A DNA stretch of 64,000 nucleotides. Source: a virus. This document shows positions 1-64,000 of this stretch, piece after piece. The notes below the pieces were generated by a model. That model searched no databases, had not been told where the DNA came from, and was given only the letters and a program-made list of their open reading frames with translations. The stretch's first letter is position 1, and each line of letters begins with the position of its first letter. The stretch spans positions 95,913 to 159,912 of the IMG/VR virus record IMGVR_UViG_3300042563_002067. One strand, written 5' to 3'. The translations under genes were made by a program, and so were the position numbers.

Positions 1-1
1 A

Positions 2-1672
2 TACACTCAAGCAGTTTATTATGAACCAACTCGTTTGGCTTCATTTTACGATTATGAATCTATGGAATACACCCCTGAGATATCAGCGGCATTAGACATC
101 TATGGTGAAGAATCAACAACTGTTGATGAGAATGGATATATGTTACAAATTTATTCTGAATCAAAAAGAATAAAATCTATACTAGCCGATTTATTCAATA
201 ACGTATTAGACGTTAATACGAATTTAACTATGTGGACAAGAAATACTTGTAAGTATGGTGATAACTTTGTTTATTTAAAATTAGATTCAGATAAAGGTAT
301 TGTTGGTTGTATGCAATTACCAAACATTGAAATAGAACGTTTGGAAAGAGGTATGGCAGCAAAATCTGCAACTATAGATGAACCTGCAGAACACAAAGGA
401 TTAAGATTTAAGTGGAAGGCAAAAGATATGGAGTTTAACTCTTGGGAAGTTGCCCACTTCCGTTTATTAGGTGACGATAGAAAACTTCCATACGGAACGT
501 CAATGTTAGAAAAAGCAAGACGTATTTGGAAACAATTATTATTATCGGAAGATGCGATGTTAATTTATAGAACTTCAAGAGCACCGGAAAGACGTGTGTT
601 CAAAGTATTCGTTGGTAATATGGATGATAAAGATGTTGAGGCTTACGTACAACGTGTTGCAAACAAATTTAAACGTGACCAAGTTGTTGATGCTAAAACA
701 GGTAATGTCGATATGAGATTCAACCAAATGGCTGTTGACCAAGATTACTTTATTCCTGTTAGAGACCCAGCGGCGGCATCACCAATTGATACGTTACCGG
801 GAGCAACAAACTTATCTGAAATTGCCGATATAGAATATATCCAAAAGAAATTATTAACCGCTCTTCGTGTTCCTAAAGCATTTTTAGGATTTGAAGAAAC
901 TGCCGGTGATGGTAAGAATTTATCATTACAGGATATTCGTTTTGCAAGAACAATCAATAAGATTCAAAAATCAATGATTGCCGAATTAAATAAAATTGCA
1001 ATCATTCATTTATTCTTATTAGGGTTTGAAGATGAGTTATCTAACTTTACGTTAGGACTAACCAATCCATCATCCCAAGCAGATTTATTAAAGAATGACC
1101 TTTGGAAAGAAAAAATTGCATTATACCAACAAGCCGTTGCGGCAATTGCGGGTATTGCTCCGGTATCTGTATCGTGGGCTAAGAAACATATTTTAGGATT
1201 CTCTGATGAGGAAATCAAACTTGATTTACAACAACAAAGAATTGAGATGGCTGTCGGAGCTGAATTAACAAATACGGCAACTATCATAACACATACAGGT
1301 ATCTTCGATAATATCGATAAATTATATGGTAACCCTGCATCCGGAGCAACTGCCGGTGGTGCGGCACCATCATCCCCACCACCACCGGGAGGTGGAGGAG
1401 GTTTCGGCGGAGGTGGAGACTTAGGTGGAGGAATGGAAGATTTAGGTGGACCTGAACCAGGACCTGAACCGGGTGGACCTGAACCGGGTGGAGCCCCTGA
1501 GGCGGCAGCTCCCGAAGCAGAAGTAACTCCTGAATCATTTAATAGAGATAATTTAAAAATATTGGTAGAAAGAAGTAATATGACAGAAGATGATTCATAC
1601 ATTGATTTATCCAAAGGTGGAAACTCTTTAGGAGAAATTGAAGCTCAATTAGGTAAACTTCTAAAAGATTAG
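2..1672 (+). CDS. 20: Portal protein (T4 gp20-like), 5' end outside window
   Basis: The product would form the dodecameric portal at the unique head vertex, through which DNA is packaged and to which the neck binds. The frame is open to the left edge, so the start is missing; the first in-window candidate start (TTG at 35) lies inside conserved sequence. The body resembles T4 gp20 (a region with MWTRNTCKYGDNF and a later segment SPIDTLPGATNLSEIADIEY). The C-terminal 120 residues are unusual, with Pro/Gly/Glu-rich runs (residues roughly 430-490 from the TTG), probably a disordered extension. It is followed by core, protease, scaffold and capsid genes in T4 order, which supports the call. Confidence 0.9.
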   Translation, partial: YTQAVYYEPTRLASFYDYESMEYTPEISAALDIYGEESTTVDENGYMLQIYSESKRIKSILADLFNNVLDVNTNLTMWTRNTCKYGDNFVYLKLDSDKGIVGCMQLPNIEIERLERGMAAKSATIDEPAEHKGLRFKWKAKDMEFNSWEVAHFRLLGDDRKLPYGTSMLEKARRIWKQLLLSEDAMLIYRTSRAPERRVFKVFVGNMDDKDVEAYVQRVANKFKRDQVVDAKTGNVDMRFNQMAVDQDYFIPVRDPAAASPIDTLPGATNLSEIADIEYIQKKLLTALRVPKAFLGFEETAGDGKNLSLQDIRFARTINKIQKSMIAELNKIAIIHLFLLGFEDELSNFTLGLTNPSSQADLLKNDLWKEKIALYQQAVAAIAGIAPVSVSWAKKHILGFSDEEIKLDLQQQRIEMAVGAELTNTATIITHTGIFDNIDKLYGNPASGATAGGAAPSSPPPPGGGGGFGGGGDLGGGMEDLGGPEPGPEPGGPEPGGAPEAAAPEAEVTPESFNRDNLKILVERSNMTEDDSYIDLSKGGNSLGEIEAQLGKLLKD

Positions 1673-1673
1673 A

Positions 1674-1685
1674 TATTTATAAATA
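1674..1685 (+). promoter_or_regulatory. Putative late promoter TATTTATAAATA
   Basis: Perfect copy of the recurrent 12-mer TATTTATAAATA, ending 9 bp before the ATG at 1695. It resembles the T4 late -10 element TATAAATA and is read here as a target of the gp55-like sigma factor encoded at 18506-19255. Confidence 0.65.
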
Positions 1686-1694
1686 AAAAAACTT

Positions 1695-2411
1695 ATGAAC
1701 TTCGGTATATTAAAAACAAAAATAGAAAGAGTGTTGTTAGAATCATACGCTAACGACACATTTAAAGACGAAATAAAAAATTTCAAAAAATATGTTTTAG
1801 AAAACAAAAACATAAGTAAATTATTTTATTTATACGATGAATTAAATTCTCCAAAAGCATTAAGTGAATCTTACGCCAGAGAGTTTATTAACGAAAGTAT
1901 TAAAATGTATGAGAACACAATCAATAAAATCAAGCAATCTGATTTAAATAAAATAAAATCTTGGGTTGGTAATAAACAGATAGAGAATCAATATGAGACT
2001 ATCGATACGTTGTTTTCTTCAGATATATTAACGATTGAATCTAAAATTAAATGTAGAAACATTCTGTCAGAATCTCTTAGAAAATTACCGGTGGTGAAAA
2101 CAGAAGGGATTGATTTACCGTTAACAACAATGGTAAGTGTTGCAAACAAAACTATTAAAAGTTATATTGATGGTTTAACTGAATCTGACAAAAAAGAATT
2201 AATGTCTTTATTGTCTGAAGATGATTCAACATTGAATGAAAAATACGTTACACTTAAAGAAGGTGTAGTTACGAAACTAACGGAAATGAAGAATGCTAGC
2301 ACTGATTCAACAATGCAAATAAGAATTGAGGATACTATCTCAAAAGTAATTTCTGAAAAATACGACAAACTTACGTACTTCAAACTTAAAAACCTTAAAG
2401 AAAATCTTTAA
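1695..2411 (+). CDS. Unknown protein between portal and protease, possible prohead core protein
   Basis: No recognised family. The 238-residue product is mostly helical and charged, rich in Lys, Glu, Ser and Asn, with no membrane segment. Its place between portal and protease matches that of the small prohead core proteins gp67/gp68 in T4, so a core or head-assembly role is inferred from position only. It begins 9 bp after a perfect late-promoter element. Its TAA stop overlaps the stop of the antisense bS21 gene (TTAA shared by both), so the two genes converge with no spacer. Confidence 0.7.
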   Translation: MNFGILKTKIERVLLESYANDTFKDEIKNFKKYVLENKNISKLFYLYDELNSPKALSESYAREFINESIKMYENTINKIKQSDLNKIKSWVGNKQIENQYETIDTLFSSDILTIESKIKCRNILSESLRKLPVVKTEGIDLPLTTMVSVANKTIKSYIDGLTESDKKELMSLLSEDDSTLNEKYVTLKEGVVTKLTEMKNASTDSTMQIRIEDTISKVISEKYDKLTYFKLKNLKENL

Positions 2412-2602
2412 TTATCGTCTGATTTAAATTTTTTCTGAACATACTTAGCTTTTGAAAGACCATCACGTTTAATTACTGATGGTTTTTTAAATTCTTTTCG
2501 TTTTGATAATTCAGAGCTTTGACGGGTTTTAATTACTTTACTTTTATAGAGTTTTAGAGCTTTCTCAATCGTAATGTGATTATTTAATTTTACTATTAGC
2601 AT
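2408..2602 (-). CDS. rpsU: Ribosomal protein bS21 homologue
   Basis: This 64-residue basic protein looks like bS21 of the 30S ribosomal subunit, especially the Flavobacteriia form. Matching features are an N-terminal MLIV strand, ALKLYKSK at residues 15-22, KT at 25-26, a basic stretch with F38, KPSVIKR at 40-46 and KAKYVQ at 51-56. The length is normal for the family in Bacteroidota. It is the only gene on this strand inside the head block. The ATG at 2602 is fixed by an in-frame TAG six bases upstream. A strong Shine-Dalgarno sequence lies upstream, which is exceptional for this genome. The likely role is replacing or supplementing host bS21 in ribosomes, inferred from homology. No clear promoter was seen. 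Confidence 0.8.
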   Translation of the reverse strand: MLIVKLNNHITIEKALKLYKSKVIKTRQSSELSKRKEFKKPSVIKRDGLSKAKYVQKKFKSDDN

Positions 2603-2614
2603 ATACTACATATA

Positions 2615-2625
2615 TCTCCCTCCTA
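2615..2625 (-). promoter_or_regulatory. Strong Shine-Dalgarno sequence of the bS21 gene
   Basis: Read on the minus strand this is TAGGAGGGAGA, a near-perfect complement of the 16S 3' end. I noticed no similar element near the starts of the other genes. The distance to the ATG at 2602 is longer than usual (12 bases from the end of the element). Between them lies ATGTAG, a start codon followed directly by a stop. Confidence 0.7.
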
Positions 2626-2696
2626 CAAAAAAGTTTTGACATTACCCATAAAAACACCTATTATTTTTAAAAATAAACAGGAAAATATGAAAATTA

Positions 2697-3167
2697 ATGA
2701 AAAAGGGAAAAACTTCTCTACTACACGGGTTCAAAACAGCGAAGATTGTTTATGGAACGGTAGACTCAATCAAACTTAAATCACTTTACTTAAACATCCA
2801 AACTTGGGTTGAACCAATATACGAATGTGATAATTGGACAAGAACAGTTCTTAACCTAAGTAGGAGTATTAAACACTCAATCTACGAGTCAATAAACAAA
2901 GATATATTCAACGACAAATTTATTGTAGACTTAGATTTAAGGTCCAGCGGACTCAATCTAAACAAAAAATCGTTTATGAACCTTGAAATAAATTTTTATT
3001 TAATACAAGAAGATTTGGATTTCAAATGTAACGAAATAAAAGAATCATTACAACAAATAACAAAACAAATTTTTAAAGATAATTTTTTAGATAATGAAAA
3101 TTTTAACTTTTATCTAACCAAAAACAGTAAAATCACAGAAGAATTGTTACAAACCGAGAATGTTTAA
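2697..3167 (+). CDS. Unknown head-region protein
   Basis: The 156-residue product is not a recognised family. It alternates hydrophobic and polar residues and has no signal peptide or membrane helix, suggesting a small folded alpha/beta protein. It lies just before the prohead protease, in the region that holds core and head genes in T4-like phages. The start is uncertain: an ATG ten bases upstream (2687) opens a different, 30-codon frame that overlaps the beginning of this gene. The downstream gap of 23 bp holds the late promoter of the protease gene. Confidence 0.7.
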   Translation: MKKGKTSLLHGFKTAKIVYGTVDSIKLKSLYLNIQTWVEPIYECDNWTRTVLNLSRSIKHSIYESINKDIFNDKFIVDLDLRSSGLNLNKKSFMNLEINFYLIQEDLDFKCNEIKESLQQITKQIFKDNFLDNENFNFYLTKNSKITEELLQTENV

Positions 3168-3179
3168 TATTTATAAATA
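3168..3179 (+). promoter_or_regulatory. Putative late promoter TATTTATAAATA
   Basis: Perfect copy of the recurrent 12-mer, ending 11 bp before the ATG of the protease gene at 3191. Confidence 0.65.
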
Positions 3180-3190
3180 AAACATTCAAA

Positions 3191-3916
3191 ATGAATTTAA
3201 GAATATTACAACCAAGTGAATCAGGGAAAGGTATATTAGTTGAATACGATGCTGGGTATATTAACCCAAATGATAATCGTAACGAAACATTAATTAGAGA
3301 ATCTAGCGAAACTCTTGACCACACTAAACCAATTGAGTTTTATGCCGTATTACAAAAATATGATACCCCTAATAGAAATGGTAGATTATATCCTGAACGT
3401 ATATTAAAAAGAGAGGCGGAGAATTATAAAAAAATGATTAAAAAGGGAACAGCCCTATCCGAGTTAAATCACCCGGAATCATCTTTAATCGATTTAGATA
3501 GAGTTTCTCACGCAATCACCGAAGTATGGTGGGAAGGTAATGTCCTAATGGGTAAAATAAAACTACTTACATCACCGGGATATCACGAAAGTGGTATTTG
3601 TTCAACCAAAGGTGACTTAGCAGCTAACTACCTAAGACAAGGAGTTACATTAGGTATCTCATCAAGAGGTGTAGGTTCCCTTAAAAAGATTGGTGAACAA
3701 AATGAAGTTCAAGACGATTTTGAATTAATCTGTTTTGATTTAGTATCATCACCATCAACCCCGGGAGCGTATCTATTCTTAAATAAAGAGGATAAACAAC
3801 TATACGATGAGAACTTAGAAGAAGAGAAAAAAATGAGTGTTGAGAGACACGTTGGTGATTCCGGAAATAAATCGCTTGACTTAATGAAAAAATTAAACGA
3901 TTATTTGGGTTACTAA
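3191..3916 (+). CDS. 21: Prohead maturation protease (T4 gp21-like, S77)
   Basis: This serine protease would cleave scaffold and capsid precursor inside the prohead before DNA packaging. The 241-residue product shows the S77 pattern: a conserved N-terminal block with PNRNGRLYPE at residues 60-69, a catalytic His in ELNHPES (H94) and a catalytic Ser in GISSRGVGS (S157 or S158). Length is close to T4 gp21 (212 aa). It is followed by scaffold and capsid genes, as in T4. The capsid protein carries a matching cleavage-site candidate (after E60). It is preceded by a perfect late-promoter element. Confidence 0.92.
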   Translation: MNLRILQPSESGKGILVEYDAGYINPNDNRNETLIRESSETLDHTKPIEFYAVLQKYDTPNRNGRLYPERILKREAENYKKMIKKGTALSELNHPESSLIDLDRVSHAITEVWWEGNVLMGKIKLLTSPGYHESGICSTKGDLAANYLRQGVTLGISSRGVGSLKKIGEQNEVQDDFELICFDLVSSPSTPGAYLFLNKEDKQLYDENLEEEKKMSVERHVGDSGNKSLDLMKKLNDYLGY

Positions 3917-3930
3917 TAAAAAAAAACAAA

Positions 3931-4140
3931 ATGGAAGAAAAGTATTTTATCGCAAAAGTTACCTTGGACTCAGTTGATGAGGCATCAGGTAAGATTAAAA
4001 AATTAAGAGAAGAAAAATTAGTAAGTGGTTACAACCCTACTGATGTTGAGGCGAAAGTTACCAAAGTTTTTGAACATTATACAATGGAGTGGAGAATTAC
4101 CGCTATTGTAGAAAGTAAAATTGATGAAGTAATTGAGTAG
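3931..4140 (+). CDS. Small DUF4494-like protein
   Basis: The 69-residue product resembles the DUF4494 family common in Bacteroidota. It has a YFIAKVTLD strand, a region with EEKLVSGYNPTDVEAKV, and WRITAIVESKIDEVI near the C terminus. The molecular function of the family is unknown. It lies 14 bp after the protease gene with an A-rich spacer, so it is probably co-transcribed, and a factor-independent terminator follows. In T4 no equivalent gene sits here, which suggests a host-derived addition to the head operon. Confidence 0.65.
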   Translation: MEEKYFIAKVTLDSVDEASGKIKKLREEKLVSGYNPTDVEAKVTKVFEHYTMEWRITAIVESKIDEVIE

Positions 4141-4162
4141 TTAAATTTTTAATTATTAAGTA

Positions 4163-4189
4163 AAAGAGGACATATAGTCCTCTTTTTTT
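4163..4189 (+). terminator. Factor-independent terminator after the protease operon
   Basis: Inverted repeat AAGAGGAC / GTCCTCTT with a 5-base loop, followed by a run of seven T. It separates the protease operon from the scaffold-capsid operon. Confidence 0.85.
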
Positions 4190-4210
4190 ATGCTTTTTAT
4201 TTTTTGGAGA

Positions 4211-4222
4211 TATTTATCAATG
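4211..4222 (+). promoter_or_regulatory. Putative upstream late promoter of the scaffold-capsid operon
   Basis: TATTTATCAATG within a GGAGATATTTAT context that recurs 66 bp downstream. This would be the first of two tandem late promoters ahead of the scaffold gene. Confidence 0.45.
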
Positions 4223-4276
4223 TATAAAAACCTAACTCAATTTAAGTAAATTTTAAACTTTTTTTGAATTAGGAGA

Positions 4277-4288
4277 TATTTATATATT
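4277..4288 (+). promoter_or_regulatory. Putative late promoter of the scaffold-capsid operon
   Basis: TATTTATATATT in the context GGAGATATTTAT, 19 bp before the scaffold ATG at 4308. Two such elements in tandem would suit the most highly expressed virion genes. Confidence 0.6.
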
Positions 4289-4307
4289 AAAATAACAACA
4301 AAACGAA

Positions 4308-5819
4308 ATGGCAAAAGAAAAATCTTTAGTTGAAGAGGCTATCATCCAAATGAAAAACTTGGAAGAAGCGGTAGCTGAAAATGCAAAAGGAATACTTGCT
4401 TCTACAATGAAACAAGAAATCAAAGACCTAGTAAAAGAATCTCTAACTGAACAAGACGAGATTAACCCTGATGACGTTGAAGTGGATGAACCTATGGGTT
4501 CTGATGATATTGCCGATATTGATATGGGTGATGATTCAGATGAAGAAGGTGATGAAATGGATACTGATGATACTGATGACGAAGAAGATATGGACTTTGG
4601 TGACGAAGAAGATATGGACGACGAGGAAGACACTATTGACTTAACTGACGCAGACGATGAAGAAGTACTTAGAGTATTTCAACTTATGGGTCCGGATGAC
4701 AACATTGTCGTAACAAAAGACGACAAAGGAAACACTCACCTTAAAGATGAGGAAACCGGTAAAGAGTATATGATTGTTGGTGAAAGTGAAGAAGAAGAAT
4801 TTGAAATGTCTGAAGAATGGGACGAAGAACTTGAAGAAGATGAGATGGGTGACGAATCTATTGAATCAATCGTTGAGAGAATGTTCGGTTCTGATGATGA
4901 AGACGAAGACGAAGTGGAATTTGATTTTGAAGAGTTTGACGAATCTGATGATATGGACGATGAAGAAATCGTTTATGAAATCGAAATGGATGAAGAAGAC
5001 GAAGAAGAATTAGGTGAAGAAGAAATGGATGATGAATCTATTACTGAAGCTAAAATGTCTATCAAACCAAAAGGTGTTGGGATGGGTAATCAATCAAAAT
5101 TTAAATTTAACAAATCACCTAATCAAGGAACAGGATTTAAAACTAAAATGAAAGAGGCTCCAAAATCTGTAGGAACAGGTAAAGCGAAATTCGAGTATAA
5201 AGAAGGTGAAAATTCAGGAACTAAATTAGGAACAAACAAAGTTGTTAAGAAAACTGAAACAAAAGAAGGTTCAACTAGAAAACCAATGGTTAAAAAAGTT
5301 GAAGGTAAAAAAGAAGAGACAAAAGAGGCTGTAAGAACTTTAGGTTCAGGGTCTAACTTTAGAAAAGGTGGTTTACCAAAACCAAGAGCTCATTCAAGTT
5401 TTAATACTGCTATCAAAGAAAGTAACACTAATTCAGAGTTACAAGTTCTTAGAGAAAAAAACGAAGAATACAGAAAAGCACTTAATGTTTTCAGAAGTAA
5501 ATTAAACGAGGTTGCAATCTTCAATTCAAACTTGGCTTACGCTACACGTTTGTTCACTGAACATTCAACATCAAAACAAGAAAAAATTAACATTTTAAGA
5601 AGATTTGATGGTGTTGAAACTATCAAAGAATCTAAAAATCTATATCAGGTCGTTAAAAATGAATTATCCTCAGGAACTAAAACTCAAACTATGAACGAGT
5701 CAATTGAAAGAACAATCGCAAAATCACCTTCTACAGGAGCGGTTAACTTACTTGAATCAAAAACATATGAGAATCCACAGTTCTTAAGAATGAAAGATTT
5801 AATGGCAAAAATAAAATAA
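4308..5819 (+). CDS. 22: Prohead scaffolding (core) protein, gp22-like position
   Basis: The likely role is the internal scaffold that templates capsid assembly and is degraded by the gp21-like protease. The identification rests on position (protease-scaffold-capsid) and composition. The 503-residue product has a short helical N terminus, an extremely acidic Asp/Glu tract (about residues 46-255), a Lys/Gly/Thr-rich basic stretch (about 255-370), and a helical C-terminal part with coiled-coil character (about 375-503). T4 gp22 is shorter (269 aa), so the charged tracts are an expansion. Two tandem late-promoter elements precede it, and it is co-transcribed with the capsid gene (32 bp gap). Confidence 0.75.
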   Translation: MAKEKSLVEEAIIQMKNLEEAVAENAKGILASTMKQEIKDLVKESLTEQDEINPDDVEVDEPMGSDDIADIDMGDDSDEEGDEMDTDDTDDEEDMDFGDEEDMDDEEDTIDLTDADDEEVLRVFQLMGPDDNIVVTKDDKGNTHLKDEETGKEYMIVGESEEEEFEMSEEWDEELEEDEMGDESIESIVERMFGSDDEDEDEVEFDFEEFDESDDMDDEEIVYEIEMDEEDEEELGEEEMDDESITEAKMSIKPKGVGMGNQSKFKFNKSPNQGTGFKTKMKEAPKSVGTGKAKFEYKEGENSGTKLGTNKVVKKTETKEGSTRKPMVKKVEGKKEETKEAVRTLGSGSNFRKGGLPKPRAHSSFNTAIKESNTNSELQVLREKNEEYRKALNVFRSKLNEVAIFNSNLAYATRLFTEHSTSKQEKINILRRFDGVETIKESKNLYQVVKNELSSGTKTQTMNESIERTIAKSPSTGAVNLLESKTYENPQFLRMKDLMAKIK

Positions 5820-5851
5820 AAATAAATTAAAATTAATAAAAACCAAAAAAA

Positions 5852-7723
5852 ATGGGAGCATTATTAGAATCAGGATTAGTTGGTAACATCGGGTTAAAAC
5901 ACCTTAAAGTTATCAAAGAAGACACAATCAACAAATGGGATAAATTAGGATTCCTAGAAGGTCTTAAAGGACACATGAGAGAAAACGTAGCTCAGTTATA
6001 TGAGAACCAAGCGTCTTTCTTAATAAACGAAGCTACAGGTGAAGGTTCAAACGGTTCATTCGAAACGGTTGTATTCCCTATCGTAAGAAGAGTATTCTCT
6101 AAATTACTTGCGAATGAAATCGTATCAGTACAAGCTATGAACTTACCAATCGGTAAATTGTTCTTCTTCGTACCTAAAATTCAAGGTTACCAATCAGGTC
6201 AAGAAACTATCTTAGGAACTCAATTAGGTGGTGGTACTCACTACGGACCAATTGGTGCGGCTGATGGACAAACTGCGGCTGATGGTCAATCAGGAGCTGG
6301 TTACACAGGAGCAAACGCATTCAAGAAAAATCTTTATGATTTATTCTATGAAGGAAACGAAGGTCAATTAGACCCTCCAGGATTGTTTGACTACTCTAAA
6401 GGACAATGGTCGGCAGTTACTAAACCAACAACAGTTATGGTTTGGTCAAATGGTAGTTTAGTTGTTGCTGACGCAACTGCATTAGCTAACCAATTCAATG
6501 GAAAAAACATTAGAAAAGTAATCGTAGCATTATCAGGATTCACAACTGCTGGTACAGGTAAATTAATCGGACCAGACGGTAATGAAGTTGATACTGAAAC
6601 TTTCTTATCTGATTTAAGAATCTACAGTGATTCTACAACTGCATGGACTTCAACAACATCACCTTGTAGTGTTGTAAGTGGGTCTACCGGAATAAACTCA
6701 TTATTGTTTAGAGTTGTTACTCAACAATATGGTGAAGGTATCGTTTCAGGATTAAACGGAAGAGGAACTACATCATTTGCAACTACAGGTAATAACGGTA
6801 CTTACAATGATACTTGTTCTCCTGCAGGAATCATCTACTTAGAAGTTGATTTATCTTGTCCAACTTGTCCTTCTTGTGGTGACACATTAGACGGTTATAC
6901 AGGAACAACTATCGGAGTATTACCATCAACTGGGTTTACTGCTGTTTACAGACGTTACGCTGATATGGAATTTGAAGATAAAATCGGTGAGGTTTCTTTC
7001 GAATTAGATTCAGTTACTGTATCTGTTACAGAAAGAAAATTAAGAGCACAATGGTCTCCTGAGTTAGCTCAAGACGTTGCAGCTTTCCACAACATCGATG
7101 CTGAGGCTGAATTAACAGCTTTATTATCTGAACAAGTTGCGGCTGAAATCGACCGTGAAATCTTAAGAGATTTACGTAAAGGTGCGGCATGGAACTTACG
7201 TTGGGATTACAATGGTTGGAGAAGAATCTCTTCAACAACAAACTATACACAAAAAGATTGGAACCAAACTTTGATTACTGCAATTAACCAATTGTCAGCA
7301 CAAATCCACAAATCTACTTTAAGAGGTGGAGCTAACTGGATTGTAGTATCTTCTGAGGTTTCAGCGATTATGGATGACTTAGAATACTTCCACGTATCTA
7401 ATGCTTCACCTGAACAAGACCAATATAATATGGGTATTGAAAGAGTTGGAACATTAGCAGGACGTTACCAAGTATATCGTGACCCTTACTTCCCAGCTAA
7501 CCAAGTGTTAATTGGACACAAAGGAACATCGTTACTTGATACAGGATACATCTACGCTCCGTATGTACCATTACAATTAACACCTACAATGTACAACCCA
7601 TTCAACTTTACACCGATTAAAGGTATAATGACTCGTTACGCGAAAAAGATGGTGAATAATAGATTTTACGGCAGAATTACTGTAGATGGTGTTAGAACAT
7701 TCGATTTAAGAGAATTGAGATAA
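5852..7723 (+). CDS. 23: Major capsid protein (T4 gp23-like)
   Basis: HK97-fold shell protein of the head. Conserved gp23 features include FPIVRRVFSKLLANEIVSVQ near residues 70-90 and a C-terminal half with SVTERKLRAQWSPELAQD. T4 gp23 is matured by cleavage after E65; here INE|ATGEG puts a matching (I/L)xE|A site after E60. At 623 residues it is about 100 longer than T4 gp23. The extra length lies in the centre (roughly residues 130-360) and includes a CPTCPSCG cluster that could bind metal or form disulfides. A terminator follows the gene. Confidence 0.93.
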   Translation: MGALLESGLVGNIGLKHLKVIKEDTINKWDKLGFLEGLKGHMRENVAQLYENQASFLINEATGEGSNGSFETVVFPIVRRVFSKLLANEIVSVQAMNLPIGKLFFFVPKIQGYQSGQETILGTQLGGGTHYGPIGAADGQTAADGQSGAGYTGANAFKKNLYDLFYEGNEGQLDPPGLFDYSKGQWSAVTKPTTVMVWSNGSLVVADATALANQFNGKNIRKVIVALSGFTTAGTGKLIGPDGNEVDTETFLSDLRIYSDSTTAWTSTTSPCSVVSGSTGINSLLFRVVTQQYGEGIVSGLNGRGTTSFATTGNNGTYNDTCSPAGIIYLEVDLSCPTCPSCGDTLDGYTGTTIGVLPSTGFTAVYRRYADMEFEDKIGEVSFELDSVTVSVTERKLRAQWSPELAQDVAAFHNIDAEAELTALLSEQVAAEIDREILRDLRKGAAWNLRWDYNGWRRISSTTNYTQKDWNQTLITAINQLSAQIHKSTLRGGANWIVVSSEVSAIMDDLEYFHVSNASPEQDQYNMGIERVGTLAGRYQVYRDPYFPANQVLIGHKGTSLLDTGYIYAPYVPLQLTPTMYNPFNFTPIKGIMTRYAKKMVNNRFYGRITVDGVRTFDLRELR

Positions 7724-7745
7724 TCAAAATCTTAAAATATTTAAC

Positions 7746-7773
7746 AAAAAGGGACTATATGTCCCTTTTTTTT
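7746..7773 (+). terminator. Factor-independent terminator after the capsid gene
   Basis: AAAAAGGGAC / GTCCCTTTTT hairpin with loop TATAT and a run of eight T. It ends the scaffold-capsid transcript. Confidence 0.88.
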
Positions 7774-7806
7774 ATGTATATTTGTAAACAATCAAGTTTA
7801 TGGTTG

Positions 7807-7818
7807 TATTTATAATAT
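7807..7818 (+). promoter_or_regulatory. Late-promoter-like element abutting the HNH gene
   Basis: TATTTATAATAT ends directly at the ATG at 7819. If the active -10 is the TATTTATA half, transcription would begin about at the ATG and give a leaderless mRNA. Confidence 0.4.
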
Positions 7819-8499
7819 ATGAAGAAAATACTATTAGAAAAATCAGTTGTTGATGAAATTTTGAGATTATATAATGATGAGATGTTAGGCTCTCCATCTA
7901 TATCTGAAAAATTAAATATTAACAAACAAGTTGTGTTACGAACATTAAAAGAAAATGGTGCTATTGTCGGTATCTCCGGTAGAAAATATAAGGGTGGGAA
8001 ATCTGAATCAGATAAACGACATTATCTTAAAAATAGAGAAAAACGATTACAATATTTTTCTGATTGGCAAAAAGATAATAGAGACCGTCTAAATGATTAC
8101 CATCAAAAATGGAGAGAAAAAAATATTGATAAACATAGAGAATATAAACGTAAGTATGAAAAACATCGTAAAGATACTGACCCCCTCTATAAACTAATCA
8201 CCAATTTCAGAACTGCAATATGGACAGTATTAAAAGAAAGTAATGTAGACAAATATGGACATTACTTTGATGTTCTACAATATAGTCCGGAGGAATTGAT
8301 TAATCATTTAGAAAAACAATTTAAGGATGATATGACGTGGGATAACTATGGAATTTGGCACGTGGACCATAAACTACCAATTACATCTTTTGATATACAA
8401 GAGATGGGTGACGAGGAATTTATGAGATGTTGGTGTTTGGATAACCTTCAACCAATGTGGGGTGAGGAGAATATTCGTAAATCAAATAAAGTTTTTTAA
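7819..8499 (+). CDS. HNH homing-type endonuclease
   Basis: Probable free-standing homing endonuclease that cuts DNA at a specific site. The 226-residue product has an N-terminal helix-turn-helix-like segment (about residues 8-48, with SISEKLNINKQVVLRTL), a long basic Lys/Arg/Tyr-rich helical linker (60-120), and a C-terminal HNH fold. Visible motif residues are H181-V-D-H184, N209 in the LDNLQPMW loop and the ENIRKSNK tail (217-224). It sits alone between the capsid terminator and an unrelated late gene, typical of an inserted selfish gene next to a conserved target. The target could be the capsid gene of related phages. Confidence 0.85.
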   Translation: MKKILLEKSVVDEILRLYNDEMLGSPSISEKLNINKQVVLRTLKENGAIVGISGRKYKGGKSESDKRHYLKNREKRLQYFSDWQKDNRDRLNDYHQKWREKNIDKHREYKRKYEKHRKDTDPLYKLITNFRTAIWTVLKESNVDKYGHYFDVLQYSPEELINHLEKQFKDDMTWDNYGIWHVDHKLPITSFDIQEMGDEEFMRCWCLDNLQPMWGEENIRKSNKVF

Positions 8500-8508
8500 A
8501 TACTGAGG

Positions 8509-8520
8509 TATTTATATAAA
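8509..8520 (+). promoter_or_regulatory. Putative late promoter TATTTATATAAA
   Basis: Variant of the recurrent element in a GAGGTATTTATA context, 9 bp before the ATG at 8530. Confidence 0.6.
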
Positions 8521-8529
8521 AAGAAAAAT

Positions 8530-9672
8530 ATGAACAATTTATTTGAGATATCGAGTGAGGAAAGAAGTAGAATATTAAATCTTCACGAGAGTGCAACAAA
8601 ACGACAATATTTAACGTTAGAACAGGTTGTTCAACCCCAATATCATTCGACAACTACATCAAAATCGACTAACACTACTTTTCCGGTTCAAAATGTTGGT
8701 GATAAATTTGCTTATGGTCAGGTTGATTCTCCAAATGTTAAGTCAAAAATAATTTCATTAAAACCTCAAATTGATAAATTTATCAAGGATGATGGTGGTA
8801 AAAATTTTGTTATAACTATTACTGCAGGGGAATCTAATGTTACGAATCCAAAAGGATTTGAAGAAAAGGGTAGTTTAGCATTGGCGAGAGCTAATTCTGT
8901 GAAAGGGTATTTTGAAGAAGTATTTCAAGATTTAATTAAAAATGGTGTTTTAACTATTAAAGTTCCTACAGATGTTAGTCAAGTATCTTTAGGTAAAACA
9001 CCATATGATAAGACTAAAGGTGATAATAAAAATCCTGATAAGATTAAATTATATAGTGGTGAGCAATTTGTAAACTTTACTATCACAGGTAGTGGTTCAA
9101 AGTGTAATTTTGTTTTAGATGTTGAAGCTGGTCAAGGGGACCCTAATTTAGATTATGTAACAACTGATGAGATTTTAGAAGGTAAAGGGGAAGTTACATT
9201 TACTCCGGGACAGATTCCGGATAGATTGGTTATTATGGATAGTCAGGGTAAAATAGAAACGGACACAGGGTATATTACGGGTGACGTTAGTAAATACCCG
9301 GATTGGAAATATACTCCACTATATGTTTATCTTTTAACTTTGGTAAGTCAAACTAACCCGGTTGCGGTTTCAGGTAGTGAAATATTAACGATAACAGTTA
9401 CAGATTATGCTGATTTGGTTAAACAATTATTGAATGACCCCAATTCACGTAGTTATCAAAAAATGGGTAGTGAGATAGAACCGGGGTTAAAAGCTATGGC
9501 GGGTATGATTAAAAAAGGGCGAACAGAGTTTGTTATTTATAAATTATCGAATGCGGGAACCACAGTTCAATTTGATTCACCAAATAATGATAAAAAAATC
9601 AAAGTATATTCACCTATTGGAACCGGAACAATTAAAACAGGTTACGGGTTAGTAGGTCGTTGTATTAATTAA
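8530..9672 (+). CDS. OmpA-like domain protein, probable virion or lysis-associated
   Basis: The 380-residue product lacks a signal peptide. Its N terminus (ISSEERSRILNLHES) is a short helical motif of the kind seen at the start of virion proteins in phages of Bacteroidota. Residues about 60-180 resemble an OmpA/MotB-type domain: hydrophobic strands, ITAGES, then a RANSVKGYFEEVF helix after a Leu-Ala-rich segment. Such domains bind peptidoglycan. The C-terminal half is beta-rich and unrecognised. The late promoter suggests a structural or cell-wall-contact protein. The homology is weak by eye and function is inferred. Confidence 0.5.
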   Translation: MNNLFEISSEERSRILNLHESATKRQYLTLEQVVQPQYHSTTTSKSTNTTFPVQNVGDKFAYGQVDSPNVKSKIISLKPQIDKFIKDDGGKNFVITITAGESNVTNPKGFEEKGSLALARANSVKGYFEEVFQDLIKNGVLTIKVPTDVSQVSLGKTPYDKTKGDNKNPDKIKLYSGEQFVNFTITGSGSKCNFVLDVEAGQGDPNLDYVTTDEILEGKGEVTFTPGQIPDRLVIMDSQGKIETDTGYITGDVSKYPDWKYTPLYVYLLTLVSQTNPVAVSGSEILTITVTDYADLVKQLLNDPNSRSYQKMGSEIEPGLKAMAGMIKKGRTEFVIYKLSNAGTTVQFDSPNNDKKIKVYSPIGTGTIKTGYGLVGRCIN

Positions 9673-9913
9673 TTCGTTTTGAACTAATTAACTCATAAGT
9701 TAATTTATTATCTTTTGCGTAGGCAATATAGGTTTTGATAGTATCGTTTTTAGTAATTTTCATTATAGAAAAAACTTTTTTGTTATAAACTTTAGATAAC
9801 GAATCCATCAAGACGTTGGCATCTTTGTCAATGTCTTTTGTTTTTGGTTTAACTTGAGCCACAGAGGTTAATGTTCCGATAAGTAATAACGATAATAAGA
9901 ATAACTTTTTCAT
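9665..9913 (-). CDS. Small secreted protein with signal peptide
   Basis: The 82-residue product begins with a clear Sec signal peptide: MKK, a Leu/Ile-rich core, then SVAQ as the probable signal peptidase I site after about residue 19. The mature 60 residues are Lys/Asp-rich and not recognised. It would be exported to the periplasm or beyond. A host-type promoter lies directly upstream, unlike the late elements of neighbouring genes, so expression early in infection is plausible. It overlaps the 3' end of the OmpA-like gene by 8 bp on the opposite strand. It could act in superinfection exclusion or host envelope modification, but nothing in the sequence proves this. Confidence 0.65.
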   Translation of the reverse strand: MKKLFLLSLLLIGTLTSVAQVKPKTKDIDKDANVLMDSLSKVYNKKVFSIMKITKNDTIKTYIAYAKDNKLTYELISSKRIN

Positions 9914-9933
9914 AGTGTTTGTGTTTTGTTTGA

Positions 9934-9965
9934 CAAATATAAATATAATATTTTAACTGCCAAAA
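9934..9965 (-). promoter_or_regulatory. Host-type (Bacteroidota sigma-A) promoter for the secreted protein
   Basis: On the minus strand, TTTTG (9965-9961) and TATATTTG (9941-9934) are separated by 19 bp. This matches the Bacteroidota consensus TTG-N17-23-TAnnTTTG exactly at the -7 box. The predicted start of transcription lies about 15 bp before the ATG at 9913. Confidence 0.65.
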
Positions 9966-9973
9966 TTTTTATA

Positions 9974-10002
9974 TAAAAAAAGACGTTATTCTACGTCTTT
10001 TT
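9974..10002 (-). terminator. Terminator of a small minus-strand gene
   Basis: Hairpin AAAGACG / CGTCTTT with an 8-base loop, followed on the minus strand by seven T. The stop codon of the gene at 9986 lies in the loop. Confidence 0.8.
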
Positions 10003-10210
10003 CTTTTTTGGCGGTTACTCTAATTGCTTTTGATAATACTTCACATTCTCCTAATGAGAATATTCCGGATTGATATGCGTATTTAACGGCTTGGGTTAGA
10101 TAGTATATTCCGTGTTCTTTATCCATAGTTTCAAGTATGGCATCTAAGTGTTCTTCAGATTGGATTGGTATTGATTCAAATAGCTTTCCGAATAATTGAG
10201 GTTCTTCCAT
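9986..10210 (-). CDS. Small acidic protein of unknown function
   Basis: The 74-residue product starts at the ATG at 10210, which follows an A-rich segment; longer upstream reading in this frame overlaps the divergent gene and is unlikely to be coding. The sequence is helical (HLDAILETMDKEHG, then AVKYAYQSGIF, then CEVLSKAIRVTAKK) and resembles small soluble phage proteins, but no family is recognised. It is divergent from the metalloprotease-like gene with only 30 bp between starts; the nearly palindromic late element there could serve both. It ends inside its own terminator hairpin. Confidence 0.6.
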   Translation of the reverse strand: MEEPQLFGKLFESIPIQSEEHLDAILETMDKEHGIYYLTQAVKYAYQSGIFSLGECEVLSKAIRVTAKKEKDVE

Positions 10211-10227
10211 TTTTTTAATTTGTTTGA

Positions 10228-10239
10228 TATTTATAAGTA
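10228..10239 (+). promoter_or_regulatory. Late-promoter-like element between divergent genes
   Basis: TATTTATAAGTA ends one base before the ATG at 10241. The element is nearly palindromic and also stands 17 bp upstream of the minus-strand gene starting at 10210, so it may act in both directions. Confidence 0.45.
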
Positions 10240-10240
10240 T

Positions 10241-11470
10241 ATGAACAAAAATAACAAAATACAGATTAAAGAGGCTACCGGAGAGAGTGGAACTAGAGGT
10301 TCGTTTATAGCACCTCTTCAAGTGGGTATTAGAAAATTCAAAAAATCTCAAATGGGTCCGTTTACGACATCGGTATCTAAGTATGATAATCCTGAATTGG
10401 AATTTGATAGTTATGATGGTTCGATGGATGAAACAAAGAAACAGATTAAGAAGATAGAGGGGAAGGCAAGAAAGGTAACTAATTATATGACGAAACACCC
10501 TGATTCGACCAATAGTGATGAAGAGGGTAACAACATTAATCAAACACCCGGTAAGAAAAATTTAAAAGTTGTTCCAATTAAAGAAAATACGTTGGCTAGT
10601 AATGCCGGTGAATACAATGGTCCAATTGAGTTAGGATTAAAAAAATGGAGAAAGACTGAATTATTTCCTTTTAGTATTGATGTTGATAATCACCATAATA
10701 AAAAAGCTAAAGGTAAACATATAAAAAATAATGTTGAACGTGTTATTGGTATGTGGGAGAAAGGTGTTGACGGAAGTTATGATATAGACACACACGACGT
10801 TCATACGGTTAAAGAATGGGTTGAGATAACCGAAGGCACCATATTGGGAGATATTGTCCCAAATGGACTAAAAATGTCCTCTAATTACGACAGAGTTATT
10901 GATAAGTTTAGAAAGGATATTCCTGAGGATAAAATGAAGGAATATGATTTGATTTCTGAGAAGATAAAAGATTTTGTTCAAGATAGGGGATATGTTATAA
11001 AAGTATTGAATTCTTGTAACACCGGATTTAAAGGGGTTAGAACAAATAAGGCAATTATTTTATGTTCACCTGAAATGTTTCCAAATTTTGCATCATTTGT
11101 TTATATTTTATTCCACGAATTAAGGCACGAACAACAGATGAGTGAATTTGATTTGAAGGATTCCTATATGGGGGATATTGAGGATTTTGAGGAATTTTAT
11201 AAAATCTATTGGGATATGGAAATGGATGCCGATAATTACGGTAAGGATTGGGTTAAAAAAATTGGTGATGTGTTAAAATTGCCTGAGGATGTTTATTATC
11301 TAGATAATATGATTAAAAATTATCCATCAATGTCAAATATGGTTAGACAAATGACATCACACCTACACAGAGAAATACAAACCTTAAAGAGTCGAGGAAT
11401 GACGTATACGGACATTAGTGACTTGGATATCGTTAAGAAACACTTACAGAGTCTTGAAGATATGTTTTAA
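10241..11470 (+). CDS. Putative zinc metalloprotease with HELRH motif and duplicated N-terminal module
   Basis: The start at 10241 (MNKNNKIQIKEATGESG) is preferred to an upstream ATG at 10196, because it follows the late element. The 409-residue product has two related N-terminal modules, IKEATGESGTRGSFIAPLQ (about residues 7-25) and IKENTLASNAGEYNGPIEL (about 113-131), each followed by a basic Trp/Phe segment. The C-terminal domain has H292-E-L-R-H296 and, about 30 residues later, E327-M-D-A-D. This matches the HExxH...ExxAD pattern of gluzincin/M78-like peptidases. It may process virion proteins or the host wall. Catalytic activity is inferred from motifs only. Confidence 0.6.
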   Translation: MNKNNKIQIKEATGESGTRGSFIAPLQVGIRKFKKSQMGPFTTSVSKYDNPELEFDSYDGSMDETKKQIKKIEGKARKVTNYMTKHPDSTNSDEEGNNINQTPGKKNLKVVPIKENTLASNAGEYNGPIELGLKKWRKTELFPFSIDVDNHHNKKAKGKHIKNNVERVIGMWEKGVDGSYDIDTHDVHTVKEWVEITEGTILGDIVPNGLKMSSNYDRVIDKFRKDIPEDKMKEYDLISEKIKDFVQDRGYVIKVLNSCNTGFKGVRTNKAIILCSPEMFPNFASFVYILFHELRHEQQMSEFDLKDSYMGDIEDFEEFYKIYWDMEMDADNYGKDWVKKIGDVLKLPEDVYYLDNMIKNYPSMSNMVRQMTSHLHREIQTLKSRGMTYTDISDLDIVKKHLQSLEDMF

Positions 11471-11475
11471 ATAAC

Positions 11476-11503
11476 AAACCCCTACTCAACAGTGGGGGTT
11501 TTT
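11476..11503 (+). terminator. Strong hairpin terminator between convergent genes
   Basis: AAACCCCTACT / AGTGGGGGTTT stem of 11 pairs (one G-T) with a four-base loop, then TTT. The stop codon of the minus-strand gene at 11482 lies in the stem. It may act on both strands. Confidence 0.75.
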
Positions 11504-11925
11504 GATTTAATTAAGATTCTATTCTTTAATTTTGATAATGAATGTTCCACTTGGGATTTCATTTGTTCAATACGTTGCATTCTATTTTGTTGCACTTTGT
11601 TATCATACATATTGGACATTTTCTTCCAATCTCTATCAGTAAGGGGGATATTACTATAATAACAAACGTGATTGATTATTGTAATTTTTTTATCGTCTAA
11701 GATAATGAATACACCTAATTTTTTATTTTCTATAATTCTATGGTCAGATAGTGGAGCAATTTCATAAATGGAATTGGAATGTCGTAAGACATTACGGAAA
11801 ATAAATTTACAATCATTGATATCCGCCAATCTTCCCGGGTCAACAACATCGTATAATATCTGTAACTCTAATAGTTTCTTTCTAACAGCTCTACGTTTTA
11901 ATTTTCGTTTTATGTATTTTATCAT
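11482..11925 (-). CDS. Unknown basic protein
   Basis: The 147-residue product has a very basic N terminus (MIKYIKRKLKRRAVRKK) that could bind nucleic acid or membrane surface. A central beta-like part (FIFRNVLRHSNSIYEIAPL, then GVFIILDDKKITIINH) follows, and then a helical C terminus with Met/Gln/Arg (DWKKMSNMYDNKVQQNRMQ). No family is recognised. A TATCTTTG box (matching TAnnTTTG) lies about 20 bp before the start, so host-type transcription is possible. Its stop codon is inside the terminator hairpin shared with the convergent gene. Confidence 0.65.
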   Translation of the reverse strand: MIKYIKRKLKRRAVRKKLLELQILYDVVDPGRLADINDCKFIFRNVLRHSNSIYEIAPLSDHRIIENKKLGVFIILDDKKITIINHVCYYSNIPLTDRDWKKMSNMYDNKVQQNRMQRIEQMKSQVEHSLSKLKNRILIKSKTPTVE

Positions 11926-11945
11926 ATCTTTAGTGAATTATCGGA

Positions 11946-11953
11946 CAAAGATA
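11946..11953 (-). promoter_or_regulatory. Possible host-type -7 box
   Basis: TATCTTTG on the minus strand fits TAnnTTTG, 20 bp before the ATG at 11925. No convincing -33 TTG lies at the expected distance, so the call is tentative. Confidence 0.4.
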
Positions 11954-11985
11954 CGTAAAAATTTTATATATAAAAAAATAATTTG

Positions 11986-12018
11986 ATAAAAAAAAGGAGA
12001 AAATTAAATTCCTCCTTT
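11986..12018 (-). terminator. Terminator at the end of the tail operon
   Basis: On the minus strand AAAGGAG / CTCCTTT with a 12-base loop, followed by a run of T. The stop codon of the gene at 12004 lies in the loop. Confidence 0.75.
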
Positions 12019-12282
12019 ATTTTTTGCTTTATCTAAGTAGTCATAAGCTCTATCTCCATACATTTCATATATTTTTTTGAAGAATTGTGCGGGGTTTTTT
12101 CTTATGTATCTAAGAACATCATTTGGGATATACGAACCGTATTTGTCACCAAAGATTGATTTGACTTGTCTCTCTCTATCACTCGTTGGTCTATTAACAT
12201 CGGATGAGTAATCTTGTTCAGACATTACTTTTTTAATAATGTTTGATAAATCTGATTCTGAAAGTTTAACTACCTTACCCAT
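12004..12282 (-). CDS. Small protein with virion-type N-terminal motif
   Basis: The 92-residue product starts MGKVVKLSESDLSNIIKKVMSEQ, a short amphipathic N-terminal helix similar in style to ITE/ISE-type N termini of other small virion proteins in these phages. The rest (about 30-92) is soluble, with aromatic residues (YIRKNPAQFFKKIYEMYGDRAYDYL) and no recognised domain. It is the last gene of the minus-strand tail block, three bases after the preceding gene, and ends in a terminator loop. Function unknown. Confidence 0.6.
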   Translation of the reverse strand: MGKVVKLSESDLSNIIKKVMSEQDYSSDVNRPTSDRERQVKSIFGDKYGSYIPNDVLRYIRKNPAQFFKKIYEMYGDRAYDYLDKAKNKGGI

Positions 12283-12285
12283 AAC

Positions 12286-12891
12286 TTACGAATTTAATCC
12301 ATTCATTCCACCAAGTTCGATTGCATCTAGTAAGACAACTGCCTTACCATACGCGTTTGTCCAAGTTGGGTGGGGTGGGACAACTGTTATAGTGTTACCA
12401 CTACAATCAAGTACACACATAATTGTTTCTGTTCCTGCGGATATAGGTGGTGGTGATACACAATTTTCACAATCTAAAAAGGGACCTGAATAGTAATAAT
12501 AATTTGTTTCACCCGAATTAGTTAACCCATCAAAAGTTACGCAAAATGGTGTTCCTCTACCAAATTGTATTTCATAAGTACTACCTGATGTGGGAGCACC
12601 AAAGTAACTACAAAATTCAGTTGGGTCTATATTAATCTCTTCTAATGTACCACATCGTATAAATTTAAAATTTAAATCCACTGTGGTCTCACTTAAACAC
12701 TCACAACAATCTGTATATGATATCCCCAAGGTTACCCCTATAGTTGGAGGGTTAGACGTTTCTACCCCAACAGTAGCACAAAATCCTATCTCGTCAATAG
12801 AATACCCTACTGTTTCTCCCACTGTTAACGTTATTGCAGAAACAATGTATTCCTCATTAGTTAAACAATCATTTATAATATAATTTGCCAT
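12286..12891 (-). CDS. Cysteine-rich beta-structured protein, probable fibre or tail decoration
   Basis: The 201-residue product is rich in Thr, Gly, Cys and aromatic residues with alternating strands, a composition like that of fibre segments in this same genome (for example those at 35931 and 47489). Cysteine pairs occur in DCCEC and in DCENC. No catalytic motif or signal peptide is present. A perfect late-promoter element stands 29 bp upstream, so it is a virion or late protein. It could be a short tail fibre tip or decoration protein; I do not recognise a named family. Confidence 0.55.
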   Translation of the reverse strand: MANYIINDCLTNEEYIVSAITLTVGETVGYSIDEIGFCATVGVETSNPPTIGVTLGISYTDCCECLSETTVDLNFKFIRCGTLEEINIDPTEFCSYFGAPTSGSTYEIQFGRGTPFCVTFDGLTNSGETNYYYYSGPFLDCENCVSPPPISAGTETIMCVLDCSGNTITVVPPHPTWTNAYGKAVVLLDAIELGGMNGLNS

Positions 12892-12920
12892 ATATTTTGT
12901 ATTATTTTTTTTTTAGTTTT

Positions 12921-12932
12921 TATTTATAAATA
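12921..12932 (-). promoter_or_regulatory. Putative late promoter TATTTATAAATA
   Basis: Perfect copy of the recurrent 12-mer, in a GATATTTATAAATAAAAA context on the minus strand, 29 bp before the ATG at 12891. Confidence 0.65.
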
Positions 12933-12937
12933 TCTTA

Positions 12938-14398
12938 TTATTCCAAATACTTCACATTAACAATCTGAAATTTGATTTGTTTTTTGTAGGTATTAATCAC
13001 CCCACTACTCTCAACTTTCAAATCAACATAGTATTCGTTTGGTATTTTATCCCTCGTATCGAACATAAAGTAATATTCATTTGGGGTTTGGTTAATTCTT
13101 GTCCATCCTTGAACTTGAACTTCTGTTTGCCCTTCTCTTACATACACTCGGTAATGAGCCTTTACGTTTGGAAGTAACTTATTTGTTGTGTAAGCTTGTT
13201 TAATTACCACGCCAACTTTTCTAATATCTGTGTTGTATATTTTTTCGTCTTGTTTTATTCCGTAAAAATCAAATCCATAAATCTTTGGGTCCTGAGTTGA
13301 CGTACCAATTTGAATTGAATGTTTTAACGGGTATAATACAAAGTCATTGGTTATATTAGGTAAAGAAAAACCATTTAATTTTAACCCTGACCAAATGTCA
13401 TAAAAAGAACAAGGTGTACGATACCCAATTAATGGTGGTATTGTAACTTCATAAACACCTTTGGTTCTCTGACATACATCTAAGTAAGGACTCATTAATC
13501 CTAAAATAGGAGTTCCATTGGAATCCGAAATAGACACTGACGGTAATTCATCTAAGTTGATAGGATTACCATCTTCGTATATGTATAAGTATAATTTATT
13601 GATTTTCCCTAACGAAAATGAGTTTCTGTCATCCTCAATCAAATCATCATAGTTTGTTTCTAAGAATGGTTCGTAGAAGGTTTGAGTATGTCTTGTAAAG
13701 AATTGAACTTCGTAGTTCTCAGTTAACCCCGTTAAGTTTTCAATTTGAGGTAAATAAGCAATTCCCCATCCTGTTACACCGGTTAAACCATTTGTTAAGA
13801 TATTATTAATTTCACTTGTCATATCAAAAGATATGTCTTCATTCCCGAATTGAAAATGTTGTGTGTCTACAATAGTTAACGCACTGTATGGTGTTGAACC
13901 TGAATTATTATTGTTATAGATACCCGGTGATGTCCACCCACTTAATGTTGTTGTTTGAATCCAATTTGACGGTCTTGTTGAGAAGTTTCTATCTGAATTA
14001 CTATAATCATATATTAAGTCAGCAAAGTCATATCCAACACCTTCGTCCCACATTTGGTTGTTAGGTATTCTAAATAATATTAAATCAAAGGAAGTTGCTC
14101 TCAATCTAGCTTGAGATGTTGTTGTATTTAACTCTTCAATATTAAAGGTTGATGTGTTAACCATTCTTAACGTATGTGTCATAGCATCAGGACAAGTTGT
14201 AGATATTGTTCCGTCAGATATTTTTTCTTGAAGAAGAGACATATCCAAATCAAAAATGAAACGGCTAAACCCATTTGGGTATTGTGAAGTCGCTAATGAA
14301 CCATAAAATAGTTCAGTCACAGGGTTTCTTCCGGTGTTTGTTAAACTATTTGATATGATTGTATTGTTTTTACTAAAATAGGAATTGTTAATTGACAT
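12938..14398 (-). CDS. Virion structural protein, beta-rich, possibly baseplate/fibre
   Basis: The start chosen is the ATG at 14398 (MSINNSYFSKNN); the five-codon-longer start would be TTG. The 486-residue product is beta-rich. Its first 230 residues resemble a DNRLRE-type (CBM96-like) module: FIFDLDMSLLQEKI, then a segment with DMTSEINNIL, GWGIAYLPQ and FFTRHTQTFYEPFLE. Such modules bind carbohydrates or stabilise fibres. The C-terminal half has several Ig-like strands. It follows the gp5-like gene, so a baseplate or fibre-connector role is likely. A late element lies 9 bp upstream. Confidence 0.55.
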   Translation of the reverse strand: MSINNSYFSKNNTIISNSLTNTGRNPVTELFYGSLATSQYPNGFSRFIFDLDMSLLQEKISDGTISTTCPDAMTHTLRMVNTSTFNIEELNTTTSQARLRATSFDLILFRIPNNQMWDEGVGYDFADLIYDYSNSDRNFSTRPSNWIQTTTLSGWTSPGIYNNNNSGSTPYSALTIVDTQHFQFGNEDISFDMTSEINNILTNGLTGVTGWGIAYLPQIENLTGLTENYEVQFFTRHTQTFYEPFLETNYDDLIEDDRNSFSLGKINKLYLYIYEDGNPINLDELPSVSISDSNGTPILGLMSPYLDVCQRTKGVYEVTIPPLIGYRTPCSFYDIWSGLKLNGFSLPNITNDFVLYPLKHSIQIGTSTQDPKIYGFDFYGIKQDEKIYNTDIRKVGVVIKQAYTTNKLLPNVKAHYRVYVREGQTEVQVQGWTRINQTPNEYYFMFDTRDKIPNEYYVDLKVESSGVINTYKKQIKFQIVNVKYLE

Positions 14399-14407
14399 AA
14401 AATCTTT

Positions 14408-14419
14408 TAACAATAAATA
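14408..14419 (-). promoter_or_regulatory. Putative late promoter TATTTATTGTTA
   Basis: Variant of the recurrent element on the minus strand, 9 bp before the ATG at 14398. Confidence 0.5.
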
Positions 14420-14420
14420 T

Positions 14421-15989
14421 TTAGTTTAATCGAATATTTTGATTTAAGACAGTATTATTTACATCGGCTAGTAATTGATTGATACTAGTCTTGGTTGTTT
14501 TAGAACCTTGAGTCGCTTCATCCGGAACCATATTAGCATGAGGATGGACGTGATTGTTTAAAAATTCAACAATTTTCTCAATCAGTTTAACCAATTCTTC
14601 ACCTCTAACACTTGAGTATGTTTTCTCAAATAATGTATCTCCGGCACCAACAAATTTATCCTGTGGAATACCGTATAACGTATTAGATAAATCAATTTGT
14701 CCTTTAGGACTTGTTGCGTTTTGAGATAATAAAAATACTTTTTGAGCACCTAACACACCGTAAGTAACATCTTCATTTTGAAATGTTGTTGGTATTACTG
14801 TTTCTTCTTTAACAGTTCCTTGAGGACCAAATAAAGGTTTACCCCCTTTATTTTCTGAAACCAAAAACCAACCTTCTTCTTTTGAATTATTTAATTTAAT
14901 TTTATTAAAAAATCTTTTGTAATTCACGTATTCAACAACATCATTTAATGCCGTTGATGGTGTAAAGTTTTTACCGGTATCGTATGTTTGTTTTGATGGT
15001 GTAACAACAAAAGGAAATTGGTCAGCAAGATTTTTTGGGTTATTAATTGTTATTCCTGTAAATGTAACATTTGGGTTAAATACTTTAGAAATAAAATCAT
15101 TAATTGATTTAACCGATTCCTGAAAAGTTTTACCCACAAACGATATGGACTCTAGTTCAACACCATAATCTTCACCACTATTTAATTTTAATATGGTATC
15201 GTATTTAAAGTTGTCCGTATTAACTTTTGGACTTGGTTTAAGATTATACAATTTAACTGACCCGGTAAAGGAATCTGCCGTCGTATTTAATGTTGCAATA
15301 TCCCAAACAATCATTTTTTTAACTAATAAAACATCTTGAACTAATCTATATTTTGTTTCAGGTGGTAATGTTTTTTTAGTTTGAGTAAATCTTGTTAACT
15401 GTAAAAAGGCTCTATTTTGATTACCAATTGGGAATTTATCTTTAGATAATTCTTTTGTTTTTCCGGCACGGATTAATACTTCATTTTCTTTTACAATAAC
15501 GTCAGCGGTTCCTCTACCTAACAAAGCGTTGTCACCAGGTTCAGGGAAGATACCTTGACTGTTTTTATCACGGTATTCACCGTCTTGGTTTTTAAGACTC
15601 ATACCTTGTTTAATTCTATCTCCGGCTGCCAAGAATTTTTTGGCGCCTTGGTAGTGTTCAAAAGGTGTTGTCATTGGAGACGAGAACGGACCTTGAATAT
15701 AAAATTGGTTATTAAATTCGGACATTCTATTCATATAAACAATATGAACATACTCATCCTTTTTAGGTGTCTGACTAATATAAAACGGTAATAACGGCAT
15801 AAAAAGTAATGGGTCTCTCGATGTCCATATATCTTTTTGTTCATCCCAATTCGGAACGGACGCGATTATATCGTTATAATTTTTAGTTTCAGGAATAACT
15901 CTAATTCTACCCAACATCATTGGGTCTTGGTTATCGTAAACATATCCCGGAAATAATATTTGATACTTATTTTGACTATCTATTATCAT
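14421..15989 (-). CDS. 5: Baseplate hub/spike protein with gp5-type OB-fold
   Basis: The 522-residue product begins with a segment like the T4 gp5 / VgrG OB-fold: FPGYVYDNQDPMMLGRIRV at residues 14-32, followed by a Trp-Asp-rich loop and DEYVHIVYMN. Downstream a glycine-rich region (about residues 150-170) and a C terminus with NNHVHPHANM are seen. This family forms the needle and its platform at the centre of the baseplate. No lysozyme domain is present, unlike T4 gp5 (575 aa). It is in the minus-strand tail block, overlaps the upstream small gene by 14 bp and precedes another late structural gene. Confidence 0.75.
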   Translation of the reverse strand: MIIDSQNKYQILFPGYVYDNQDPMMLGRIRVIPETKNYNDIIASVPNWDEQKDIWTSRDPLLFMPLLPFYISQTPKKDEYVHIVYMNRMSEFNNQFYIQGPFSSPMTTPFEHYQGAKKFLAAGDRIKQGMSLKNQDGEYRDKNSQGIFPEPGDNALLGRGTADVIVKENEVLIRAGKTKELSKDKFPIGNQNRAFLQLTRFTQTKKTLPPETKYRLVQDVLLVKKMIVWDIATLNTTADSFTGSVKLYNLKPSPKVNTDNFKYDTILKLNSGEDYGVELESISFVGKTFQESVKSINDFISKVFNPNVTFTGITINNPKNLADQFPFVVTPSKQTYDTGKNFTPSTALNDVVEYVNYKRFFNKIKLNNSKEEGWFLVSENKGGKPLFGPQGTVKEETVIPTTFQNEDVTYGVLGAQKVFLLSQNATSPKGQIDLSNTLYGIPQDKFVGAGDTLFEKTYSSVRGEELVKLIEKIVEFLNNHVHPHANMVPDEATQGSKTTKTSINQLLADVNNTVLNQNIRLN

Positions 15990-16200
15990 TTGGTTTTATT
16001 CTTTTTTGATATTCTTTTAATATGGTGTTGTAAGTTAACTCTAACTTATCTAATTGTTCAGTTCCTTTTAAAACTAATTTTTTAGTAAATTCAAAATCCT
16101 CCAAAAGATAATCCATCGCAAGAATTAAATCTTTATTTGACGATGTTTTATGTTCTTTAATGATTTGTAATACTTTTTCAGATTTTTCTTTCTTATCCAT
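15976..16200 (-). CDS. Small helical protein in tail operon
   Basis: The 74-residue product is charged and helical throughout (MDKKEKSEKVLQIIKEH, then LLEDFEFTKKLVLKGTEQLDKLELTYNTIL), with coiled-coil character. No family is recognised. It lies between a large tail protein gene and the gp5-like gene, overlapping the latter by 14 bp and separated from the former by 2 bp, which suggests translational coupling. It may be an assembly chaperone for one of its neighbours, which is inference from position. Confidence 0.6.
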   Translation of the reverse strand: MDKKEKSEKVLQIIKEHKTSSNKDLILAMDYLLEDFEFTKKLVLKGTEQLDKLELTYNTILKEYQKRIKPNDNR

Positions 16201-16202
16201 AA

Positions 16203-18098
16203 TTAGAATTTTTTACCATACGAACTGGCAGGAACAGTCAAGAACGCCGGAGTTACCACCAATGGTCCCACCGCAACTTGAAGTTTATTATTTTCCGCAT
16301 CTTCCATAGCCATCGCTTTCATTTGTCCAAACTTCCCTAATAAATCAAAATTTGGTGCACCACTTGGCATCGCTCCGGTAGGGATTCCCATACTTTGCAT
16401 TTCTTCAATGGCACCAATAAAGGCTCTTGATTCGGAGTAACCATCCAATAATTGTGCGGCATATAAGAATGGTAATGGTATTCCACTACTCAGTCCGGGG
16501 AGATTTAATAAATTCAATAACGCCAATATATCGTCTATTAAGTTTTTACACTTACGATAATCCGTTATCAATCCAATGATTGCCAATAATAACGCAATTA
16601 ATTTTAATATCATTGCATATTTTTTAACAATCTTTTCTTTAACAATATCTTTAATAACTTGTTGAACAAGTTTCAAAATGTCTTCTTTAATTAATTTAAA
16701 CAATTCCTCAACAAATATTGCACCTACTTTAGATACTAAATTAATGAAGAACTTTTTAAATATTTTAGCGAAATCAACAAATGATTTTATATTGTCCGCC
16801 AATGTATTACCCAACGCTTTATACATAACAATAATTGGTAATATCATTTTTGGAGTAATTAAAGCACTAATCATTCCGTTACTTATTAATTTTATAAAAT
16901 TTGTGTCAACAACAACCTGTGGGGTAACATTTATTCCAACACCAATCCAAGCCGGATTGTTTGCCAAAACATCTGTTATGTTATTTGCCGCCTCTTCAAA
17001 CTCAGAACCTTCATAAAAATTTAATTGTCCTAACGCACTTATAATTTCGTTGAAGTTAACAGGTAAATCAATGTTATCACAATCCTCAAATTGAATAACC
17101 CCTTTCTTAATGTTTTGTGTTCTAATATCAATATTTCTTAAATCAATTTCAGTAAACTCAAAAAATGAATCGTCAACACCATCTAGTTCAGCTATCTTAG
17201 CAATACCACTAGTATCTATTTCATTACCCCTACTATCAAAACAAAGTCCTAATATTCTTGCCAATATTAATTCGTATTTACTTGCGTTTTCAACTTGAGA
17301 TGTTCCCGCAGATACTTTCATTGATATTGCACCGGATAAGGATTCCATAATAGACCCAATAATATCGGTGTCTTCCGCCATTCTTATTGTGTCGTAATAA
17401 TCAACCATAAATTCACCTACTCTAAGAGGTCCGGTTCTACTACTTAAATCAACCTGAAACCAACCACCTGTTACACCATTTGGGTCAGCGTTTACATATT
17501 GTATTTTAAATAAATCTTGACCCGACTTACCTACGTGAGTGTATATACTATTATTTTGAGTTAATTGATGTAATTCTCGATTCATTGAGAATGGAATTTG
17601 TCCTACTTGAATCGACTTCTTTTCGTAAACAACAGCACCTACTTCATCTTGGGGGTCAATTAATAATCTATTAAATAAATCGATAGAACCAACTTTTACA
17701 TAAATTGTTTCCGGAGATGTGTATGTTTGTTGTTGGTCACACCCTAATGCTGTTAAACAATCTTTAATAACAATTGTTCGTAACCTTGGTTGTACGTTTT
17801 TAATTGTTCTAATTAAGAGTCTTTTAATATATGATGGTGAACCACTACCATTTCCACCTGTTGTGTTGGTTAAATCTAAAAGTTGTTCAAATTGGTTTTT
17901 TACTTGTTTCTGATATCTTTTAGTTTGACTTTTAACACTGTTTAATGATTCTGAAACTTGAGATTTTGTTTTTTCAAAGGAACTACCCGCTTTTCTATTT
18001 GCCTCGTCATACTGAGACTTAATATCAGCAAAAGATTTTGTTGCGTTAACTTTCTTTTGAATTTTATTATATCCAAAATTAATGTCTAATGAACCCAT
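16203..18098 (-). CDS. Large tail/baseplate-associated protein with coiled coil and hydrophobic helices
   Basis: The 631-residue product has an N-terminal coiled coil (about residues 10-75, Ser/Lys/Gln-rich), a middle part with beta strands (100-300), and a strongly hydrophobic helical region at about 400-560 (including KLIALLLAIIGLITDYRK) that could insert in a membrane or form a helical bundle. The C terminus is Pro/Gly-rich. No family is recognised. The place next to the gp5-like hub gene suggests a baseplate hub or injected protein. The hydrophobic helices make a membrane-penetrating role during DNA delivery a reasonable hypothesis. Confidence 0.6.
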   Translation of the reverse strand: MGSLDINFGYNKIQKKVNATKSFADIKSQYDEANRKAGSSFEKTKSQVSESLNSVKSQTKRYQKQVKNQFEQLLDLTNTTGGNGSGSPSYIKRLLIRTIKNVQPRLRTIVIKDCLTALGCDQQQTYTSPETIYVKVGSIDLFNRLLIDPQDEVGAVVYEKKSIQVGQIPFSMNRELHQLTQNNSIYTHVGKSGQDLFKIQYVNADPNGVTGGWFQVDLSSRTGPLRVGEFMVDYYDTIRMAEDTDIIGSIMESLSGAISMKVSAGTSQVENASKYELILARILGLCFDSRGNEIDTSGIAKIAELDGVDDSFFEFTEIDLRNIDIRTQNIKKGVIQFEDCDNIDLPVNFNEIISALGQLNFYEGSEFEEAANNITDVLANNPAWIGVGINVTPQVVVDTNFIKLISNGMISALITPKMILPIIVMYKALGNTLADNIKSFVDFAKIFKKFFINLVSKVGAIFVEELFKLIKEDILKLVQQVIKDIVKEKIVKKYAMILKLIALLLAIIGLITDYRKCKNLIDDILALLNLLNLPGLSSGIPLPFLYAAQLLDGYSESRAFIGAIEEMQSMGIPTGAMPSGAPNFDLLGKFGQMKAMAMEDAENNKLQVAVGPLVVTPAFLTVPASSYGKKF

Positions 18099-18099
18099 A

Positions 18100-18480
18100 T
18101 TATTTTTTCATTTTATAAGAATCGTTATCTTTTGAAATGTCTTTTTCCATTAGAGTTCTGAATAGTTCATCATCCCCTAAATCAGTTATTGAGAATCCTG
18201 CTCCACTATCTTTATTAGCGTTAGATTTTTCCCACATAGAAGATTGTAACTTAGATAGGGTTAGTTTTTTCTCAATACAGTCGTTAACAATTTTTTGTTG
18301 TTTTTCGATAACCGGACCAATGACAGTCATATCCTCCGGTTCTTTCATCATTGTTAACATCTTGTTTTGTATTCTTATTGCAGTATTTCGTTGTTCCACA
18401 ACTTCGTTATAGATTTCCTGCATCAATGATAACATTGATTCTTTTGAAAGATTAATTTCTTTTTTTGTCGGTCTTGCCAT
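18100..18480 (-). CDS. Coiled-coil protein, possibly small terminase subunit
   Basis: The 126-residue product starts MARPTKKEINLSKES and is dominated by a long charged helix (about residues 13-85, with Met and Gln at heptad-like spacing). A short basic N terminus plus a central coiled coil is the layout of small terminase subunits such as T4 gp16 (164 aa). An alternative is a tail assembly chaperone, since the downstream genes encode tail proteins. A late-promoter-like element abuts its ATG, so it is the first gene of the late tail block. Identification is weak. Confidence 0.35.
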   Translation of the reverse strand: MARPTKKEINLSKESMLSLMQEIYNEVVEQRNTAIRIQNKMLTMMKEPEDMTVIGPVIEKQQKIVNDCIEKKLTLSKLQSSMWEKSNANKDSGAGFSITDLGDDELFRTLMEKDISKDNDSYKMKK

Positions 18481-18491
18481 AACAATAAATA
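18481..18491 (-). promoter_or_regulatory. Late-promoter-like element abutting the first tail-block gene
   Basis: TATTTATTGTT on the minus strand directly before the ATG at 18480. It lies just beyond the stop of the late sigma gene and would start the late tail transcript. Confidence 0.5.
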
Positions 18492-18505
18492 TTTAATATT
18501 GGATT

Positions 18506-19255
18506 TTATTTAACCATAGTTTGGACTAACTCAAAATACATATTTTTATATTTCTTCATTGACCCTCTAATTTCTTTAGTAGAAAGGTTGGTCATTTCCC
18601 TCAATGAGAGTAATATTATATTCTTGTTGAATTTATTATTGTCGTTACCCACAAAAATATTTTCATAATTATCGAATAAATCGTATAATGCTTGTCCGAG
18701 TTTTATTTCATTCTCACTTAGATTTTCATTTTTAACAAACAAATCTAATTTGATTAAAAAATGATGAATAATCCTTTCAGAATCTAAATTATCATTTTCA
18801 ATGTAATATGCGAACCCTTCATCGTTTTCTAAACTAGTTGAAATATCTTCGTAAGAAATTTTTCTATTAGTTTCTTTTTGGTCCTTAATAATTTGACCCA
18901 TAAGATAATTTTTACATATGGTTCCAAAATAAGAGTAAGCCTTCTTTTCTTTAGAAGGCTTAAACTTATCTATTTTTGTTATTAAGAATGAGTGAGTATC
19001 TGTATGGATTTCATTAAAATCCATGTCTTTTCTATATAATTTGTATCTTCTTATAATCGAAGATATCATCTTATCTAAAGGTTTTAATAAAAACTCATTA
19101 TAAATTTTATTTCTCTCGTGATGACATTCGGTTTCTAAAAATCGAACAACTGCCAGTTCTTCTCGAACATCAAAATAATTTAATTGGGTTGGTTTTCTAC
19201 CTTTCTTCTTTAACTCAACGCTGGTGTCTCCTGTCAAATTAACTGATTCAGTCAT
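18506..19255 (-). CDS. 55: Late-transcription sigma factor (T4 gp55-like)
   Basis: The likely role is to bind host RNA polymerase and direct it to late promoters. The 249-residue product has a sigma region 2-like core at about residues 50-140: helices with EFLLKPLDKMISSIIRR, then DTHSFLITKIDKFKPSK, AYSYFGTICKNYLMGQI. The C-terminal third (residues 205-249) has a weak helix-turn-helix-like part (LREMTNLSTKEIRGS) and ends in an aromatic/hydrophobic tail. T4 gp55 is shorter (185 aa). It is the last gene of the 18-gene block and lies directly before the late tail block. Many TATTTATA elements in the window fit as its targets. Confidence 0.8.
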   Translation of the reverse strand: MTESVNLTGDTSVELKKKGRKPTQLNYFDVREELAVVRFLETECHHERNKIYNEFLLKPLDKMISSIIRRYKLYRKDMDFNEIHTDTHSFLITKIDKFKPSKEKKAYSYFGTICKNYLMGQIIKDQKETNRKISYEDISTSLENDEGFAYYIENDNLDSERIIHHFLIKLDLFVKNENLSENEIKLGQALYDLFDNYENIFVGNDNNKFNKNIILLSLREMTNLSTKEIRGSMKKYKNMYFELVQTMVK

Positions 19256-20067
19256 TACGATTCTTGAGATTCGTATTTTATGGCTCTGTCATTAATAAAG
19301 AAAAACTCTTTTTTTGCTGACTCTACCCAAAATTTAACCTCGTCCGGGGAAATGATATCGTCACCATTTTTGTAATTCCAAAAAATAGAACCTTCACGTA
19401 AGTTCATATGTTTGTAACCAATTTTAGGAATTGTCATAATTCTTATTGAGTTGTATGTCATTCTTAAAAAGAATTCGTACCCAAAGGTTAATTTAAACGA
19501 TGGTTTTAACAATCCATAATCAATGAATGATTCTTTTTTAATTACTATCCCTGATAGTTGGAAATTTTGATAATCCATTAACGTTTCATTTGTTAAGATT
19601 CCCATTTCAGGTGTAAAATTTGCTGCGAATGTTGCCTCATTAGTGAAACCCGCAAAATTTGTGTTTTGGTCTACGTCAACAACTATTGGTAAAAATGCCG
19701 ATACCTCAGGATATATTTCAGAATATTTAAGAACGTTCTTAAACCAAATTGAAGAATATTCATCATCAAATTCAAACAATGAAACCCACGTTGATTTTGC
19801 ACTTCTAACACCATAGTTAATTTGTGCCGAGTAATTTGGTTCTTTAGTCCACTCAACTTTAATTACCGGTAAATCACCAAAGTCAAAATCGTTTAAGTAT
19901 TCAACTAAAGATGTTTCGTTAGTATGAACAATAACAAGTTCTTTTATTTCTGTTTTTTGTATTCTTAACGAATCGATAGCTTTTTTAAAGTATTCGTCAA
20001 AATCTCGTGCTTTAGACGATTTAATCGGTAAGATAACCGATACATCAAATGTTTTAATTTCTTCCAT
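19255..20067 (-). CDS. Glycosyltransferase family 2
   Basis: The 270-residue product has a GT-A fold start (VSVILPIKSS near residue 10) and, after about 95 residues, a metal/nucleotide-binding loop in SLFEFDDEYSS. The acidic motif is FEFDDE rather than a simple DxD. It would transfer a sugar from a nucleotide donor onto an acceptor that cannot be read from the sequence. It overlaps the sigma gene start by one base and follows a second glycosyltransferase by 7 bp, so the three genes are co-transcribed. Confidence 0.8.
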   Translation of the reverse strand: MEEIKTFDVSVILPIKSSKARDFDEYFKKAIDSLRIQKTEIKELVIVHTNETSLVEYLNDFDFGDLPVIKVEWTKEPNYSAQINYGVRSAKSTWVSLFEFDDEYSSIWFKNVLKYSEIYPEVSAFLPIVVDVDQNTNFAGFTNEATFAANFTPEMGILTNETLMDYQNFQLSGIVIKKESFIDYGLLKPSFKLTFGYEFFLRMTYNSIRIMTIPKIGYKHMNLREGSIFWNYKNGDDIISPDEVKFWVESAKKEFFFINDRAIKYESQES

Positions 20068-20074
20068 ATTGTTC

Positions 20075-21130
20075 TTAAATTGTTTGTAGTTTAGATAATT
20101 GTTCAGTAAAAGATTCTTGTCTTGACGTTAAATATTTATCAAATAATTCAACAGATTCTTTTTCAAAAGATTCTTTAGTTGGTAATGAATCAACAGTTTT
20201 TTTCATTTGAATAAATAAGTTTTCGTTTACATTATCCTCTAACCAATTTTGTAAATAATCGGCAATGAAGTCAACTAATTGTATTTTATTGTTAATCCAT
20301 AAACCATTTTCCTCACTCATCCATTCAGGAATTAAACTAGGAACTAAACCTAATACAGGTATTCCACATTTCATAGATTCTAATGGGTATGTTCCATAAG
20401 CACTTGTCTCATCAATCCATACTGATAAACAAGATTCTTCCAACCCGGTTGAAAATTCTTTTTCTGTTAGACTTCTCATATCTCTGAAGGTTACCCATCT
20501 ATATTGAGGAAATTTAATGTAGAATGTTTTAATTAAGTTAACCGTATCTCTTTGGTCTCTTGAATGTACTGTAATGATTGGTTTTGCGGGTAAGGTTTGA
20601 GGTTTAAAACTATCAGAAATGTATGGAGTTAAGATATCAAAAGATATGTTTCTCATAACACTTTCGATTTGTTCTTTTTGTTTGTTTGATGTTGTTATAC
20701 ATTTTAAAAATCCTAAGTCACTCCAAGATTGTCCTGGCTGTAACGTTTCTAACATATGGTCGTATGATTGACATAATACAATTTTACCACAAGGTAAATT
20801 GTTAACTTGAGACATAACAAAACCGTATAGTTCCGGGATGATAATTAAGTCTTCCGGAGAAACATCTAAATTCTGACCCTCAATTGATTTATGTGGTATT
20901 ACCATATATTCTTCACCTAACCATTCAGATACACCAGTGTAATCAGGAGTTTCGTGTAAAATAATTGGGTTATACCCGGCGTTTAATAATGATAACGCTA
21001 ATCTATAGATGTAAGCAATAGATGCTTTAGCGTTACCTTTGGTGTCTTGAGCAATAAGATAAATTCTAGATTTCTTATTTTTCATATTCTCAATAGACAA
21101 TTCTAATTTTGTAATTTGTTCTTGATTCAT
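20075..21130 (-). CDS. GT-B type glycosyltransferase (GT4-like)
   Basis: The 351-residue product has two Rossmann-like halves. The N-terminal half includes IYLIAQDTKGNAKASIAYIYR and a LNAGYNPIILHE strand-helix. The C-terminal half has ITVHSRDQRDTVNLI and the donor-site motif SAYGTYPLESMKCGIPVLG (about residues 243-261), where E in PLESM matches the conserved Glu of GT4 enzymes. Soluble, with no membrane helix. It is part of the long minus-strand block with other sugar genes. Confidence 0.78.
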   Translation of the reverse strand: MNQEQITKLELSIENMKNKKSRIYLIAQDTKGNAKASIAYIYRLALSLLNAGYNPIILHETPDYTGVSEWLGEEYMVIPHKSIEGQNLDVSPEDLIIIPELYGFVMSQVNNLPCGKIVLCQSYDHMLETLQPGQSWSDLGFLKCITTSNKQKEQIESVMRNISFDILTPYISDSFKPQTLPAKPIITVHSRDQRDTVNLIKTFYIKFPQYRWVTFRDMRSLTEKEFSTGLEESCLSVWIDETSAYGTYPLESMKCGIPVLGLVPSLIPEWMSEENGLWINNKIQLVDFIADYLQNWLEDNVNENLFIQMKKTVDSLPTKESFEKESVELFDKYLTSRQESFTEQLSKLQTI

Positions 21131-21131
21131 A

Positions 21132-21410
21132 TTATATTTTATTTAGTAAGTTTTTATAAAGTAGCGTGTTAAACGCAATTTTAAATGGTATTGATAAATT
21201 GTTAGTACCCTTTGCACCTAATTGTTCATCAATCTCTTCCGGTTCGTCCATAATTATTTCCATCATTAATTTAACCGTTTCATATTTAATTATACTAATG
21301 TGGGTTGATTCTGTAATACCTGAGGTAACAACTTTATCCCCTTTAATTTGAACGTAGTCATCTATTTTGTCTAAATCCAAATAATAATTTTCACCTAATA
21401 CTTTTAACAT
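21132..21410 (-). CDS. Unknown small protein
   Basis: The 92-residue product begins with MLKVLGENYYLDLDKIDDYVQI, has a short beta segment and ends in a helix (FKIAFNTLLYKNLLNKI). No family is recognised. It fits exactly between the GT4-like gene (1 bp) and the HAD-like gene (1 bp overlap), so it is translated from the same message. The sequence is not informative about function. Confidence 0.6.
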   Translation of the reverse strand: MLKVLGENYYLDLDKIDDYVQIKGDKVVTSGITESTHISIIKYETVKLMMEIIMDEPEEIDEQLGAKGTNNLSIPFKIAFNTLLYKNLLNKI

Positions 21411-22006
21411 TATATTATTTTTGTTAATTCAAATTCTAATTCTTTAATTGTTGTTATAGAATTGTCTAATTTGATATGTTTATTGTATTCCGTTTGATAT
21501 TGTATGATAATTTTATCATCCGGATGTTCTAATAATAAGGCGGGATTAGCCGTAAGTAAAACATCAATTTCGTCCCACATTGAATTTATTGTCATATTAC
21601 TATAGAATTTTACTTTTTCTATCTGACAACCAAATTTTGATAAGAAGAATAACGATGATGGTTTTGACCTACCCATTTCATCAGACACAATTAATATGTC
21701 GTGATTATCTCTTAAATTTACGTATATCTCATTTAAATCATTGAAGGTTGAATATTCAGTTGATTGAGAGTGTCCAAAAATTTCCATAGGAAACTCCTCA
21801 TATAAAAATGAATATAATTCTTCGTCCGTTTGGAACTTAAAATGATTTCTAAGATTTAAACTATCTACCGGTAGGGATATCTCATATTTAAAAGATTCTT
21901 CGTCTTCCAACCCCTCCGTCTTATCTATCATATATTTTTGATAGGTTTGTTCTATTTTATCTATTGTATTTCTTAATACTCCGTTAATCTCAATTGCTAT
22001 TCTCAT
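21410..22006 (-). CDS. HAD-like protein lacking the catalytic aspartates
   Basis: The 198-residue product has the layout of a small HAD/5'-nucleotidase-like fold: first strand MRIAIEINGVLRNT, a helical cap, then ILIVSDEMGRSKPSS (motif II/III region). In active HAD enzymes motif I reads DxDGxx. Here it is E6-I-N8-G-V, so both the nucleophile Asp and the acid/base Asp are replaced. It may therefore be an inactive or binding-only relative. It overlaps the PhoH gene by 17 bp. Confidence 0.55.
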   Translation of the reverse strand: MRIAIEINGVLRNTIDKIEQTYQKYMIDKTEGLEDEESFKYEISLPVDSLNLRNHFKFQTDEELYSFLYEEFPMEIFGHSQSTEYSTFNDLNEIYVNLRDNHDILIVSDEMGRSKPSSLFFLSKFGCQIEKVKFYSNMTINSMWDEIDVLLTANPALLLEHPDDKIIIQYQTEYNKHIKLDNSITTIKELEFELTKII

Positions 22007-22751
22007 CCGGTTCGTTATCGTATTTACGTAATATCTTACTAATTAATGGGTTTCGTACAATATCGTTTTTATCTTTAAATTCAAACGTTGACACATAGTC
22101 ATCATCTCTAAACTTTTCGATTGCGTCCCATAAACCACTGTGGGTTTTATTTTTATATTTGTCCGATTGTTCCACATCACCTGATATGAAGAATTTACTG
22201 TTAAACCCAATTCTTGTTAAAAGAAGTTTCATTTGACTTGGCGAGGCATTCTGACCTTCTTCAAATATTAGAATAGAATTATCAATATTCATACCTCTCA
22301 TAAACGCTAATGCAAATACTTCAATAACTTCAATCTCTTTAAGTTTTTCACGAGATTCTTTTCCAATAATTTTATTTAATAAATAATATGATGGAAAAAT
22401 ATATGGGTCTAATTTTTCTTCTACGTTACCGGGTAGTGAACCTAATTTTTCTTCGGCTTCAACCGCCGGTCTAACAATGATAATTTTCTCATAAGGAGTT
22501 TTTGGGTCTGATAATAAATCAATTGCAGCTTTCATTGTTATGTAACTTTTACCAACGCCCGCTGGTCCGGAACAAACAGTAATTTCACTTTCAATTAGAG
22601 TATCGTAATACTTTTTTTGATTTACTGTTAAAAACTTTTCTTTAGTTTTTCTCCTGATGATTTGACCAATTAAATCTTTTTTACTTACCGGTTTACCGGT
22701 GACTTCCGGAGTCGGAGTTGTTGTTGGTTTTCTTTTTCTAGCTTCAGCCAT
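21990..22751 (-). CDS. phoH: PhoH-like ATPase
   Basis: The 253-residue product is a PhoH-family P-loop ATPase, common in large phages. It has a Walker A at GPAGVGKS (residues 62-69), the RPAVEAEEKLGSLPG motif, a Walker B in ILIFEEGQNAS (usual form DEAQN; here FEEGQN) and FISGDVEQSD with the sensor-type Asp. The C terminus matches the family. The role is uncertain; PhoH proteins have been linked to RNA metabolism and phosphate stress. It lies between gmd and the HAD-like gene. Confidence 0.88.
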   Translation of the reverse strand: MAEARKRKPTTTPTPEVTGKPVSKKDLIGQIIRRKTKEKFLTVNQKKYYDTLIESEITVCSGPAGVGKSYITMKAAIDLLSDPKTPYEKIIIVRPAVEAEEKLGSLPGNVEEKLDPYIFPSYYLLNKIIGKESREKLKEIEVIEVFALAFMRGMNIDNSILIFEEGQNASPSQMKLLLTRIGFNSKFFISGDVEQSDKYKNKTHSGLWDAIEKFRDDDYVSTFEFKDKNDIVRNPLISKILRKYDNEPDENSN

Positions 22752-22758
22752 TTTTTAA

Positions 22759-23748
22759 TTATTGTTGTTTATAATATGTTAACCAATGTTCAATCATTTC
22801 GTCTAACATAGTTTCAAAGGTATAGTCGTGAGTCCATCCCGTTGCTTTTACTAATTTTGATGGGTCACCTTTTAAATTATGTAATTCTTCCGGTCTTAAA
22901 AACTTCTCATCTTGTTTCACATATAATTCCCAATCTAAATCTAATTTTCCAAAAACATACTCACATAGGTCTTGTACTGAATGTGATATCCCTGTTGCAC
23001 ATACAAAATCATCAGGTTTATCCAATTGAAGAATCTCCCACATTACTTTAACATAATCTTTAGCGTGTCCCCAATCTCGAGTAGCATCTAAGTTACCTAG
23101 TTTAAGTTCATTCGATAATCCAAATTTAATTTTAACGGCCTCTTTACAGACTTTATTAGTTACAAAGTTAGTTCCTCTTCTTGGTGATTCGTGGTTGAAT
23201 AATATTCCGTTTGATATGAACATACCATAAGAATTTCTATAGTTACGACAAATATTGTAACTAAAAACTTTGGCACATCCGTAAGGTGATACAGGGTTCA
23301 ATGGTGTAGTTTCTCTTTGATATCCATCGGTATCAATTGAATTACCAAACATTTCTGATGATGACGCTTGATAAATTTTAATAGATGGGTCTAATAATTT
23401 AACCGACTCTAAAACATTTAAAGTTCCTATTCCAGTAACATTTGCGGTGTATAATGGTTGGTCAAATGATATTCTTACGTGTGACTGAGCGGCTAAATTA
23501 TATATCTCAATTGGTTTAACCTCACTAATAACTCGTACTAATGATGATAAGTCAGTTAAATCAGCGTAATGTAATTTAACTTTATCATATACTTTATCCA
23601 ATCTTGATGTTTGATTTTCTGCTACTGAATTTCTTTTTAAAGTTCCGTGAACTTCATATCCTTTTTCTATTAAGAATTCTGCAAGATAAGAACCATCTTG
23701 ACCATTAATCCCTGTAATTAAAGCAATTTTATTTTCTTGTGTTTTCAT
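22759..23748 (-). CDS. gmd: GDP-mannose 4,6-dehydratase
   Basis: Converts GDP-D-mannose to GDP-4-keto-6-deoxy-D-mannose, the branch point to fucose, colitose, perosamine and related sugars. The 329-residue product has the extended SDR nucleotide motif G13-x-x-G16-x-x-G19, the Gmd signature NLAAQSHV (84-91), the SSSEMFG loop (E132) and Y156-x-x-x-K160 in SPYGCAK. HESPRRG is also present. All key residues are intact, and length is near normal. It overlaps the fcl-like gene start by 20 bp. Cytosolic. Confidence 0.93.
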   Translation of the reverse strand: MKTQENKIALITGINGQDGSYLAEFLIEKGYEVHGTLKRNSVAENQTSRLDKVYDKVKLHYADLTDLSSLVRVISEVKPIEIYNLAAQSHVRISFDQPLYTANVTGIGTLNVLESVKLLDPSIKIYQASSSEMFGNSIDTDGYQRETTPLNPVSPYGCAKVFSYNICRNYRNSYGMFISNGILFNHESPRRGTNFVTNKVCKEAVKIKFGLSNELKLGNLDATRDWGHAKDYVKVMWEILQLDKPDDFVCATGISHSVQDLCEYVFGKLDLDWELYVKQDEKFLRPEELHNLKGDPSKLVKATGWTHDYTFETMLDEMIEHWLTYYKQQ

Positions 23749-24631
23749 AATTTTCTATAAACCAATTTATTGTTTCTTTTAATCCCTGTTCAATTGGGGT
23801 AAATTCAAAATTAGGTAAATACGATTTTAATTTTGAATTATCCGATGGTTTTCTAAATTGACCATCAGGTTTTGTTTTGTCAAATATTACTTTCCCTTTA
23901 AAGTTAAACTCATTAACTAATAAATCAACCAAATCTTTAATACTAATTTCATTTGAGTTACTGAATATAATAGGTTCTGATTCATTATAATTGTCTAAGG
24001 CCCATTCAGATAATTTTGCGATATCTTTAGAATATATAAATTCCCTTAATGGTGTTCCACTACCCCAAACAACAAAATCAGCGTTATCTCTTTGAGCGTT
24101 ATACATTTTATGTAATAACATAGGGATTACGTGACCGGTGTCTAATGAAAAATTATCATTTGGTCCGTAAATGTTTGTTGGGATTACTGACACATATTCT
24201 AACCCATATTGTTCCCTATAAGCTCTTATTTGAATATCAGCCATTCTTTTTGCGTATGCGTATGGGTAATTTGAAAAGTGAGGGGCTCCTAAGTGAATTT
24301 TTTTCTCAGTTATTGGGTATTCAATATTGTCCGGAAATACACAAGTTGATAAAAATGATACTAATTTTTTAACATTATTTTTTCTGGCCGATTCAATAAC
24401 GTTAGTGTTAATCATTATGTTATCGTAAAAAAACTCTCCTTTATAATTCATATTGGCACTAAGACCACCTACTTTACCGGCACAATGAATAACGTGAGTT
24501 GGTTTATGGTATTCAAACATTTTATCGGTTTCTTCAATATTTCTCAAATCATACTCTTTACCAATTTTTACATCAGAAGTAATGGAAGAACCAACTAAAC
24601 CATTACCACCGGTTACTAATAATTTTTTCAT
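23729..24631 (-). CDS. fcl: GDP-L-fucose synthase-type epimerase/reductase
   Basis: The 300-residue SDR protein resembles GDP-L-fucose synthase, especially the eukaryote-like form. It has G8-x-x-G11-x-x-G14, the HCAGKVGGLSAN block, STCVFP with epimerase Cys (C97), SNYPYAYAKRM with Y124-x-x-x-K128, PTNIYGPNDNF and the epimerase His in GHVIP (H167). The same chemistry (3,5-epimerisation and 4-reduction, or 5-epimerisation and 4-reduction) is used by GDP-colitose synthase ColC. The adjacent ColD-like gene makes colitose a plausible product. It overlaps both neighbours. Confidence 0.82.
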   Translation of the reverse strand: MKKLLVTGGNGLVGSSITSDVKIGKEYDLRNIEETDKMFEYHKPTHVIHCAGKVGGLSANMNYKGEFFYDNIMINTNVIESARKNNVKKLVSFLSTCVFPDNIEYPITEKKIHLGAPHFSNYPYAYAKRMADIQIRAYREQYGLEYVSVIPTNIYGPNDNFSLDTGHVIPMLLHKMYNAQRDNADFVVWGSGTPLREFIYSKDIAKLSEWALDNYNESEPIIFSNSNEISIKDLVDLLVNEFNFKGKVIFDKTKPDGQFRKPSDNSKLKSYLPNFEFTPIEQGLKETINWFIENYENTRK

Positions 24632-25779
24632 ATATTTTCGTTAACAATTTTAATTACTTTAGTTATTTCTTCTTCAGTCATTTGGTGATTGTTTGGTAAG
24701 TATAAACCATATTCGTGTACTAACTTTGAATTAGGTAATTCTTGTTTCCCATATCTTTCATACCAAAATGGGTGTTCGTTTATTGACCCACAAATTAATG
24801 GTCGACATTCGATATCATTATTTTGTAATTCAGTTATCAATCTGTCAAGATTTTTAGTTATTATAGGATAAGAAAAATTTGACACATAGGAATTACTTGT
24901 TGGTTTAACCTCCCAAAAATCATTTTTGATACCTTCTTTATATCTTATGTAATTCTTATATCTAGATTCAACAATATGGTCTAATTTATCCATTTGTTGA
25001 ATTCCGATAAACGCTTGTAAGTCAGTTGCTCTTAAATTAAACCCCGGGTAATAAAAGGTGTATAATGATTTAAAATCATTAACCTTATATTTTTCGCGTA
25101 ATTCTTTTTGTTTCGATAAAGGTAAATCTCTGTCCCACCCGTGCGACCTAATGGATAATAAAATATGATACAATTCTTCATTATCTGTTGATACCATACC
25201 ACCTTCAATTGTTGACATATGATGTCCAAAATAAAATGAAAAGGTTGATAAATCTCCAAAAGTTCCTAAATGTTTATCACCGTATTTTGAACCAATAGAT
25301 TCACAAGTATCCTCAATTAATAAAATATCATTTTCTTCACATAGCTCAATGATTTCTTTCATATGATTAGGAAAACCTAATACGTGAACTAATATAATTG
25401 CGGAAGGGTTTTCTTCTTTAATTAACGTTTTTAAATGGTTAATATCTAAACCTAAATTATCCTTATCACAATCACACATAATAGGCGTTAATCCTAATTG
25501 TATTGCCGGTGTCACAGTAGTTACCCAAGAAACTGCTGGAACAATAATTTTATTATTTTTTAACTTACCGGATAGTATTAACGAATAAATCGCCGCTAAA
25601 TTGGCTGAAGACCCGGAATTCACAAATACCGAATACTTACACCCTAACCATTTAGACCATAAGTCCTCAAAAGTTGTTGTTAATTCTCCTTTAGTTAATC
25701 TTGGATTGGTTTTTAACCATTCTATTAATTTGGTGATGTCATCAAAATCAATAGTGTCCTTTACTAGTTTAATACTCAT
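24628..25779 (-). CDS. PLP-dependent sugar 3-dehydratase, ColD-like (DegT family)
   Basis: The 383-residue product is a DegT/DnrJ/EryC1/StrS-fold enzyme: NSGSSANLAA for PLP phosphate, VPAVSWVTTVTP, a LIEDTCES strand with the PLP-contact Asp, then SFYFGHHMSTIEGGMV. In aminotransferases the HH position is a Lys that binds PLP; here it is His (H186). That substitution is the hallmark of GDP-4-keto-6-deoxy-D-mannose 3-dehydratase (ColD), which removes the 3-hydroxyl in GDP-L-colitose biosynthesis. With gmd and the fcl-like gene alongside, a colitose-type 3,6-dideoxyhexose is the best reading. RfbH-like enzymes also carry His. Confidence 0.78.
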   Translation of the reverse strand: MSIKLVKDTIDFDDITKLIEWLKTNPRLTKGELTTTFEDLWSKWLGCKYSVFVNSGSSANLAAIYSLILSGKLKNNKIIVPAVSWVTTVTPAIQLGLTPIMCDCDKDNLGLDINHLKTLIKEENPSAIILVHVLGFPNHMKEIIELCEENDILLIEDTCESIGSKYGDKHLGTFGDLSTFSFYFGHHMSTIEGGMVSTDNEELYHILLSIRSHGWDRDLPLSKQKELREKYKVNDFKSLYTFYYPGFNLRATDLQAFIGIQQMDKLDHIVESRYKNYIRYKEGIKNDFWEVKPTSNSYVSNFSYPIITKNLDRLITELQNNDIECRPLICGSINEHPFWYERYGKQELPNSKLVHEYGLYLPNNHQMTEEEITKVIKIVNENI

Positions 25780-26548
25780 ATATGTCTTTAATTGTTAAGT
25801 TGATTAGGTCGTTATAATCTATTGTTTTTTCGCAACTATAATAACCACCTCTTTTTATTTTTAAGTTATTGGATTCGTCGTATTCTATGTAATCTATAAT
25901 GTTTTTATTTAATTTTGTAAAGATGTCCTCAATAAACTTTTGAACATTGATTAATTCACCTAAACCAACAATACAATCTTTATCGGCTTTTAATGAAACA
26001 TCAACAATGTTTTTAGGGTGGGTTAAATCTCTATTAAAATTAATATCACCAATAGATATTTTTTTATCGTTCAGTATTGAATCAAATATTTTACCAAAGA
26101 GAAACCCTTCTTTTCTATAAACAGAATTAAAGTTAAATGGGTAGATTATTATTACGTTAGGGTAAACATCTCTGTTATGATTAATATAGTTACAGAGAAT
26201 TTCTTTTGATTTAATATATGGTGAGTAATTATAGTTATACTCATCACTTAGGGAGACACACCCGTCGTATTTATTCCACAATTCTGATGTTGAATAAATG
26301 ATGACCTTATTTGAGATGTCTTTAAACTTATTAATAACTTCTAACGTATAATCAAAATTAGTTTTTATAAAAAACTCATCAGATTCATTTAAAAAAGTTC
26401 GTTGTTCCGCAAATAATAAAAAAACCTTGTCATACTTTTTAGAACAAAGTGTTGCAAAATCTATGTTTCGGGACGATATTTTTTCATAATCATTGGGGAA
26501 ATAATGACTTAACTGAGATGTATTCCCAATTACTAAATTACTCAACAC
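25769..26548 (-). CDS. Divergent SDR-type nucleotide-sugar epimerase/dehydratase
   Basis: The 259-residue product has an SDR-like layout: an N-terminal beta strand and glycine loop in NLVIGNTSQLS (degenerate compared with GxxGxxG), an IIYSTSELWNKYD strand with catalytic Ser/Thr, and SPYIKSKE containing Y-x-x-x-K. Length is shorter than usual for extended SDRs. It probably acts on a nucleotide sugar in the same pathway as gmd and fcl, perhaps as a further reductase. Substrate unknown. It overlaps both adjacent genes by about 11 bp. Confidence 0.6.
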   Translation of the reverse strand: MLSNLVIGNTSQLSHYFPNDYEKISSRNIDFATLCSKKYDKVFLLFAEQRTFLNESDEFFIKTNFDYTLEVINKFKDISNKVIIYSTSELWNKYDGCVSLSDEYNYNYSPYIKSKEILCNYINHNRDVYPNVIIIYPFNFNSVYRKEGFLFGKIFDSILNDKKISIGDINFNRDLTHPKNIVDVSLKADKDCIVGLGELINVQKFIEDIFTKLNKNIIDYIEYDESNNLKIKRGGYYSCEKTIDYNDLINLTIKDIYEY

Positions 26549-26882
26549 CTTTATATAATTTTACCGAATCCTCAATTAATGATTTACCTTGACTTATTGA
26601 ATTATCAACCATCCGATTTATTGCCTCAACATATTTAGGTCGTTTACTTTTAAAACAGATGTCAATTTTTTTCTTTAACACAGCAATTTCAGAGTCGGTT
26701 TTAGCATCACTAATGGCGTCTTCTAAATACCACATTCTACAATGTAATATGGATAATTTTTCAATCACCTCACCTAAATTATCGGTTTCAATGATATCAT
26801 CAGGTAATTCAACATTTTTATTTTTAGTTAAAATTTCTAATGTTTTATTTTTAATTATTTCTTCAATTTTTTCACCTATCAT
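26538..26882 (-). CDS. DUF4254-like helical protein
   Basis: The 114-residue product is helical and charged. The segment LHCRMWYLEDAISDA, followed by EIAVLKKKIDICFKSKRPKYVEAIN, resembles the DUF4254 family found in polysaccharide clusters of Bacteroidota (pattern LHxxxWxxED, then IxxLKxxID and RxxxVExID). The family has no known function. It is placed between an SDR gene and a putative glycosyltransferase, consistent with a role in sugar polymer handling. Resemblance judged by eye. Confidence 0.5.
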   Translation of the reverse strand: MIGEKIEEIIKNKTLEILTKNKNVELPDDIIETDNLGEVIEKLSILHCRMWYLEDAISDAKTDSEIAVLKKKIDICFKSKRPKYVEAINRMVDNSISQGKSLIEDSVKLYKGVE

Positions 26883-26884
26883 AA

Positions 26885-27754
26885 TTATTTAATTTTTAAA
26901 TTTATTTCATTTTGTATTGTTGTTATCATATTAGGATAATTTAAATTATTTGACCATAAATTTTTATTTTTACCATCATAATAAAATATACCTTCAGATT
27001 CATTAAATGTGAATGAAATGAATGTTTTTTTATCGTCATTAAAATTTTCTTTAGTATGTGTAAAACAAAATGGTCCGGAAGCCCTTCCTACAATAATATC
27101 ACAATGATTTGAAATTAGACTAATTTGTAATAAATCAGGTAATGATTCTGTTATTTGTGGATATGTTGTAATAACATTAGAATTATTTTCATATAATTGA
27201 TTAGTACTTAAAAATAAACAATTAGGGTTATTTTCAGACAAATTTTCAACAATAGGTGTGAAACTAAAATTATGTGATTGACTTGAATTTACATTACCGT
27301 CACAAACTAAAATAATTAAATCATATTTTAGTTTTAATTCTTTTATTTTGTTTACAATATTATCATGCGATTTTAAATTAGTATTAATCACAGAGGGTAA
27401 ATACTTATTAAAATCATTATCTAATTCAATATTATAGAAATCACAAATATCGGTAACTAATTTAAAATGATTAATAAATGAACAACCAGGAATAGGTTGG
27501 TGTGATACATAAATCATTTGTTTTTGTCCTATCCAAGTATTCACAATATTATTTTCTAAATTTGTGTTGTGAATATCATAATTTCCGGGGATACCCACAA
27601 TTTCATTAACTTCAGGTAAATCTTCAAATAATGGTGATTGTAGATTATGATAGTATGTAATGTTATAATGGTTTTTTAAAATATTAATTAATATTCTTGA
27701 GTAAAATATATCACCATTGTGGAAATGATTATATAATGTTATATTGTTTTTCAT
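26885..27754 (-). CDS. Putative glycosyltransferase or related sugar-cluster protein
   Basis: The start chosen is 27754 (MKNNITLYNHFHNGDIFYSR), because the upstream gene stops at 27759; a longer reading to 27802 would overlap it. The 289-residue product has a first strand with YNHFHNGDIF, a central IILVCDGNVNSS strand, an FLSTNQLYE turn, and a C-terminal LISNHCDIIVGRASGPF motif. This is typical of the donor half of GT-B enzymes such as heptosyltransferases (GT9). No family is assigned with confidence. It lies in the sugar block. Confidence 0.45.
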   Translation of the reverse strand: MKNNITLYNHFHNGDIFYSRILINILKNHYNITYYHNLQSPLFEDLPEVNEIVGIPGNYDIHNTNLENNIVNTWIGQKQMIYVSHQPIPGCSFINHFKLVTDICDFYNIELDNDFNKYLPSVINTNLKSHDNIVNKIKELKLKYDLIILVCDGNVNSSQSHNFSFTPIVENLSENNPNCLFLSTNQLYENNSNVITTYPQITESLPDLLQISLISNHCDIIVGRASGPFCFTHTKENFNDDKKTFISFTFNESEGIFYYDGKNKNLWSNNLNYPNMITTIQNEINLKIK

Positions 27755-27758
27755 ATTA

Positions 27759-28532
27759 TTAACTATAATGTATGTGTTTATCCATATATTTAAAATTTTC
27801 ATTTAAATTATTTAATAATGAAAAAGTTGATACGTTACTTCTACTTACTAATTTAAAATCAGTTAATGATAATAAAATAGAATCAACAATAACTTCTTCG
27901 GCTAATTTAGATTTATTTGGTAGATTTGAAAAATGTAAACCAACATTAGAATCACCCCTTCTTGATTCAGTATAAATTAAAGTATCACCTAATTCTTTTT
28001 TAAAAAAATTCAAAGAATTATTATCATCAGTCATTAAATAAATTTTATCATAACTGTTATGTTTAAATTCTTCATTAATATTTGACAAAATAATTTCATC
28101 AGATAATAATGCTCCGTGAGTACTATGGTCTGTACCTCTTTTTTGAACACCTAAAGTTTTTAACCCTTTAAAATAATTTTTATCAATATTGTTAAAAAAA
28201 ATATTATCCATTAATTTTAAATCAATCAATGTTTGAGAGGGGGTTTTTAAATTTTTTAAAATAGTTAATTCATCAAGTCCATTTCCAATAGCTTCAGGGA
28301 AATAATACCCATAAGGGGTTAAATTAATAAATGTTGACGTAATTGGTTCAATATCATAAACTTGTTTAAAAAATTTATCATATAGATTTTCGTTAGATAA
28401 ATCACTATACATATAATTAAACCATTCAACATTAAATTTTTGATTATTATCGTTAAAATACATTATACCCGCTAATAATGTTAAAAAATCCGAAAAAAAA
28501 CCTTCGTTTCGGTTTATTATTAATTTATTCAT
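27759..28532 (-). CDS. Fucosyltransferase-superfamily protein
   Basis: The 257-residue product has three motifs in the order seen in the GT11/GT23/GT65 fucosyltransferase superfamily: LGVQKRGTDHSTHG (motif I, with the donor-binding Arg), KIYLMTDDNNSLNFF (motif II), and a C-terminal LLSLTDFKLVSRSNVSTFSLL (motif III). If correct, it transfers fucose or a GDP-linked 6-deoxy sugar, which agrees with gmd, fcl and the ColD-like gene a few kilobases downstream in the same block. No membrane helix is visible. Confidence 0.6.
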   Translation of the reverse strand: MNKLIINRNEGFFSDFLTLLAGIMYFNDNNQKFNVEWFNYMYSDLSNENLYDKFFKQVYDIEPITSTFINLTPYGYYFPEAIGNGLDELTILKNLKTPSQTLIDLKLMDNIFFNNIDKNYFKGLKTLGVQKRGTDHSTHGALLSDEIILSNINEEFKHNSYDKIYLMTDDNNSLNFFKKELGDTLIYTESRRGDSNVGLHFSNLPNKSKLAEEVIVDSILLSLTDFKLVSRSNVSTFSLLNNLNENFKYMDKHIHYS

Positions 28533-28538
28533 ATTTTA

Positions 28539-29216
28539 TTATAAATTTTTATTTAATTCAAAATTTATTGATTTTCTTTTTAGATATAAATTTTTATCAA
28601 TATAATCATTTTTAGAATTTTCTAAATGTATATTGTCTCGACCACCGAATCCAACATCAGGATGTTCATGTTTAATTATTAGTTCATTAAAATAAGTTTG
28701 TTTATTTAATAAGTTTGCAACATCCATAAATTCGTTATCCGCCCATAAAGATTTATATTCTGGATGATAAATGTAATTAAACCTCTCATAATATTTTTTA
28801 CCTAAAATACATAAAGTATTCAATCTATTACCTTGATAACCATCATTAAACCATAAAACACCATCAGTATCCGGATATTTTTCTTTCATTTTTTTTCTAA
28901 TGATTGTATCGTAACCTTTAACTTTTGGTATCATATCATCAGATGCTAATAAGACAATATCCCAATCATTTTCGGTTTCCATATCTCTATTTATGGCTTC
29001 GATTTTTGATTTACTTTCACCATAAATGTATGATAAGTTTTTGTATTCTTTAAACATCTCAATAACACCCGGTTGATTCATAACTTTATCATCAGTGTCT
29101 AATGTTACTAAAAATTTAATATTATCTAAATCATCACACATTGTGTAATACATTTTTAAAACATTAAAGAATTTAAATGTTCGTCCTCTAGTAGGAAACT
29201 TAATTAAAATTTTCAT
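28539..29216 (-). CDS. Glycosyltransferase (GT-A type)
   Basis: The 225-residue product begins with IKFPTRGRTFKFF, a GT2-like start, followed by NIKFLVTLDTDDKV and a DxD-type segment in IVLLASDDMIPK. The second half has a WFNDGYQGNRLNT loop and IIKHEHPDVGFGG (about residues 181-193). This arrangement is that of a small cytosolic GT-A transferase; donor and acceptor are unknown. It overlaps the large GT gene upstream by 17 bp, so it is translationally coupled. Confidence 0.65.
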   Translation of the reverse strand: MKILIKFPTRGRTFKFFNVLKMYYTMCDDLDNIKFLVTLDTDDKVMNQPGVIEMFKEYKNLSYIYGESKSKIEAINRDMETENDWDIVLLASDDMIPKVKGYDTIIRKKMKEKYPDTDGVLWFNDGYQGNRLNTLCILGKKYYERFNYIYHPEYKSLWADNEFMDVANLLNKQTYFNELIIKHEHPDVGFGGRDNIHLENSKNDYIDKNLYLKRKSINFELNKNL

Positions 29217-30597
29217 TCTTAAAATTTTTGTTCATTATTTTATTATACAACTCTTGTTGGTTGTTATTCGCCTCTGTTGATACGGTTCCGTCACTTTCGT
29301 GGTGAAAATATACAAAAAGAGGTTTTGGTATTCTTTTCCCCGAATATCCCTTCAATCCCATTCTAATCCATAAATCATAATCTTCCCATCCTTTCAATGT
29401 AACATCATACCCGTCACAAACATCAAACGCTTCTTTATGAAACATTGAACAATTAACTATAAACGGACCTTCTCTTAATCTTTCTATAGACCATTCAGGT
29501 CTTTTTTCGATTCCTTGTATTTGACCTATATGATGTGTATCACAATAAACCGGACTAATGGTTTTATTGTTTTTTAAAATGTTAACACAGAATTGAATAT
29601 AATCCGGATGAATAGTGTCATCACCATCTAATGGTAGTATAAAAATACCATTTGAATTTTTAACCCCATTATTTCTTGCTGAAGATGGTCCTTGATTTTC
29701 TTGATATATGATTTTAATATTTGGATGGTCTTTAATACTCTCTAATTTTAATTTAACGTAAGTATCGGTTGACCCGTCATCAACAATTACTATCTCTACA
29801 TTTTTATAGGTAGAATCAAATACTGATTGTAACGATTTTTCGAATTGTAACCCATAATTGTAAATCGGAATTATAACAGAAACTAACGGTAACTTTGGAT
29901 TAATTTTATTTATCGGGTATTTTGATTCTAATTTAATAGGTAATTTTTCTTTGTATTTTTCTAAAAATAATAATCTATTCTGTTCCCACTGATTATTGGT
30001 CATACCAATAGAAAGATGTGTTAACGGGACATTTGAAATTGTTCCAACTTTAACTCCGGATAAATGATTACTCATACAAAATGATGTATCATAAAAATGG
30101 AATCCGGTAAATGATTCATCAAAATTAGTTTTTAAATTACTTTTTTTAACGGCAAAGAAAACACCATCAACAATAACGGAATCTATTATTTTTGACCCAA
30201 ATGGTTTATTATATTCAGATAACCATTTTTTACCTTCGTGCTGATGATAAACTTGACCAATCATCTCACCCTGTATGTCCCACCATCTTCCGGAATTAGG
30301 GTAATATGATGTTCCAGCAACACCTAAAATACCGTATTCAGGTTTTTTGGTAAAATGTTCTAAAACTCGTTTACCCCAATATTCTTTTTCAAAAATGATA
30401 TCATTATGACAAAACACAATAATATCATTAACTGATTCGTTTAATCCTTTGTTATAAACTTCAGTTAAACTAAATTGGTTATGGTTAACATACTCCAATA
30501 TTTGAACATTTTTTAAACCAACAGTTTGTAACAAATGTTGTCTAAATTTGTTATTATATTGTTCGTCTTTATGTGTTGAATAAATTACTGTTATCAT
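29200..30597 (-). CDS. Two-domain glycosyltransferase
   Basis: The 465-residue product joins two GT-A-like domains. The N-terminal part (1-210) has IIVFCHNDIIFE, WWDIQGEMIGQVYH and a DTSFCM segment, as in glycosyltransferases with an N-terminal acidic motif. The second part (about 229-440) is a canonical GT2 domain: PLVSVIIPIYNYG, VEIVIVDDGSTD, QGPSSARNNG, LPLDGDDTI and GWEDYDLW. The double domain suggests that two different sugars are added in sequence, or two linkages. The acceptor cannot be told. It overlaps the dut gene stop by 4 bp. Confidence 0.85.
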   Translation of the reverse strand: MITVIYSTHKDEQYNNKFRQHLLQTVGLKNVQILEYVNHNQFSLTEVYNKGLNESVNDIIVFCHNDIIFEKEYWGKRVLEHFTKKPEYGILGVAGTSYYPNSGRWWDIQGEMIGQVYHQHEGKKWLSEYNKPFGSKIIDSVIVDGVFFAVKKSNLKTNFDESFTGFHFYDTSFCMSNHLSGVKVGTISNVPLTHLSIGMTNNQWEQNRLLFLEKYKEKLPIKLESKYPINKINPKLPLVSVIIPIYNYGLQFEKSLQSVFDSTYKNVEIVIVDDGSTDTYVKLKLESIKDHPNIKIIYQENQGPSSARNNGVKNSNGIFILPLDGDDTIHPDYIQFCVNILKNNKTISPVYCDTHHIGQIQGIEKRPEWSIERLREGPFIVNCSMFHKEAFDVCDGYDVTLKGWEDYDLWIRMGLKGYSGKRIPKPLFVYFHHESDGTVSTEANNNQQELYNKIMNKNFKNENFN

Positions 30598-31199
30598 ACT
30601 AATCCTGTTGAACCAAATCCGTTTTCACCCCGTTCTTTTTTATTTATTTTCTCAACTTGATTTAATCCTACCCAAGCACCGTTTACAACGGGACAAAGAA
30701 CCGCTTGTCCGAATTTCATACCTTTTGGTATTCTAACCTCAGTTGGGTTTGTATTAAAGATGATTCCTTTAACTTCTCCGGTGTAACCATTATCCACGGT
30801 TCCCGGTGAATTTAAAACCATAAGTCCTTGGTTGATTGCCAACCCACTTTTTGTTCTAACTTGTATCTCAAAACCGTCTTTAATGTCGAAACATAGTCCA
30901 CTAGGAACTAACGCTCTACCAAACGGTGGGATAACAACATCCTCAACAGAATGTAAGTCAAACCCCGAATCACTATCGTAGTTATATTTTGGGTGAACAG
31001 CATCCGGGTGAAGTATCTCATAAGGTAAATCTAATTTAGTTGCCCCCTCGGCAATATCTTTTTCAATTTGTTCTAAATCAATATCCATTTCTTTCAAAAT
31101 GTCATCGTAATCCACCTCACCTGTTTCGGATGAGAATGTCTCTTGTAAATTAAGTAATTTTTTTCTTAAATTTTCTAACTCTTCAAAATTGTCTAACAT
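30594..31199 (-). CDS. dut: dUTPase
   Basis: Hydrolyses dUTP to dUMP and pyrophosphate, keeping uracil out of phage DNA and supplying dUMP. The 201-residue product has a 55-residue N-terminal coiled-coil-like extension absent from standard trimeric dUTPases (about 150 aa). All five motifs then follow: DSGFDLHS, RTKSGLAI, GTVDNGYTGE, KFGQAVLCPV and GENGFGSTG. The extension may regulate or tether the enzyme. It overlaps genes on both sides. Confidence 0.93.
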   Translation of the reverse strand: MLDNFEELENLRKKLLNLQETFSSETGEVDYDDILKEMDIDLEQIEKDIAEGATKLDLPYEILHPDAVHPKYNYDSDSGFDLHSVEDVVIPPFGRALVPSGLCFDIKDGFEIQVRTKSGLAINQGLMVLNSPGTVDNGYTGEVKGIIFNTNPTEVRIPKGMKFGQAVLCPVVNGAWVGLNQVEKINKKERGENGFGSTGLV

Positions 31200-31900
31200 T
31201 ATTCTAATTCTTTTAATTTTTTTATTACGTCAATTAGTACAAGTACGTCTCGTTCACAGTAAGCGGTGATTTCAGGTAACATATTTTTGTTCCAATATGC
31301 GTCGTGAACTTTATCTCCGGTAACATCACCTTCCTTTGGTGATGGAACATCCATACAAGTACACATTAAGTCTAACGAACCAATTGCCGTATATGCTCCG
31401 TATTGCCAAATTTCTTTGGTATCGATAGCTTTAATCTCCCACGGTTTTGTGTCGTAAGATGGTAAAAGTGTTGGAGGCATTAATCCGTTGATAATCATTC
31501 GTTTTGCCAACATAGGGATATCAAAATTCTTAAGATTGTGTCCACATAGATAAAAATCTAATTTACCACAACGATTAAGTAATGTTTGACATTCTTTTAA
31601 TAGAACCTTTTCATCATCACCTGAAAACGATTGTTTTTTAATATCACCATTGTCCATAACAAAGGCAACACTAACACAAACAATTTTTGCAAACTCAGGA
31701 ACTAATGCGGCTCTTTTTTCAAAAACTTTATCGGCAGAAAATCCGGCATCTTCAGGAAATCGTTTTTGGAACCAATCAAAATATTTCTCAAATTGACTCG
31801 CAACATTAGGATTGTTAACTTTACACTCGGTATAGTTTTTACATCCACCAACAGTTTCTATATCAAGAAACAATATTTTGGTTAAAGGTATTTTTATCAT
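31199..31900 (-). CDS. DEDD-type 3'-5' exonuclease
   Basis: The 233-residue product is an RNase H-fold 3'-5' exonuclease similar to predicted PolB-like exonucleases of Bacteroidota. It has ILFLDIETVGG (motif I, DxE), LCGHNLKNFDIPML (motif II, with NxxxFD), and YCERDVLVLIDV (motif III, D after a conserved Arg). Possible roles are proofreading aid, DNA repair or host DNA recycling. It overlaps the dut gene by one base and follows the first glycosyltransferase of the block by 3 bp. Confidence 0.82.
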   Translation of the reverse strand: MIKIPLTKILFLDIETVGGCKNYTECKVNNPNVASQFEKYFDWFQKRFPEDAGFSADKVFEKRAALVPEFAKIVCVSVAFVMDNGDIKKQSFSGDDEKVLLKECQTLLNRCGKLDFYLCGHNLKNFDIPMLAKRMIINGLMPPTLLPSYDTKPWEIKAIDTKEIWQYGAYTAIGSLDLMCTCMDVPSPKEGDVTGDKVHDAYWNKNMLPEITAYCERDVLVLIDVIKKLKELE

Positions 31901-31903
31901 TTT

Positions 31904-33124
31904 TTATTTTATTAAAGATTTGTAAAATTCTGCTCTATTTTTTGTAACCACGTTAAGGTCGTATTTGTCTTTTACTGTATTATATAATCTTTCACCCAAT
32001 ACTTTAATCATTTCAGGGTTCTGAACTAATTTCTTAATTGCTTTAGACCAATCACTATGATTTCTACTTTCAGGGATTAAAATAGCGTTACCCTCTTCGT
32101 TAAATTCACCATTTTTCAAACAGTGAACTAAATCGATTGTGTATGGTCCAATTTCAGACGCGATTAAAGCTTTCTTATAAAACCCTGCCTCAATAACTTT
32201 TAATTGAGATTTCATTCTGTTGAAGATGTGATTTTTAATCGGAGCCAAAGATATATCAAATTTTGAATAATTCATAGCGTAAGTTGTGACAGGTTTTGTC
32301 CAAACTCTAACATAAGGTAAAACATTTCCGGAATTATATTCACCTTCTTTAAATTGTTGTAAGAATTTTTTATAGTCATCATCAACTGTTTGATAATTGG
32401 TTGTAAAAATTTCCTCATAACGAGCCCATACAGTTTCGTGTGGTTTAATTTCTCGTTGTTTTTCTTCACCTGTTTGAGGATTTATTTCAGTTACAGTTCC
32501 TCTTGTATCAAAACCACAAATCACATATTGTAATTTATCGTTAATGTCACTATTTTTTTGAACAAACCCCCCAAGTAATTCTAAATCGTGTAAGTGAGAT
32601 GAGCCACCTAACCACCCAACTCTAATTTTATCAGAAGGAGGTGTTGGTTGATTAAACTGTAATTCTTTTGGGTTAATGGCGTTTGGAAATACAATAACGT
32701 TTTTGTTTAATTTTTTGATTTCCTCAGCAAATATATCAGTAGTGGTGGTTACATAACTTGCCGCTCTCAGATTATTTTTAATTTTCTCATCAATTTTGTG
32801 TTTAACAATAATACTATGTATTGGATGCTCAACCGTTGGTAACCAATAATCATCTAAATCGACAATAACGATAATACCCATTGACTTTAACCATTGGATT
32901 AATTGAGGGGCGATATTATAATCTTGTCCAATTGTTCTGTGAGCATGAATTATCTGATATTTTTTCCAATATTCAATATTATTTATTTGAGGTTCGTAGT
33001 CAATATCTACGTGGAAGTCATCCGGATATAAGTTTTGTAAGAATACGTGAGGGTCAACAGAGCGAAATTTACCAACACCTGTTTTGTCACTTGGTAGAAC
33101 TAATACATTAATTTTTTCTTTCAT
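31904..33124 (-). CDS. Glycosyltransferase family 4 type
   Basis: The 406-residue product is the first gene of the long minus-strand block. The N-terminal domain has NVLVLPSDKTGVGKFR, YQIIHAHRTIG and IIVIVDLDDYWLP. The C-terminal domain has IRVGWLGGSSHLHDLELLGG and KSQLKVIEAGFYKKALIAS (E-x7-E-like donor motif with Glu in VIEAG). Typical GT4 (GT-B) organisation. Host-type promoter elements lie upstream. Substrates cannot be deduced. Confidence 0.82.
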   Translation of the reverse strand: MKEKINVLVLPSDKTGVGKFRSVDPHVFLQNLYPDDFHVDIDYEPQINNIEYWKKYQIIHAHRTIGQDYNIAPQLIQWLKSMGIIVIVDLDDYWLPTVEHPIHSIIVKHKIDEKIKNNLRAASYVTTTTDIFAEEIKKLNKNVIVFPNAINPKELQFNQPTPPSDKIRVGWLGGSSHLHDLELLGGFVQKNSDINDKLQYVICGFDTRGTVTEINPQTGEEKQREIKPHETVWARYEEIFTTNYQTVDDDYKKFLQQFKEGEYNSGNVLPYVRVWTKPVTTYAMNYSKFDISLAPIKNHIFNRMKSQLKVIEAGFYKKALIASEIGPYTIDLVHCLKNGEFNEEGNAILIPESRNHSDWSKAIKKLVQNPEMIKVLGERLYNTVKDKYDLNVVTKNRAEFYKSLIK

Positions 33125-33142
33125 AGTTTTAAATTATATTCT

Positions 33143-33173
33143 AAAATATAATAAAAAACAAAAAGAATATCAA
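33143..33173 (-). promoter_or_regulatory. Host-type promoter of the 18-gene block
   Basis: On the minus strand TTG (33173-33171), 20 bp spacer, TATATTTT (33150-33143). This differs by one base from TAnnTTTG at the -7 box. The predicted transcription start is roughly 12-18 bp before the ATG at 33124. No late-type TATTTATA element occurs here, in contrast to the structural genes. Confidence 0.5.
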
Positions 33174-33185
33174 CCATATAAAACT

Positions 33186-33215
33186 AAAAAACCCCCAACT
33201 TGGTAGATGAGGGTT
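33186..33215 (-). terminator. Terminator ending the five-gene late block
   Basis: On the minus strand AACCCTCA pairs with TGGGGGTT (one G-T) with an 11-base loop, then a T run. It lies after the stop of the gene at 33237 and before the promoter of the 18-gene block. Confidence 0.75.
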
Positions 33216-33236
33216 AATCTTGAGAGTAAATAAAGT

Positions 33237-33872
33237 TTAAGAGATTTTTTTTATCTTAGTAACCTTACCTTCAAATATATGTTTTCCAACTTTAAAAGAA
33301 AAGACTTCATTAGATTTTTGTTCTGATTCAGACAAAATTCCATTTTCTTGTAGAACTTCCTCTACAACTTCACGAAGCATAGATTTTAATTCATTCACAT
33401 TAAAGTTTGGTGATTGTGTCTGTTGTGGTCTTTTAGTTTGTTCGTTAACCGATTGTTTTGGTTGTTGATTCCCTTTTAAATTCATCAATCTAGATGCTTT
33501 CTCAACTAATTCGTCAGATAATACTGAACCACCACCACCCATTGAGTTTGGAACTTCTATTGGGTGTTCAATCATCAATCGTTTAATTGCGTCCGGTAAT
33601 TTTGATGACATAACTCTATCTGCCGTTAGAGGTTGTGGCATTGTTGGTGCTTTAGGTATTGATGATAAATAAGGTTGTTCTGATTGTTGAGATTCTTGTA
33701 AAAATTCTTGTGGAATATTATATTTTGCACCAACAGGTTCAAAAGATTCAACTTCAGGTGAATTATAGGAATCCATTGATGATGCCACACCACCTCTCGG
33801 TGTATTGTTATGGGCATCCATTATTTTTTTAGATACCACTAATTTTTCCATTAAACTTAATTCGTTTGTCAT
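33237..33872 (-). CDS. Unknown Gln/Pro-rich protein, possible virion component
   Basis: The 211-residue product has a mostly disordered first 150 residues (Pro, Gln, Ser, Asn; a GGGG run near residue 116) followed by a helical segment (NELKSMLREVVEEVLQENG) and a C-terminal beta-hairpin (VFSFKVGKHIFEGKVTKI). No family is recognised. It is the last of five co-directional genes that start at a late promoter, so it is probably a late or virion protein, perhaps an assembly factor or linker. Confidence 0.6.
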   Translation of the reverse strand: MTNELSLMEKLVVSKKIMDAHNNTPRGGVASSMDSYNSPEVESFEPVGAKYNIPQEFLQESQQSEQPYLSSIPKAPTMPQPLTADRVMSSKLPDAIKRLMIEHPIEVPNSMGGGGSVLSDELVEKASRLMNLKGNQQPKQSVNEQTKRPQQTQSPNFNVNELKSMLREVVEEVLQENGILSESEQKSNEVFSFKVGKHIFEGKVTKIKKIS

Positions 33873-33890
33873 AAAATTTAATTATTGTAT

Positions 33891-34280
33891 TTAGTTTTGT
33901 CCGAAGACAGCGTTTATTATAACTTTTGTCATACTTTTATCCCCGTTAAGATTATAACCGGGTTTTGGTTCTGTAAACTTTTCACCTGATGGTCTGAATG
34001 ATTGGATTTTATCAACCCTAAATAATCTCCACCCCGGTAAAGGTTGTTCCCCTTTATATCCTGTGTGAGAAGCTCCTTCACTGTCCCAAGCACGTAATAC
34101 AGGGTTTCCGGCTTTTGAGTATCCAAAACAAACAGGTTCAATATCTCGTAAACCACGTCCTCCGGGTTCATCACCGTCGTAATAAATTATTATCTTATCT
34201 TTATTTTTAATAGCGTTAACAATTGAGTCAATTGACGCTACTTCTAAAATAAGAGATTTAACTGTGTTGTAAAGTTTCAT
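33891..34280 (-). CDS. WYL-domain-like small protein
   Basis: The 129-residue product resembles a lone WYL domain (SH3-like barrel): IDSIVNAIKNKDKIIIYYDG (about residues 17-36), then RDIEPVCFGYSK, NPVLRAWDSEG and GWRLFRVDKIQSFRPSGE. WYL domains usually sit in transcription factors and sense nucleic acid or nucleotide ligands. No helix-turn-helix is present, so this is a free-standing ligand-binding-type protein. It may modulate transcription or bind nucleic acid during assembly. It overlaps the upstream gene by one base. Confidence 0.6.
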   Translation of the reverse strand: MKLYNTVKSLILEVASIDSIVNAIKNKDKIIIYYDGDEPGGRGLRDIEPVCFGYSKAGNPVLRAWDSEGASHTGYKGEQPLPGWRLFRVDKIQSFRPSGEKFTEPKPGYNLNGDKSMTKVIINAVFGQN

Positions 34281-34576
34281 TACGCACTTGGTGTTGTATA
34301 AGGTGCATTTGGTTTATACTCATTAATAACTAATTCAGAGTTTCTTTCTTGAATATCTTGAATAGCTCCCGCTTGTTGATTATAAACATCTAAAAAGTTA
34401 CCTGTTCCTTTACCTGCGGTATCACCATCGGCAATTGCGTCAGGGTTAACTGAGGAGTATTCATTTGCTGTTTTTTTAAAATCATTTTTTGGAAATAATA
34501 ATCTTCTTTGAGCCTCGGCAATTGATGACAAATCATTAGATGGTTGTTCAAAATTTAATGGTTCATTTACTGGCAT
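34280..34576 (-). CDS. Small polar protein in late block
   Basis: The 98-residue product is polar and probably largely disordered (Asn, Gln, Pro, Ser), with FLDVYNQQAGAIQDIQERNSE as the only likely helix. No family recognised. It overlaps the WYL-like gene by one base and lies 5 bp after the next upstream gene. Late expression and position suggest a minor virion or assembly role. Confidence 0.6.
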   Translation of the reverse strand: MPVNEPLNFEQPSNDLSSIAEAQRRLLFPKNDFKKTANEYSSVNPDAIADGDTAGKGTGNFLDVYNQQAGAIQDIQERNSELVINEYKPNAPYTTPSA

Positions 34577-34581
34577 AATTG

Positions 34582-35049
34582 TTATATTTTTTGTATTAAT
34601 TCGTTTATTCTTTTTAGACTCTCTGTGATAGCGGTGTCAAATTTATTAATTGATGAACTATGTTTTTGATTCGGTCTATTCATATCTTTAATCCCTTCTT
34701 TTTCGTGAGGGTTAATGTATTGATTTGGTAATACTTCCGATTTTGATTGTTTTCCGGTATTAATACTATCTCTATCTCCTTTTAGGGTATTGTTCACCCA
34801 ATCTTTAACGTAGTGTCCCCCATTTAAAATATGGGAAGTCTCATCTTGATGTCCATTGAAATTATCAAACCAATTCTTCATTCGTTTTAGTTGTTGATAA
34901 GTCACCTCACCTTTTTCACGCAAATCTTTATTACGTTTAAAACCTTCGGTAGTTTCATCAACTTCCCCAACAGCTTGATTACATTGTTCTAAATATTCAA
35001 TAACGTCTTGCGGTACCGTATATGTCTTTCCGTATAAATCACTATTCAT
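34582..35049 (-). CDS. Unknown helical protein in late block
   Basis: The 155-residue product contains a conserved-looking start (YTVPQDVIEYLEQCNQAVGE), a basic central stretch (FKRNKDLREKGEVTYQQLKRMKNWF begins near residue 38) and a C-terminal amphipathic helix (FDTAITESLKRINELIQKI). The N-terminal part is similar in style to small internal head or core proteins. No named family. It overlaps the upstream gene by 8 bp. Confidence 0.6.
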   Translation of the reverse strand: MNSDLYGKTYTVPQDVIEYLEQCNQAVGEVDETTEGFKRNKDLREKGEVTYQQLKRMKNWFDNFNGHQDETSHILNGGHYVKDWVNNTLKGDRDSINTGKQSKSEVLPNQYINPHEKEGIKDMNRPNQKHSSSINKFDTAITESLKRINELIQKI

Positions 35050-35875
35050 CTGAAGATTTTAACGCTTTTATCAGAGTATTGATACTAATACCTTCTTTAT
35101 CTGCAATATTTTTAATTACTTGTAAATTTTTCTTTAATATTTTACTAACACCGGTGTTTTTAATAACATCAGAAGAATCTTTTGATTTTTTGGTTAAAAT
35201 ATCCTCAACCATTTTCTTCATCATTTTTTTCTGTTGTTCTTCTATGGTATCCTTTTCTGATAATCTTTGTCTTAATTCACCGTCTTCTTTTTTTGCCTTT
35301 GGTAGTTTACCAAATTCTTTAGCTCTTTCGATTGCGTTCTCAACACCCATTTCTTCAAGAGTTTTGACGGTATCTTTAAAGTCCATATCTTTTGTTTCTT
35401 CATATCCAAAAGCTTCTGAATAATCAACTTCATTAATTACTTCATCTGAACCTTCTTTACTTTCACCATAATAAACACGATAACCTCTTGTTAATGGGTC
35501 GTTTGTCGCTCTTGACATTGCAATGGTTTGGTCCATAGTTTTGTGTGGAGTTAACACTTGACTAAGATTTGGTATTCTTGAACCTAACATATTACCGTCC
35601 TCATCAACAAATTCGTCAATTTCTTCTTTGGGTTTAATTCCTTTAAGTTTTTTATCTAAAGCTTTTTTAGAAACTTTTGATTTTGTTTTTAACGCTGAAG
35701 AAACCACACCTTTAACTTTTTTTTCGTCTTTTTTATCGAACTCAAGTTTATCGTCAGACTTTCTTGATTCCGTTAAAGTGTCCGCCACATTATAATAAAG
35801 GGATATTTTGTTACCTCTATCTTTAATGTAGAAGTAACAATTGTTCCCAAAATATTCGGTATTAAAATTAATCAT
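35042..35875 (-). CDS. Unknown charged protein, first gene of a late block
   Basis: The 277-residue product starts with a beta-rich segment (NTEYFGNNCYFYIKDRGNKI), continues with a Lys/Asp-rich linker (residues about 40-85), then HKTMDQTIAMSRATNDPL, and ends in a long helical region (about 195-277) with coiled-coil character. It may be a virion or assembly protein. A late element stands 10 bp upstream, back to back with the late element of the giant fibre gene. Confidence 0.6.
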   Translation of the reverse strand: MINFNTEYFGNNCYFYIKDRGNKISLYYNVADTLTESRKSDDKLEFDKKDEKKVKGVVSSALKTKSKVSKKALDKKLKGIKPKEEIDEFVDEDGNMLGSRIPNLSQVLTPHKTMDQTIAMSRATNDPLTRGYRVYYGESKEGSDEVINEVDYSEAFGYEETKDMDFKDTVKTLEEMGVENAIERAKEFGKLPKAKKEDGELRQRLSEKDTIEEQQKKMMKKMVEDILTKKSKDSSDVIKNTGVSKILKKNLQVIKNIADKEGISINTLIKALKSSDE

Positions 35876-35885
35876 ATCAACTTTT

Positions 35886-35897
35886 TATATATAAATA
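35886..35897 (-). promoter_or_regulatory. Putative late promoter TATTTATATATA
   Basis: Minus-strand copy of the recurrent element, 10 bp before the ATG at 35875. It is one half of a divergent promoter pair. Confidence 0.6.
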
Positions 35898-35910
35898 CTT
35901 CGTTTCTGAC

Positions 35911-35922
35911 TATTTATCATAA
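35911..35922 (+). promoter_or_regulatory. Putative late promoter TATTTATCATAA
   Basis: Plus-strand copy of the recurrent element, 8 bp before the GTG at 35931. It is the other half of the divergent promoter pair. Confidence 0.55.
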
Positions 35923-35930
35923 AAAAGATT

Positions 35931-38900
35931 GTGAGTCAAAATATAAATCAATTTCCGAAACCAAATTGGGGTGTAAAATTAGCGTTAGACGTTAGTGATA
36001 TATCATTATCTACTGATGAAAGAAACTATAAAGAAGAGGTTGTTTTTTCCCCTTATTTAATTGCCGAGACATATGGTAATAAATTACCTATTAATTTTGA
36101 TATTAATAACCCAATTTCTGCACAACAAATTGATTTATACTATAAAAACTATAACTTCAATAATCTTTTTGTTTCTAAAAACTATTACAACCCTGATAAT
36201 GTTGATTTATTTTGTTTAACCGCTAATACATCTTGTGATATTGGTTTAACCGGGATTGACAATGGGTTGGTGGAATCAATGACGGGACAGTCAATCACAT
36301 TTACAAACGGTATTAATGATTACACCAAATTCAATAGATTGTCTTTTGATAGACGATTAAAGTTATTTCAAGTTACAGGATACACTAGTTCTAATGTTAG
36401 ATTCTCAGGTTTTAATGACACAATATTATATGAGGTTGTTAGTAAAAATGATAGTGTAGGTAGATACCACGAACTTTATGGTGGATTCTATCAAGGGTTC
36501 TATAGATTATTTGGTTATGACTATAACATTTTTCCTGAAAGAATGAATAAAGGATGGTCGGTTGAAATGTTGTTAAAACCAAGATTAATTAACGAATATA
36601 CTCCATCGTTAGGTGAAACAACCTTAAATGAGATTTACCCAAACAACAAAGATATATTCTTTTACTTTGGGGCTCGTGCTGAAAATAAATTCTATCATTA
36701 CGCCGACGGACACCCAAGATGTTTTACCGGTTACACTAGAGTTACCTCAGAGGTCACAGGTTTAACAACTTGTGCTTGTTGTAATAATTCTGTTGTTAAT
36801 AGTAGATGTATCTATGTTTATCCACCTAGACCAACTAAAGCGGATTGTGATGGTTGTATTAGTTGTGGTTGGGAATATAAAATACACGATTGTCCATTAC
36901 CTACACCAACACCAACTCCAACACCAACTCCGATACCGGTCCCTTCAAATTGCGAACCAATCACGGCTTGTACTGCGGGATGTACTTGTGTACAATGTAT
37001 ATCTTGTAACGATTGTCAAACTTGTGATAATTGTAATGTAACTCCGGGTTCAGTTGAGAATACTTGTGAGAGTGACCCATTGTTTGATTCAATGTCAAAC
37101 GCATTATCATTTAAATTATGTGGTGACCCACATAACCCTCAAATTGGTGTTAGATTACTAAGATTTACCGGAGGATGTGAGACTAGTGGAAGTTGTTCAA
37201 CAACAGGAATTACTTACACAACAGGATACACTATAGACAATTATTGTACACCACCAATTTATCCTTATTGTTTAGAAGTTAATCCAAGTTATTTAGATAT
37301 GGAACATTGGTTTCATATTACAGCCGTTTGGGAGAGATATACTTGGTTAGACACTTGTGACTTATGGTATAGAGGGGGTATTGGAGATATCACGGAGAAA
37401 AAATATTTAGATGGATTAGCAAATAACTCAAAAGAGTTAATCACTGTTCCATATACACAAACTTGTGGGACTGACCCACAACAAATTGATTTGGTTAATC
37501 TAAATGAGAAATGGTTGATTGATAAGGATTTTAGAAAAGGAAGATTAAAAATATACATTAATGGAAGAATATTCCACACATTTCAAGATATTGAGGAAAT
37601 TATCCCAAGAGCATTATCCACAGATAAGGAAAAACAAGTCGGTGTTCCTTATAATATTTCGTGGGGTGGTGGAACCCAAGGTTTAAGAGAAAATTTAACT
37701 TTCTCGGCAATTACCGGAACAACTTATATCCAAGACCCGGAATGTTTACCAACTAACGATTTGTTAGGAACAACGTTTAGTGGATTAACGACTGATATAT
37801 TATTAGAACAAAATTTTGGTGGAACATTTGATGGGGGTATATCTCAATTCAGAATGTATGTGGAGCCATTATCATCAGACGAAGTTAAACATAATTTTAA
37901 ATTATTAAAAGATACGTTTGATATGTTTAATCCTGATTGCCCTGATTGTGGTGAAAATTTCTGTCCGGTTGATGATTTTACATATGTGATTAATGGTCCT
38001 ACTCCAACACCTACCAATACTCAAACACCAACACCCACATCAGAACCATTAAATTTAACCCTTTTCGTGGAATATACACCGGGTTCTATAATTGCGTATT
38101 ATAGATTAGTATTGAACCGTTCATATAGTGAAGAAATAAATGTTACTTTTGAAAATGTTCTAAATGTCTATAGTGGGACTCCGATTACAATATTTACTGG
38201 TGTTACGGTTAGTTTAGGGGATTTATCAGGACAAACTATTGTTACAATAAATGAAGATTATAACAACTATAATGGGGAACCATTTTTTAGTCAATTATCG
38301 GGAACTCCGAATGGAAGTACGTGGGAAATAATTTTAATCCAACCAACACCAACCCCAACACCAACTAATACCGTAACTCCAACTAATACCATAACACCAA
38401 CTAATACCGTAACTCCAACTAATACCATAACACCAACACAAACCTTAACTCCGACTAATACCATAACACCAACACAAACCTTAACTCCGACTAATACTCC
38501 AACTGAAACACCAACTCAAACCTTAACTGAAACTCCGACAAACACTCCAACTCCGACTATTACAGAAACTCCAACTAATACTCCAACAAATACCTTAACA
38601 CCAACTCCGACCCCTACACCAATTATACCATTAGTTTTAATACAAGGTTTATTTTCTTATGAAGGTTGCATACCTTGTGAGACTTCTTGTTTATTAGGTT
38701 TAATTACTTTATATACAGAACAATCGTGTGTTGATTTTATTACTGTTGGATGTCACTTGTATCTTGATTCAGAAGGAACAGAAAATGCTGAGAAAGGATA
38801 TTACAATAGATGGGATGGAACACCAGGACTATTGTATATCGATAAGGAAGGGTTAGTATTAAATATAGATGTATGCCCACAACCTACACCAACACCTACT

Positions 38901-41849
38901 TTGACATCAACCTCAACACCTACTCCAACACCACCATCTTTAGTTACAATTAATCTATCTTCGTGGGGGCTTGGTACTCCTTGTACACCATCTGTTCTTC
39001 CTACACCTATTACTTCCTACACCTCTGCAGCATGTTTAGCTGCAATAACAGTAGGATGTATAATATATACAAATAATAGAGGAGCACTCCTTTCTCAAGG
39101 ATATTATAACTTTTATGATGGTTATTTTTATGTAAACAATATAGGAGAAGTGGTAAATATTAATGTTTGCCCACAACCAAACCCAACACCAACAATGACT
39201 CAAACACCAACTGAAACTCCAACAAATACACCTACTCAAACACCAACTAACACAGAAACACCTACGCAAACTCCGACACAAACCCCAACACCAACTAATA
39301 CAGAAACACCAACAAATACACCAACTGAAACCCCAACAAATACACCAACACCAACAACAACATTAACTGAAACACCGACTCAAACACCTACACCAACACA
39401 AACAGTAACCCCATCATCAACACCACCACCACCATTTGTTTCTGTTTGGAGAACAACATCCGCTTCAGAATCAATAATATTACCTTATTCATCTTTAGGA
39501 ACATATTCAGGAACTATAGATTGGGGGGACGGAAGTACCTCAGCAAACACAAATGCAAATAAAACTCACACATATACAACACCGGGATACTATACTGTGA
39601 CTATATATGGTTTAATTAATAAATTTAGTTTCGGTAATTACTTTGGAAGTTATGGTAATATTTACGAAATATTACAGTGGGGACCTTATTTTAATTTAGG
39701 TGTTGGAACCACTAGTCAATTTAGTAATTGTAGTAATTTGTCATTAACAAATGTTAGTGATACATTAAATTTAAGTGGTATAACAAGTTTACAAGGAATG
39801 TTTACTAGTTGTAACAATTTATCAACAATAAATAATGTAAATAATTGGAATGTTTCTGGTATTACAAGTATGTATGGTATGTTTTTTAACACTCAATTTA
39901 ATAGTGATATTAGTGGTTGGAACGTTTCAAATGTAACAACTATGGAGCGAATGTTTTCAAGTTCTAATGGACCATTTAATCAACCAATCGCTAATTGGGA
40001 TATTTCAAAAGTTCAAAGTATGCGTTCAATGTTTCAAAATAGTCAGTTTAACCAACCTATTGGAAATTGGAACGTTTCAGGTGTAACCGATATGCAAAAT
40101 ATGTTTGATGGTAGTCAATTTAACCAACCATTATCCGGATGGAATATTTCAAATGTTAATTTACAACAAATATTTAAAGGGTCACAATTTAATCAGCCAA
40201 TAGGAAATTGGGACATTTCAAAAGTTATTAGTGTACAGGGTATGTTTGATAGTGGTACATTTAACCAACCAATTGAGAATTGGAATATGTCCGGTATAAC
40301 TAGTATTAGTGCGATGTTTAATGGTAACACCTCATTTAATCAATCATTATCGGGATGGAATGTTTCAAATGTAACAAGTATGTTTTTTACGTTTGGTAAT
40401 TCAATATTTAACCAACCTATTGGAAATTGGAATGTATCAAAGGTTACTAATATGGTAGCAGCGTTTCAAGATTCACAATTTAATCAACCATTGTCAGGAT
40501 GGAATGTTTCAAAAGTTGTTTCCACTCAACAAATGTTTTATGGGTCACAATTTAATCAACCTATAAATAATTGGAATGTTTCGGGTGTTACTAATATGAG
40601 AGCTATGTTTCAAAATTCACAATTTAACCAAGATATCTCGAGTTGGAATGTTTCAAAAGTTGATAATATGTACCAAATGTTTAGTGATTCACAATTTAAC
40701 CAAGATATTGGAAATTGGAATATTTCAGGTGTAACCGATTTTACTAATTTTATGTTAGGAAAAACACCAGCAACATTCTCGACAACAAATTTAGATTCTA
40801 TTTATAATGGATGGTCCACAAAAAACCCAAAAACAGGAGTAACAATTAATTTTGGTTCAGCCAATTATACATCAACAGGTTCCTCAGGAAAAGCTATCCT
40901 TACAGGTTCAACCGGAAGTGGAGGTTATGCTTGGACAATAACAGATGGTGGTATATTTATTGTTCCAACACCAACACCAACTAATACGGAAACCCCTACA
41001 CCAACACCAACTAATACGGAAACCCCTACACCAACACCAACATTAACTGAAACACCGACTCAAACACCAACAACAACATTAACCAACACACCTACACCAA
41101 CACAAACACCTACACCAACATCGGCTTCAACACCGACTGTTTTTTCAGCATTTACTGATGATTATAATAGAGCCACATTATCTCCGGGTGGAACACCATC
41201 TTTAGTTTATACAAACACAAATACTGGTACGGGTAATGCAACAATATCGGCATCAACTTATGTAAATATTGCAAACGGTGGTACTGCGGGACAGTCATAT
41301 ACCACAGTACCTCTTTCAGGATTTGGTTCACCATTTAACCCAACATTGTCGAGTAATAGTGGAACACTTGAATGGTCGTTTAATTTAAGAACAAATAGAA
41401 ACTCCATATTCTCAGGATTTCTTGCGTCGTCATACGGAGGAGCAGTTGTATTAGCAAGTACAACAACTAACCTTCAAAATGCCGGTAACGGATACGCATT
41501 AGTTTATGGTAGTGGGGGAACAAGAAACTGGAGATTTGTTAGATATACCGGTGGTTTAGCGGGAACACAAACCACCATAATTACGGGAGGTGTTTTCGCG
41601 GCAAACACTAATTATGTTAGTGCGAGAATTGTATACGCTCCGGCAACAAATACTTGGACATATTATTTTAGAGATGATGGTGCTGTTGCTTGGGGTGACC
41701 CAACAACTGTAAGTACGTTAATTGGTAGTGTGGTTGATAGTACGTATACCTCATCATTAATGAGTTCATTTGGTGTGTTCTTTAACTATTCAACAGGGGC
41801 AAATCAAAATTTACAATTTGATAATTTAAGGGTATTAATAACAGGTTAA
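35931..41849 (+). CDS. Giant fibre/adhesin with Pro-Thr linkers, PKD-like and BspA-type repeats
   Basis: The start is GTG at 35931, as it follows a late element and begins a conserved-looking N terminus (MSQNINQFPKPNWGVKL). The 1972-residue product contains, in order: a beta-rich virion part with a laminin-G-like region and Cys-rich stretch (about 280-380); Pro-Thr linkers; two copies of an about 85-residue domain each ending in DVCPQP or NVCPQP; a PKD-like domain with IDWGDGST (about 1170-1225); about 13 BspA/DUF285-type 24-residue repeats (FNQPIGNWNVS type, about 1300-1610); another Pro-Thr linker; and a C-terminal module (about 1738-1972) also present in the protein at 42933. It probably recognises the host surface. 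Confidence 0.8.
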   Translation: MSQNINQFPKPNWGVKLALDVSDISLSTDERNYKEEVVFSPYLIAETYGNKLPINFDINNPISAQQIDLYYKNYNFNNLFVSKNYYNPDNVDLFCLTANTSCDIGLTGIDNGLVESMTGQSITFTNGINDYTKFNRLSFDRRLKLFQVTGYTSSNVRFSGFNDTILYEVVSKNDSVGRYHELYGGFYQGFYRLFGYDYNIFPERMNKGWSVEMLLKPRLINEYTPSLGETTLNEIYPNNKDIFFYFGARAENKFYHYADGHPRCFTGYTRVTSEVTGLTTCACCNNSVVNSRCIYVYPPRPTKADCDGCISCGWEYKIHDCPLPTPTPTPTPTPIPVPSNCEPITACTAGCTCVQCISCNDCQTCDNCNVTPGSVENTCESDPLFDSMSNALSFKLCGDPHNPQIGVRLLRFTGGCETSGSCSTTGITYTTGYTIDNYCTPPIYPYCLEVNPSYLDMEHWFHITAVWERYTWLDTCDLWYRGGIGDITEKKYLDGLANNSKELITVPYTQTCGTDPQQIDLVNLNEKWLIDKDFRKGRLKIYINGRIFHTFQDIEEIIPRALSTDKEKQVGVPYNISWGGGTQGLRENLTFSAITGTTYIQDPECLPTNDLLGTTFSGLTTDILLEQNFGGTFDGGISQFRMYVEPLSSDEVKHNFKLLKDTFDMFNPDCPDCGENFCPVDDFTYVINGPTPTPTNTQTPTPTSEPLNLTLFVEYTPGSIIAYYRLVLNRSYSEEINVTFENVLNVYSGTPITIFTGVTVSLGDLSGQTIVTINEDYNNYNGEPFFSQLSGTPNGSTWEIILIQPTPTPTPTNTVTPTNTITPTNTVTPTNTITPTQTLTPTNTITPTQTLTPTNTPTETPTQTLTETPTNTPTPTITETPTNTPTNTLTPTPTPTPIIPLVLIQGLFSYEGCIPCETSCLLGLITLYTEQSCVDFITVGCHLYLDSEGTENAEKGYYNRWDGTPGLLYIDKEGLVLNIDVCPQPTPTPTLTSTSTPTPTPPSLVTINLSSWGLGTPCTPSVLPTPITSYTSAACLAAITVGCIIYTNNRGALLSQGYYNFYDGYFYVNNIGEVVNINVCPQPNPTPTMTQTPTETPTNTPTQTPTNTETPTQTPTQTPTPTNTETPTNTPTETPTNTPTPTTTLTETPTQTPTPTQTVTPSSTPPPPFVSVWRTTSASESIILPYSSLGTYSGTIDWGDGSTSANTNANKTHTYTTPGYYTVTIYGLINKFSFGNYFGSYGNIYEILQWGPYFNLGVGTTSQFSNCSNLSLTNVSDTLNLSGITSLQGMFTSCNNLSTINNVNNWNVSGITSMYGMFFNTQFNSDISGWNVSNVTTMERMFSSSNGPFNQPIANWDISKVQSMRSMFQNSQFNQPIGNWNVSGVTDMQNMFDGSQFNQPLSGWNISNVNLQQIFKGSQFNQPIGNWDISKVISVQGMFDSGTFNQPIENWNMSGITSISAMFNGNTSFNQSLSGWNVSNVTSMFFTFGNSIFNQPIGNWNVSKVTNMVAAFQDSQFNQPLSGWNVSKVVSTQQMFYGSQFNQPINNWNVSGVTNMRAMFQNSQFNQDISSWNVSKVDNMYQMFSDSQFNQDIGNWNISGVTDFTNFMLGKTPATFSTTNLDSIYNGWSTKNPKTGVTINFGSANYTSTGSSGKAILTGSTGSGGYAWTITDGGIFIVPTPTPTNTETPTPTPTNTETPTPTPTLTETPTQTPTTTLTNTPTPTQTPTPTSASTPTVFSAFTDDYNRATLSPGGTPSLVYTNTNTGTGNATISASTYVNIANGGTAGQSYTTVPLSGFGSPFNPTLSSNSGTLEWSFNLRTNRNSIFSGFLASSYGGAVVLASTTTNLQNAGNGYALVYGSGGTRNWRFVRYTGGLAGTQTTIITGGVFAANTNYVSARIVYAPATNTWTYYFRDDGAVAWGDPTTVSTLIGSVVDSTYTSSLMSSFGVFFNYSTGANQNLQFDNLRVLITG
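38340..38630 (+). repeat. Pro-Thr low-complexity linker (PTPTNT / PTQTLT type)
   Basis: Degenerate 6-, 9- and 12-base repeats (CCAACT, AATACC, ACACCA) encoding a Pro-Thr-Asn/Glu/Gln linker. Similar tracts occur at about 36900-36945, 38880-38935, 39175-39430, 40965-41130, 42085-42370 and 48240-48345. Codon usage varies within the tract, which argues for selection on the protein sequence. Confidence 0.8.
39175..39430 (+). repeat. Second long Pro-Thr linker
   Basis: Repeats of ACACCAACT, ACAGAAACA and variants, encoding a long Pro-Thr-Glu-Asn linker directly ahead of the PKD-like domain. Confidence 0.8.
39840..40770 (+). repeat. BspA/DUF285-type repeats in the giant fibre protein
   Basis: About 13 units of some 24 residues (72 bp) with the core pattern FNQPIGNWNVSxVTxMxxMF. 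The DNA has diverged between units while the pattern is kept. The array ends in a conserved TTNLDSIYNGW cap also found in the protein at 47489. Confidence 0.85.
41145..41849 (+). repeat. C-terminal fibre module, copy 1
   Basis: About 235 residues beginning SAFTDDYNRATLSPGG. A second copy with mostly synonymous DNA differences lies at 45629-46325 inside a different protein. Confidence 0.85.
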
Positions 41850-41863
41850 CAAAAAAATAAAAT

Positions 41864-42931
41864 ATGTCAAATACAATAACGATACAAAGTATAAATTATA
41901 GTGGGGAGGTTGCAAATATTTTGTTTAAACCTAACGGTGTTAATGTGGTTATAAATTTAGGTAATCAAATATTACCTTATGTGTTTAATCCGTCATTATT
42001 AACACCACCTCGTAATGTATATGGTGTTTACACTATATTAGTTGAGGGGGCGGATTGTCCTGTTATTATGAATGTTCCGGTTCCTACTCCTACACCAACA
42101 CCAACACCGACTGTTACAAACACTCAAACACCGACAGCTACACCAACACTAACCCCAACTCCTTCTTTCAACCCTTGTAAAGTTCCTACACAAACACCAA
42201 CAACCACCACTACACCAACTACCACACCGACCCCAACAATAACACCTACGGAGACTTGTACGAACCCATGTGGATGTTACGCCCCAATACCACCAACACC
42301 AACACAAACACCAACCAATACACACACTCCGACAAATACACCAACACCAACATTAACACCAACTCCGGTATATTATGCTAAGTTATTTATTGAACCTGTA
42401 AGTGGGTCTGAAAGTATTGGTCAATGGATGTATGATAGTGGTTCTAATTTCTTTGGTTTTACAAACAATACACAACCAACACAAGACCAAACACAATTTA
42501 ATATTGATATGAACAAATATGTTGATTTCAGTGGTTGGACTAGTGGTGAGTTCCCACCAATAATTAGTCAAACGGTTCCTCAAATTTCAGGAGGGCTCGA
42601 TAGTTTTGGTAACCCAATAGTTGCCTATAATTTCTTAACAACCGAAGTGTTGCAAGGTTATGTTGGTGGTTTAGGGTGGTATATTTGGATTATCCCAATT
42701 TCATTAACTAATAATGGAAGACAAACAATTATTGATTTTAATGAAAGTAATGATTCTAATTTATTAACAAATATATATACTGAAGATGCAATTAACACAT
42801 ATACATTTACCTACACCGGAACAACAATTCCACAAACAACATACCGAGTTTATACAACATATCCTAACATAATATTTAACATTACCGATAACAATAATAT
42901 TTATTTTAGAGGTAATACCATAACACAATAA
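41864..42931 (+). CDS. Fibre protein with Pro-Thr linker
   Basis: The 355-residue product starts with a beta-rich domain of about 70 residues (ITIQSINYSGEVANILFKP...) that is similar to the N terminus of the protein at 55989, suggesting a common attachment module. A Pro-Thr linker with Cys residues follows (about 75-165). The C-terminal domain (165-355) is beta-rich with aromatic residues and no recognised family. It follows the giant fibre gene by 14 bp and is followed by the next gene after one base, so the three are co-transcribed. Confidence 0.7.
   Translation: MSNTITIQSINYSGEVANILFKPNGVNVVINLGNQILPYVFNPSLLTPPRNVYGVYTILVEGADCPVIMNVPVPTPTPTPTPTVTNTQTPTATPTLTPTPSFNPCKVPTQTPTTTTTPTTTPTPTITPTETCTNPCGCYAPIPPTPTQTPTNTHTPTNTPTPTLTPTPVYYAKLFIEPVSGSESIGQWMYDSGSNFFGFTNNTQPTQDQTQFNIDMNKYVDFSGWTSGEFPPIISQTVPQISGGLDSFGNPIVAYNFLTTEVLQGYVGGLGWYIWIIPISLTNNGRQTIIDFNESNDSNLLTNIYTEDAINTYTFTYTGTTIPQTTYRVYTTYPNIIFNITDNNNIYFRGNTITQ
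42085..42370 (+). repeat. Pro-Thr linker of the second fibre protein
   Basis: Degenerate repeats (CCAACA, ACACCG, ACACAA) encoding Pro-Thr-Gln/Asn units, interrupted by a Cys-rich piece (ETCTNPCGCYAP). Confidence 0.75.
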
Positions 42932-42932
42932 T

Positions 42933-45900
42933 ATGAGTAATTTTTTAAATAACATACCAGTTTCACCTATAAAATCATTAGGTAATCCTTCTGTTCGTAA
43001 TAACGCAACATTTGGAACAAATTTCAGTATCCTTCAAACAGGGGGGTATATGGAAGTTTACAATTTAACCGATTTAGATTACATAATCCCTAACGGTTAT
43101 CAAGGTTTAGTTGAATATTCCGGTAATACGATTCCGGTTCAGTTACAAATTGGGACGGGTCAAATTTTTTCACCTAATGTGTTAACATTAAATTCTGACA
43201 ACATTTCTTCAGGTAGAAGAAAATTAGGGATGTTAGTTTATGTTTATGAAACCAAAAAAATATATCAATACAATATTGATAATTATGATACGTTATGGAA
43301 CAACGCTACCGGAGCAACAGGTCCGGGGGGTTCTACAGTAGTTATATCAAATTTTGGAACAACGGTTAAAAATAACTCACCTGAAGGTATTGTGTTAATT
43401 AATGCTTGGACGGCATCAACAATATCAGGTATTAATGGTTATGACGATACAAACGCTTCTTGGAGAGTTCTTCAAACATTTACCGGAGGAACAGTAACGG
43501 GAGCAACAATATTTACAGATGGTTTAACTGCAAACACAATATCGGCAACAACATATCAAAATTTGCCTGCAACACCTTTCTTACCATTATCAGGAGGAAC
43601 AGTGACCGGAGCAACAATATTTACAGATGGTTTAACTGCAAACACAATTTCCGCAACAACATATCAAAATTTGCCTGCAACACCTTTCTTACCATTATCA
43701 GGAGGAACAGTAACGGGAGCAACAATATTTACAGATGGTTTAACTGCAAACACAATTTCCGCAACAACATATCAAAATTTGCCTGCAACACCTTTCTTAC
43801 CATTATCAGGAGGAACAGTAACGGGAGCAACAATATTTACAGATGGTTTAACCGCAAACACAATTTCGGCAACAACATATTATAATTTACCAAAAGACGT
43901 TTTTATTACCGGAGGAACATATTTCCAAGGCAACACTATTTTTACAAATAGTACAGGTGGTACTTTTAATATTTTTGGACCATCTAATTATGACCCGGGA
44001 GTTATTAGTGGTAACACAGGTTGGTCAAGTAATAATGACGGGTCAATTAATTTACCGCAGATAACGGTTGCATTATACGACAACCCTAATTTTTTTGAGC
44101 CTCTTAAATTTTATTCAATTTCAAGCGGAACCACAGGTGTCGGGTCACTTCCGGCATTAATAAATAACGACACAAATTATATTATAATTGAATATAATAA
44201 TGGGGTTCCTAGATATAATGTTTTAGATAATGAGGGGACTGTTGATTTTAGTAGTATTCTATTATATATGATTGTCTATCGAACAAATAATTTTATTCAC
44301 GTTTTAGAGTTTGGTGATGAGGGTGCGGGTTTACCAAGTAAATTAAATGAACGTATTGTATATACAGATAGATTCGCGAGAGAAAGTGGTTGTTCGTTAG
44401 GTTTAAGTGGAAGTACAGGTATTGTAACCTTATCTTCAGGTGTTGTTTGGAACGCCACTAATCGTCAAATAGTTAATGACACAACTTCATTAGGACTTTT
44501 TTTTAGAAATTTCCATTCAGGCGGTACGTGGGTTTATACCACAACAGCAAATACAATTAATAATCTTTACTATGATAATGGTACTGATTTAGTATCAGCA
44601 ACCGCAGGAAAATATTTAGTTAATTGGTATTTTAGAGGACAAGAATTAAATGACCACTTATATGAGGTGGTTAGTGATGGACAATTCGATAATATATTAT
44701 TAGCGGACGCTTCAAGTGAACCAAATTTACCTGAACTAATTACATCACACACATTTTTGGTTGGTAGGATTATTATTGAGGTAAGTGCGACAACAGGTAT
44801 TACACAGTCGGCATTTTCATCAGTATTTCAACCAAGTGGTGCTCCCGGAGTTCACAATGATTTAACGAACATACAAGGAGGTCTTCCTAACCAATATTAT
44901 CATTTAGATTCAAACAAATATAATAATTTAGCATTAACAAATATTGATAATAATTTTAGTGCGGGACAAACATTTGCATCAGGGTTAACTGCAACTACAA
45001 TATCCGCAACAACATACCAAAATTTACCACCAACACCTTTCTTACCTTTATCAGGTGGAACGGTAACAGGTCAAGTAATACTAAAAAATAACTCGAGCCC
45101 ATTAATAATCACAACCGATAATTATAGTCCGGGGATATCAGGTAATATACTATTTTACGGGGATATCACGGGGTCAACTAATGGGAAGTCAATTAGTTCT
45201 AGGTCAAACGGGGGTGGAAATCCAGGGAATTTAATCCTTCAAGAATTAGGGAATGGTAATGTTGGTGTTAATACAAATGTTGTCAATCCAATATTAAATT
45301 TTAATTTAGATGTAAACGGTACTTTTGGTGCGACATCAGTATCAGCAACAACTTATTTTAATTTACCGGCAACACCTTTCTTACCATTATCAGGAGGAAC
45401 AGTGACAGGTGCAACAAACTTTACAGGAGGTTTAACCGCCACTACTATTTCAGCAACAACATACCAAAATTTACCACCAACACCTTTCTTACCATTATCA
45501 GGAGGAACAGTAACGGGAGCAACAATATTTACAGGAGGTTTAACGGCAAATACAATATCCGCAACAACAATAAGTGGGGGAACTGTAGTTCTTAACTCAA
45601 CCAATCTACCGTCAACACCGATTGCTGTTTCAGCATTTACTGATGATTATAATAGAGTTACTCTATCACCCGGAGGTTCACCATCGTTAACCTACACAAA
45701 TACAAATACAGGTGCTGGTAATGCAACAATAACGGCATCAACTTATTTAAATATTGCAAACGGAAATCCTGCGGGTCAGTCATACACTACGGTACCATTA
45801 TCCGGTTTTAACTCACCATTTAATCCAACATTATCATTAAATACTGTAAATGTTGAATGGTCATTTAATCTAAGAACAAATAGAAACACCATATTTCCAG

Positions 45901-46955
45901 GATTCTCAGCCGGTACCTATGGAGCTGCAGTTGTTTTAGCGGGTACTAGTGGAACACTTCTGAATACCGGTAACGGATACGCATTAGTTTATGGTGGAAC
46001 AGGAACAAGAAATTGGAGGTTAGTTAGATATACCAGTGGATTATTTGGTACTAGAACAGATATAATTTCAGGAGGTGTTTTCGCGGCAGGTACTAATTAT
46101 GTTAGTGCAAGAATTGTATATACGCCATCAACAAATACTTGGACATACTATTTCAGAGACGATGGTGCAGTTGCGTGGGGTGACCCTACAACCGTAACAA
46201 CATTAATTGGTAGTGCAGTTGATAGTACATACACGTCTAGTTTAATGAGTTCTCTTGGAGTATTCTTTAATTATTCAACCGCAGCAAATCAAAATTTACA
46301 ATTTGATAATTTAGTTGTTAAACTAAACTCACCTTCTGTATTTACTCCTCAAAGTTATTTAACGTTGAAAAATTACGCAAATACTGAAGTATTTGATGTT
46401 AAAGATGATGGTTCAGTAACATCGACCGGACTTATATCATCAACCGGGGGTATCTCAGGAACAACAATTAGTGGTGGAACATATTTTGGTAATGGTAGTG
46501 CACTTACGTTGGGTCAATTTGGTACGATGATAACAGGTTCTACCTCATTACTCGTTACCAATACAACTACATTACTAACATTAATACCGGGATTGACCAC
46601 TACAATAACTGTACCTACACAAACTATGGTTTGTATACAAACAAATGGTGGGGTTAATACCGTTGGAACCACAACAACTAGTGGTTCGGCAATTGATGTG
46701 GCATTAGTGGTGGATGGTATTATATTACCCAACGGTGGATATCAAAGAATGTATGCCGACAACCCAACGGGAAATGCTACGGTAGGAAACTGGGTCGCAA
46801 ATTGGAATATGTCGGTTATTATAACATTATCAGCAGGAATTCATACTGTTGAGGTTGATACAGCAACTGTTCAGGGTCAAAACGCCACGGTAAGTGGTGG
46901 TTTTGGAGCAATAAACCAAGGCACATTAACAATAATGATATTAAAAAATACATAA
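42933..46955 (+). CDS. Large trimeric-type tail fibre with tandem repeats
   Basis: The 1340-residue product has an N-terminal virion-attachment-like region (1-120), a short collagen-like TGATGPGG, then a 36-residue repeat of the form GGTVTGATIFTDGLTANTIS four times in tandem (about 185-316), with further copies later. A beta-rich central part follows. Near residues 900-1130 lies the SAFTDDYNR module shared with the giant fibre protein. The C-terminal 140 residues (LLVTNTTTLLTLIPGL... to LTIMIL) have a C1q/TNF-like jelly-roll pattern. Such repeats form beta-helical, trimeric fibre shafts. Probably a long side or tail fibre. Confidence 0.78.
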   Translation: MSNFLNNIPVSPIKSLGNPSVRNNATFGTNFSILQTGGYMEVYNLTDLDYIIPNGYQGLVEYSGNTIPVQLQIGTGQIFSPNVLTLNSDNISSGRRKLGMLVYVYETKKIYQYNIDNYDTLWNNATGATGPGGSTVVISNFGTTVKNNSPEGIVLINAWTASTISGINGYDDTNASWRVLQTFTGGTVTGATIFTDGLTANTISATTYQNLPATPFLPLSGGTVTGATIFTDGLTANTISATTYQNLPATPFLPLSGGTVTGATIFTDGLTANTISATTYQNLPATPFLPLSGGTVTGATIFTDGLTANTISATTYYNLPKDVFITGGTYFQGNTIFTNSTGGTFNIFGPSNYDPGVISGNTGWSSNNDGSINLPQITVALYDNPNFFEPLKFYSISSGTTGVGSLPALINNDTNYIIIEYNNGVPRYNVLDNEGTVDFSSILLYMIVYRTNNFIHVLEFGDEGAGLPSKLNERIVYTDRFARESGCSLGLSGSTGIVTLSSGVVWNATNRQIVNDTTSLGLFFRNFHSGGTWVYTTTANTINNLYYDNGTDLVSATAGKYLVNWYFRGQELNDHLYEVVSDGQFDNILLADASSEPNLPELITSHTFLVGRIIIEVSATTGITQSAFSSVFQPSGAPGVHNDLTNIQGGLPNQYYHLDSNKYNNLALTNIDNNFSAGQTFASGLTATTISATTYQNLPPTPFLPLSGGTVTGQVILKNNSSPLIITTDNYSPGISGNILFYGDITGSTNGKSISSRSNGGGNPGNLILQELGNGNVGVNTNVVNPILNFNLDVNGTFGATSVSATTYFNLPATPFLPLSGGTVTGATNFTGGLTATTISATTYQNLPPTPFLPLSGGTVTGATIFTGGLTANTISATTISGGTVVLNSTNLPSTPIAVSAFTDDYNRVTLSPGGSPSLTYTNTNTGAGNATITASTYLNIANGNPAGQSYTTVPLSGFNSPFNPTLSLNTVNVEWSFNLRTNRNTIFPGFSAGTYGAAVVLAGTSGTLLNTGNGYALVYGGTGTRNWRLVRYTSGLFGTRTDIISGGVFAAGTNYVSARIVYTPSTNTWTYYFRDDGAVAWGDPTTVTTLIGSAVDSTYTSSLMSSLGVFFNYSTAANQNLQFDNLVVKLNSPSVFTPQSYLTLKNYANTEVFDVKDDGSVTSTGLISSTGGISGTTISGGTYFGNGSALTLGQFGTMITGSTSLLVTNTTTLLTLIPGLTTTITVPTQTMVCIQTNGGVNTVGTTTTSGSAIDVALVVDGIILPNGGYQRMYADNPTGNATVGNWVANWNMSVIITLSAGIHTVEVDTATVQGQNATVSGGFGAINQGTLTIMILKNT
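43485..43880 (+). repeat. Tandem 108-bp repeat, four units, in fibre gene
   Basis: Units begin at 43485, 43593, 43701 and 43809 and encode a 36-residue repeat; the last is shorter because its tail diverges at about 43880. Units differ only at a few positions, implying recent expansion or gene conversion. Diverged copies recur near 44985-45065 and 45370-45550. Confidence 0.92.
45629..46325 (+). repeat. Fibre module, copy 2
   Basis: Second copy of the SAFTDDYNR module (copy 1 at 41145-41849). Most of the differences are synonymous, and the module is internal rather than C-terminal here. Confidence 0.85.
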
Positions 46956-46956
46956 T

Positions 46957-47457
46957 ATGGAATATACAAATTGGAATTTTTTGACGATTGTTTTATATCA
47001 AAATATTTTAGAAATAAATAGTCTTTTAATAATGAGAAGGGATATTAATACAATGGATAGTATTTCAGTTAAAAATCTATTGAATGACGTTTCTAATTCT
47101 ATTGTGTTAGACGCAATAAAAACACAAAATGGGATTTCCGATTGTAAGAATTGGGATGCAATCGAAATACGTTTATCGTTAAATGATGAAGTATATAAAA
47201 ATTTTAAATCAACAAGAAGTGAATTTGACAACAATCAATTTGATTTAGGTTATTTTTTATATGACGCATTTGTTGCTTTATCATTAGACGATATTGATAA
47301 TCAACAAATTTATATACCATCAGACACTCTTTATTCGGAAGAGTTAATTATTAACCAAAATGAAGAACCTATTTTTTCCGGTATAACAACTACATTTAAA
47401 ACCGTTGATGGATTAACTGTTGTAATTAAAAATGGGTTAGTAATTTCAATTGGTTAA
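46957..47457 (+). CDS. Unknown protein, possible fibre chaperone or connector
   Basis: The 166-residue product follows the large fibre gene after one base. It has hydrophobic helices at its N terminus (EYTNWNFLTIVLYQNILEIN), an acidic middle part and C-terminal beta strands (TTFKTVDGLTVVIKNGLVISIG). Not a recognised family. Small genes at this position in fibre operons often encode assembly chaperones, but this cannot be proved from the sequence. Confidence 0.55.
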   Translation: MEYTNWNFLTIVLYQNILEINSLLIMRRDINTMDSISVKNLLNDVSNSIVLDAIKTQNGISDCKNWDAIEIRLSLNDEVYKNFKSTRSEFDNNQFDLGYFLYDAFVALSLDDIDNQQIYIPSDTLYSEELIINQNEEPIFSGITTTFKTVDGLTVVIKNGLVISIG

Positions 47458-47464
47458 TTAGGAC

Positions 47465-47476
47465 TATTTATTAAAT
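47465..47476 (+). promoter_or_regulatory. Putative late promoter TATTTATTAAAT
   Basis: Variant of the recurrent element in an ACTATTTATTAAAT context, 12 bp before the ATG at 47489. Confidence 0.5.
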
Positions 47477-47488
47477 AATGAATAGTTT

Positions 47489-50131
47489 ATGCAAGTAATT
47501 GAAATCACAAGTTTATCCGGACATTCCCCATATAACATATCAATATGTGATATAACAAGAACGTATTGTTATGTTGTTGCGACAGCTGTCTCATCAGTCC
47601 CGTTAATTCTAAACATACCAACAGAATTATCAGGTTCTCAAGAAGTCTTAGTGATAGTCACAGATAACATTGGTTGTGAAGAAATTCAATATCATTTTTG
47701 TGGTGAACCTGCTCCTAGTCAAACACCAACGACAACACCCACTCCCACACCAACAAATTCCGTTTGTAATTGTATCTCAATTGATAACCCTTTAGGGGTA
47801 ACATTAAATTTTGGGTATACTCAATGTGACGGGACATTAATCTATGGTGAGATTTACTCGGCAACCACATTATATGTTTGTGGTCAATTTCCGTATGGTG
47901 ATAGTGGATTAATAATTCAGGTTTCATCTAATATTTGTGTTGGGGATGTTTGCCCCGGACCAACACCTACACCAACCACCACTCCGACACCCACTCCAAC
48001 ATTACCACCGATAGTTGGTTATTTTGAGGATAGTTGTGATTCATCAAACCAATTTACCTTATCAAACATACCAATATCATTTAGTCCTCTGTCAGGAGCG
48101 TATTATATTGAAAGTAGTGGTTTCATTGGATGTGCCACTTATGTTGTTAGTTCATCTACAAACAATTTCTATTCATTTATTGCGATGGGTTCTCAACCGA
48201 GTATTTACCATTGTCAGAAAGCCAATTTTATCTATCCGTGTCCAACATCAACACCCACACCAACACCTACACCATCAATAACACCATCGGTAACTCCGAC
48301 TCATACACCTACACCAACTCCGACTCACACTCCCACACCAACAACACCTGTTAAGTATGTGTTGTTCCAAGTTCAATCTTGTTGTGCTAAAAAGATTATA
48401 AAATATATTATGTTACCGTCTAACTTTTTACCGGGAACTGCGGTTGTCAATTCATTTGGTGAGTGTTTAGAAATTATTAGTGTATCTAAAATTGTGACTT
48501 GGGTAACCGATTTTTGGGACCACGGAACAACATACATTTTTTGTGAGGTATGTGTTAAATATCAAACTTGTAATCCTGTTATACCACCATCCTTTATCTC
48601 TGTTTGGAGAACAACAACTATAAACGAATCAATTACATTACCATATGAAACTTCGGGGTTTTATTATGGAACAATTGATTGGGGTGATGGGGAAACCTCT
48701 AATAATATTTACGATAATAGAACACACACATATGTAACTCCGGGTGATTATATAATAACAATAACAGGGACATTAATTGGGTGGTCGTTTGGTGTTAACC
48801 CTATTAGTAGAAATAAAATTAGAGAAGTTCTACAGTGGGGTTGTTTACGTTTGGGTAATAGTGGTTCGTATTTTTCTAATTGTAATAATTTATCATTATC
48901 AAATGTTACCGATGTTTTAGATTTAACGGGAACAAATAATTTATCTTATACGTTTGAGAATTGTACTAATTTAACAACAGTCCCTTTTATAAATTCTTGG
49001 AACACATCAAACGTAACAAATATGCAAGGTATGTTTTTTGAGTGTCATAATTTTAATGACGACATATCAGGTTGGGATGTTAGTAATGTTACTGATATGG
49101 GAGCAATGTTTGATAACACTTATTTATTTAATCAGCCAATTGGTGTTTGGGATGTATCAAATGTTCAATCTATAAGTTATATGTTCTTACAAAATACCGT
49201 TTTTAACCAAAATTTAAGTTCTTGGAATGTTGGTAGTGTTACTAATATGAAAGGAACTTTTAATGGTTGCACATCATTTAATAACGGTGGTTCACCAATG
49301 ATTAGTGGTTGGACAACATATAATGTTACTGATATGGGTGATATGTTCCCTTTAACACCATTTAACCAACCAATTAATTCTTGGGATGTTAGTAGTGTTA
49401 CTAAAATGGATTATATGTTTTATCAATCAACATCATTTAACCAACCATTATCGGGATGGAATGTAAGTAATGTTACAGATATGAATTATATGTTTAGTTT
49501 ATCCCCATTTAATCAATATATTAATTCTTGGGATGTATCAAATGTTACAACTATGGAAGGTATGTTCTTTTTTAACACAATATTCAACCAAAACCTTAAT
49601 TCTTGGGATGTAAGTTCAGTAACTAATATGGATTATATGTTTTGGTTTGATTACGCATTTGATGGTAATATAACTAGTTGGGACACTTCTAATGTTACAA
49701 CAATGAGATTAATGTTTGCTACGTGTAGTATTTTTAATCAAAATATTAGTGGTTGGAACGTTGGTAATGTAACAAATATGCAACAGATGTTTAACGGAGC
49801 AACACAATTCAATCAACCTATTGGTTCTTGGAACGTTAGTAATGTGACTAATATGTCAAATATGTTTGGTTCAGTAGGATTTAATCAAAATATTGGTTCT
49901 TGGAACGTTACCGGCGTAACAAACTTTAATGGATTTATGAATGGTAAAACATTTAGTGATTACTCAACAACAAATCTTGACGCAATTTATAATGGATGGA
50001 GTTCTTTACCAACATTAACCTCTGGAATTAACATTAATTTTGGAACAATTAAATATACTGCCGGTAGTTCAGCCGGTAGAGCAATTCTAACCGGAACGTA
50101 TGGTTGGACAATTATTGATGGTGGAATATAA
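47489..50131 (+). CDS. BspA-type repeat adhesin with Pro-Thr linkers
   Basis: The 880-residue product has three Cys-rich beta-type domains (about 1-280) separated by Pro-Thr linkers. A PKD-like segment with IDWGDGET lies near residue 390, followed by a run of BspA/DUF285-type repeats (about 500-815, for example GWDVSNVTDMGAMF). It ends with the TTNLDAIYNGW cap and WTIIDGG terminus found also in the giant fibre protein. The layout, linker style and PKD segment are the same, so the two proteins are paralogues that probably bind different surface targets. It is the last fibre gene before the second glycosyltransferase cluster. Confidence 0.78.
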   Translation: MQVIEITSLSGHSPYNISICDITRTYCYVVATAVSSVPLILNIPTELSGSQEVLVIVTDNIGCEEIQYHFCGEPAPSQTPTTTPTPTPTNSVCNCISIDNPLGVTLNFGYTQCDGTLIYGEIYSATTLYVCGQFPYGDSGLIIQVSSNICVGDVCPGPTPTPTTTPTPTPTLPPIVGYFEDSCDSSNQFTLSNIPISFSPLSGAYYIESSGFIGCATYVVSSSTNNFYSFIAMGSQPSIYHCQKANFIYPCPTSTPTPTPTPSITPSVTPTHTPTPTPTHTPTPTTPVKYVLFQVQSCCAKKIIKYIMLPSNFLPGTAVVNSFGECLEIISVSKIVTWVTDFWDHGTTYIFCEVCVKYQTCNPVIPPSFISVWRTTTINESITLPYETSGFYYGTIDWGDGETSNNIYDNRTHTYVTPGDYIITITGTLIGWSFGVNPISRNKIREVLQWGCLRLGNSGSYFSNCNNLSLSNVTDVLDLTGTNNLSYTFENCTNLTTVPFINSWNTSNVTNMQGMFFECHNFNDDISGWDVSNVTDMGAMFDNTYLFNQPIGVWDVSNVQSISYMFLQNTVFNQNLSSWNVGSVTNMKGTFNGCTSFNNGGSPMISGWTTYNVTDMGDMFPLTPFNQPINSWDVSSVTKMDYMFYQSTSFNQPLSGWNVSNVTDMNYMFSLSPFNQYINSWDVSNVTTMEGMFFFNTIFNQNLNSWDVSSVTNMDYMFWFDYAFDGNITSWDTSNVTTMRLMFATCSIFNQNISGWNVGNVTNMQQMFNGATQFNQPIGSWNVSNVTNMSNMFGSVGFNQNIGSWNVTGVTNFNGFMNGKTFSDYSTTNLDAIYNGWSSLPTLTSGININFGTIKYTAGSSAGRAILTGTYGWTIIDGGI
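48990..49930 (+). repeat. BspA/DUF285-type repeats in the 880-residue adhesin
   Basis: About 13 units of roughly 24 residues with the core SWDVSNVTxMxxMFxxxxxFNQ. Units are diverged at DNA level. The array shares its cap with that of the giant fibre gene. Confidence 0.85.
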
Positions 50132-50135
50132 TTTC

Positions 50136-50147
50136 TATTTATCTTTT
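50136..50147 (+). promoter_or_regulatory. Possible late promoter TATTTATCTTTT
   Basis: Variant of the recurrent element, 37 bp before the ATG at 50185, in front of the second glycosyltransferase cluster. If active, these transferases are late proteins. Confidence 0.4.
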
Positions 50148-50184
50148 TATAAAAAATATTATTTTTACAATAAAAAGATATTAA

Positions 50185-51432
50185 ATGAAGATATTTGTCC
50201 AAATTGCGTCCTATCGTGACCCCCAACTTATCCCAACAATTAAATCAATGTTGGAGAATGCAAAGAAACCTAAAAATTTAGTAATCGGTATTTGTCGTCA
50301 ATATCATCCGGAAGATGGTTTTGATAATTTATCAGAATTCAAAGGTGATAAACGTTTTAGAGTTATTGATGTTCTATACACCGAATCCAAAGGGGTTTGT
50401 TGGGCAAGAAACCAAGTTCAACAACTATATAAAGGTGAAGAATATACCTTACAAATCGATTCTCATATGAGATTTGAAAAAGATTGGGACGACACCCTAA
50501 TCAAAATGGTTAAACAACTTCAAAAGAAAGGATTTAAGAAACCTTTACTAACAGGTTATGTTTCTTCATTCGACCCGGACAATGACCCGGCAAGTAGAGT
50601 TAAAGAACCTTGGAGAATGGCTTTTGATAGATTTATACCGGAAGGTGCCGTCTTCTTTTTACCTGAAACAATTCCGGGGTGGGAAAATCTTAAAGAACCC
50701 GTTACCTCAAGATTTTACTCCGCCCATATGGCATTTACATTGGGACAATTTAGTGTCGAGGTTCAACACGACCCTGAATTCTATTTCCACGGAGAAGAAA
50801 TCTCAATCGCTGTTAGAGCATTTACACACGGATACGATTTATTTCACCCACACAAAACTGTTATTTGGCACGAATATACTCGTAAGGGTAGAACCAAACA
50901 ATGGGATGATGATAAAGAGTGGGGTAAGAAAAATGAATTATCTCATAAAAAGAATCGTCAACTATTTGGTATGGACGGTGAAGACGTTACAATGGACTTT
51001 AGTTTTTACGGGTTCGGAACTGAAAGAACTTTAAAAGATTATGAAATTTATTCAGGTCTTAAATTTTCAAATAGAGCTGTTCAACAATATACTTTAGATA
51101 AAAATTACGCACCTAATCCTCAAATATTTGAAACTGAGGAAGAATGGTTGGCAAGTTACGCTAGTATCTTTAAACATTGTATCGACATTGGATTTTCTCA
51201 AGTTCCTGAAAAAGATTACGAATTTTGGGTTGTTGCTTTCCACGATGAAAAAGATGAAACACTTTTTAGAAAAGATGCTGATATCAATGAGATTAATAAT
51301 ATGATGAGAGACCCTGATGGGTATTGTAAAGTTTGGAGAGATTTCCAAACTGTTCATAAACCAAAATACTGGGTTGTTTGGCCGTTTAGTAAGTCAAAAG
51401 GTTGGTGTGAAAGAATAACAGGTAATTTGTAA
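50185..51432 (+). CDS. GlcNAc-transferase-like glycosyltransferase (GT60-type)
   Basis: The 415-residue product resembles the GlcNAc family of Skp1-type hydroxyproline GlcNAc-transferases: KIFVQIASYRDPQLIPT at the N terminus, GVCWARNQVQ, QIDSHMRFEKDWD (DSH acidic motif about residues 92-94) and YFHGEEISIAVRAF, with HPHKTVIWHEYTR nearby. The family often modifies Pro- or Thr-rich proteins. It stands directly after the Pro-Thr-rich fibre genes on the same strand, which makes fibre glycosylation a reasonable inference. No membrane helix. Confidence 0.8.
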   Translation: MKIFVQIASYRDPQLIPTIKSMLENAKKPKNLVIGICRQYHPEDGFDNLSEFKGDKRFRVIDVLYTESKGVCWARNQVQQLYKGEEYTLQIDSHMRFEKDWDDTLIKMVKQLQKKGFKKPLLTGYVSSFDPDNDPASRVKEPWRMAFDRFIPEGAVFFLPETIPGWENLKEPVTSRFYSAHMAFTLGQFSVEVQHDPEFYFHGEEISIAVRAFTHGYDLFHPHKTVIWHEYTRKGRTKQWDDDKEWGKKNELSHKKNRQLFGMDGEDVTMDFSFYGFGTERTLKDYEIYSGLKFSNRAVQQYTLDKNYAPNPQIFETEEEWLASYASIFKHCIDIGFSQVPEKDYEFWVVAFHDEKDETLFRKDADINEINNMMRDPDGYCKVWRDFQTVHKPKYWVVWPFSKSKGWCERITGNL

Positions 51433-51436
51433 AAAT

Positions 51437-52144
51437 ATGGAATATGCGATAGCAACATTTTGTTATGGTGATAGATATTATGCCCAAACAAATAGAATGA
51501 TAGAATCATTTAAAGAATTTGAAGATAAACCAAATATTTTCATAGTTACAGATAATCCGGAATCAATTACTAAAGAAGATTATGTATTTGTTTCACATAT
51601 TAAGGAATATAATGAAAAATATGTGACATATAATACGAATTATTATGATTTTGATTTTTCAGTTAAAAGATTCTCAGTAAAATTTGCGTTAGATAGTGGA
51701 TTTACTAAAGTAATTTTAACAGATACGGATGTTATACCAAACAAATCATTATTCACAAAAAAAAATGTGTTAGAGTGTTTTATACCTAATAGTGTTGCCG
51801 GTCAAGTAACCTATCTTTTTGAAAAAGAGGTTGAGACAAATAGTATGTTAGGAAGACGATACTTACATTATGAAAATAAATTTGACGTTCAATATAATAA
51901 AGTGGATATGTGGATGCCGGAAGACTGCATTCAATTTTTAGATATTGATAAAGATAAATTTTATTCATTTTTAAAAACTTGGGATGAATGTATTGAGATT
52001 AAATATGTTGACAATTTATATAATATACCTGCGGGTAATATAGATGAAATGTGTTTCTCAGCATTACATAACGGTGTTGACTTAAAAAACAATTCTAGCA
52101 AACACATAAACTTATTAATCCCCAATCACGACAAATGGTATTAA
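51437..52144 (+). CDS. Glycosyltransferase (GT8-like)
   Basis: The 235-residue product has a GT-A layout with MEYAIATFCYGDRYYA at the start, NIFIVTDNPE, and a clear DxD motif in VILTDTDVIPN (about residues 95-105). The C-terminal part includes YNIPAGNIDEMCFSAL. Similar to glycogenin-type/GT8 and related enzymes. It is co-transcribed in the second cluster (4 bp after the upstream gene, overlapping the downstream gene by 10 bp). Confidence 0.65.
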   Translation: MEYAIATFCYGDRYYAQTNRMIESFKEFEDKPNIFIVTDNPESITKEDYVFVSHIKEYNEKYVTYNTNYYDFDFSVKRFSVKFALDSGFTKVILTDTDVIPNKSLFTKKNVLECFIPNSVAGQVTYLFEKEVETNSMLGRRYLHYENKFDVQYNKVDMWMPEDCIQFLDIDKDKFYSFLKTWDECIEIKYVDNLYNIPAGNIDEMCFSALHNGVDLKNNSSKHINLLIPNHDKWY

Positions 52145-52980
52145 AAATTATTACATCAGTTTATGAATTAAACTATGAAGATTCCAGAGGTGGTATGGTA
52201 TATAAATCATATCCATTATTAACCCAAACATTACGTAGTATAATTTTTGAAGGTTTTGAATATGTTATTTACACTAATCAATACACTTACGACAAATATC
52301 ATTTAGGTGAACAATTTAACCAACCAAATGTAACCATAAAGTTTCACGAATTAAATTCTGAAAATTACCTAAACAACATAAACCCAATTAGATTAGTTAA
52401 ATTTGCCGAAGGGGAAATTTACGATAGAATTTATTGTGTTAAAAATTATGTAGAAGTTATTTTTAATAAGTTACAATTTTTACTCGATGAGTGTGAAGAT
52501 AATAAAAATGTTGTGTGGATTGATTCCGGACTTTTTGGAACTAGTTGTCACGATAGATGGAGAGATTACATTAATGTTTTTGCCCATTCAGAATTATTTT
52601 TAAATAAAATAAATGAAAAAATATCTGAGAATGGTTTTATTTGTTTAAGAGGAGAATCAATTCAGGTTAATTACGAATTAAAAGCAGTTCTTGTTAATAT
52701 GTTTAACACAGACTTTAAGTTAGTTCCCGGAGGTATGTTTGGAGGGACAAGTGAGTCTATTCAAAAAGTTTTATCTAATTACTTATCGATTTTTGAAACA
52801 TATTACACAACAACAGGTAAATTAATTAGTGAACAAGAGGTTTTATCTATATTAACTCACACAAATGACGTTAAATTTTTTAATTTTGGTGATTGGTTAG
52901 ATTTACAAAGAGGGATATTGGACCTTATGGATTTATTGGATGTCGACAAATATAAAATTGATGAGAAATATGATGTCTAA
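52135..52980 (+). CDS. HtrL/WlaTC-like glycosyltransferase
   Basis: The 281-residue product resembles the WlaTC/HtrL family of putative glycosyltransferases: IITSVYELNYEDSRG at the start, a conserved VVWIDSGLFG (about residues 125-134) and LVPGGMFGGTSES with EQEVLSIL near the C terminus. Related proteins are found in lipooligosaccharide loci. The paired HtrL domain in the gene at 53536 suggests that the two enzymes have related acceptors. It overlaps both neighbouring genes. Confidence 0.65.
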   Translation: MVLKIITSVYELNYEDSRGGMVYKSYPLLTQTLRSIIFEGFEYVIYTNQYTYDKYHLGEQFNQPNVTIKFHELNSENYLNNINPIRLVKFAEGEIYDRIYCVKNYVEVIFNKLQFLLDECEDNKNVVWIDSGLFGTSCHDRWRDYINVFAHSELFLNKINEKISENGFICLRGESIQVNYELKAVLVNMFNTDFKLVPGGMFGGTSESIQKVLSNYLSIFETYYTTTGKLISEQEVLSILTHTNDVKFFNFGDWLDLQRGILDLMDLLDVDKYKIDEKYDV

Positions 52981-53539
52981 CTATTCTTTTAACATTGTTT
53001 GCACAACTATTGGAAGAGAATCATTACCAAGATTGATTGATAGTTTTAAAAATCAGTTAACCCAAAACGATTCTTTTACCATAATATCCGATACAAATCA
53101 CGAGTTTGTTCAAAATGTTTTATCTAATTATGATGTTAATTTTAAATTAAATCACATTATAAATGATGGGGATAGATTAGGTAAGTTTGGACACCCTTTA
53201 TTAAACAAACACATTAATAACCTTGACGGTGATTTTATTATGTTTGCGGACGACGATGATTATTATGTTGATGATGCCTTTGAGTATATAAGGGAAGTCG
53301 TTACAGAAAAAAAACTATACATTTTTAAACATAAATGGGGAGGAACAATTAATTGGACGACAAAAGAAGTAACACTAGGGAATATTGGTAAATGTATGGG
53401 TGTCATTCCTAATACTAAAAATTTACCAATGTTTCAAGAAGACGTATTCGGGGATGGGTTATTTTACGAAGACTTATCCAAAATTATGGAATATGAATTT
53501 GTTGATAAAATAATATATAAAATTAGAGATACAATATGA
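52973..53539 (+). CDS. Small glycosyltransferase (GT2-like)
   Basis: The start at 52973 (MSNYSFNIVCTT) is preferred to an earlier ATG at 52940, because it overlaps the preceding gene by only 8 bp. The 188-residue product has FNIVCTTIGRESLPRL, a basic GDRLGKFGHPLLNKH loop and the acidic motif FIMFADDDDYYVDD. These are hallmarks of a compact GT-A transferase. It overlaps the downstream gene by 4 bp. Confidence 0.7.
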   Translation: MSNYSFNIVCTTIGRESLPRLIDSFKNQLTQNDSFTIISDTNHEFVQNVLSNYDVNFKLNHIINDGDRLGKFGHPLLNKHINNLDGDFIMFADDDDYYVDDAFEYIREVVTEKKLYIFKHKWGGTINWTTKEVTLGNIGKCMGVIPNTKNLPMFQEDVFGDGLFYEDLSKIMEYEFVDKIIYKIRDTI

Positions 53540-55209
53540 GTAAAGTAACATTAGTGACAGGATTATGGGATATAGGTAGAGGAGACCTTCAAGAGGGTTG
53601 GTCTCGTTCATTCCAACATTATTTAGATAAATTTCAACAACTATTACAAGTTGATGTGAATATGATTATTTTTGGTGACGAAGAGTTAGAGAAATTTGTG
53701 TCAAACAATAGACGAAGTGAAAACACACAATTTGTTCGTAGAAGTTTGTCTTGGTTTAAAGACAACGATTTTTTTGATAAAATACAAAATATAAGAACAA
53801 ATCCGGATTGGTATAATCAAGTCGGATGGTTAACCGATTCAACTCAAGCTAAATTAGAGATGTATAACCCGTTGGTTATGTCAAAAATTTATCTCCTACA
53901 CGATGCTAAAATTTTAGATAGGTTTAATTCAGAATATATGTTTTGGATTGACGCTGGGTTAACAAATACAATTCACCCGGGATATTTTACACACGATAAG
54001 GTTTTAGATAAATTACCTCAATTAGTTAAAAATTTTCATTTTGTTTGTTTCCCTTATGAAACTAATTCTGAAATCCACGGATTTAAATATCCTGAATTAT
54101 GTGAATTAGCCGGAGAACCAGTTAAAATGGTTGCTCGAGCAGGTTTCTTCGGAGGAAGAAAAGATGTTATATCAGATATTAACGGTATCTATTACGGGTT
54201 AATGAATGATACATTATCACAAGGGTTAATGGGAACTGAAGAATCGTTATTTACAATTATGACATACAAATACCCTGAGTTGATTAGTTATTCAGAAATA
54301 GAAGATAATGGATTAATGGGTAAATTTTTTGAGGACTTAAAAAATAACACGACTCAAGTTAAAGAAAGTGTTTTACCAATTAAACCGAATAGTTTAGACA
54401 CATCCAAAGTTGGATTGTATGTTATAGCATTTAACTCACCTAAACAATTTGAGGTATTAATCCAATCTATGTTAGATTATGATTCTGACTTTATTGATAA
54501 ACCAAAAAAATTCTTATTAGATAACTCAACCGATTTATCAACAACACCAAGATATCTTGAACTATGTGAACAATATGGTTTTGAACATATTAAAAAAGAC
54601 AACATTGGTATTGTCGGGGGGAGAGTGTTTGTTGCTGAACATTTTGATGAAACTGATTTAGATTGTTATTGGTGGTTTGAAGACGATATGGCTTTTTATC
54701 CAAAAAAAGGTGAGGTATGTAGAAATGGGTTCCCTCGTTTTGTTGATAAATTATATCAAAAATCAGTAGAGATTGTTAAAAAAGAAAATTTTGATTTTCT
54801 TAAATTAAATTTTAGTGAATTTTTTGGTGATAATAGTGTTCAATGGAGTTGGTATAATGTCCCTCAAGATTTTAGACAATCTCATTGGCCGAATAACCCT
54901 AAATTACCGGTTCAAGGACTAGACCCTAATTCACCTAAAACACAATTTAAGGAGATAAGGACATATAAAGGGTTATCATATGCGACAGGGGAAGTTTATT
55001 TATGTAATTGGCCGATAATATTAACAAGAGAAGGTAACTATAAGTGTTATTTAGAAACAAAATGGGCTCACCCATTTGAACAGACGTTAATGTCTTATTG
55101 TTATCAAGAAACTGTTAAAGGAAAAATTAATCCGGGATTATTGTTATTAACACCAACGGAACACGATAGATTTGAACATTATGACGGTTCATTAAGAAAA
55201 GAAAGTTAA
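53536..55209 (+). CDS. Two-domain glycosyltransferase: HtrL-like plus GT-A
   Basis: The 557-residue product fuses an HtrL/WlaTC-type domain (residues about 1-260, with TLVTGLWDIGRGD and FWIDAGLTNTIHPGY) to a GT-A type domain (about 290-550, with GLYVIAFNSPKQF, a KKFLLDNSTD strand and WWFEDDMAFYP containing the acidic motif). The fusion could add two sugars in succession. It is the last gene of the second glycosyltransferase cluster, and a late element follows for the next gene. Confidence 0.75.
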   Translation: MSKVTLVTGLWDIGRGDLQEGWSRSFQHYLDKFQQLLQVDVNMIIFGDEELEKFVSNNRRSENTQFVRRSLSWFKDNDFFDKIQNIRTNPDWYNQVGWLTDSTQAKLEMYNPLVMSKIYLLHDAKILDRFNSEYMFWIDAGLTNTIHPGYFTHDKVLDKLPQLVKNFHFVCFPYETNSEIHGFKYPELCELAGEPVKMVARAGFFGGRKDVISDINGIYYGLMNDTLSQGLMGTEESLFTIMTYKYPELISYSEIEDNGLMGKFFEDLKNNTTQVKESVLPIKPNSLDTSKVGLYVIAFNSPKQFEVLIQSMLDYDSDFIDKPKKFLLDNSTDLSTTPRYLELCEQYGFEHIKKDNIGIVGGRVFVAEHFDETDLDCYWWFEDDMAFYPKKGEVCRNGFPRFVDKLYQKSVEIVKKENFDFLKLNFSEFFGDNSVQWSWYNVPQDFRQSHWPNNPKLPVQGLDPNSPKTQFKEIRTYKGLSYATGEVYLCNWPIILTREGNYKCYLETKWAHPFEQTLMSYCYQETVKGKINPGLLLLTPTEHDRFEHYDGSLRKES

Positions 55210-55224
55210 TTCTATATTTTGAAG

Positions 55225-55236
55225 TATTTATAAATA
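55225..55236 (+). promoter_or_regulatory. Putative late promoter TATTTATAAATA
   Basis: Perfect 12-mer in a GAAGTATTTATAAATAAAAA context, 9 bp before the ATG at 55246. Confidence 0.65.
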
Positions 55237-55245
55237 AAAACTTTA

Positions 55246-55932
55246 ATGGAATTTTTTATAAAGAAAAACGCAACCTTACCTCTTCTTAAACTTCAAGTAG
55301 TAAAAGATGGTAGAAGTGATTACAATAATTTTATGGAATTATTGGAATCCTCAACCATATTCTTTTCTATGGTTAATTCTGAGACAGGTATTCCAAAAAT
55401 AACTTCAAGACCAGCGGGGTTTGTTGAAAAAATATTTGACGACCCCAATGCAGAACCTGAATATTATATTTACTATCAATTTACCAAACAAGACACGAGT
55501 GTTGAGGGTAGAAATGAAGGACAATTTTTAATAAAGACATCTGACGGTAATATAATATTACCAATTAGGGAAAAACTAAACATATATATTCAAGAGTCAT
55601 TTATTGCTGACGATTTAGAATATGATACTTGCTACACATCAGTTTATCCTTGTTGTGTATCACATTCTGTTATACCACAACCACCATCACTTGTATATTT
55701 TAATTATGAATTAATTAAAGACAAAGATTTTATTTATAAAACAATCCCTAATAATAATTTAGATGACGATGTTATACCAAATAACGATATTATAACGAGT
55801 AATATTCCTGACAATAATTTAGGTGATGACATCATACCAAATAACAATATTATAACAAATAGTATTCCTGATAATAATTTAGGTGATGATATAATCCCAA
55901 ATAATGATATTATATCAAACATTTTACTTTAA
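55246..55932 (+). CDS. Virion-type protein with C-terminal tandem repeats
   Basis: The 228-residue product has an N-terminal beta-rich domain (1-125: FFIKKNATLPLLKLQVVKDG, TSRPAGFVEKIF, YYIYYQF) that resembles baseplate-upper-protein-like Ig domains. A linker follows, and then three copies of a 20-residue acidic repeat of the type NNLGDDIIPNNDIITS (about 168-225). The repeats are Asn/Asp/Ile-rich and may bind calcium or form a short fibre. It is a likely late virion component, with a perfect late element upstream. Confidence 0.6.
   Translation: MEFFIKKNATLPLLKLQVVKDGRSDYNNFMELLESSTIFFSMVNSETGIPKITSRPAGFVEKIFDDPNAEPEYYIYYQFTKQDTSVEGRNEGQFLIKTSDGNIILPIREKLNIYIQESFIADDLEYDTCYTSVYPCCVSHSVIPQPPSLVYFNYELIKDKDFIYKTIPNNNLDDDVIPNNDIITSNIPDNNLGDDIIPNNNIITNSIPDNNLGDDIIPNNDIISNILL
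55750..55920 (+). repeat. Tandem 60-bp repeat, about three units
   Basis: Units begin near 55750, 55813 and 55873 and encode NNLxDDxIPNNxI-type repeats. Synonymous changes between units (for example GATGACATC against GATGATATA) show that they are not freshly copied. Confidence 0.85.
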
Positions 55933-55950
55933 CTTTTTTAAAGTGTTTGA

Positions 55951-55962
55951 TATTTATAAATA
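55951..55962 (+). promoter_or_regulatory. Putative late promoter TATTTATAAATA
   Basis: Perfect 12-mer in a TTTGATATTTATAAATAAAT context, 26 bp before the ATG at 55989. Confidence 0.65.
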
Positions 55963-55988
55963 AATAAAAAAAAACAAAAAAAATAATT

Positions 55989-57062
55989 ATGTCAATAGGT
56001 TTAAGAATTATCAGTAATAATTTAATAGGTAAAACCGCGTCTGTTACCTTTACTCCAGCATCCGGAGGGACACCACAAAATTTAGGTATTCAGACAATAC
56101 CATTTAATAATATTACACCATATCCATATGGTAATTATGATATTAATGTTTTAGAATATAACTATAGTTACAATTTTAATGTGCCGGCGCCGGCTCCATT
56201 ACAATCAGGTTATACAACTACCCTTAGAGGTATTGTTAATCCGGAAGGTGGTTTAGCATATTCTTCGTCAACGTTATCGGAATCTTGGGGTGAGTATACA
56301 AAAGGATTTATTACTAGTAAAGGTTATTCCCCTGATGATATTATTTACGCCGAAGGTATATGTTCTGATGATGTTGATGGTCCCGTATTTACAGGTGTTG
56401 ATAATATTGGACAATTTCCAACTTCTATGAACACATTTCTTGGTCCGTTTATGTCAGGTGGTTTAGCAGGGTTCCCATTTGTTGGAACTGTTGGGTTAGG
56501 TGCTTGGGCTAGCCACATTACAAGTGGCGGAACTTTATTTATAACAAGTACACCTCATATTGGTGTAACAATAGATGGTCGTGCGGGAAGAATGTTAAGA
56601 AAAGGTAAACCAGATAGTATCACAGATAATACTTGTGGAGCTGTGGCGGGAGCCATAGGTGAGGTATTAACAACTTGGAGTGCTACCACACCAACATTTA
56701 GTACTTATTCAGGTTCAGGAGATTATGAATTTTATAAGTTAGTTGATATCTTATGGCCGTTTCGTGGTACATTATCAGGATTTACGGGAACATCGGAAGA
56801 AATATATAATAAACAAATGATTTTTTCAACAAATAAAATTAAAGAAAACGCATTTACTTATTTATTTGCTAATTTATCGGGAGCAACAAATAGTGTGTTA
56901 TTATCAAGACCTTCTACTGAGATATTTTTCACTAGTGGTGTTTTTATTAATACAGATTATGGATATGAATCATACGTTAATATCGACCAATTTTGGAAAT
57001 ATAGTATTAACGGTGGTTGGGTTGACCTAACATCAGAATATGTTTCAGGATTACCATTATAA
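55989..57062 (+). CDS. Virion-type protein with LCIB-like (beta-carbonic-anhydrase-type) domain
   Basis: The 357-residue product has an N-terminal beta domain (1-70) like that of the fibre protein at 41864, ending in a short Pro-Ala linker. Residues about 75-315 resemble the LCIB/LCIC family: a conserved GICSDDVDG segment (C125), then FMSGGLAGFPFVGTVGLGA (154-172), TPHIGV (H190) and NTCGAVAGAI (C216). LCIB proteins bind zinc through Cys-His-Cys, and all three candidate ligands are present. The family includes active beta-type carbonic anhydrases in algae and bacteria. A late promoter and terminator frame it as a single-gene transcript. Whether it is catalytic or only a fold is unknown. Confidence 0.72.
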   Translation: MSIGLRIISNNLIGKTASVTFTPASGGTPQNLGIQTIPFNNITPYPYGNYDINVLEYNYSYNFNVPAPAPLQSGYTTTLRGIVNPEGGLAYSSSTLSESWGEYTKGFITSKGYSPDDIIYAEGICSDDVDGPVFTGVDNIGQFPTSMNTFLGPFMSGGLAGFPFVGTVGLGAWASHITSGGTLFITSTPHIGVTIDGRAGRMLRKGKPDSITDNTCGAVAGAIGEVLTTWSATTPTFSTYSGSGDYEFYKLVDILWPFRGTLSGFTGTSEEIYNKQMIFSTNKIKENAFTYLFANLSGATNSVLLSRPSTEIFFTSGVFINTDYGYESYVNIDQFWKYSINGGWVDLTSEYVSGLPL

Positions 57063-57065
57063 AAC

Positions 57066-57092
57066 AAAAAGACCTTCGGGTCTTTTTTTTTT
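57066..57092 (+). terminator. Factor-independent terminator with UUCG loop
   Basis: AAAAGACC / GGTCTTTT stem closed by a C(TTCG)G tetraloop, then a long T run. It ends the LCIB-like gene. Confidence 0.9.
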
Positions 57093-57096
57093 GTAT

Positions 57097-57127
57097 TTGA
57101 CTAAATGAGATTATTACAATATATTTA
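57097..57127 (+). promoter_or_regulatory. Host-type promoter of the DNA polymerase gene
   Basis: TTG (57097-57099), 20 bp spacer, TATATTTA (57120-57127), one base off TAnnTTTG. A late-like TATTTATAGAAA overlaps (57122-57133), so the gene may be read in two phases. Confidence 0.5.
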
Positions 57128-57143
57128 TAGAAACAAGACAAAC

Positions 57144-57157
57144 CCGATTTATATCGG
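57144..57157 (+). promoter_or_regulatory. Small hairpin in the DNA polymerase leader
   Basis: CCGAT / ATCGG inverted repeat with loop TTAT, 30 bp before the polymerase ATG. A three-codon ORF (ATG TCA ATC TAA, 57165-57176) lies between. In T4, gp43 represses its own translation by binding a hairpin at this location; an equivalent is possible here but unproven. Confidence 0.4.
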
Positions 57158-57187
57158 AGCCAATATGTCAATCTAAAAAATATAATT

Positions 57188-59977
57188 ATGATAACACAAG
57201 AAGAAATTAAGGCATTCCTTGAAGGGAATGACCCCGAAGAGCACATAGTTGCGATTGAATATGATTACGTATCAGATTCAGTCTACAAAATTAAAGAAAT
57301 CCCGAGTCAGGGAAAAATAATCAAAAAAGATACATTTACGGCATTTGCTTGGGTTGGAGACTTGAGAGATTTGAACTTTTATTCAAAATCTAAAGACTTA
57401 CAAAAAGATGCGATGAAAAAACACGGAATCATCATTGATAAGTTAGAAACCAAAGGTAATGAGAGATTAGAAAAGGGTCTCAAATATATGGTTAAATCAA
57501 TGAAGGGTTATCGTTCACTCATCCAATTCTTTAAAGAGGGTGGTGTAGACCCGTGGGGTGAAAAGACAAAAGGAAAATTAACAGTTCTCCCACCGGTAGA
57601 ACAATATTTAATTTCAAGAGAGAAAAGACTATTCAAAGGGTATGAAGAATACAATGACATCACCCGACTCGGATTTGACTTGGAGACGACTGCTCTTGAA
57701 CCTAAAGACGGTCGTATATTTATGATTGGAATCAAAACCAATAAAGGATACCAAAAAGTTATTGAATGTGCGGATGAGGACCAAGAACGAAGAGGATTAG
57801 TTGAGTTCTTCAACATTATCGATGAACTTAAACCATCAATCATTGGTGGATACAATTCAGCAAACTTTGACTGGTTTTGGATATTTGAGAGATGCAAAGC
57901 ACTTAACTTGGACATCAAAAAAATCGCTAAATCACTAAACCCGGCAAGACCCATATCTCAAAAAGACGGTATGTTAAAACTTGCCAACGAGGTAGAGAGA
58001 TTCTCACAAACTCAATTGTGGGGTTATAATATTATTGATATTATCCACTCAGTTCGTAGAGCACAAGCAATCAATTCAAGTATTAAATCCGCAGGACTTA
58101 AATACATTACTCAATACATTAAAGCTGAAGCCCCCGACCGAGTTTATATTGACCACTTAGAAATTGGACCGATGTATGCCAAAAAGGAGGAATATTGGTT
58201 AAATGTTGAGAATGGGAAATATAAAAGAGCCGATAATCCGGACTTTAATAATTTAGATACAAGATTCCCGGGGAAATACTTAAAGGTTACCGGAGATAAT
58301 ATTGTGGAGAGATATCTTGACGATGACTTAGAGGAAACGTTGACAGTGGATGATGAATTCAACCAAGGAACGTTTCTATTAGCATCAATGGTACCAACAA
58401 CATACGAGAGAGTTTCCACAATGGGAACCGCAACTCTATGGAGAATGATTATGTTGGCTTGGTCTTACAAGAACAAATTAGCTATTCCAGCAAAAGAAGA
58501 GAAGACAGACTTCGTAGGAGGACTTTCAAGACTACTTAAGGTGGGTTACTCTACCAACGTATTAAAACTCGATTACTCTTCCCTATATCCGTCTATTCAA
58601 TTGGTTCACGACGTGTTCCCTGAGTGTGATGTTATGGGTGGGATGAAAGGGATGTTAACTTATTTCCGTAATGCTCGTATTATGTATAAAAACTTGGCGT
58701 CGGAGTATAAATCAATTGATTCTAAAAAATCACTTTCATACGATAGAAAACAATTACCATTAAAAATCTTTATTAACTCGATGTTTGGTGGATTATCAGC
58801 ACCACACGTTTATGAGTGGGGGGAAATGAATAGTGGTGAAAGAATTACCTGCACCGGAAGACAATATCTTCGTCAAATGGTAAAATACTTTGTTAAACGA
58901 GGATACACACCTTTGGTACTTGATACGGATGGTGTTAACTTTAGTTTACCGGATGAGGGTGTTGATGATAGAGTTTATATTGGTAAAGGACTAAATTGGT
59001 TAGTTAAAGAGGGTAAAGAATACAGAGGATATTACGCCGACACCGCAGAATACAATGATTTGTTTATGAAAGGTGAGATGGGGTTAGATTGTGATGGAAC
59101 TTGGGATTCTTGTATTAACTTGAGTAGAAAGAACTACGCAACAATGGAATCTAATGGTAAAATTAAATTAACCGGGAACTCAATTAAATCTAAGAAATTA
59201 CCACTATACATTGAGGTGTTTTTAGATAAAGGTGTGAAATTGTTATTAGAAGGAAAAGGACAAGAATTCGTTGAGTGGTATTTTGAGTATCACCAAAGAA
59301 TATACAACCAACAAATCCCATTAAAACAAATCGCTCAAAGAGCGAGAGTTAAACTATCTGTTGAAGATTATAAAAAGAGATGTGGTCAGAAAACAAAGGC
59401 GGGTTCATTGATGAGTAGAATGGCTCATATGGAATTGGCTATCAAACACGACTTAAAAGTTTCATTGGGAGATGTTATTAGCTATGTCAATAATGGTTTA
59501 AAAGCGTCACACGGAGATGTTCAAAAAATCACAAAAAACAATTACACTAAAAAAGAATTGGATTTATTTACATCAGTTAATGGTATGGAACCTGAAGATA
59601 AGTCTACCTCAACAATACAACTTAATTGTTATATGTTGGACCAAACCGAAATTGAGAATAACCCTGACTTAACCGGAGATTATAATGTTGCAAGAGCAAT
59701 CTCAACATTTAATAAAAAAGTGGAACCATTATTAATTGTTTTTAATAAGGAGTTAAGAGAAAGTTTATTAATTGCTAACCCTGAAGATAGAGGGTTTTTT
59801 ACTAAGACTCAATGTGAGTTGGTTGGAGGTATACCAAATAAAGAAGGGGACCAAGATACGATTGAGGATTTATTAACAATAACTGATTTGGAATTAAAGT
59901 TTTGGGATAGAGTTGGTGTTAGTTCTGAATACATTTATGAATTGGCAGAACCAGGTTGGGAAGAACATATTAATTAA
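57188..59977 (+). CDS. 43: Family B DNA polymerase (T4 gp43-like)
   Basis: Replicative polymerase with proofreading. The 929-residue product has exonuclease motifs FDLETTALEP (Exo I) and YNSANFDWFWIFE (Exo II), then polymerase motif A KLDYSSLYPSIQ, motif B QLPLKIFINSMFGGL and motif C VLDTDGVNF. In motif C, Gly replaces the usual Ser of DTDS, but both catalytic aspartates are present. Motif B has NSMFG instead of NSxYG. Length is close to T4 gp43 (898 aa). It is framed by a leader hairpin and a terminator. Confidence 0.92.
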   Translation: MITQEEIKAFLEGNDPEEHIVAIEYDYVSDSVYKIKEIPSQGKIIKKDTFTAFAWVGDLRDLNFYSKSKDLQKDAMKKHGIIIDKLETKGNERLEKGLKYMVKSMKGYRSLIQFFKEGGVDPWGEKTKGKLTVLPPVEQYLISREKRLFKGYEEYNDITRLGFDLETTALEPKDGRIFMIGIKTNKGYQKVIECADEDQERRGLVEFFNIIDELKPSIIGGYNSANFDWFWIFERCKALNLDIKKIAKSLNPARPISQKDGMLKLANEVERFSQTQLWGYNIIDIIHSVRRAQAINSSIKSAGLKYITQYIKAEAPDRVYIDHLEIGPMYAKKEEYWLNVENGKYKRADNPDFNNLDTRFPGKYLKVTGDNIVERYLDDDLEETLTVDDEFNQGTFLLASMVPTTYERVSTMGTATLWRMIMLAWSYKNKLAIPAKEEKTDFVGGLSRLLKVGYSTNVLKLDYSSLYPSIQLVHDVFPECDVMGGMKGMLTYFRNARIMYKNLASEYKSIDSKKSLSYDRKQLPLKIFINSMFGGLSAPHVYEWGEMNSGERITCTGRQYLRQMVKYFVKRGYTPLVLDTDGVNFSLPDEGVDDRVYIGKGLNWLVKEGKEYRGYYADTAEYNDLFMKGEMGLDCDGTWDSCINLSRKNYATMESNGKIKLTGNSIKSKKLPLYIEVFLDKGVKLLLEGKGQEFVEWYFEYHQRIYNQQIPLKQIAQRARVKLSVEDYKKRCGQKTKAGSLMSRMAHMELAIKHDLKVSLGDVISYVNNGLKASHGDVQKITKNNYTKKELDLFTSVNGMEPEDKSTSTIQLNCYMLDQTEIENNPDLTGDYNVARAISTFNKKVEPLLIVFNKELRESLLIANPEDRGFFTKTQCELVGGIPNKEGDQDTIEDLLTITDLELKFWDRVGVSSEYIYELAEPGWEEHIN

Positions 59978-59982
59978 AACAG

Positions 59983-60010
59983 AAAAGGTGTCGAATACGA
60001 CACCTTTTTT
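59983..60010 (+). terminator. Terminator between convergent polymerase and neck operons
   Basis: AAAAGGTGTCG / CGACACCTTTT stem with loop AATA and a T run on the plus strand. The opposite strand also has a T run, so it may serve both directions. Confidence 0.88.
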
Positions 60011-60353
60011 ATTGTAGTTTTACCCCATCACTTGAAAGAATATACCAATTACCGTCAACCCGGAATAATTCAACGGCAGCACCTCTTTCAATTAATATTT
60101 CATCATATTGTTCATCAATAAGACCCATAAATGGAACTATTAAAACATTAGTTAATGACTTTATTACAATGTGTTCAGTACTACTTTGGTCTAATATTAT
60201 TTTACAATTAGGGACATCTTTAACTAAGATGAATTCTTCGCCATTAGTTCTATGTTCCGGAACCGTAACTGTTTGAATAGGGTTAGTTGTGTTTAAATTG
60301 GACATTGAGCCAAATAATTTGTTCCCAATTTTTGTTCTTGTTATAAATGTCAT
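60009..60353 (-). CDS. Unknown beta-rich protein next to the neck gene
   Basis: The 114-residue product is beta-rich (FILVKDVPNCKIIL, then IVIKSLTNVLIVPF and FRVDGNWYILSSDGVKL) with no signal peptide. Small head-tail joining or capsid decoration proteins have this size and composition, but I recognise no family. It follows the neck-protein-like gene by 5 bp on the minus strand, so it is probably co-transcribed and late. Confidence 0.55.
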   Translation of the reverse strand: MTFITRTKIGNKLFGSMSNLNTTNPIQTVTVPEHRTNGEEFILVKDVPNCKIILDQSSTEHIVIKSLTNVLIVPFMGLIDEQYDEILIERGAAVELFRVDGNWYILSSDGVKLQ

Positions 60354-60358
60354 ATAAA

Positions 60359-61480
60359 TTAAATTACGTATATTTGTCTTGGCATTGCTCTGAACTTTAA
60401 CTGTTTGTTTAAGTTCTCTGCGATTAATGCCTCTCGTTCCATTACTTTTTCAGGTTTTAATCTTGTTAACCTACCTTCAGCACCAATCAATTCTTCAATT
60501 AATTTAGTCTTTTCATCTTTAGCTTCTGTCGCTAATGATTGATAGTCCATTGTTAACTCGCTATCAGGTGTTTTAACATTACCACTAAATTTACCACGAA
60601 CTCTCGCTAAAGTTTCTTTAACATAAGCGGTAAACCAACGACGAATCCAAACTTGAGCGGGGTTATTTAAATCTACCCAATCAATTCCTTCTAACGGAAC
60701 ATCTGAAGGTAATTTAATAATGTCCGGATTTGATTTTAAACATTTGTCTCTATCTGCAGGACCTACGTCATAATACCAATACCAAACTTTACCTCTTTTC
60801 ATTGTTGCACTACCAAAGTCAAATTTACCACCGGGAACTTGCATTAAATGTAACGCCTTTTTACCTTCAGGTAAAGCTGTAATTCTATAAGTTAAATCAC
60901 CGGCAATAATTCTTCGTTGAATATTATTCTCTTGCATTCTCAATAACATATCAAACGCTGGCATCATAAACATTGAACCTGACATACCCATCTGAGCAAA
61001 CCCACCCGGTCCACCAATACCACCGGCACCCAATGAACCAAAAGTCCAAGGGTCTAATAACATACTATTAAGTTCTGCGGGTGTATACCACATAACTTCA
61101 TTGATTTCTCTATTAGCAGGGATTTCATAAATTTGTTGATGAGCAACTAAATCAATATAATCTTTTTTAAGTTCCCAATCACCACCGGCTTGTAATCCAA
61201 CAATTTTTGAATAAGCGTAAGTGTATCGAGTTTCATAGTCTAAACTTTTAGTTATGAATGCTCTTGATAATGATTGAGTATCTAAGTTAAGATTATATAG
61301 GGATGTCCATTGGGATTCAATTAACCAATCTTGAACATATTGGGAATAATCACTAATTGACAATTCCATTAAACTATCCATCATTTCGTCTTCGATTTCA
61401 ATCGAACGAAGTGGTGCACCCAATAAGTGTTTGATTCGTGTGTAAAGTTGGGTTCTTTCCGGTTCTGCAATTCCAGCCAT
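60359..61480 (-). CDS. 13: Neck/head completion protein, gp13-like
   Basis: The 373-residue product begins with a helical domain (RTQLYTRIKHLLGAPLRSIEIEDEMMDSLMELSISDYSQY) of the kind found in T4 gp13-like neck proteins of T4-like phages: short helices, LGAP, an acidic SIEIEDE loop, then helices with aromatic residues. A Gly/Met-rich loop (about 150-185) separates it from a beta-rich C-terminal part. Its role would be closing the filled head before tail attachment. The late element 13 bp upstream supports virion function. Similarity is by eye and moderate. Confidence 0.6.
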   Translation of the reverse strand: MAGIAEPERTQLYTRIKHLLGAPLRSIEIEDEMMDSLMELSISDYSQYVQDWLIESQWTSLYNLNLDTQSLSRAFITKSLDYETRYTYAYSKIVGLQAGGDWELKKDYIDLVAHQQIYEIPANREINEVMWYTPAELNSMLLDPWTFGSLGAGGIGGPGGFAQMGMSGSMFMMPAFDMLLRMQENNIQRRIIAGDLTYRITALPEGKKALHLMQVPGGKFDFGSATMKRGKVWYWYYDVGPADRDKCLKSNPDIIKLPSDVPLEGIDWVDLNNPAQVWIRRWFTAYVKETLARVRGKFSGNVKTPDSELTMDYQSLATEAKDEKTKLIEELIGAEGRLTRLKPEKVMEREALIAENLNKQLKFRAMPRQIYVI

Positions 61481-61493
61481 ATAGATTTGTGTT

Positions 61494-61505
61494 TCTATAT
61501 AAATA
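61494..61505 (-). promoter_or_regulatory. Putative late promoter TATTTATATAGA
   Basis: Minus-strand variant of the recurrent element in a GATATTTATATAG context, 13 bp before the ATG at 61480. Confidence 0.6.
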
Positions 61506-62390
61506 TCAGCTAAGAGTATAAATTAAATTTTCTTCAGGGAAAACAAAATTACCACCCCATATTTTACCGTTTTTATTGTTAAATATCAGGATTTCTTTGT
61601 TGTTTTTGGCAAATATCAACCAATCGGTATTATATCTTTTAACATTTCCTGAACCCATAACAATAGTGTTACCGTCTTCAGTTTTGGTATTTGTGAATGG
61701 TTTAATTTGTGCGGTTTTTCTCTCACCATCAATAATTATTTCACAATCAATTCCACCAATCATATCTTCACTACTACCAAGTTTACCAACAGCATTTACA
61801 TTATCTTTACCAAATTGTTTTTTAAGGATTTCGACCGTAGTGTCTTCTCGTTTTTGACCCCAAGCGTGGGTTTGTCCTAAAACCATCATAAGAGATTGGA
61901 ATGTTGATGACTCGGGATTAAAAATTCTGTCTTTATAATCATCAATAACGTTAACAAAACGTTTAACTTGGTTTAATTGTTCAAATGAGTCTGAGTTTTG
62001 AAACGATATTGGTTGTTGTTTTTGAGATAATAAAACTTTATTAACATCTCTAAGTAACACACAAAAACAACTATAGTTTGTGTTTAATTTGTTTATTACT
62101 GAACGACCCTCTTGTTCTAAATCGTATATTCCGGACATCTCCCCTTCACCATATTTACCTTTTGCGTAATAATTGTTAGGGAACACTTCTCTTAATATAT
62201 GGTTGATTGAGTTTTTAAACGACTCTTTCACTCTTGGGTTTGTGTTGAATACTTGTCTAATTTCTTCAACTTTAGATGGTGAGCATTTTTCTGCTTTTGA
62301 TTCTGATAAAACTAATGATATTTTTCTGTCCGTTTCGTTTTTGTTAATCTCTTGAATTAATAGATTAACCTTGTTTTCTGTATTTTTCAT
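61506..62390 (-). CDS. Putative PD-(D/E)xK nuclease
   Basis: The 294-residue product has a helical N-terminal part (1-150) and a C-terminal domain with the nuclease layout: a helix with E187 (TTVEILKKQFG), GKLGSSEDMIGGID215, then GERKTAQ228-IK230, followed by a mixed strand-helix tail (YNTDWLIFAKNNKEILIF). This D-x12-QxK pattern occurs in PD-(D/E)xK enzymes, where Gln replaces Glu in several families. It may process phage DNA or attack host DNA. A late element 13 bp upstream implies late expression. Family assignment by eye. Confidence 0.5.
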   Translation of the reverse strand: MKNTENKVNLLIQEINKNETDRKISLVLSESKAEKCSPSKVEEIRQVFNTNPRVKESFKNSINHILREVFPNNYYAKGKYGEGEMSGIYDLEQEGRSVINKLNTNYSCFCVLLRDVNKVLLSQKQQPISFQNSDSFEQLNQVKRFVNVIDDYKDRIFNPESSTFQSLMMVLGQTHAWGQKREDTTVEILKKQFGKDNVNAVGKLGSSEDMIGGIDCEIIIDGERKTAQIKPFTNTKTEDGNTIVMGSGNVKRYNTDWLIFAKNNKEILIFNNKNGKIWGGNFVFPEENLIYTLS

Positions 62391-62403
62391 ATAGGCTTGT
62401 TTA

Positions 62404-62415
62404 TTACGATAAATA
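62404..62415 (-). promoter_or_regulatory. Putative late promoter TATTTATCGTAA
   Basis: Minus-strand variant of the recurrent element in a GATATTTATCG context, 13 bp before the ATG at 62390. Confidence 0.5.
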
Positions 62416-62429
62416 TCTAAACAACCGAA

Positions 62430-64000
62430 TTAACCCCGGTTGTTTATTTTATTCATAAGTTCTCCGATAAAATCTCCACTTTCAGAGATATTGTCCCCCA
62501 TCACGGTTCCAATGTTTTGTTTCTTTTGATTTACCATATCGTAAATAATTCCTTCAATTGAGTTATCAAATATTGGGTAGTAAACTGATACCGAATTTTT
62601 TTGTCCGTATCTGTATGCTCTGTCTTCTGCTTGAGCTAAGTCACCCGGAACAAATGATAAGTCATTAATGATTACTGCTTCAGCGGCGGTTAATGTGATA
62701 CCTACACCGGCAGCTTTTACGTTACCAACAAAGACTTTAATCTTTTCATTATCTTGGAATTGGTCAACAGCATATTGTCGTTGAGGTTTTGATGTTGAAC
62801 CATCTAATCTAACCGCTTGTTTTCCAAAATGGTCGGCAATTCTGTTTAATGTTTCAGTAAAGTTGGTAAAGATAATAACTTTTTTGTCTTGTTCCAAAAT
62901 ATTTTCAGCTAATTCTATAGTATCTTTTATTTTTTCTTCAGCAATTACCTGACGAACTTTCATTAACTTACTGAATTGAACCGTCAAAGATGTTGACTCA
63001 TCGGGATTCTTATTATACCAATCATAGTATTCCCCCATCAACCCTTCATAAAGTTTTGACTTTAATCTTAGATAAACCGGTGTAATAATTTTCTCAGGTA
63101 AATCTAACACTTCCGTTTTCAACCTACGTAAAACTTGTCTTGAGGTTCTGTCTCTTAATTCTTCCAAATTGGATGCTCCGGTTACATTCCATATTTTACG
63201 AGTTCCTGCGGTGAATTGGTAACCTTGACAATATCTAATAGCGTAAGCCATCCAATTCTGAGCCACCGGACTCTCAATAAGAGCCAATAAGTTAAAATAA
63301 TTCATTGGACGGTTAGTCATCGGTGTCCCGGTTAATAACCACACTCTTTCACAACTTTTAGAAAAACTATTAACAAGTTTGGTTCTTGCGGCTTGTCCAT
63401 TACTCACATAATGAGCCTCATCCAAAATAATTAAATCAAAATTTCCTTGTGTTATTAAAGATTCTGATTTACCTTTCAAATCGTAGAAGTTTTTAAGAAT
63501 ATCGTAATTTACAATAACAAAATCGTGTTCTATTGAAAAATTCTTACCTTCAGAGATATAAACACTTCTATCGGTATAGTTCTCAATTTCTCTTTGCCAG
63601 TTAATTTTAAGAGATGCCGGACAAACAATTAATATTTTCTTTGCACCCGTCTCTAAAGCGGCGATAATGGTTGCGGTGGTTTTACCTAATCCCATATCAT
63701 CGGCAAGAATAAACCTTTTAGAACCGGCAAGTTTTTCGATAGCTTCTTTTTGATGTTCTAATGGTGGACGATTAGAGTATTTTGAATAATCTACCACAAT
63801 ATTCTTAATTGTGTGTGTTTTAATCAAAGCACCTTTAGGTAACCAAAAATCGTGGATTGTTTCAGATTCTAAAACTTTTCCCCAAACGTGGTAGGATTTT
63901 TCTTTCTCAACTAATAGCTTTTCCACCCATACCTGTTCGGGGATTTTAAGTAATAATTTTTCATCAGCAATTTTTTTGGCAAAGTAGGGGTCTAAATCAA
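62430..64000 (-). CDS. SNF2-type DNA helicase/translocase, N terminus outside window
   Basis: The frame is open to the right edge (it reads through to 64000), so the gene continues beyond; a GTG at 63926 is an internal codon, not the start. The visible part has the SF2/SNF2 helicase motifs: a Walker A in ADDMGLGKTTA, ILIVCPASLKINW (motif Ia), DEAHYVSNG (DEAH box), LTGTPMTNRP (motif III) and the C-terminal half with RLDGSTSKPQRQ and QAEDRAYRYGQKNSV (motif VI). It is closest in layout to SMARCAL1-like annealing helicases. Likely roles are replication-fork or recombination processing. No neighbour suggests a more specific job. Confidence 0.88.
   Translation of the reverse strand, partial: DLDPYFAKKIADEKLLLKIPEQVWVEKLLVEKEKSYHVWGKVLESETIHDFWLPKGALIKTHTIKNIVVDYSKYSNRPPLEHQKEAIEKLAGSKRFILADDMGLGKTTATIIAALETGAKKILIVCPASLKINWQREIENYTDRSVYISEGKNFSIEHDFVIVNYDILKNFYDLKGKSESLITQGNFDLIILDEAHYVSNGQAARTKLVNSFSKSCERVWLLTGTPMTNRPMNYFNLLALIESPVAQNWMAYAIRYCQGYQFTAGTRKIWNVTGASNLEELRDRTSRQVLRRLKTEVLDLPEKIITPVYLRLKSKLYEGLMGEYYDWYNKNPDESTSLTVQFSKLMKVRQVIAEEKIKDTIELAENILEQDKKVIIFTNFTETLNRIADHFGKQAVRLDGSTSKPQRQYAVDQFQDNEKIKVFVGNVKAAGVGITLTAAEAVIINDLSFVPGDLAQAEDRAYRYGQKNSVSVYYPIFDNSIEGIIYDMVNQKKQNIGTVMGDNISESGDFIGELMNKINNRG

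Follow-up and report, generated by a model that had tools for sequence, protein, structure and literature searches.

A putatively virion-displayed carbonic-anhydrase domain of the LCIB family in tailed phages

The locus raises the question of why a phage gene that ends a run of fibre-type genes should encode what looks like an enzyme of inorganic carbon chemistry, and whether such an enzyme would act on the virus particle. We analysed a stretch of 64,000 nucleotides (the window) drawn from a 159.9-kb virus record. The capsid gene of the window is of the T4 Gp23 type (PF07068, E 1.3e-74); among its relatives are those of Flavobacterium phage immuto and of cyanophages. The gene in question (Table 1) closes a plus-strand run of fibre-type and glycosyltransferase genes and is followed closely by a family B DNA polymerase gene.

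An LCIB-family domain in a phage gene

The open reading frame starts with ATG and lies exactly where the original prediction, made from the sequence alone, had placed it; its reverse strand contains no coherent frame. That prediction had assigned an LCIB-like carbonic-anhydrase domain to the product, and the lack of an LCIB match in a profile search would have refuted it. The Pfam search returned a single match, PF18599 (LCIB_C_CA), at 95.2 bits, which clears the curated cut-off of 25 bits for this family. A sequence search of the PDB at E ≤ 1 retrieved LCIB-family chains only, namely 6kfs (1.2e-16), PtLCIB4 (6e-13) and, weakly, CrLCIB and CrLCIC. A profile combining phage and cellular homologues matched 6kfs at 1.6e-40 and CrLCIB/CrLCIC at about 1e-10.

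The fold was modelled with AlphaFold2 without templates (mean pLDDT 74.9). The pLDDT was about 80-96 over most of the LCIB part and below 50 at residues 128-140 and 153-163. Foldseek comparison of the model with the PDB gave solely LCIB-family structures at E ≤ 0.001, with TM scores of 0.69-0.84 by target, including 6kfs (E 1.8e-14) and PtLCIB4 (2.2e-14). A fold search of the viral structure library BFVD gave no match at E ≤ 0.001. Pfam, PDB sequence and fold agree that the domain is a true member of the LCIB family, and this part of the prediction held. The claimed Cys-His-Cys zinc set (C125, H190 and C216) is correctly numbered, its residues aligning with the Cys, His and Cys columns of the family, and the claimed glycine-rich GGLAGFPF strand is present at residues 157-164. 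The model has the LCIB-type fold, but the zinc-site loops are of low confidence and no distances between the zinc ligands were obtained.

Table 1. Positions of the gene, its parts and associated features in the window
Feature	Position	Strand	Basis
LCIB-domain virion-type protein, 357 aa	55989..57062	+	ORF; Pfam PF18599 E 4.6e-27
N-terminal module, residues 1-70, common to fibre-type proteins	55989..56198	+	profile matches
LCIB_C_CA domain, residues 99-332	56283..56984	+	Pfam envelope; fold match to 6kfs, PtLCIB4
C125, presumed zinc ligand	56361..56363	+	invariant: 63/63 phage, 32/32 cellular homologues
H190, presumed zinc ligand	56556..56558	+	invariant: 64 phage, 32 cellular homologues
C216, presumed zinc ligand	56634..56636	+	invariant: 64 phage, 32 cellular homologues
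TATTTATAAATA element, candidate T4-type late promoter, 26 nt before the LCIB start codon	55951..55962	+	enrichment and position
Intrinsic terminator directly after the LCIB gene (9-bp stem, TTCG loop, T run)	57066..57087	+	sequence
TPT-repeat fibre-type protein, same N-terminal module as the LCIB protein	41864..42931	+	profile
Tail/baseplate-block protein without insert; the L073 homologue has LCIB after the residue matching window residue 117	12938..14413	-	62-63% identity on both sides

Active-site conservation, selection and relatives

Conservation was examined in an alignment of 64 phage and 32 cellular sequences, invariance being counted where a column was present. C125, D127, H176, H190, R204 and C216 showed no variation across the 63-64 phage homologues that have the column and the 32 cellular homologues. 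These six are among only 16 of the 222 well-filled columns that are identical across all phage and cellular sequences, at a mean phage-cell identity of ~25% and a phage-phage identity of at least 31%. The mutation sites of two PtLCIB4 PDB entries, 5b60 (S47R) and 5b5z (H88A), correspond in the printed alignments to S126 and H176 of the window protein; H176 is invariant, and the S126 position is Ser in 60 phage proteins and Ala in three. The phage proteins also have features of their own: the Arg after CSDEV (CSDEVxR) of many cellular and algal LCIBs is replaced by Gly or Ala, extra residues lie between C125 and the GGLAG segment, and a W-x-D tail is conserved.

Close phage pairs had a dN of 0.03-0.12 versus a dS of 0.40-0.57 (dN/dS ~0.09-0.2), indicating that the phage LCIB protein is under purifying selection. 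The original prediction had offered a scaffold, a surface enzyme or a pH/CO2 effect as possible roles; since the conservation of the active site is unbroken, the enzyme is favoured over the scaffold. Taken together, conservation and selection are more in line with an enzyme that has been retained than with a fold reused as a scaffold, with activity itself inferred; activity, presence in the virion and benefit to the phage have not been measured.

At least 101 IMG/VR contigs encode a relative with the LCIB domain, and the domain is present in both T4-like and crAss-like phages. The architecture is preserved in full in orthologues of 89-94% and 54-56% identity, and more distant relatives (40-47% identity) keep the LCIB domain alone, behind other N-termini. 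In the tree, all phage copies fell on one side of a branch with 100/100 support that separates them from cellular LCIBs of Bacteroidota and planctomycetes, the stem of the phage clade measuring 2.7 substitutions/site. Searching viral contigs with cellular LCIB patterns revealed neither relatives nor free-standing LCIBs of cellular type, and searching GTDB genomes with patterns from the phage alignment revealed no relatives. A shorter motif found three cellular LCIBs in GTDB genomes, which were used as an outgroup and led to a wider survey; there, LCIB occurred as a free protein of 230-290 aa in 35 of the 396 genomes of the phylum of G001 (a Chitinophagaceae MAG locus). A single clade of single origin is likely for the phage copies but is not proven. 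Because the cellular patterns found no viral relatives, the single viral clade may partly reflect the patterns used, which favour conserved forms; the cellular sample was also narrow and the branch is long.

One Gp23-type contig (L105, 202.9 kb) contains two tandem LCIB genes, at 5593-6801 and 6805-7662. The second copy, whose N-terminal extension is minimal, sits on the longest branch of all phage copies.

Structural contexts and expression signals

The link to the virion rests on evidence independent of the window, and location on the particle is inferred from it, not shown. What is shown is module exchange: the LCIB domain occurs with at least six different N-terminal modules and has moved among at least six structural contexts in two phage groups. 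A profile built from the N-termini of the LCIB proteins alone matched a relative of the window's TPT-repeat protein on another contig (L022, 12483-12722) at E 2e-5. After iteration, with the L022 sequence already included, the profile matched the window's TPT-repeat protein itself at E 1.2e-13 and also TPT-repeat proteins on two further contigs (L068 and L025). The direct single-pair comparison of the two window N-termini is weak (E 0.001), and the claim is carried by the profile evidence.

A second context, seen in three contigs (L073, L075 and the fragment L175), is a protein of ~775 aa that is interrupted by the LCIB domain. The whole domain is inserted in the L073 gene at 5668-8004, and the flanks match the window's tail/baseplate-block protein at 63% and 62% identity. 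Neither that window copy nor any of the 80 best-matching homologues of the host protein in L073 has the insert. The gene preceding the insert-bearing gene is conserved between the window and L073 (40%). The tail/baseplate label of this block is based on gene order and a weak tape-measure match adjoining it, the host protein itself having no family match. Ig-like Foldseek matches of the host-protein family came from a poor model (pLDDT 55.8) and were not trusted.

Other copies also lie among structural genes. The first 60 aa of the L088 LCIB protein share 83% identity with the N-terminus of another protein, whose gene lies immediately before the separate LCIB gene of L098; both loci run into tail sheath and tail tube genes (in L088, sheath 7.4e-71 and tube 7.9e-24). 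In L091, L096 and L102 the LCIB gene lies amid capsid and other structural genes; the capsid protein of this lineage resembles those of the crAss-like phages cr10_1 and cr6_1 and of Cellulophaga phi4:1, and no Gp23 was found in the L091 contig. The LCIB gene is close to the major-head-protein gene in L091, L096 and L103, and in L103 the order is a Gp23-type capsid gene, one intervening gene, the LCIB gene and fibre-like genes.

Upstream of the window's LCIB gene lies TATTTATAAATA, a 12-mer palindrome with five copies in the window versus 0.08 expected (positions 1674, 3168, 12921, 55225 and 55951) and further copies at genome positions 8984 and 73008 of G000. For six of the seven genome-wide copies, a visible gene start follows within about 45 nt; the remaining copy (12921) lies some 30 nt upstream of ORF 12286-12891 on the minus strand. 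A gene (3191) that is preceded by one of the copies was read from its sequence, without a family match, as a gp21-like prohead protease. The palindrome contains TATAAATA, which we take to be the T4 late promoter consensus; for this reason late expression of the LCIB gene is inferred to be likely. TATAAATA alone is only mildly enriched (24 versus 15.6), the solid signal being the 12-mer, and TATTTATAAATA is a possible late promoter of this phage group. The original prediction had described a late virion-type protein whose N terminus resembles that of a local fibre protein. The resemblance held on the profile evidence, and the wider description is supported by the fibre N-terminal module, the other structural fusions and the insertion, the structural neighbourhoods and the upstream palindrome.

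The fibre-type genes of the window have features of their own. Those at 35931-41849 and 47489-50131 (both plus strand) encode long proteins with DUF285/BspA-like repeats and TPT-repeat linkers; they have the same PHROG families in common, and the first matches PF03382 at E 5.9e-97. The fibre-type protein encoded at 42933-46955 (plus strand) contains several near-identical repeats of ~38 aa (PATPFLPLSGGTVTGATIFTDGLTANTISATTYQNL), an array that probably changes in copy number. Many sugar-nucleotide and glycosyltransferase-type genes, including epimerase, DegT aminotransferase, PF11397 GlcNAc transferase and HtrL_YibB types, lie between structural genes at 19255-33124 (minus strand) and 50185-55209 (plus strand).

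Interpretation, rival readings and known systems

The reading that we prefer, with moderate confidence, is that the protein is a zinc carbonic-anhydrase module that is displayed on the virion, is probably active and works at the cell surface. Computation shows the family, the fold, the invariant residues, purifying selection, module exchange and the structural gene context; presence on the particle, zinc, catalysis and the infection step that benefits are inferred. The gene would be expressed late and its product attached to the virion; the first ~70 residues would form an exchangeable anchor that recurs in several fibre-type proteins of the phage group. The remainder would be a complete LCIB-type carbonic-anhydrase domain (beta-fold, also called theta) that very probably retains both zinc binding via C125, H190 and C216 and the ability to hydrate CO2; D127, H176 and R204 would be additional active-site residues. 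Carried on a fibre or the baseplate, the domain would work extracellularly, at the surface of the host, where it would convert CO2 and bicarbonate and alter the local pH during host contact. Against this reading, it is not obvious what a phage would gain from extracellular CO2 hydration, the model is of low confidence in parts of the active-site loops, and the CSDEVxR Arg is replaced by Gly or Ala. Some LCIB-family members are, moreover, reported to be inactive in vitro (CrLCIB work).

The strongest rival, which we consider unlikely, is a binding-only module: the LCIB fold would serve as a receptor-binding or decoration domain on fibres, with a structural zinc and unused catalysis. Ig and lectin folds carried by phages serve in this way, and the LCIB domain sits, on swapped anchors, where such modules usually sit; the rest of the domain is also strongly diverged, as the length of the stem indicates. 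However, if the domain were merely a scaffold, there would be no need for H176, D127 and R204 to stay constant across all 63-64 phage proteins, as they do in the enzymes. The hypervariability of a receptor tip is also missing, as the phage proteins keep at least 31% identity to one another and the window's close relatives have a dN/dS of ~0.1.

Less probable still is a virion-borne hydrolase with the LCIB fold and another substrate, either COS/CS2 as in beta-CA relatives or a surface-polysaccharide ester. Carbonic anhydrases have side esterase activity. Tail fibres with polysaccharide-deacetylating activity (PMC9569702) offer a comparison, beta-CA-like COS hydrolases are cited in PMC13098186, and the missing Arg and the residues added between C125 and the GGLAG segment could alter the pocket. 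All six core residues are nevertheless those of the CO2 enzymes, and we regard this reading as very unlikely.

An intracellular late carbonic anhydrase, an auxiliary metabolic gene that supplies bicarbonate or controls pH in phage production and has an incidental N-terminal extension, is supported by the metabolic nature of the enzyme and by the free cellular protein in the surveyed phylum, but is likewise very unlikely. Among phage copies with an intact start, it is mainly the second L105 copy that lacks a sizeable N-terminal extension; additional modules are present in the others, and one copy interrupts a protein of the structural block. The neighbours are structural, the clade is separate, free-standing copies of cellular type were not found in viral contigs, and the criterion for such a gene (a free-standing host-like enzyme in a non-structural context) is not met.

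A bolder form of the preferred, virion-displayed reading, which we judge slightly less likely than not, is that one phage-borne lineage of active carbonic anhydrases is carried on the virions of at least two unrelated groups of tailed phages (T4-like and crAss-like) on many exchangeable anchors, with CO2/bicarbonate chemistry at the host surface as an infection step.

No previous description of a virus particle bearing such an enzyme came to light, although this does not prove that none exists. A tblastn search of the 50,697 INPHARED records with four LCIB proteins (three phage, one cellular) gave no match, and neither PHROGs nor NCBIfam had a match for the window protein. A literature search for LCIB or carbonic anhydrase together with phage or virion, limited to titles and abstract starts and leaving subscription literature mostly uncovered, revealed no such case, and viruses and phages are absent from the main text of a 2026 survey of microbial carbonic anhydrases (PMC13098186). 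The findings add a phage clade, absent from PHROG, NCBIfam and BFVD, to an LCIB family known until now from bacteria and from carbon concentration in algae. Known phage-particle enzymes mostly degrade polymers or modify surface glycans, and an enzyme on the virion that is expected to act on dissolved CO2/bicarbonate would, if confirmed, be a new kind of action. The active site is widespread and strictly conserved, so the idea can be tested with one protein and a standard assay.

Among known systems, the phage proteins resemble modular receptor-binding and tail-fibre proteins with C-terminal enzymes (depolymerases, deacetylases) in that an N-terminal anchor is swapped against C-terminal modules and the gene adjoins fibre or tail genes; they differ in that the putative enzymatic module is a carbonic-anhydrase domain, for which the literature searched held no precedent. 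As with Ig-like and other accessory domains inserted in phage structural proteins, a whole foreign domain appears at one point of a conserved protein, but here it is of a metalloenzyme family and not a binding sandwich, and its insertion was found in three contigs, with none among the 80 best host-protein homologues. A further likeness is to the LCIB/LCIC family itself (PF18599; PtLCIB4, CrLCIB, CrLCIC, 6kfs and 9vzj; theta/beta-type carbonic anhydrases), with which the phage proteins share the fold (TM up to 0.84), the zinc-site residues, the His at the PtLCIB4 H88 position, the GGLAG[FY]PF segment and the C-terminal GxxINTD strand. They differ from it in their ~25% identity to the sampled cellular proteins and their separate clade with 100/100 support, in the extra residues between C125 and GGLAG, the absent CSDEVxR arginine and the conserved W-x-D tail, and in being fused to or inserted in proteins of virion type.
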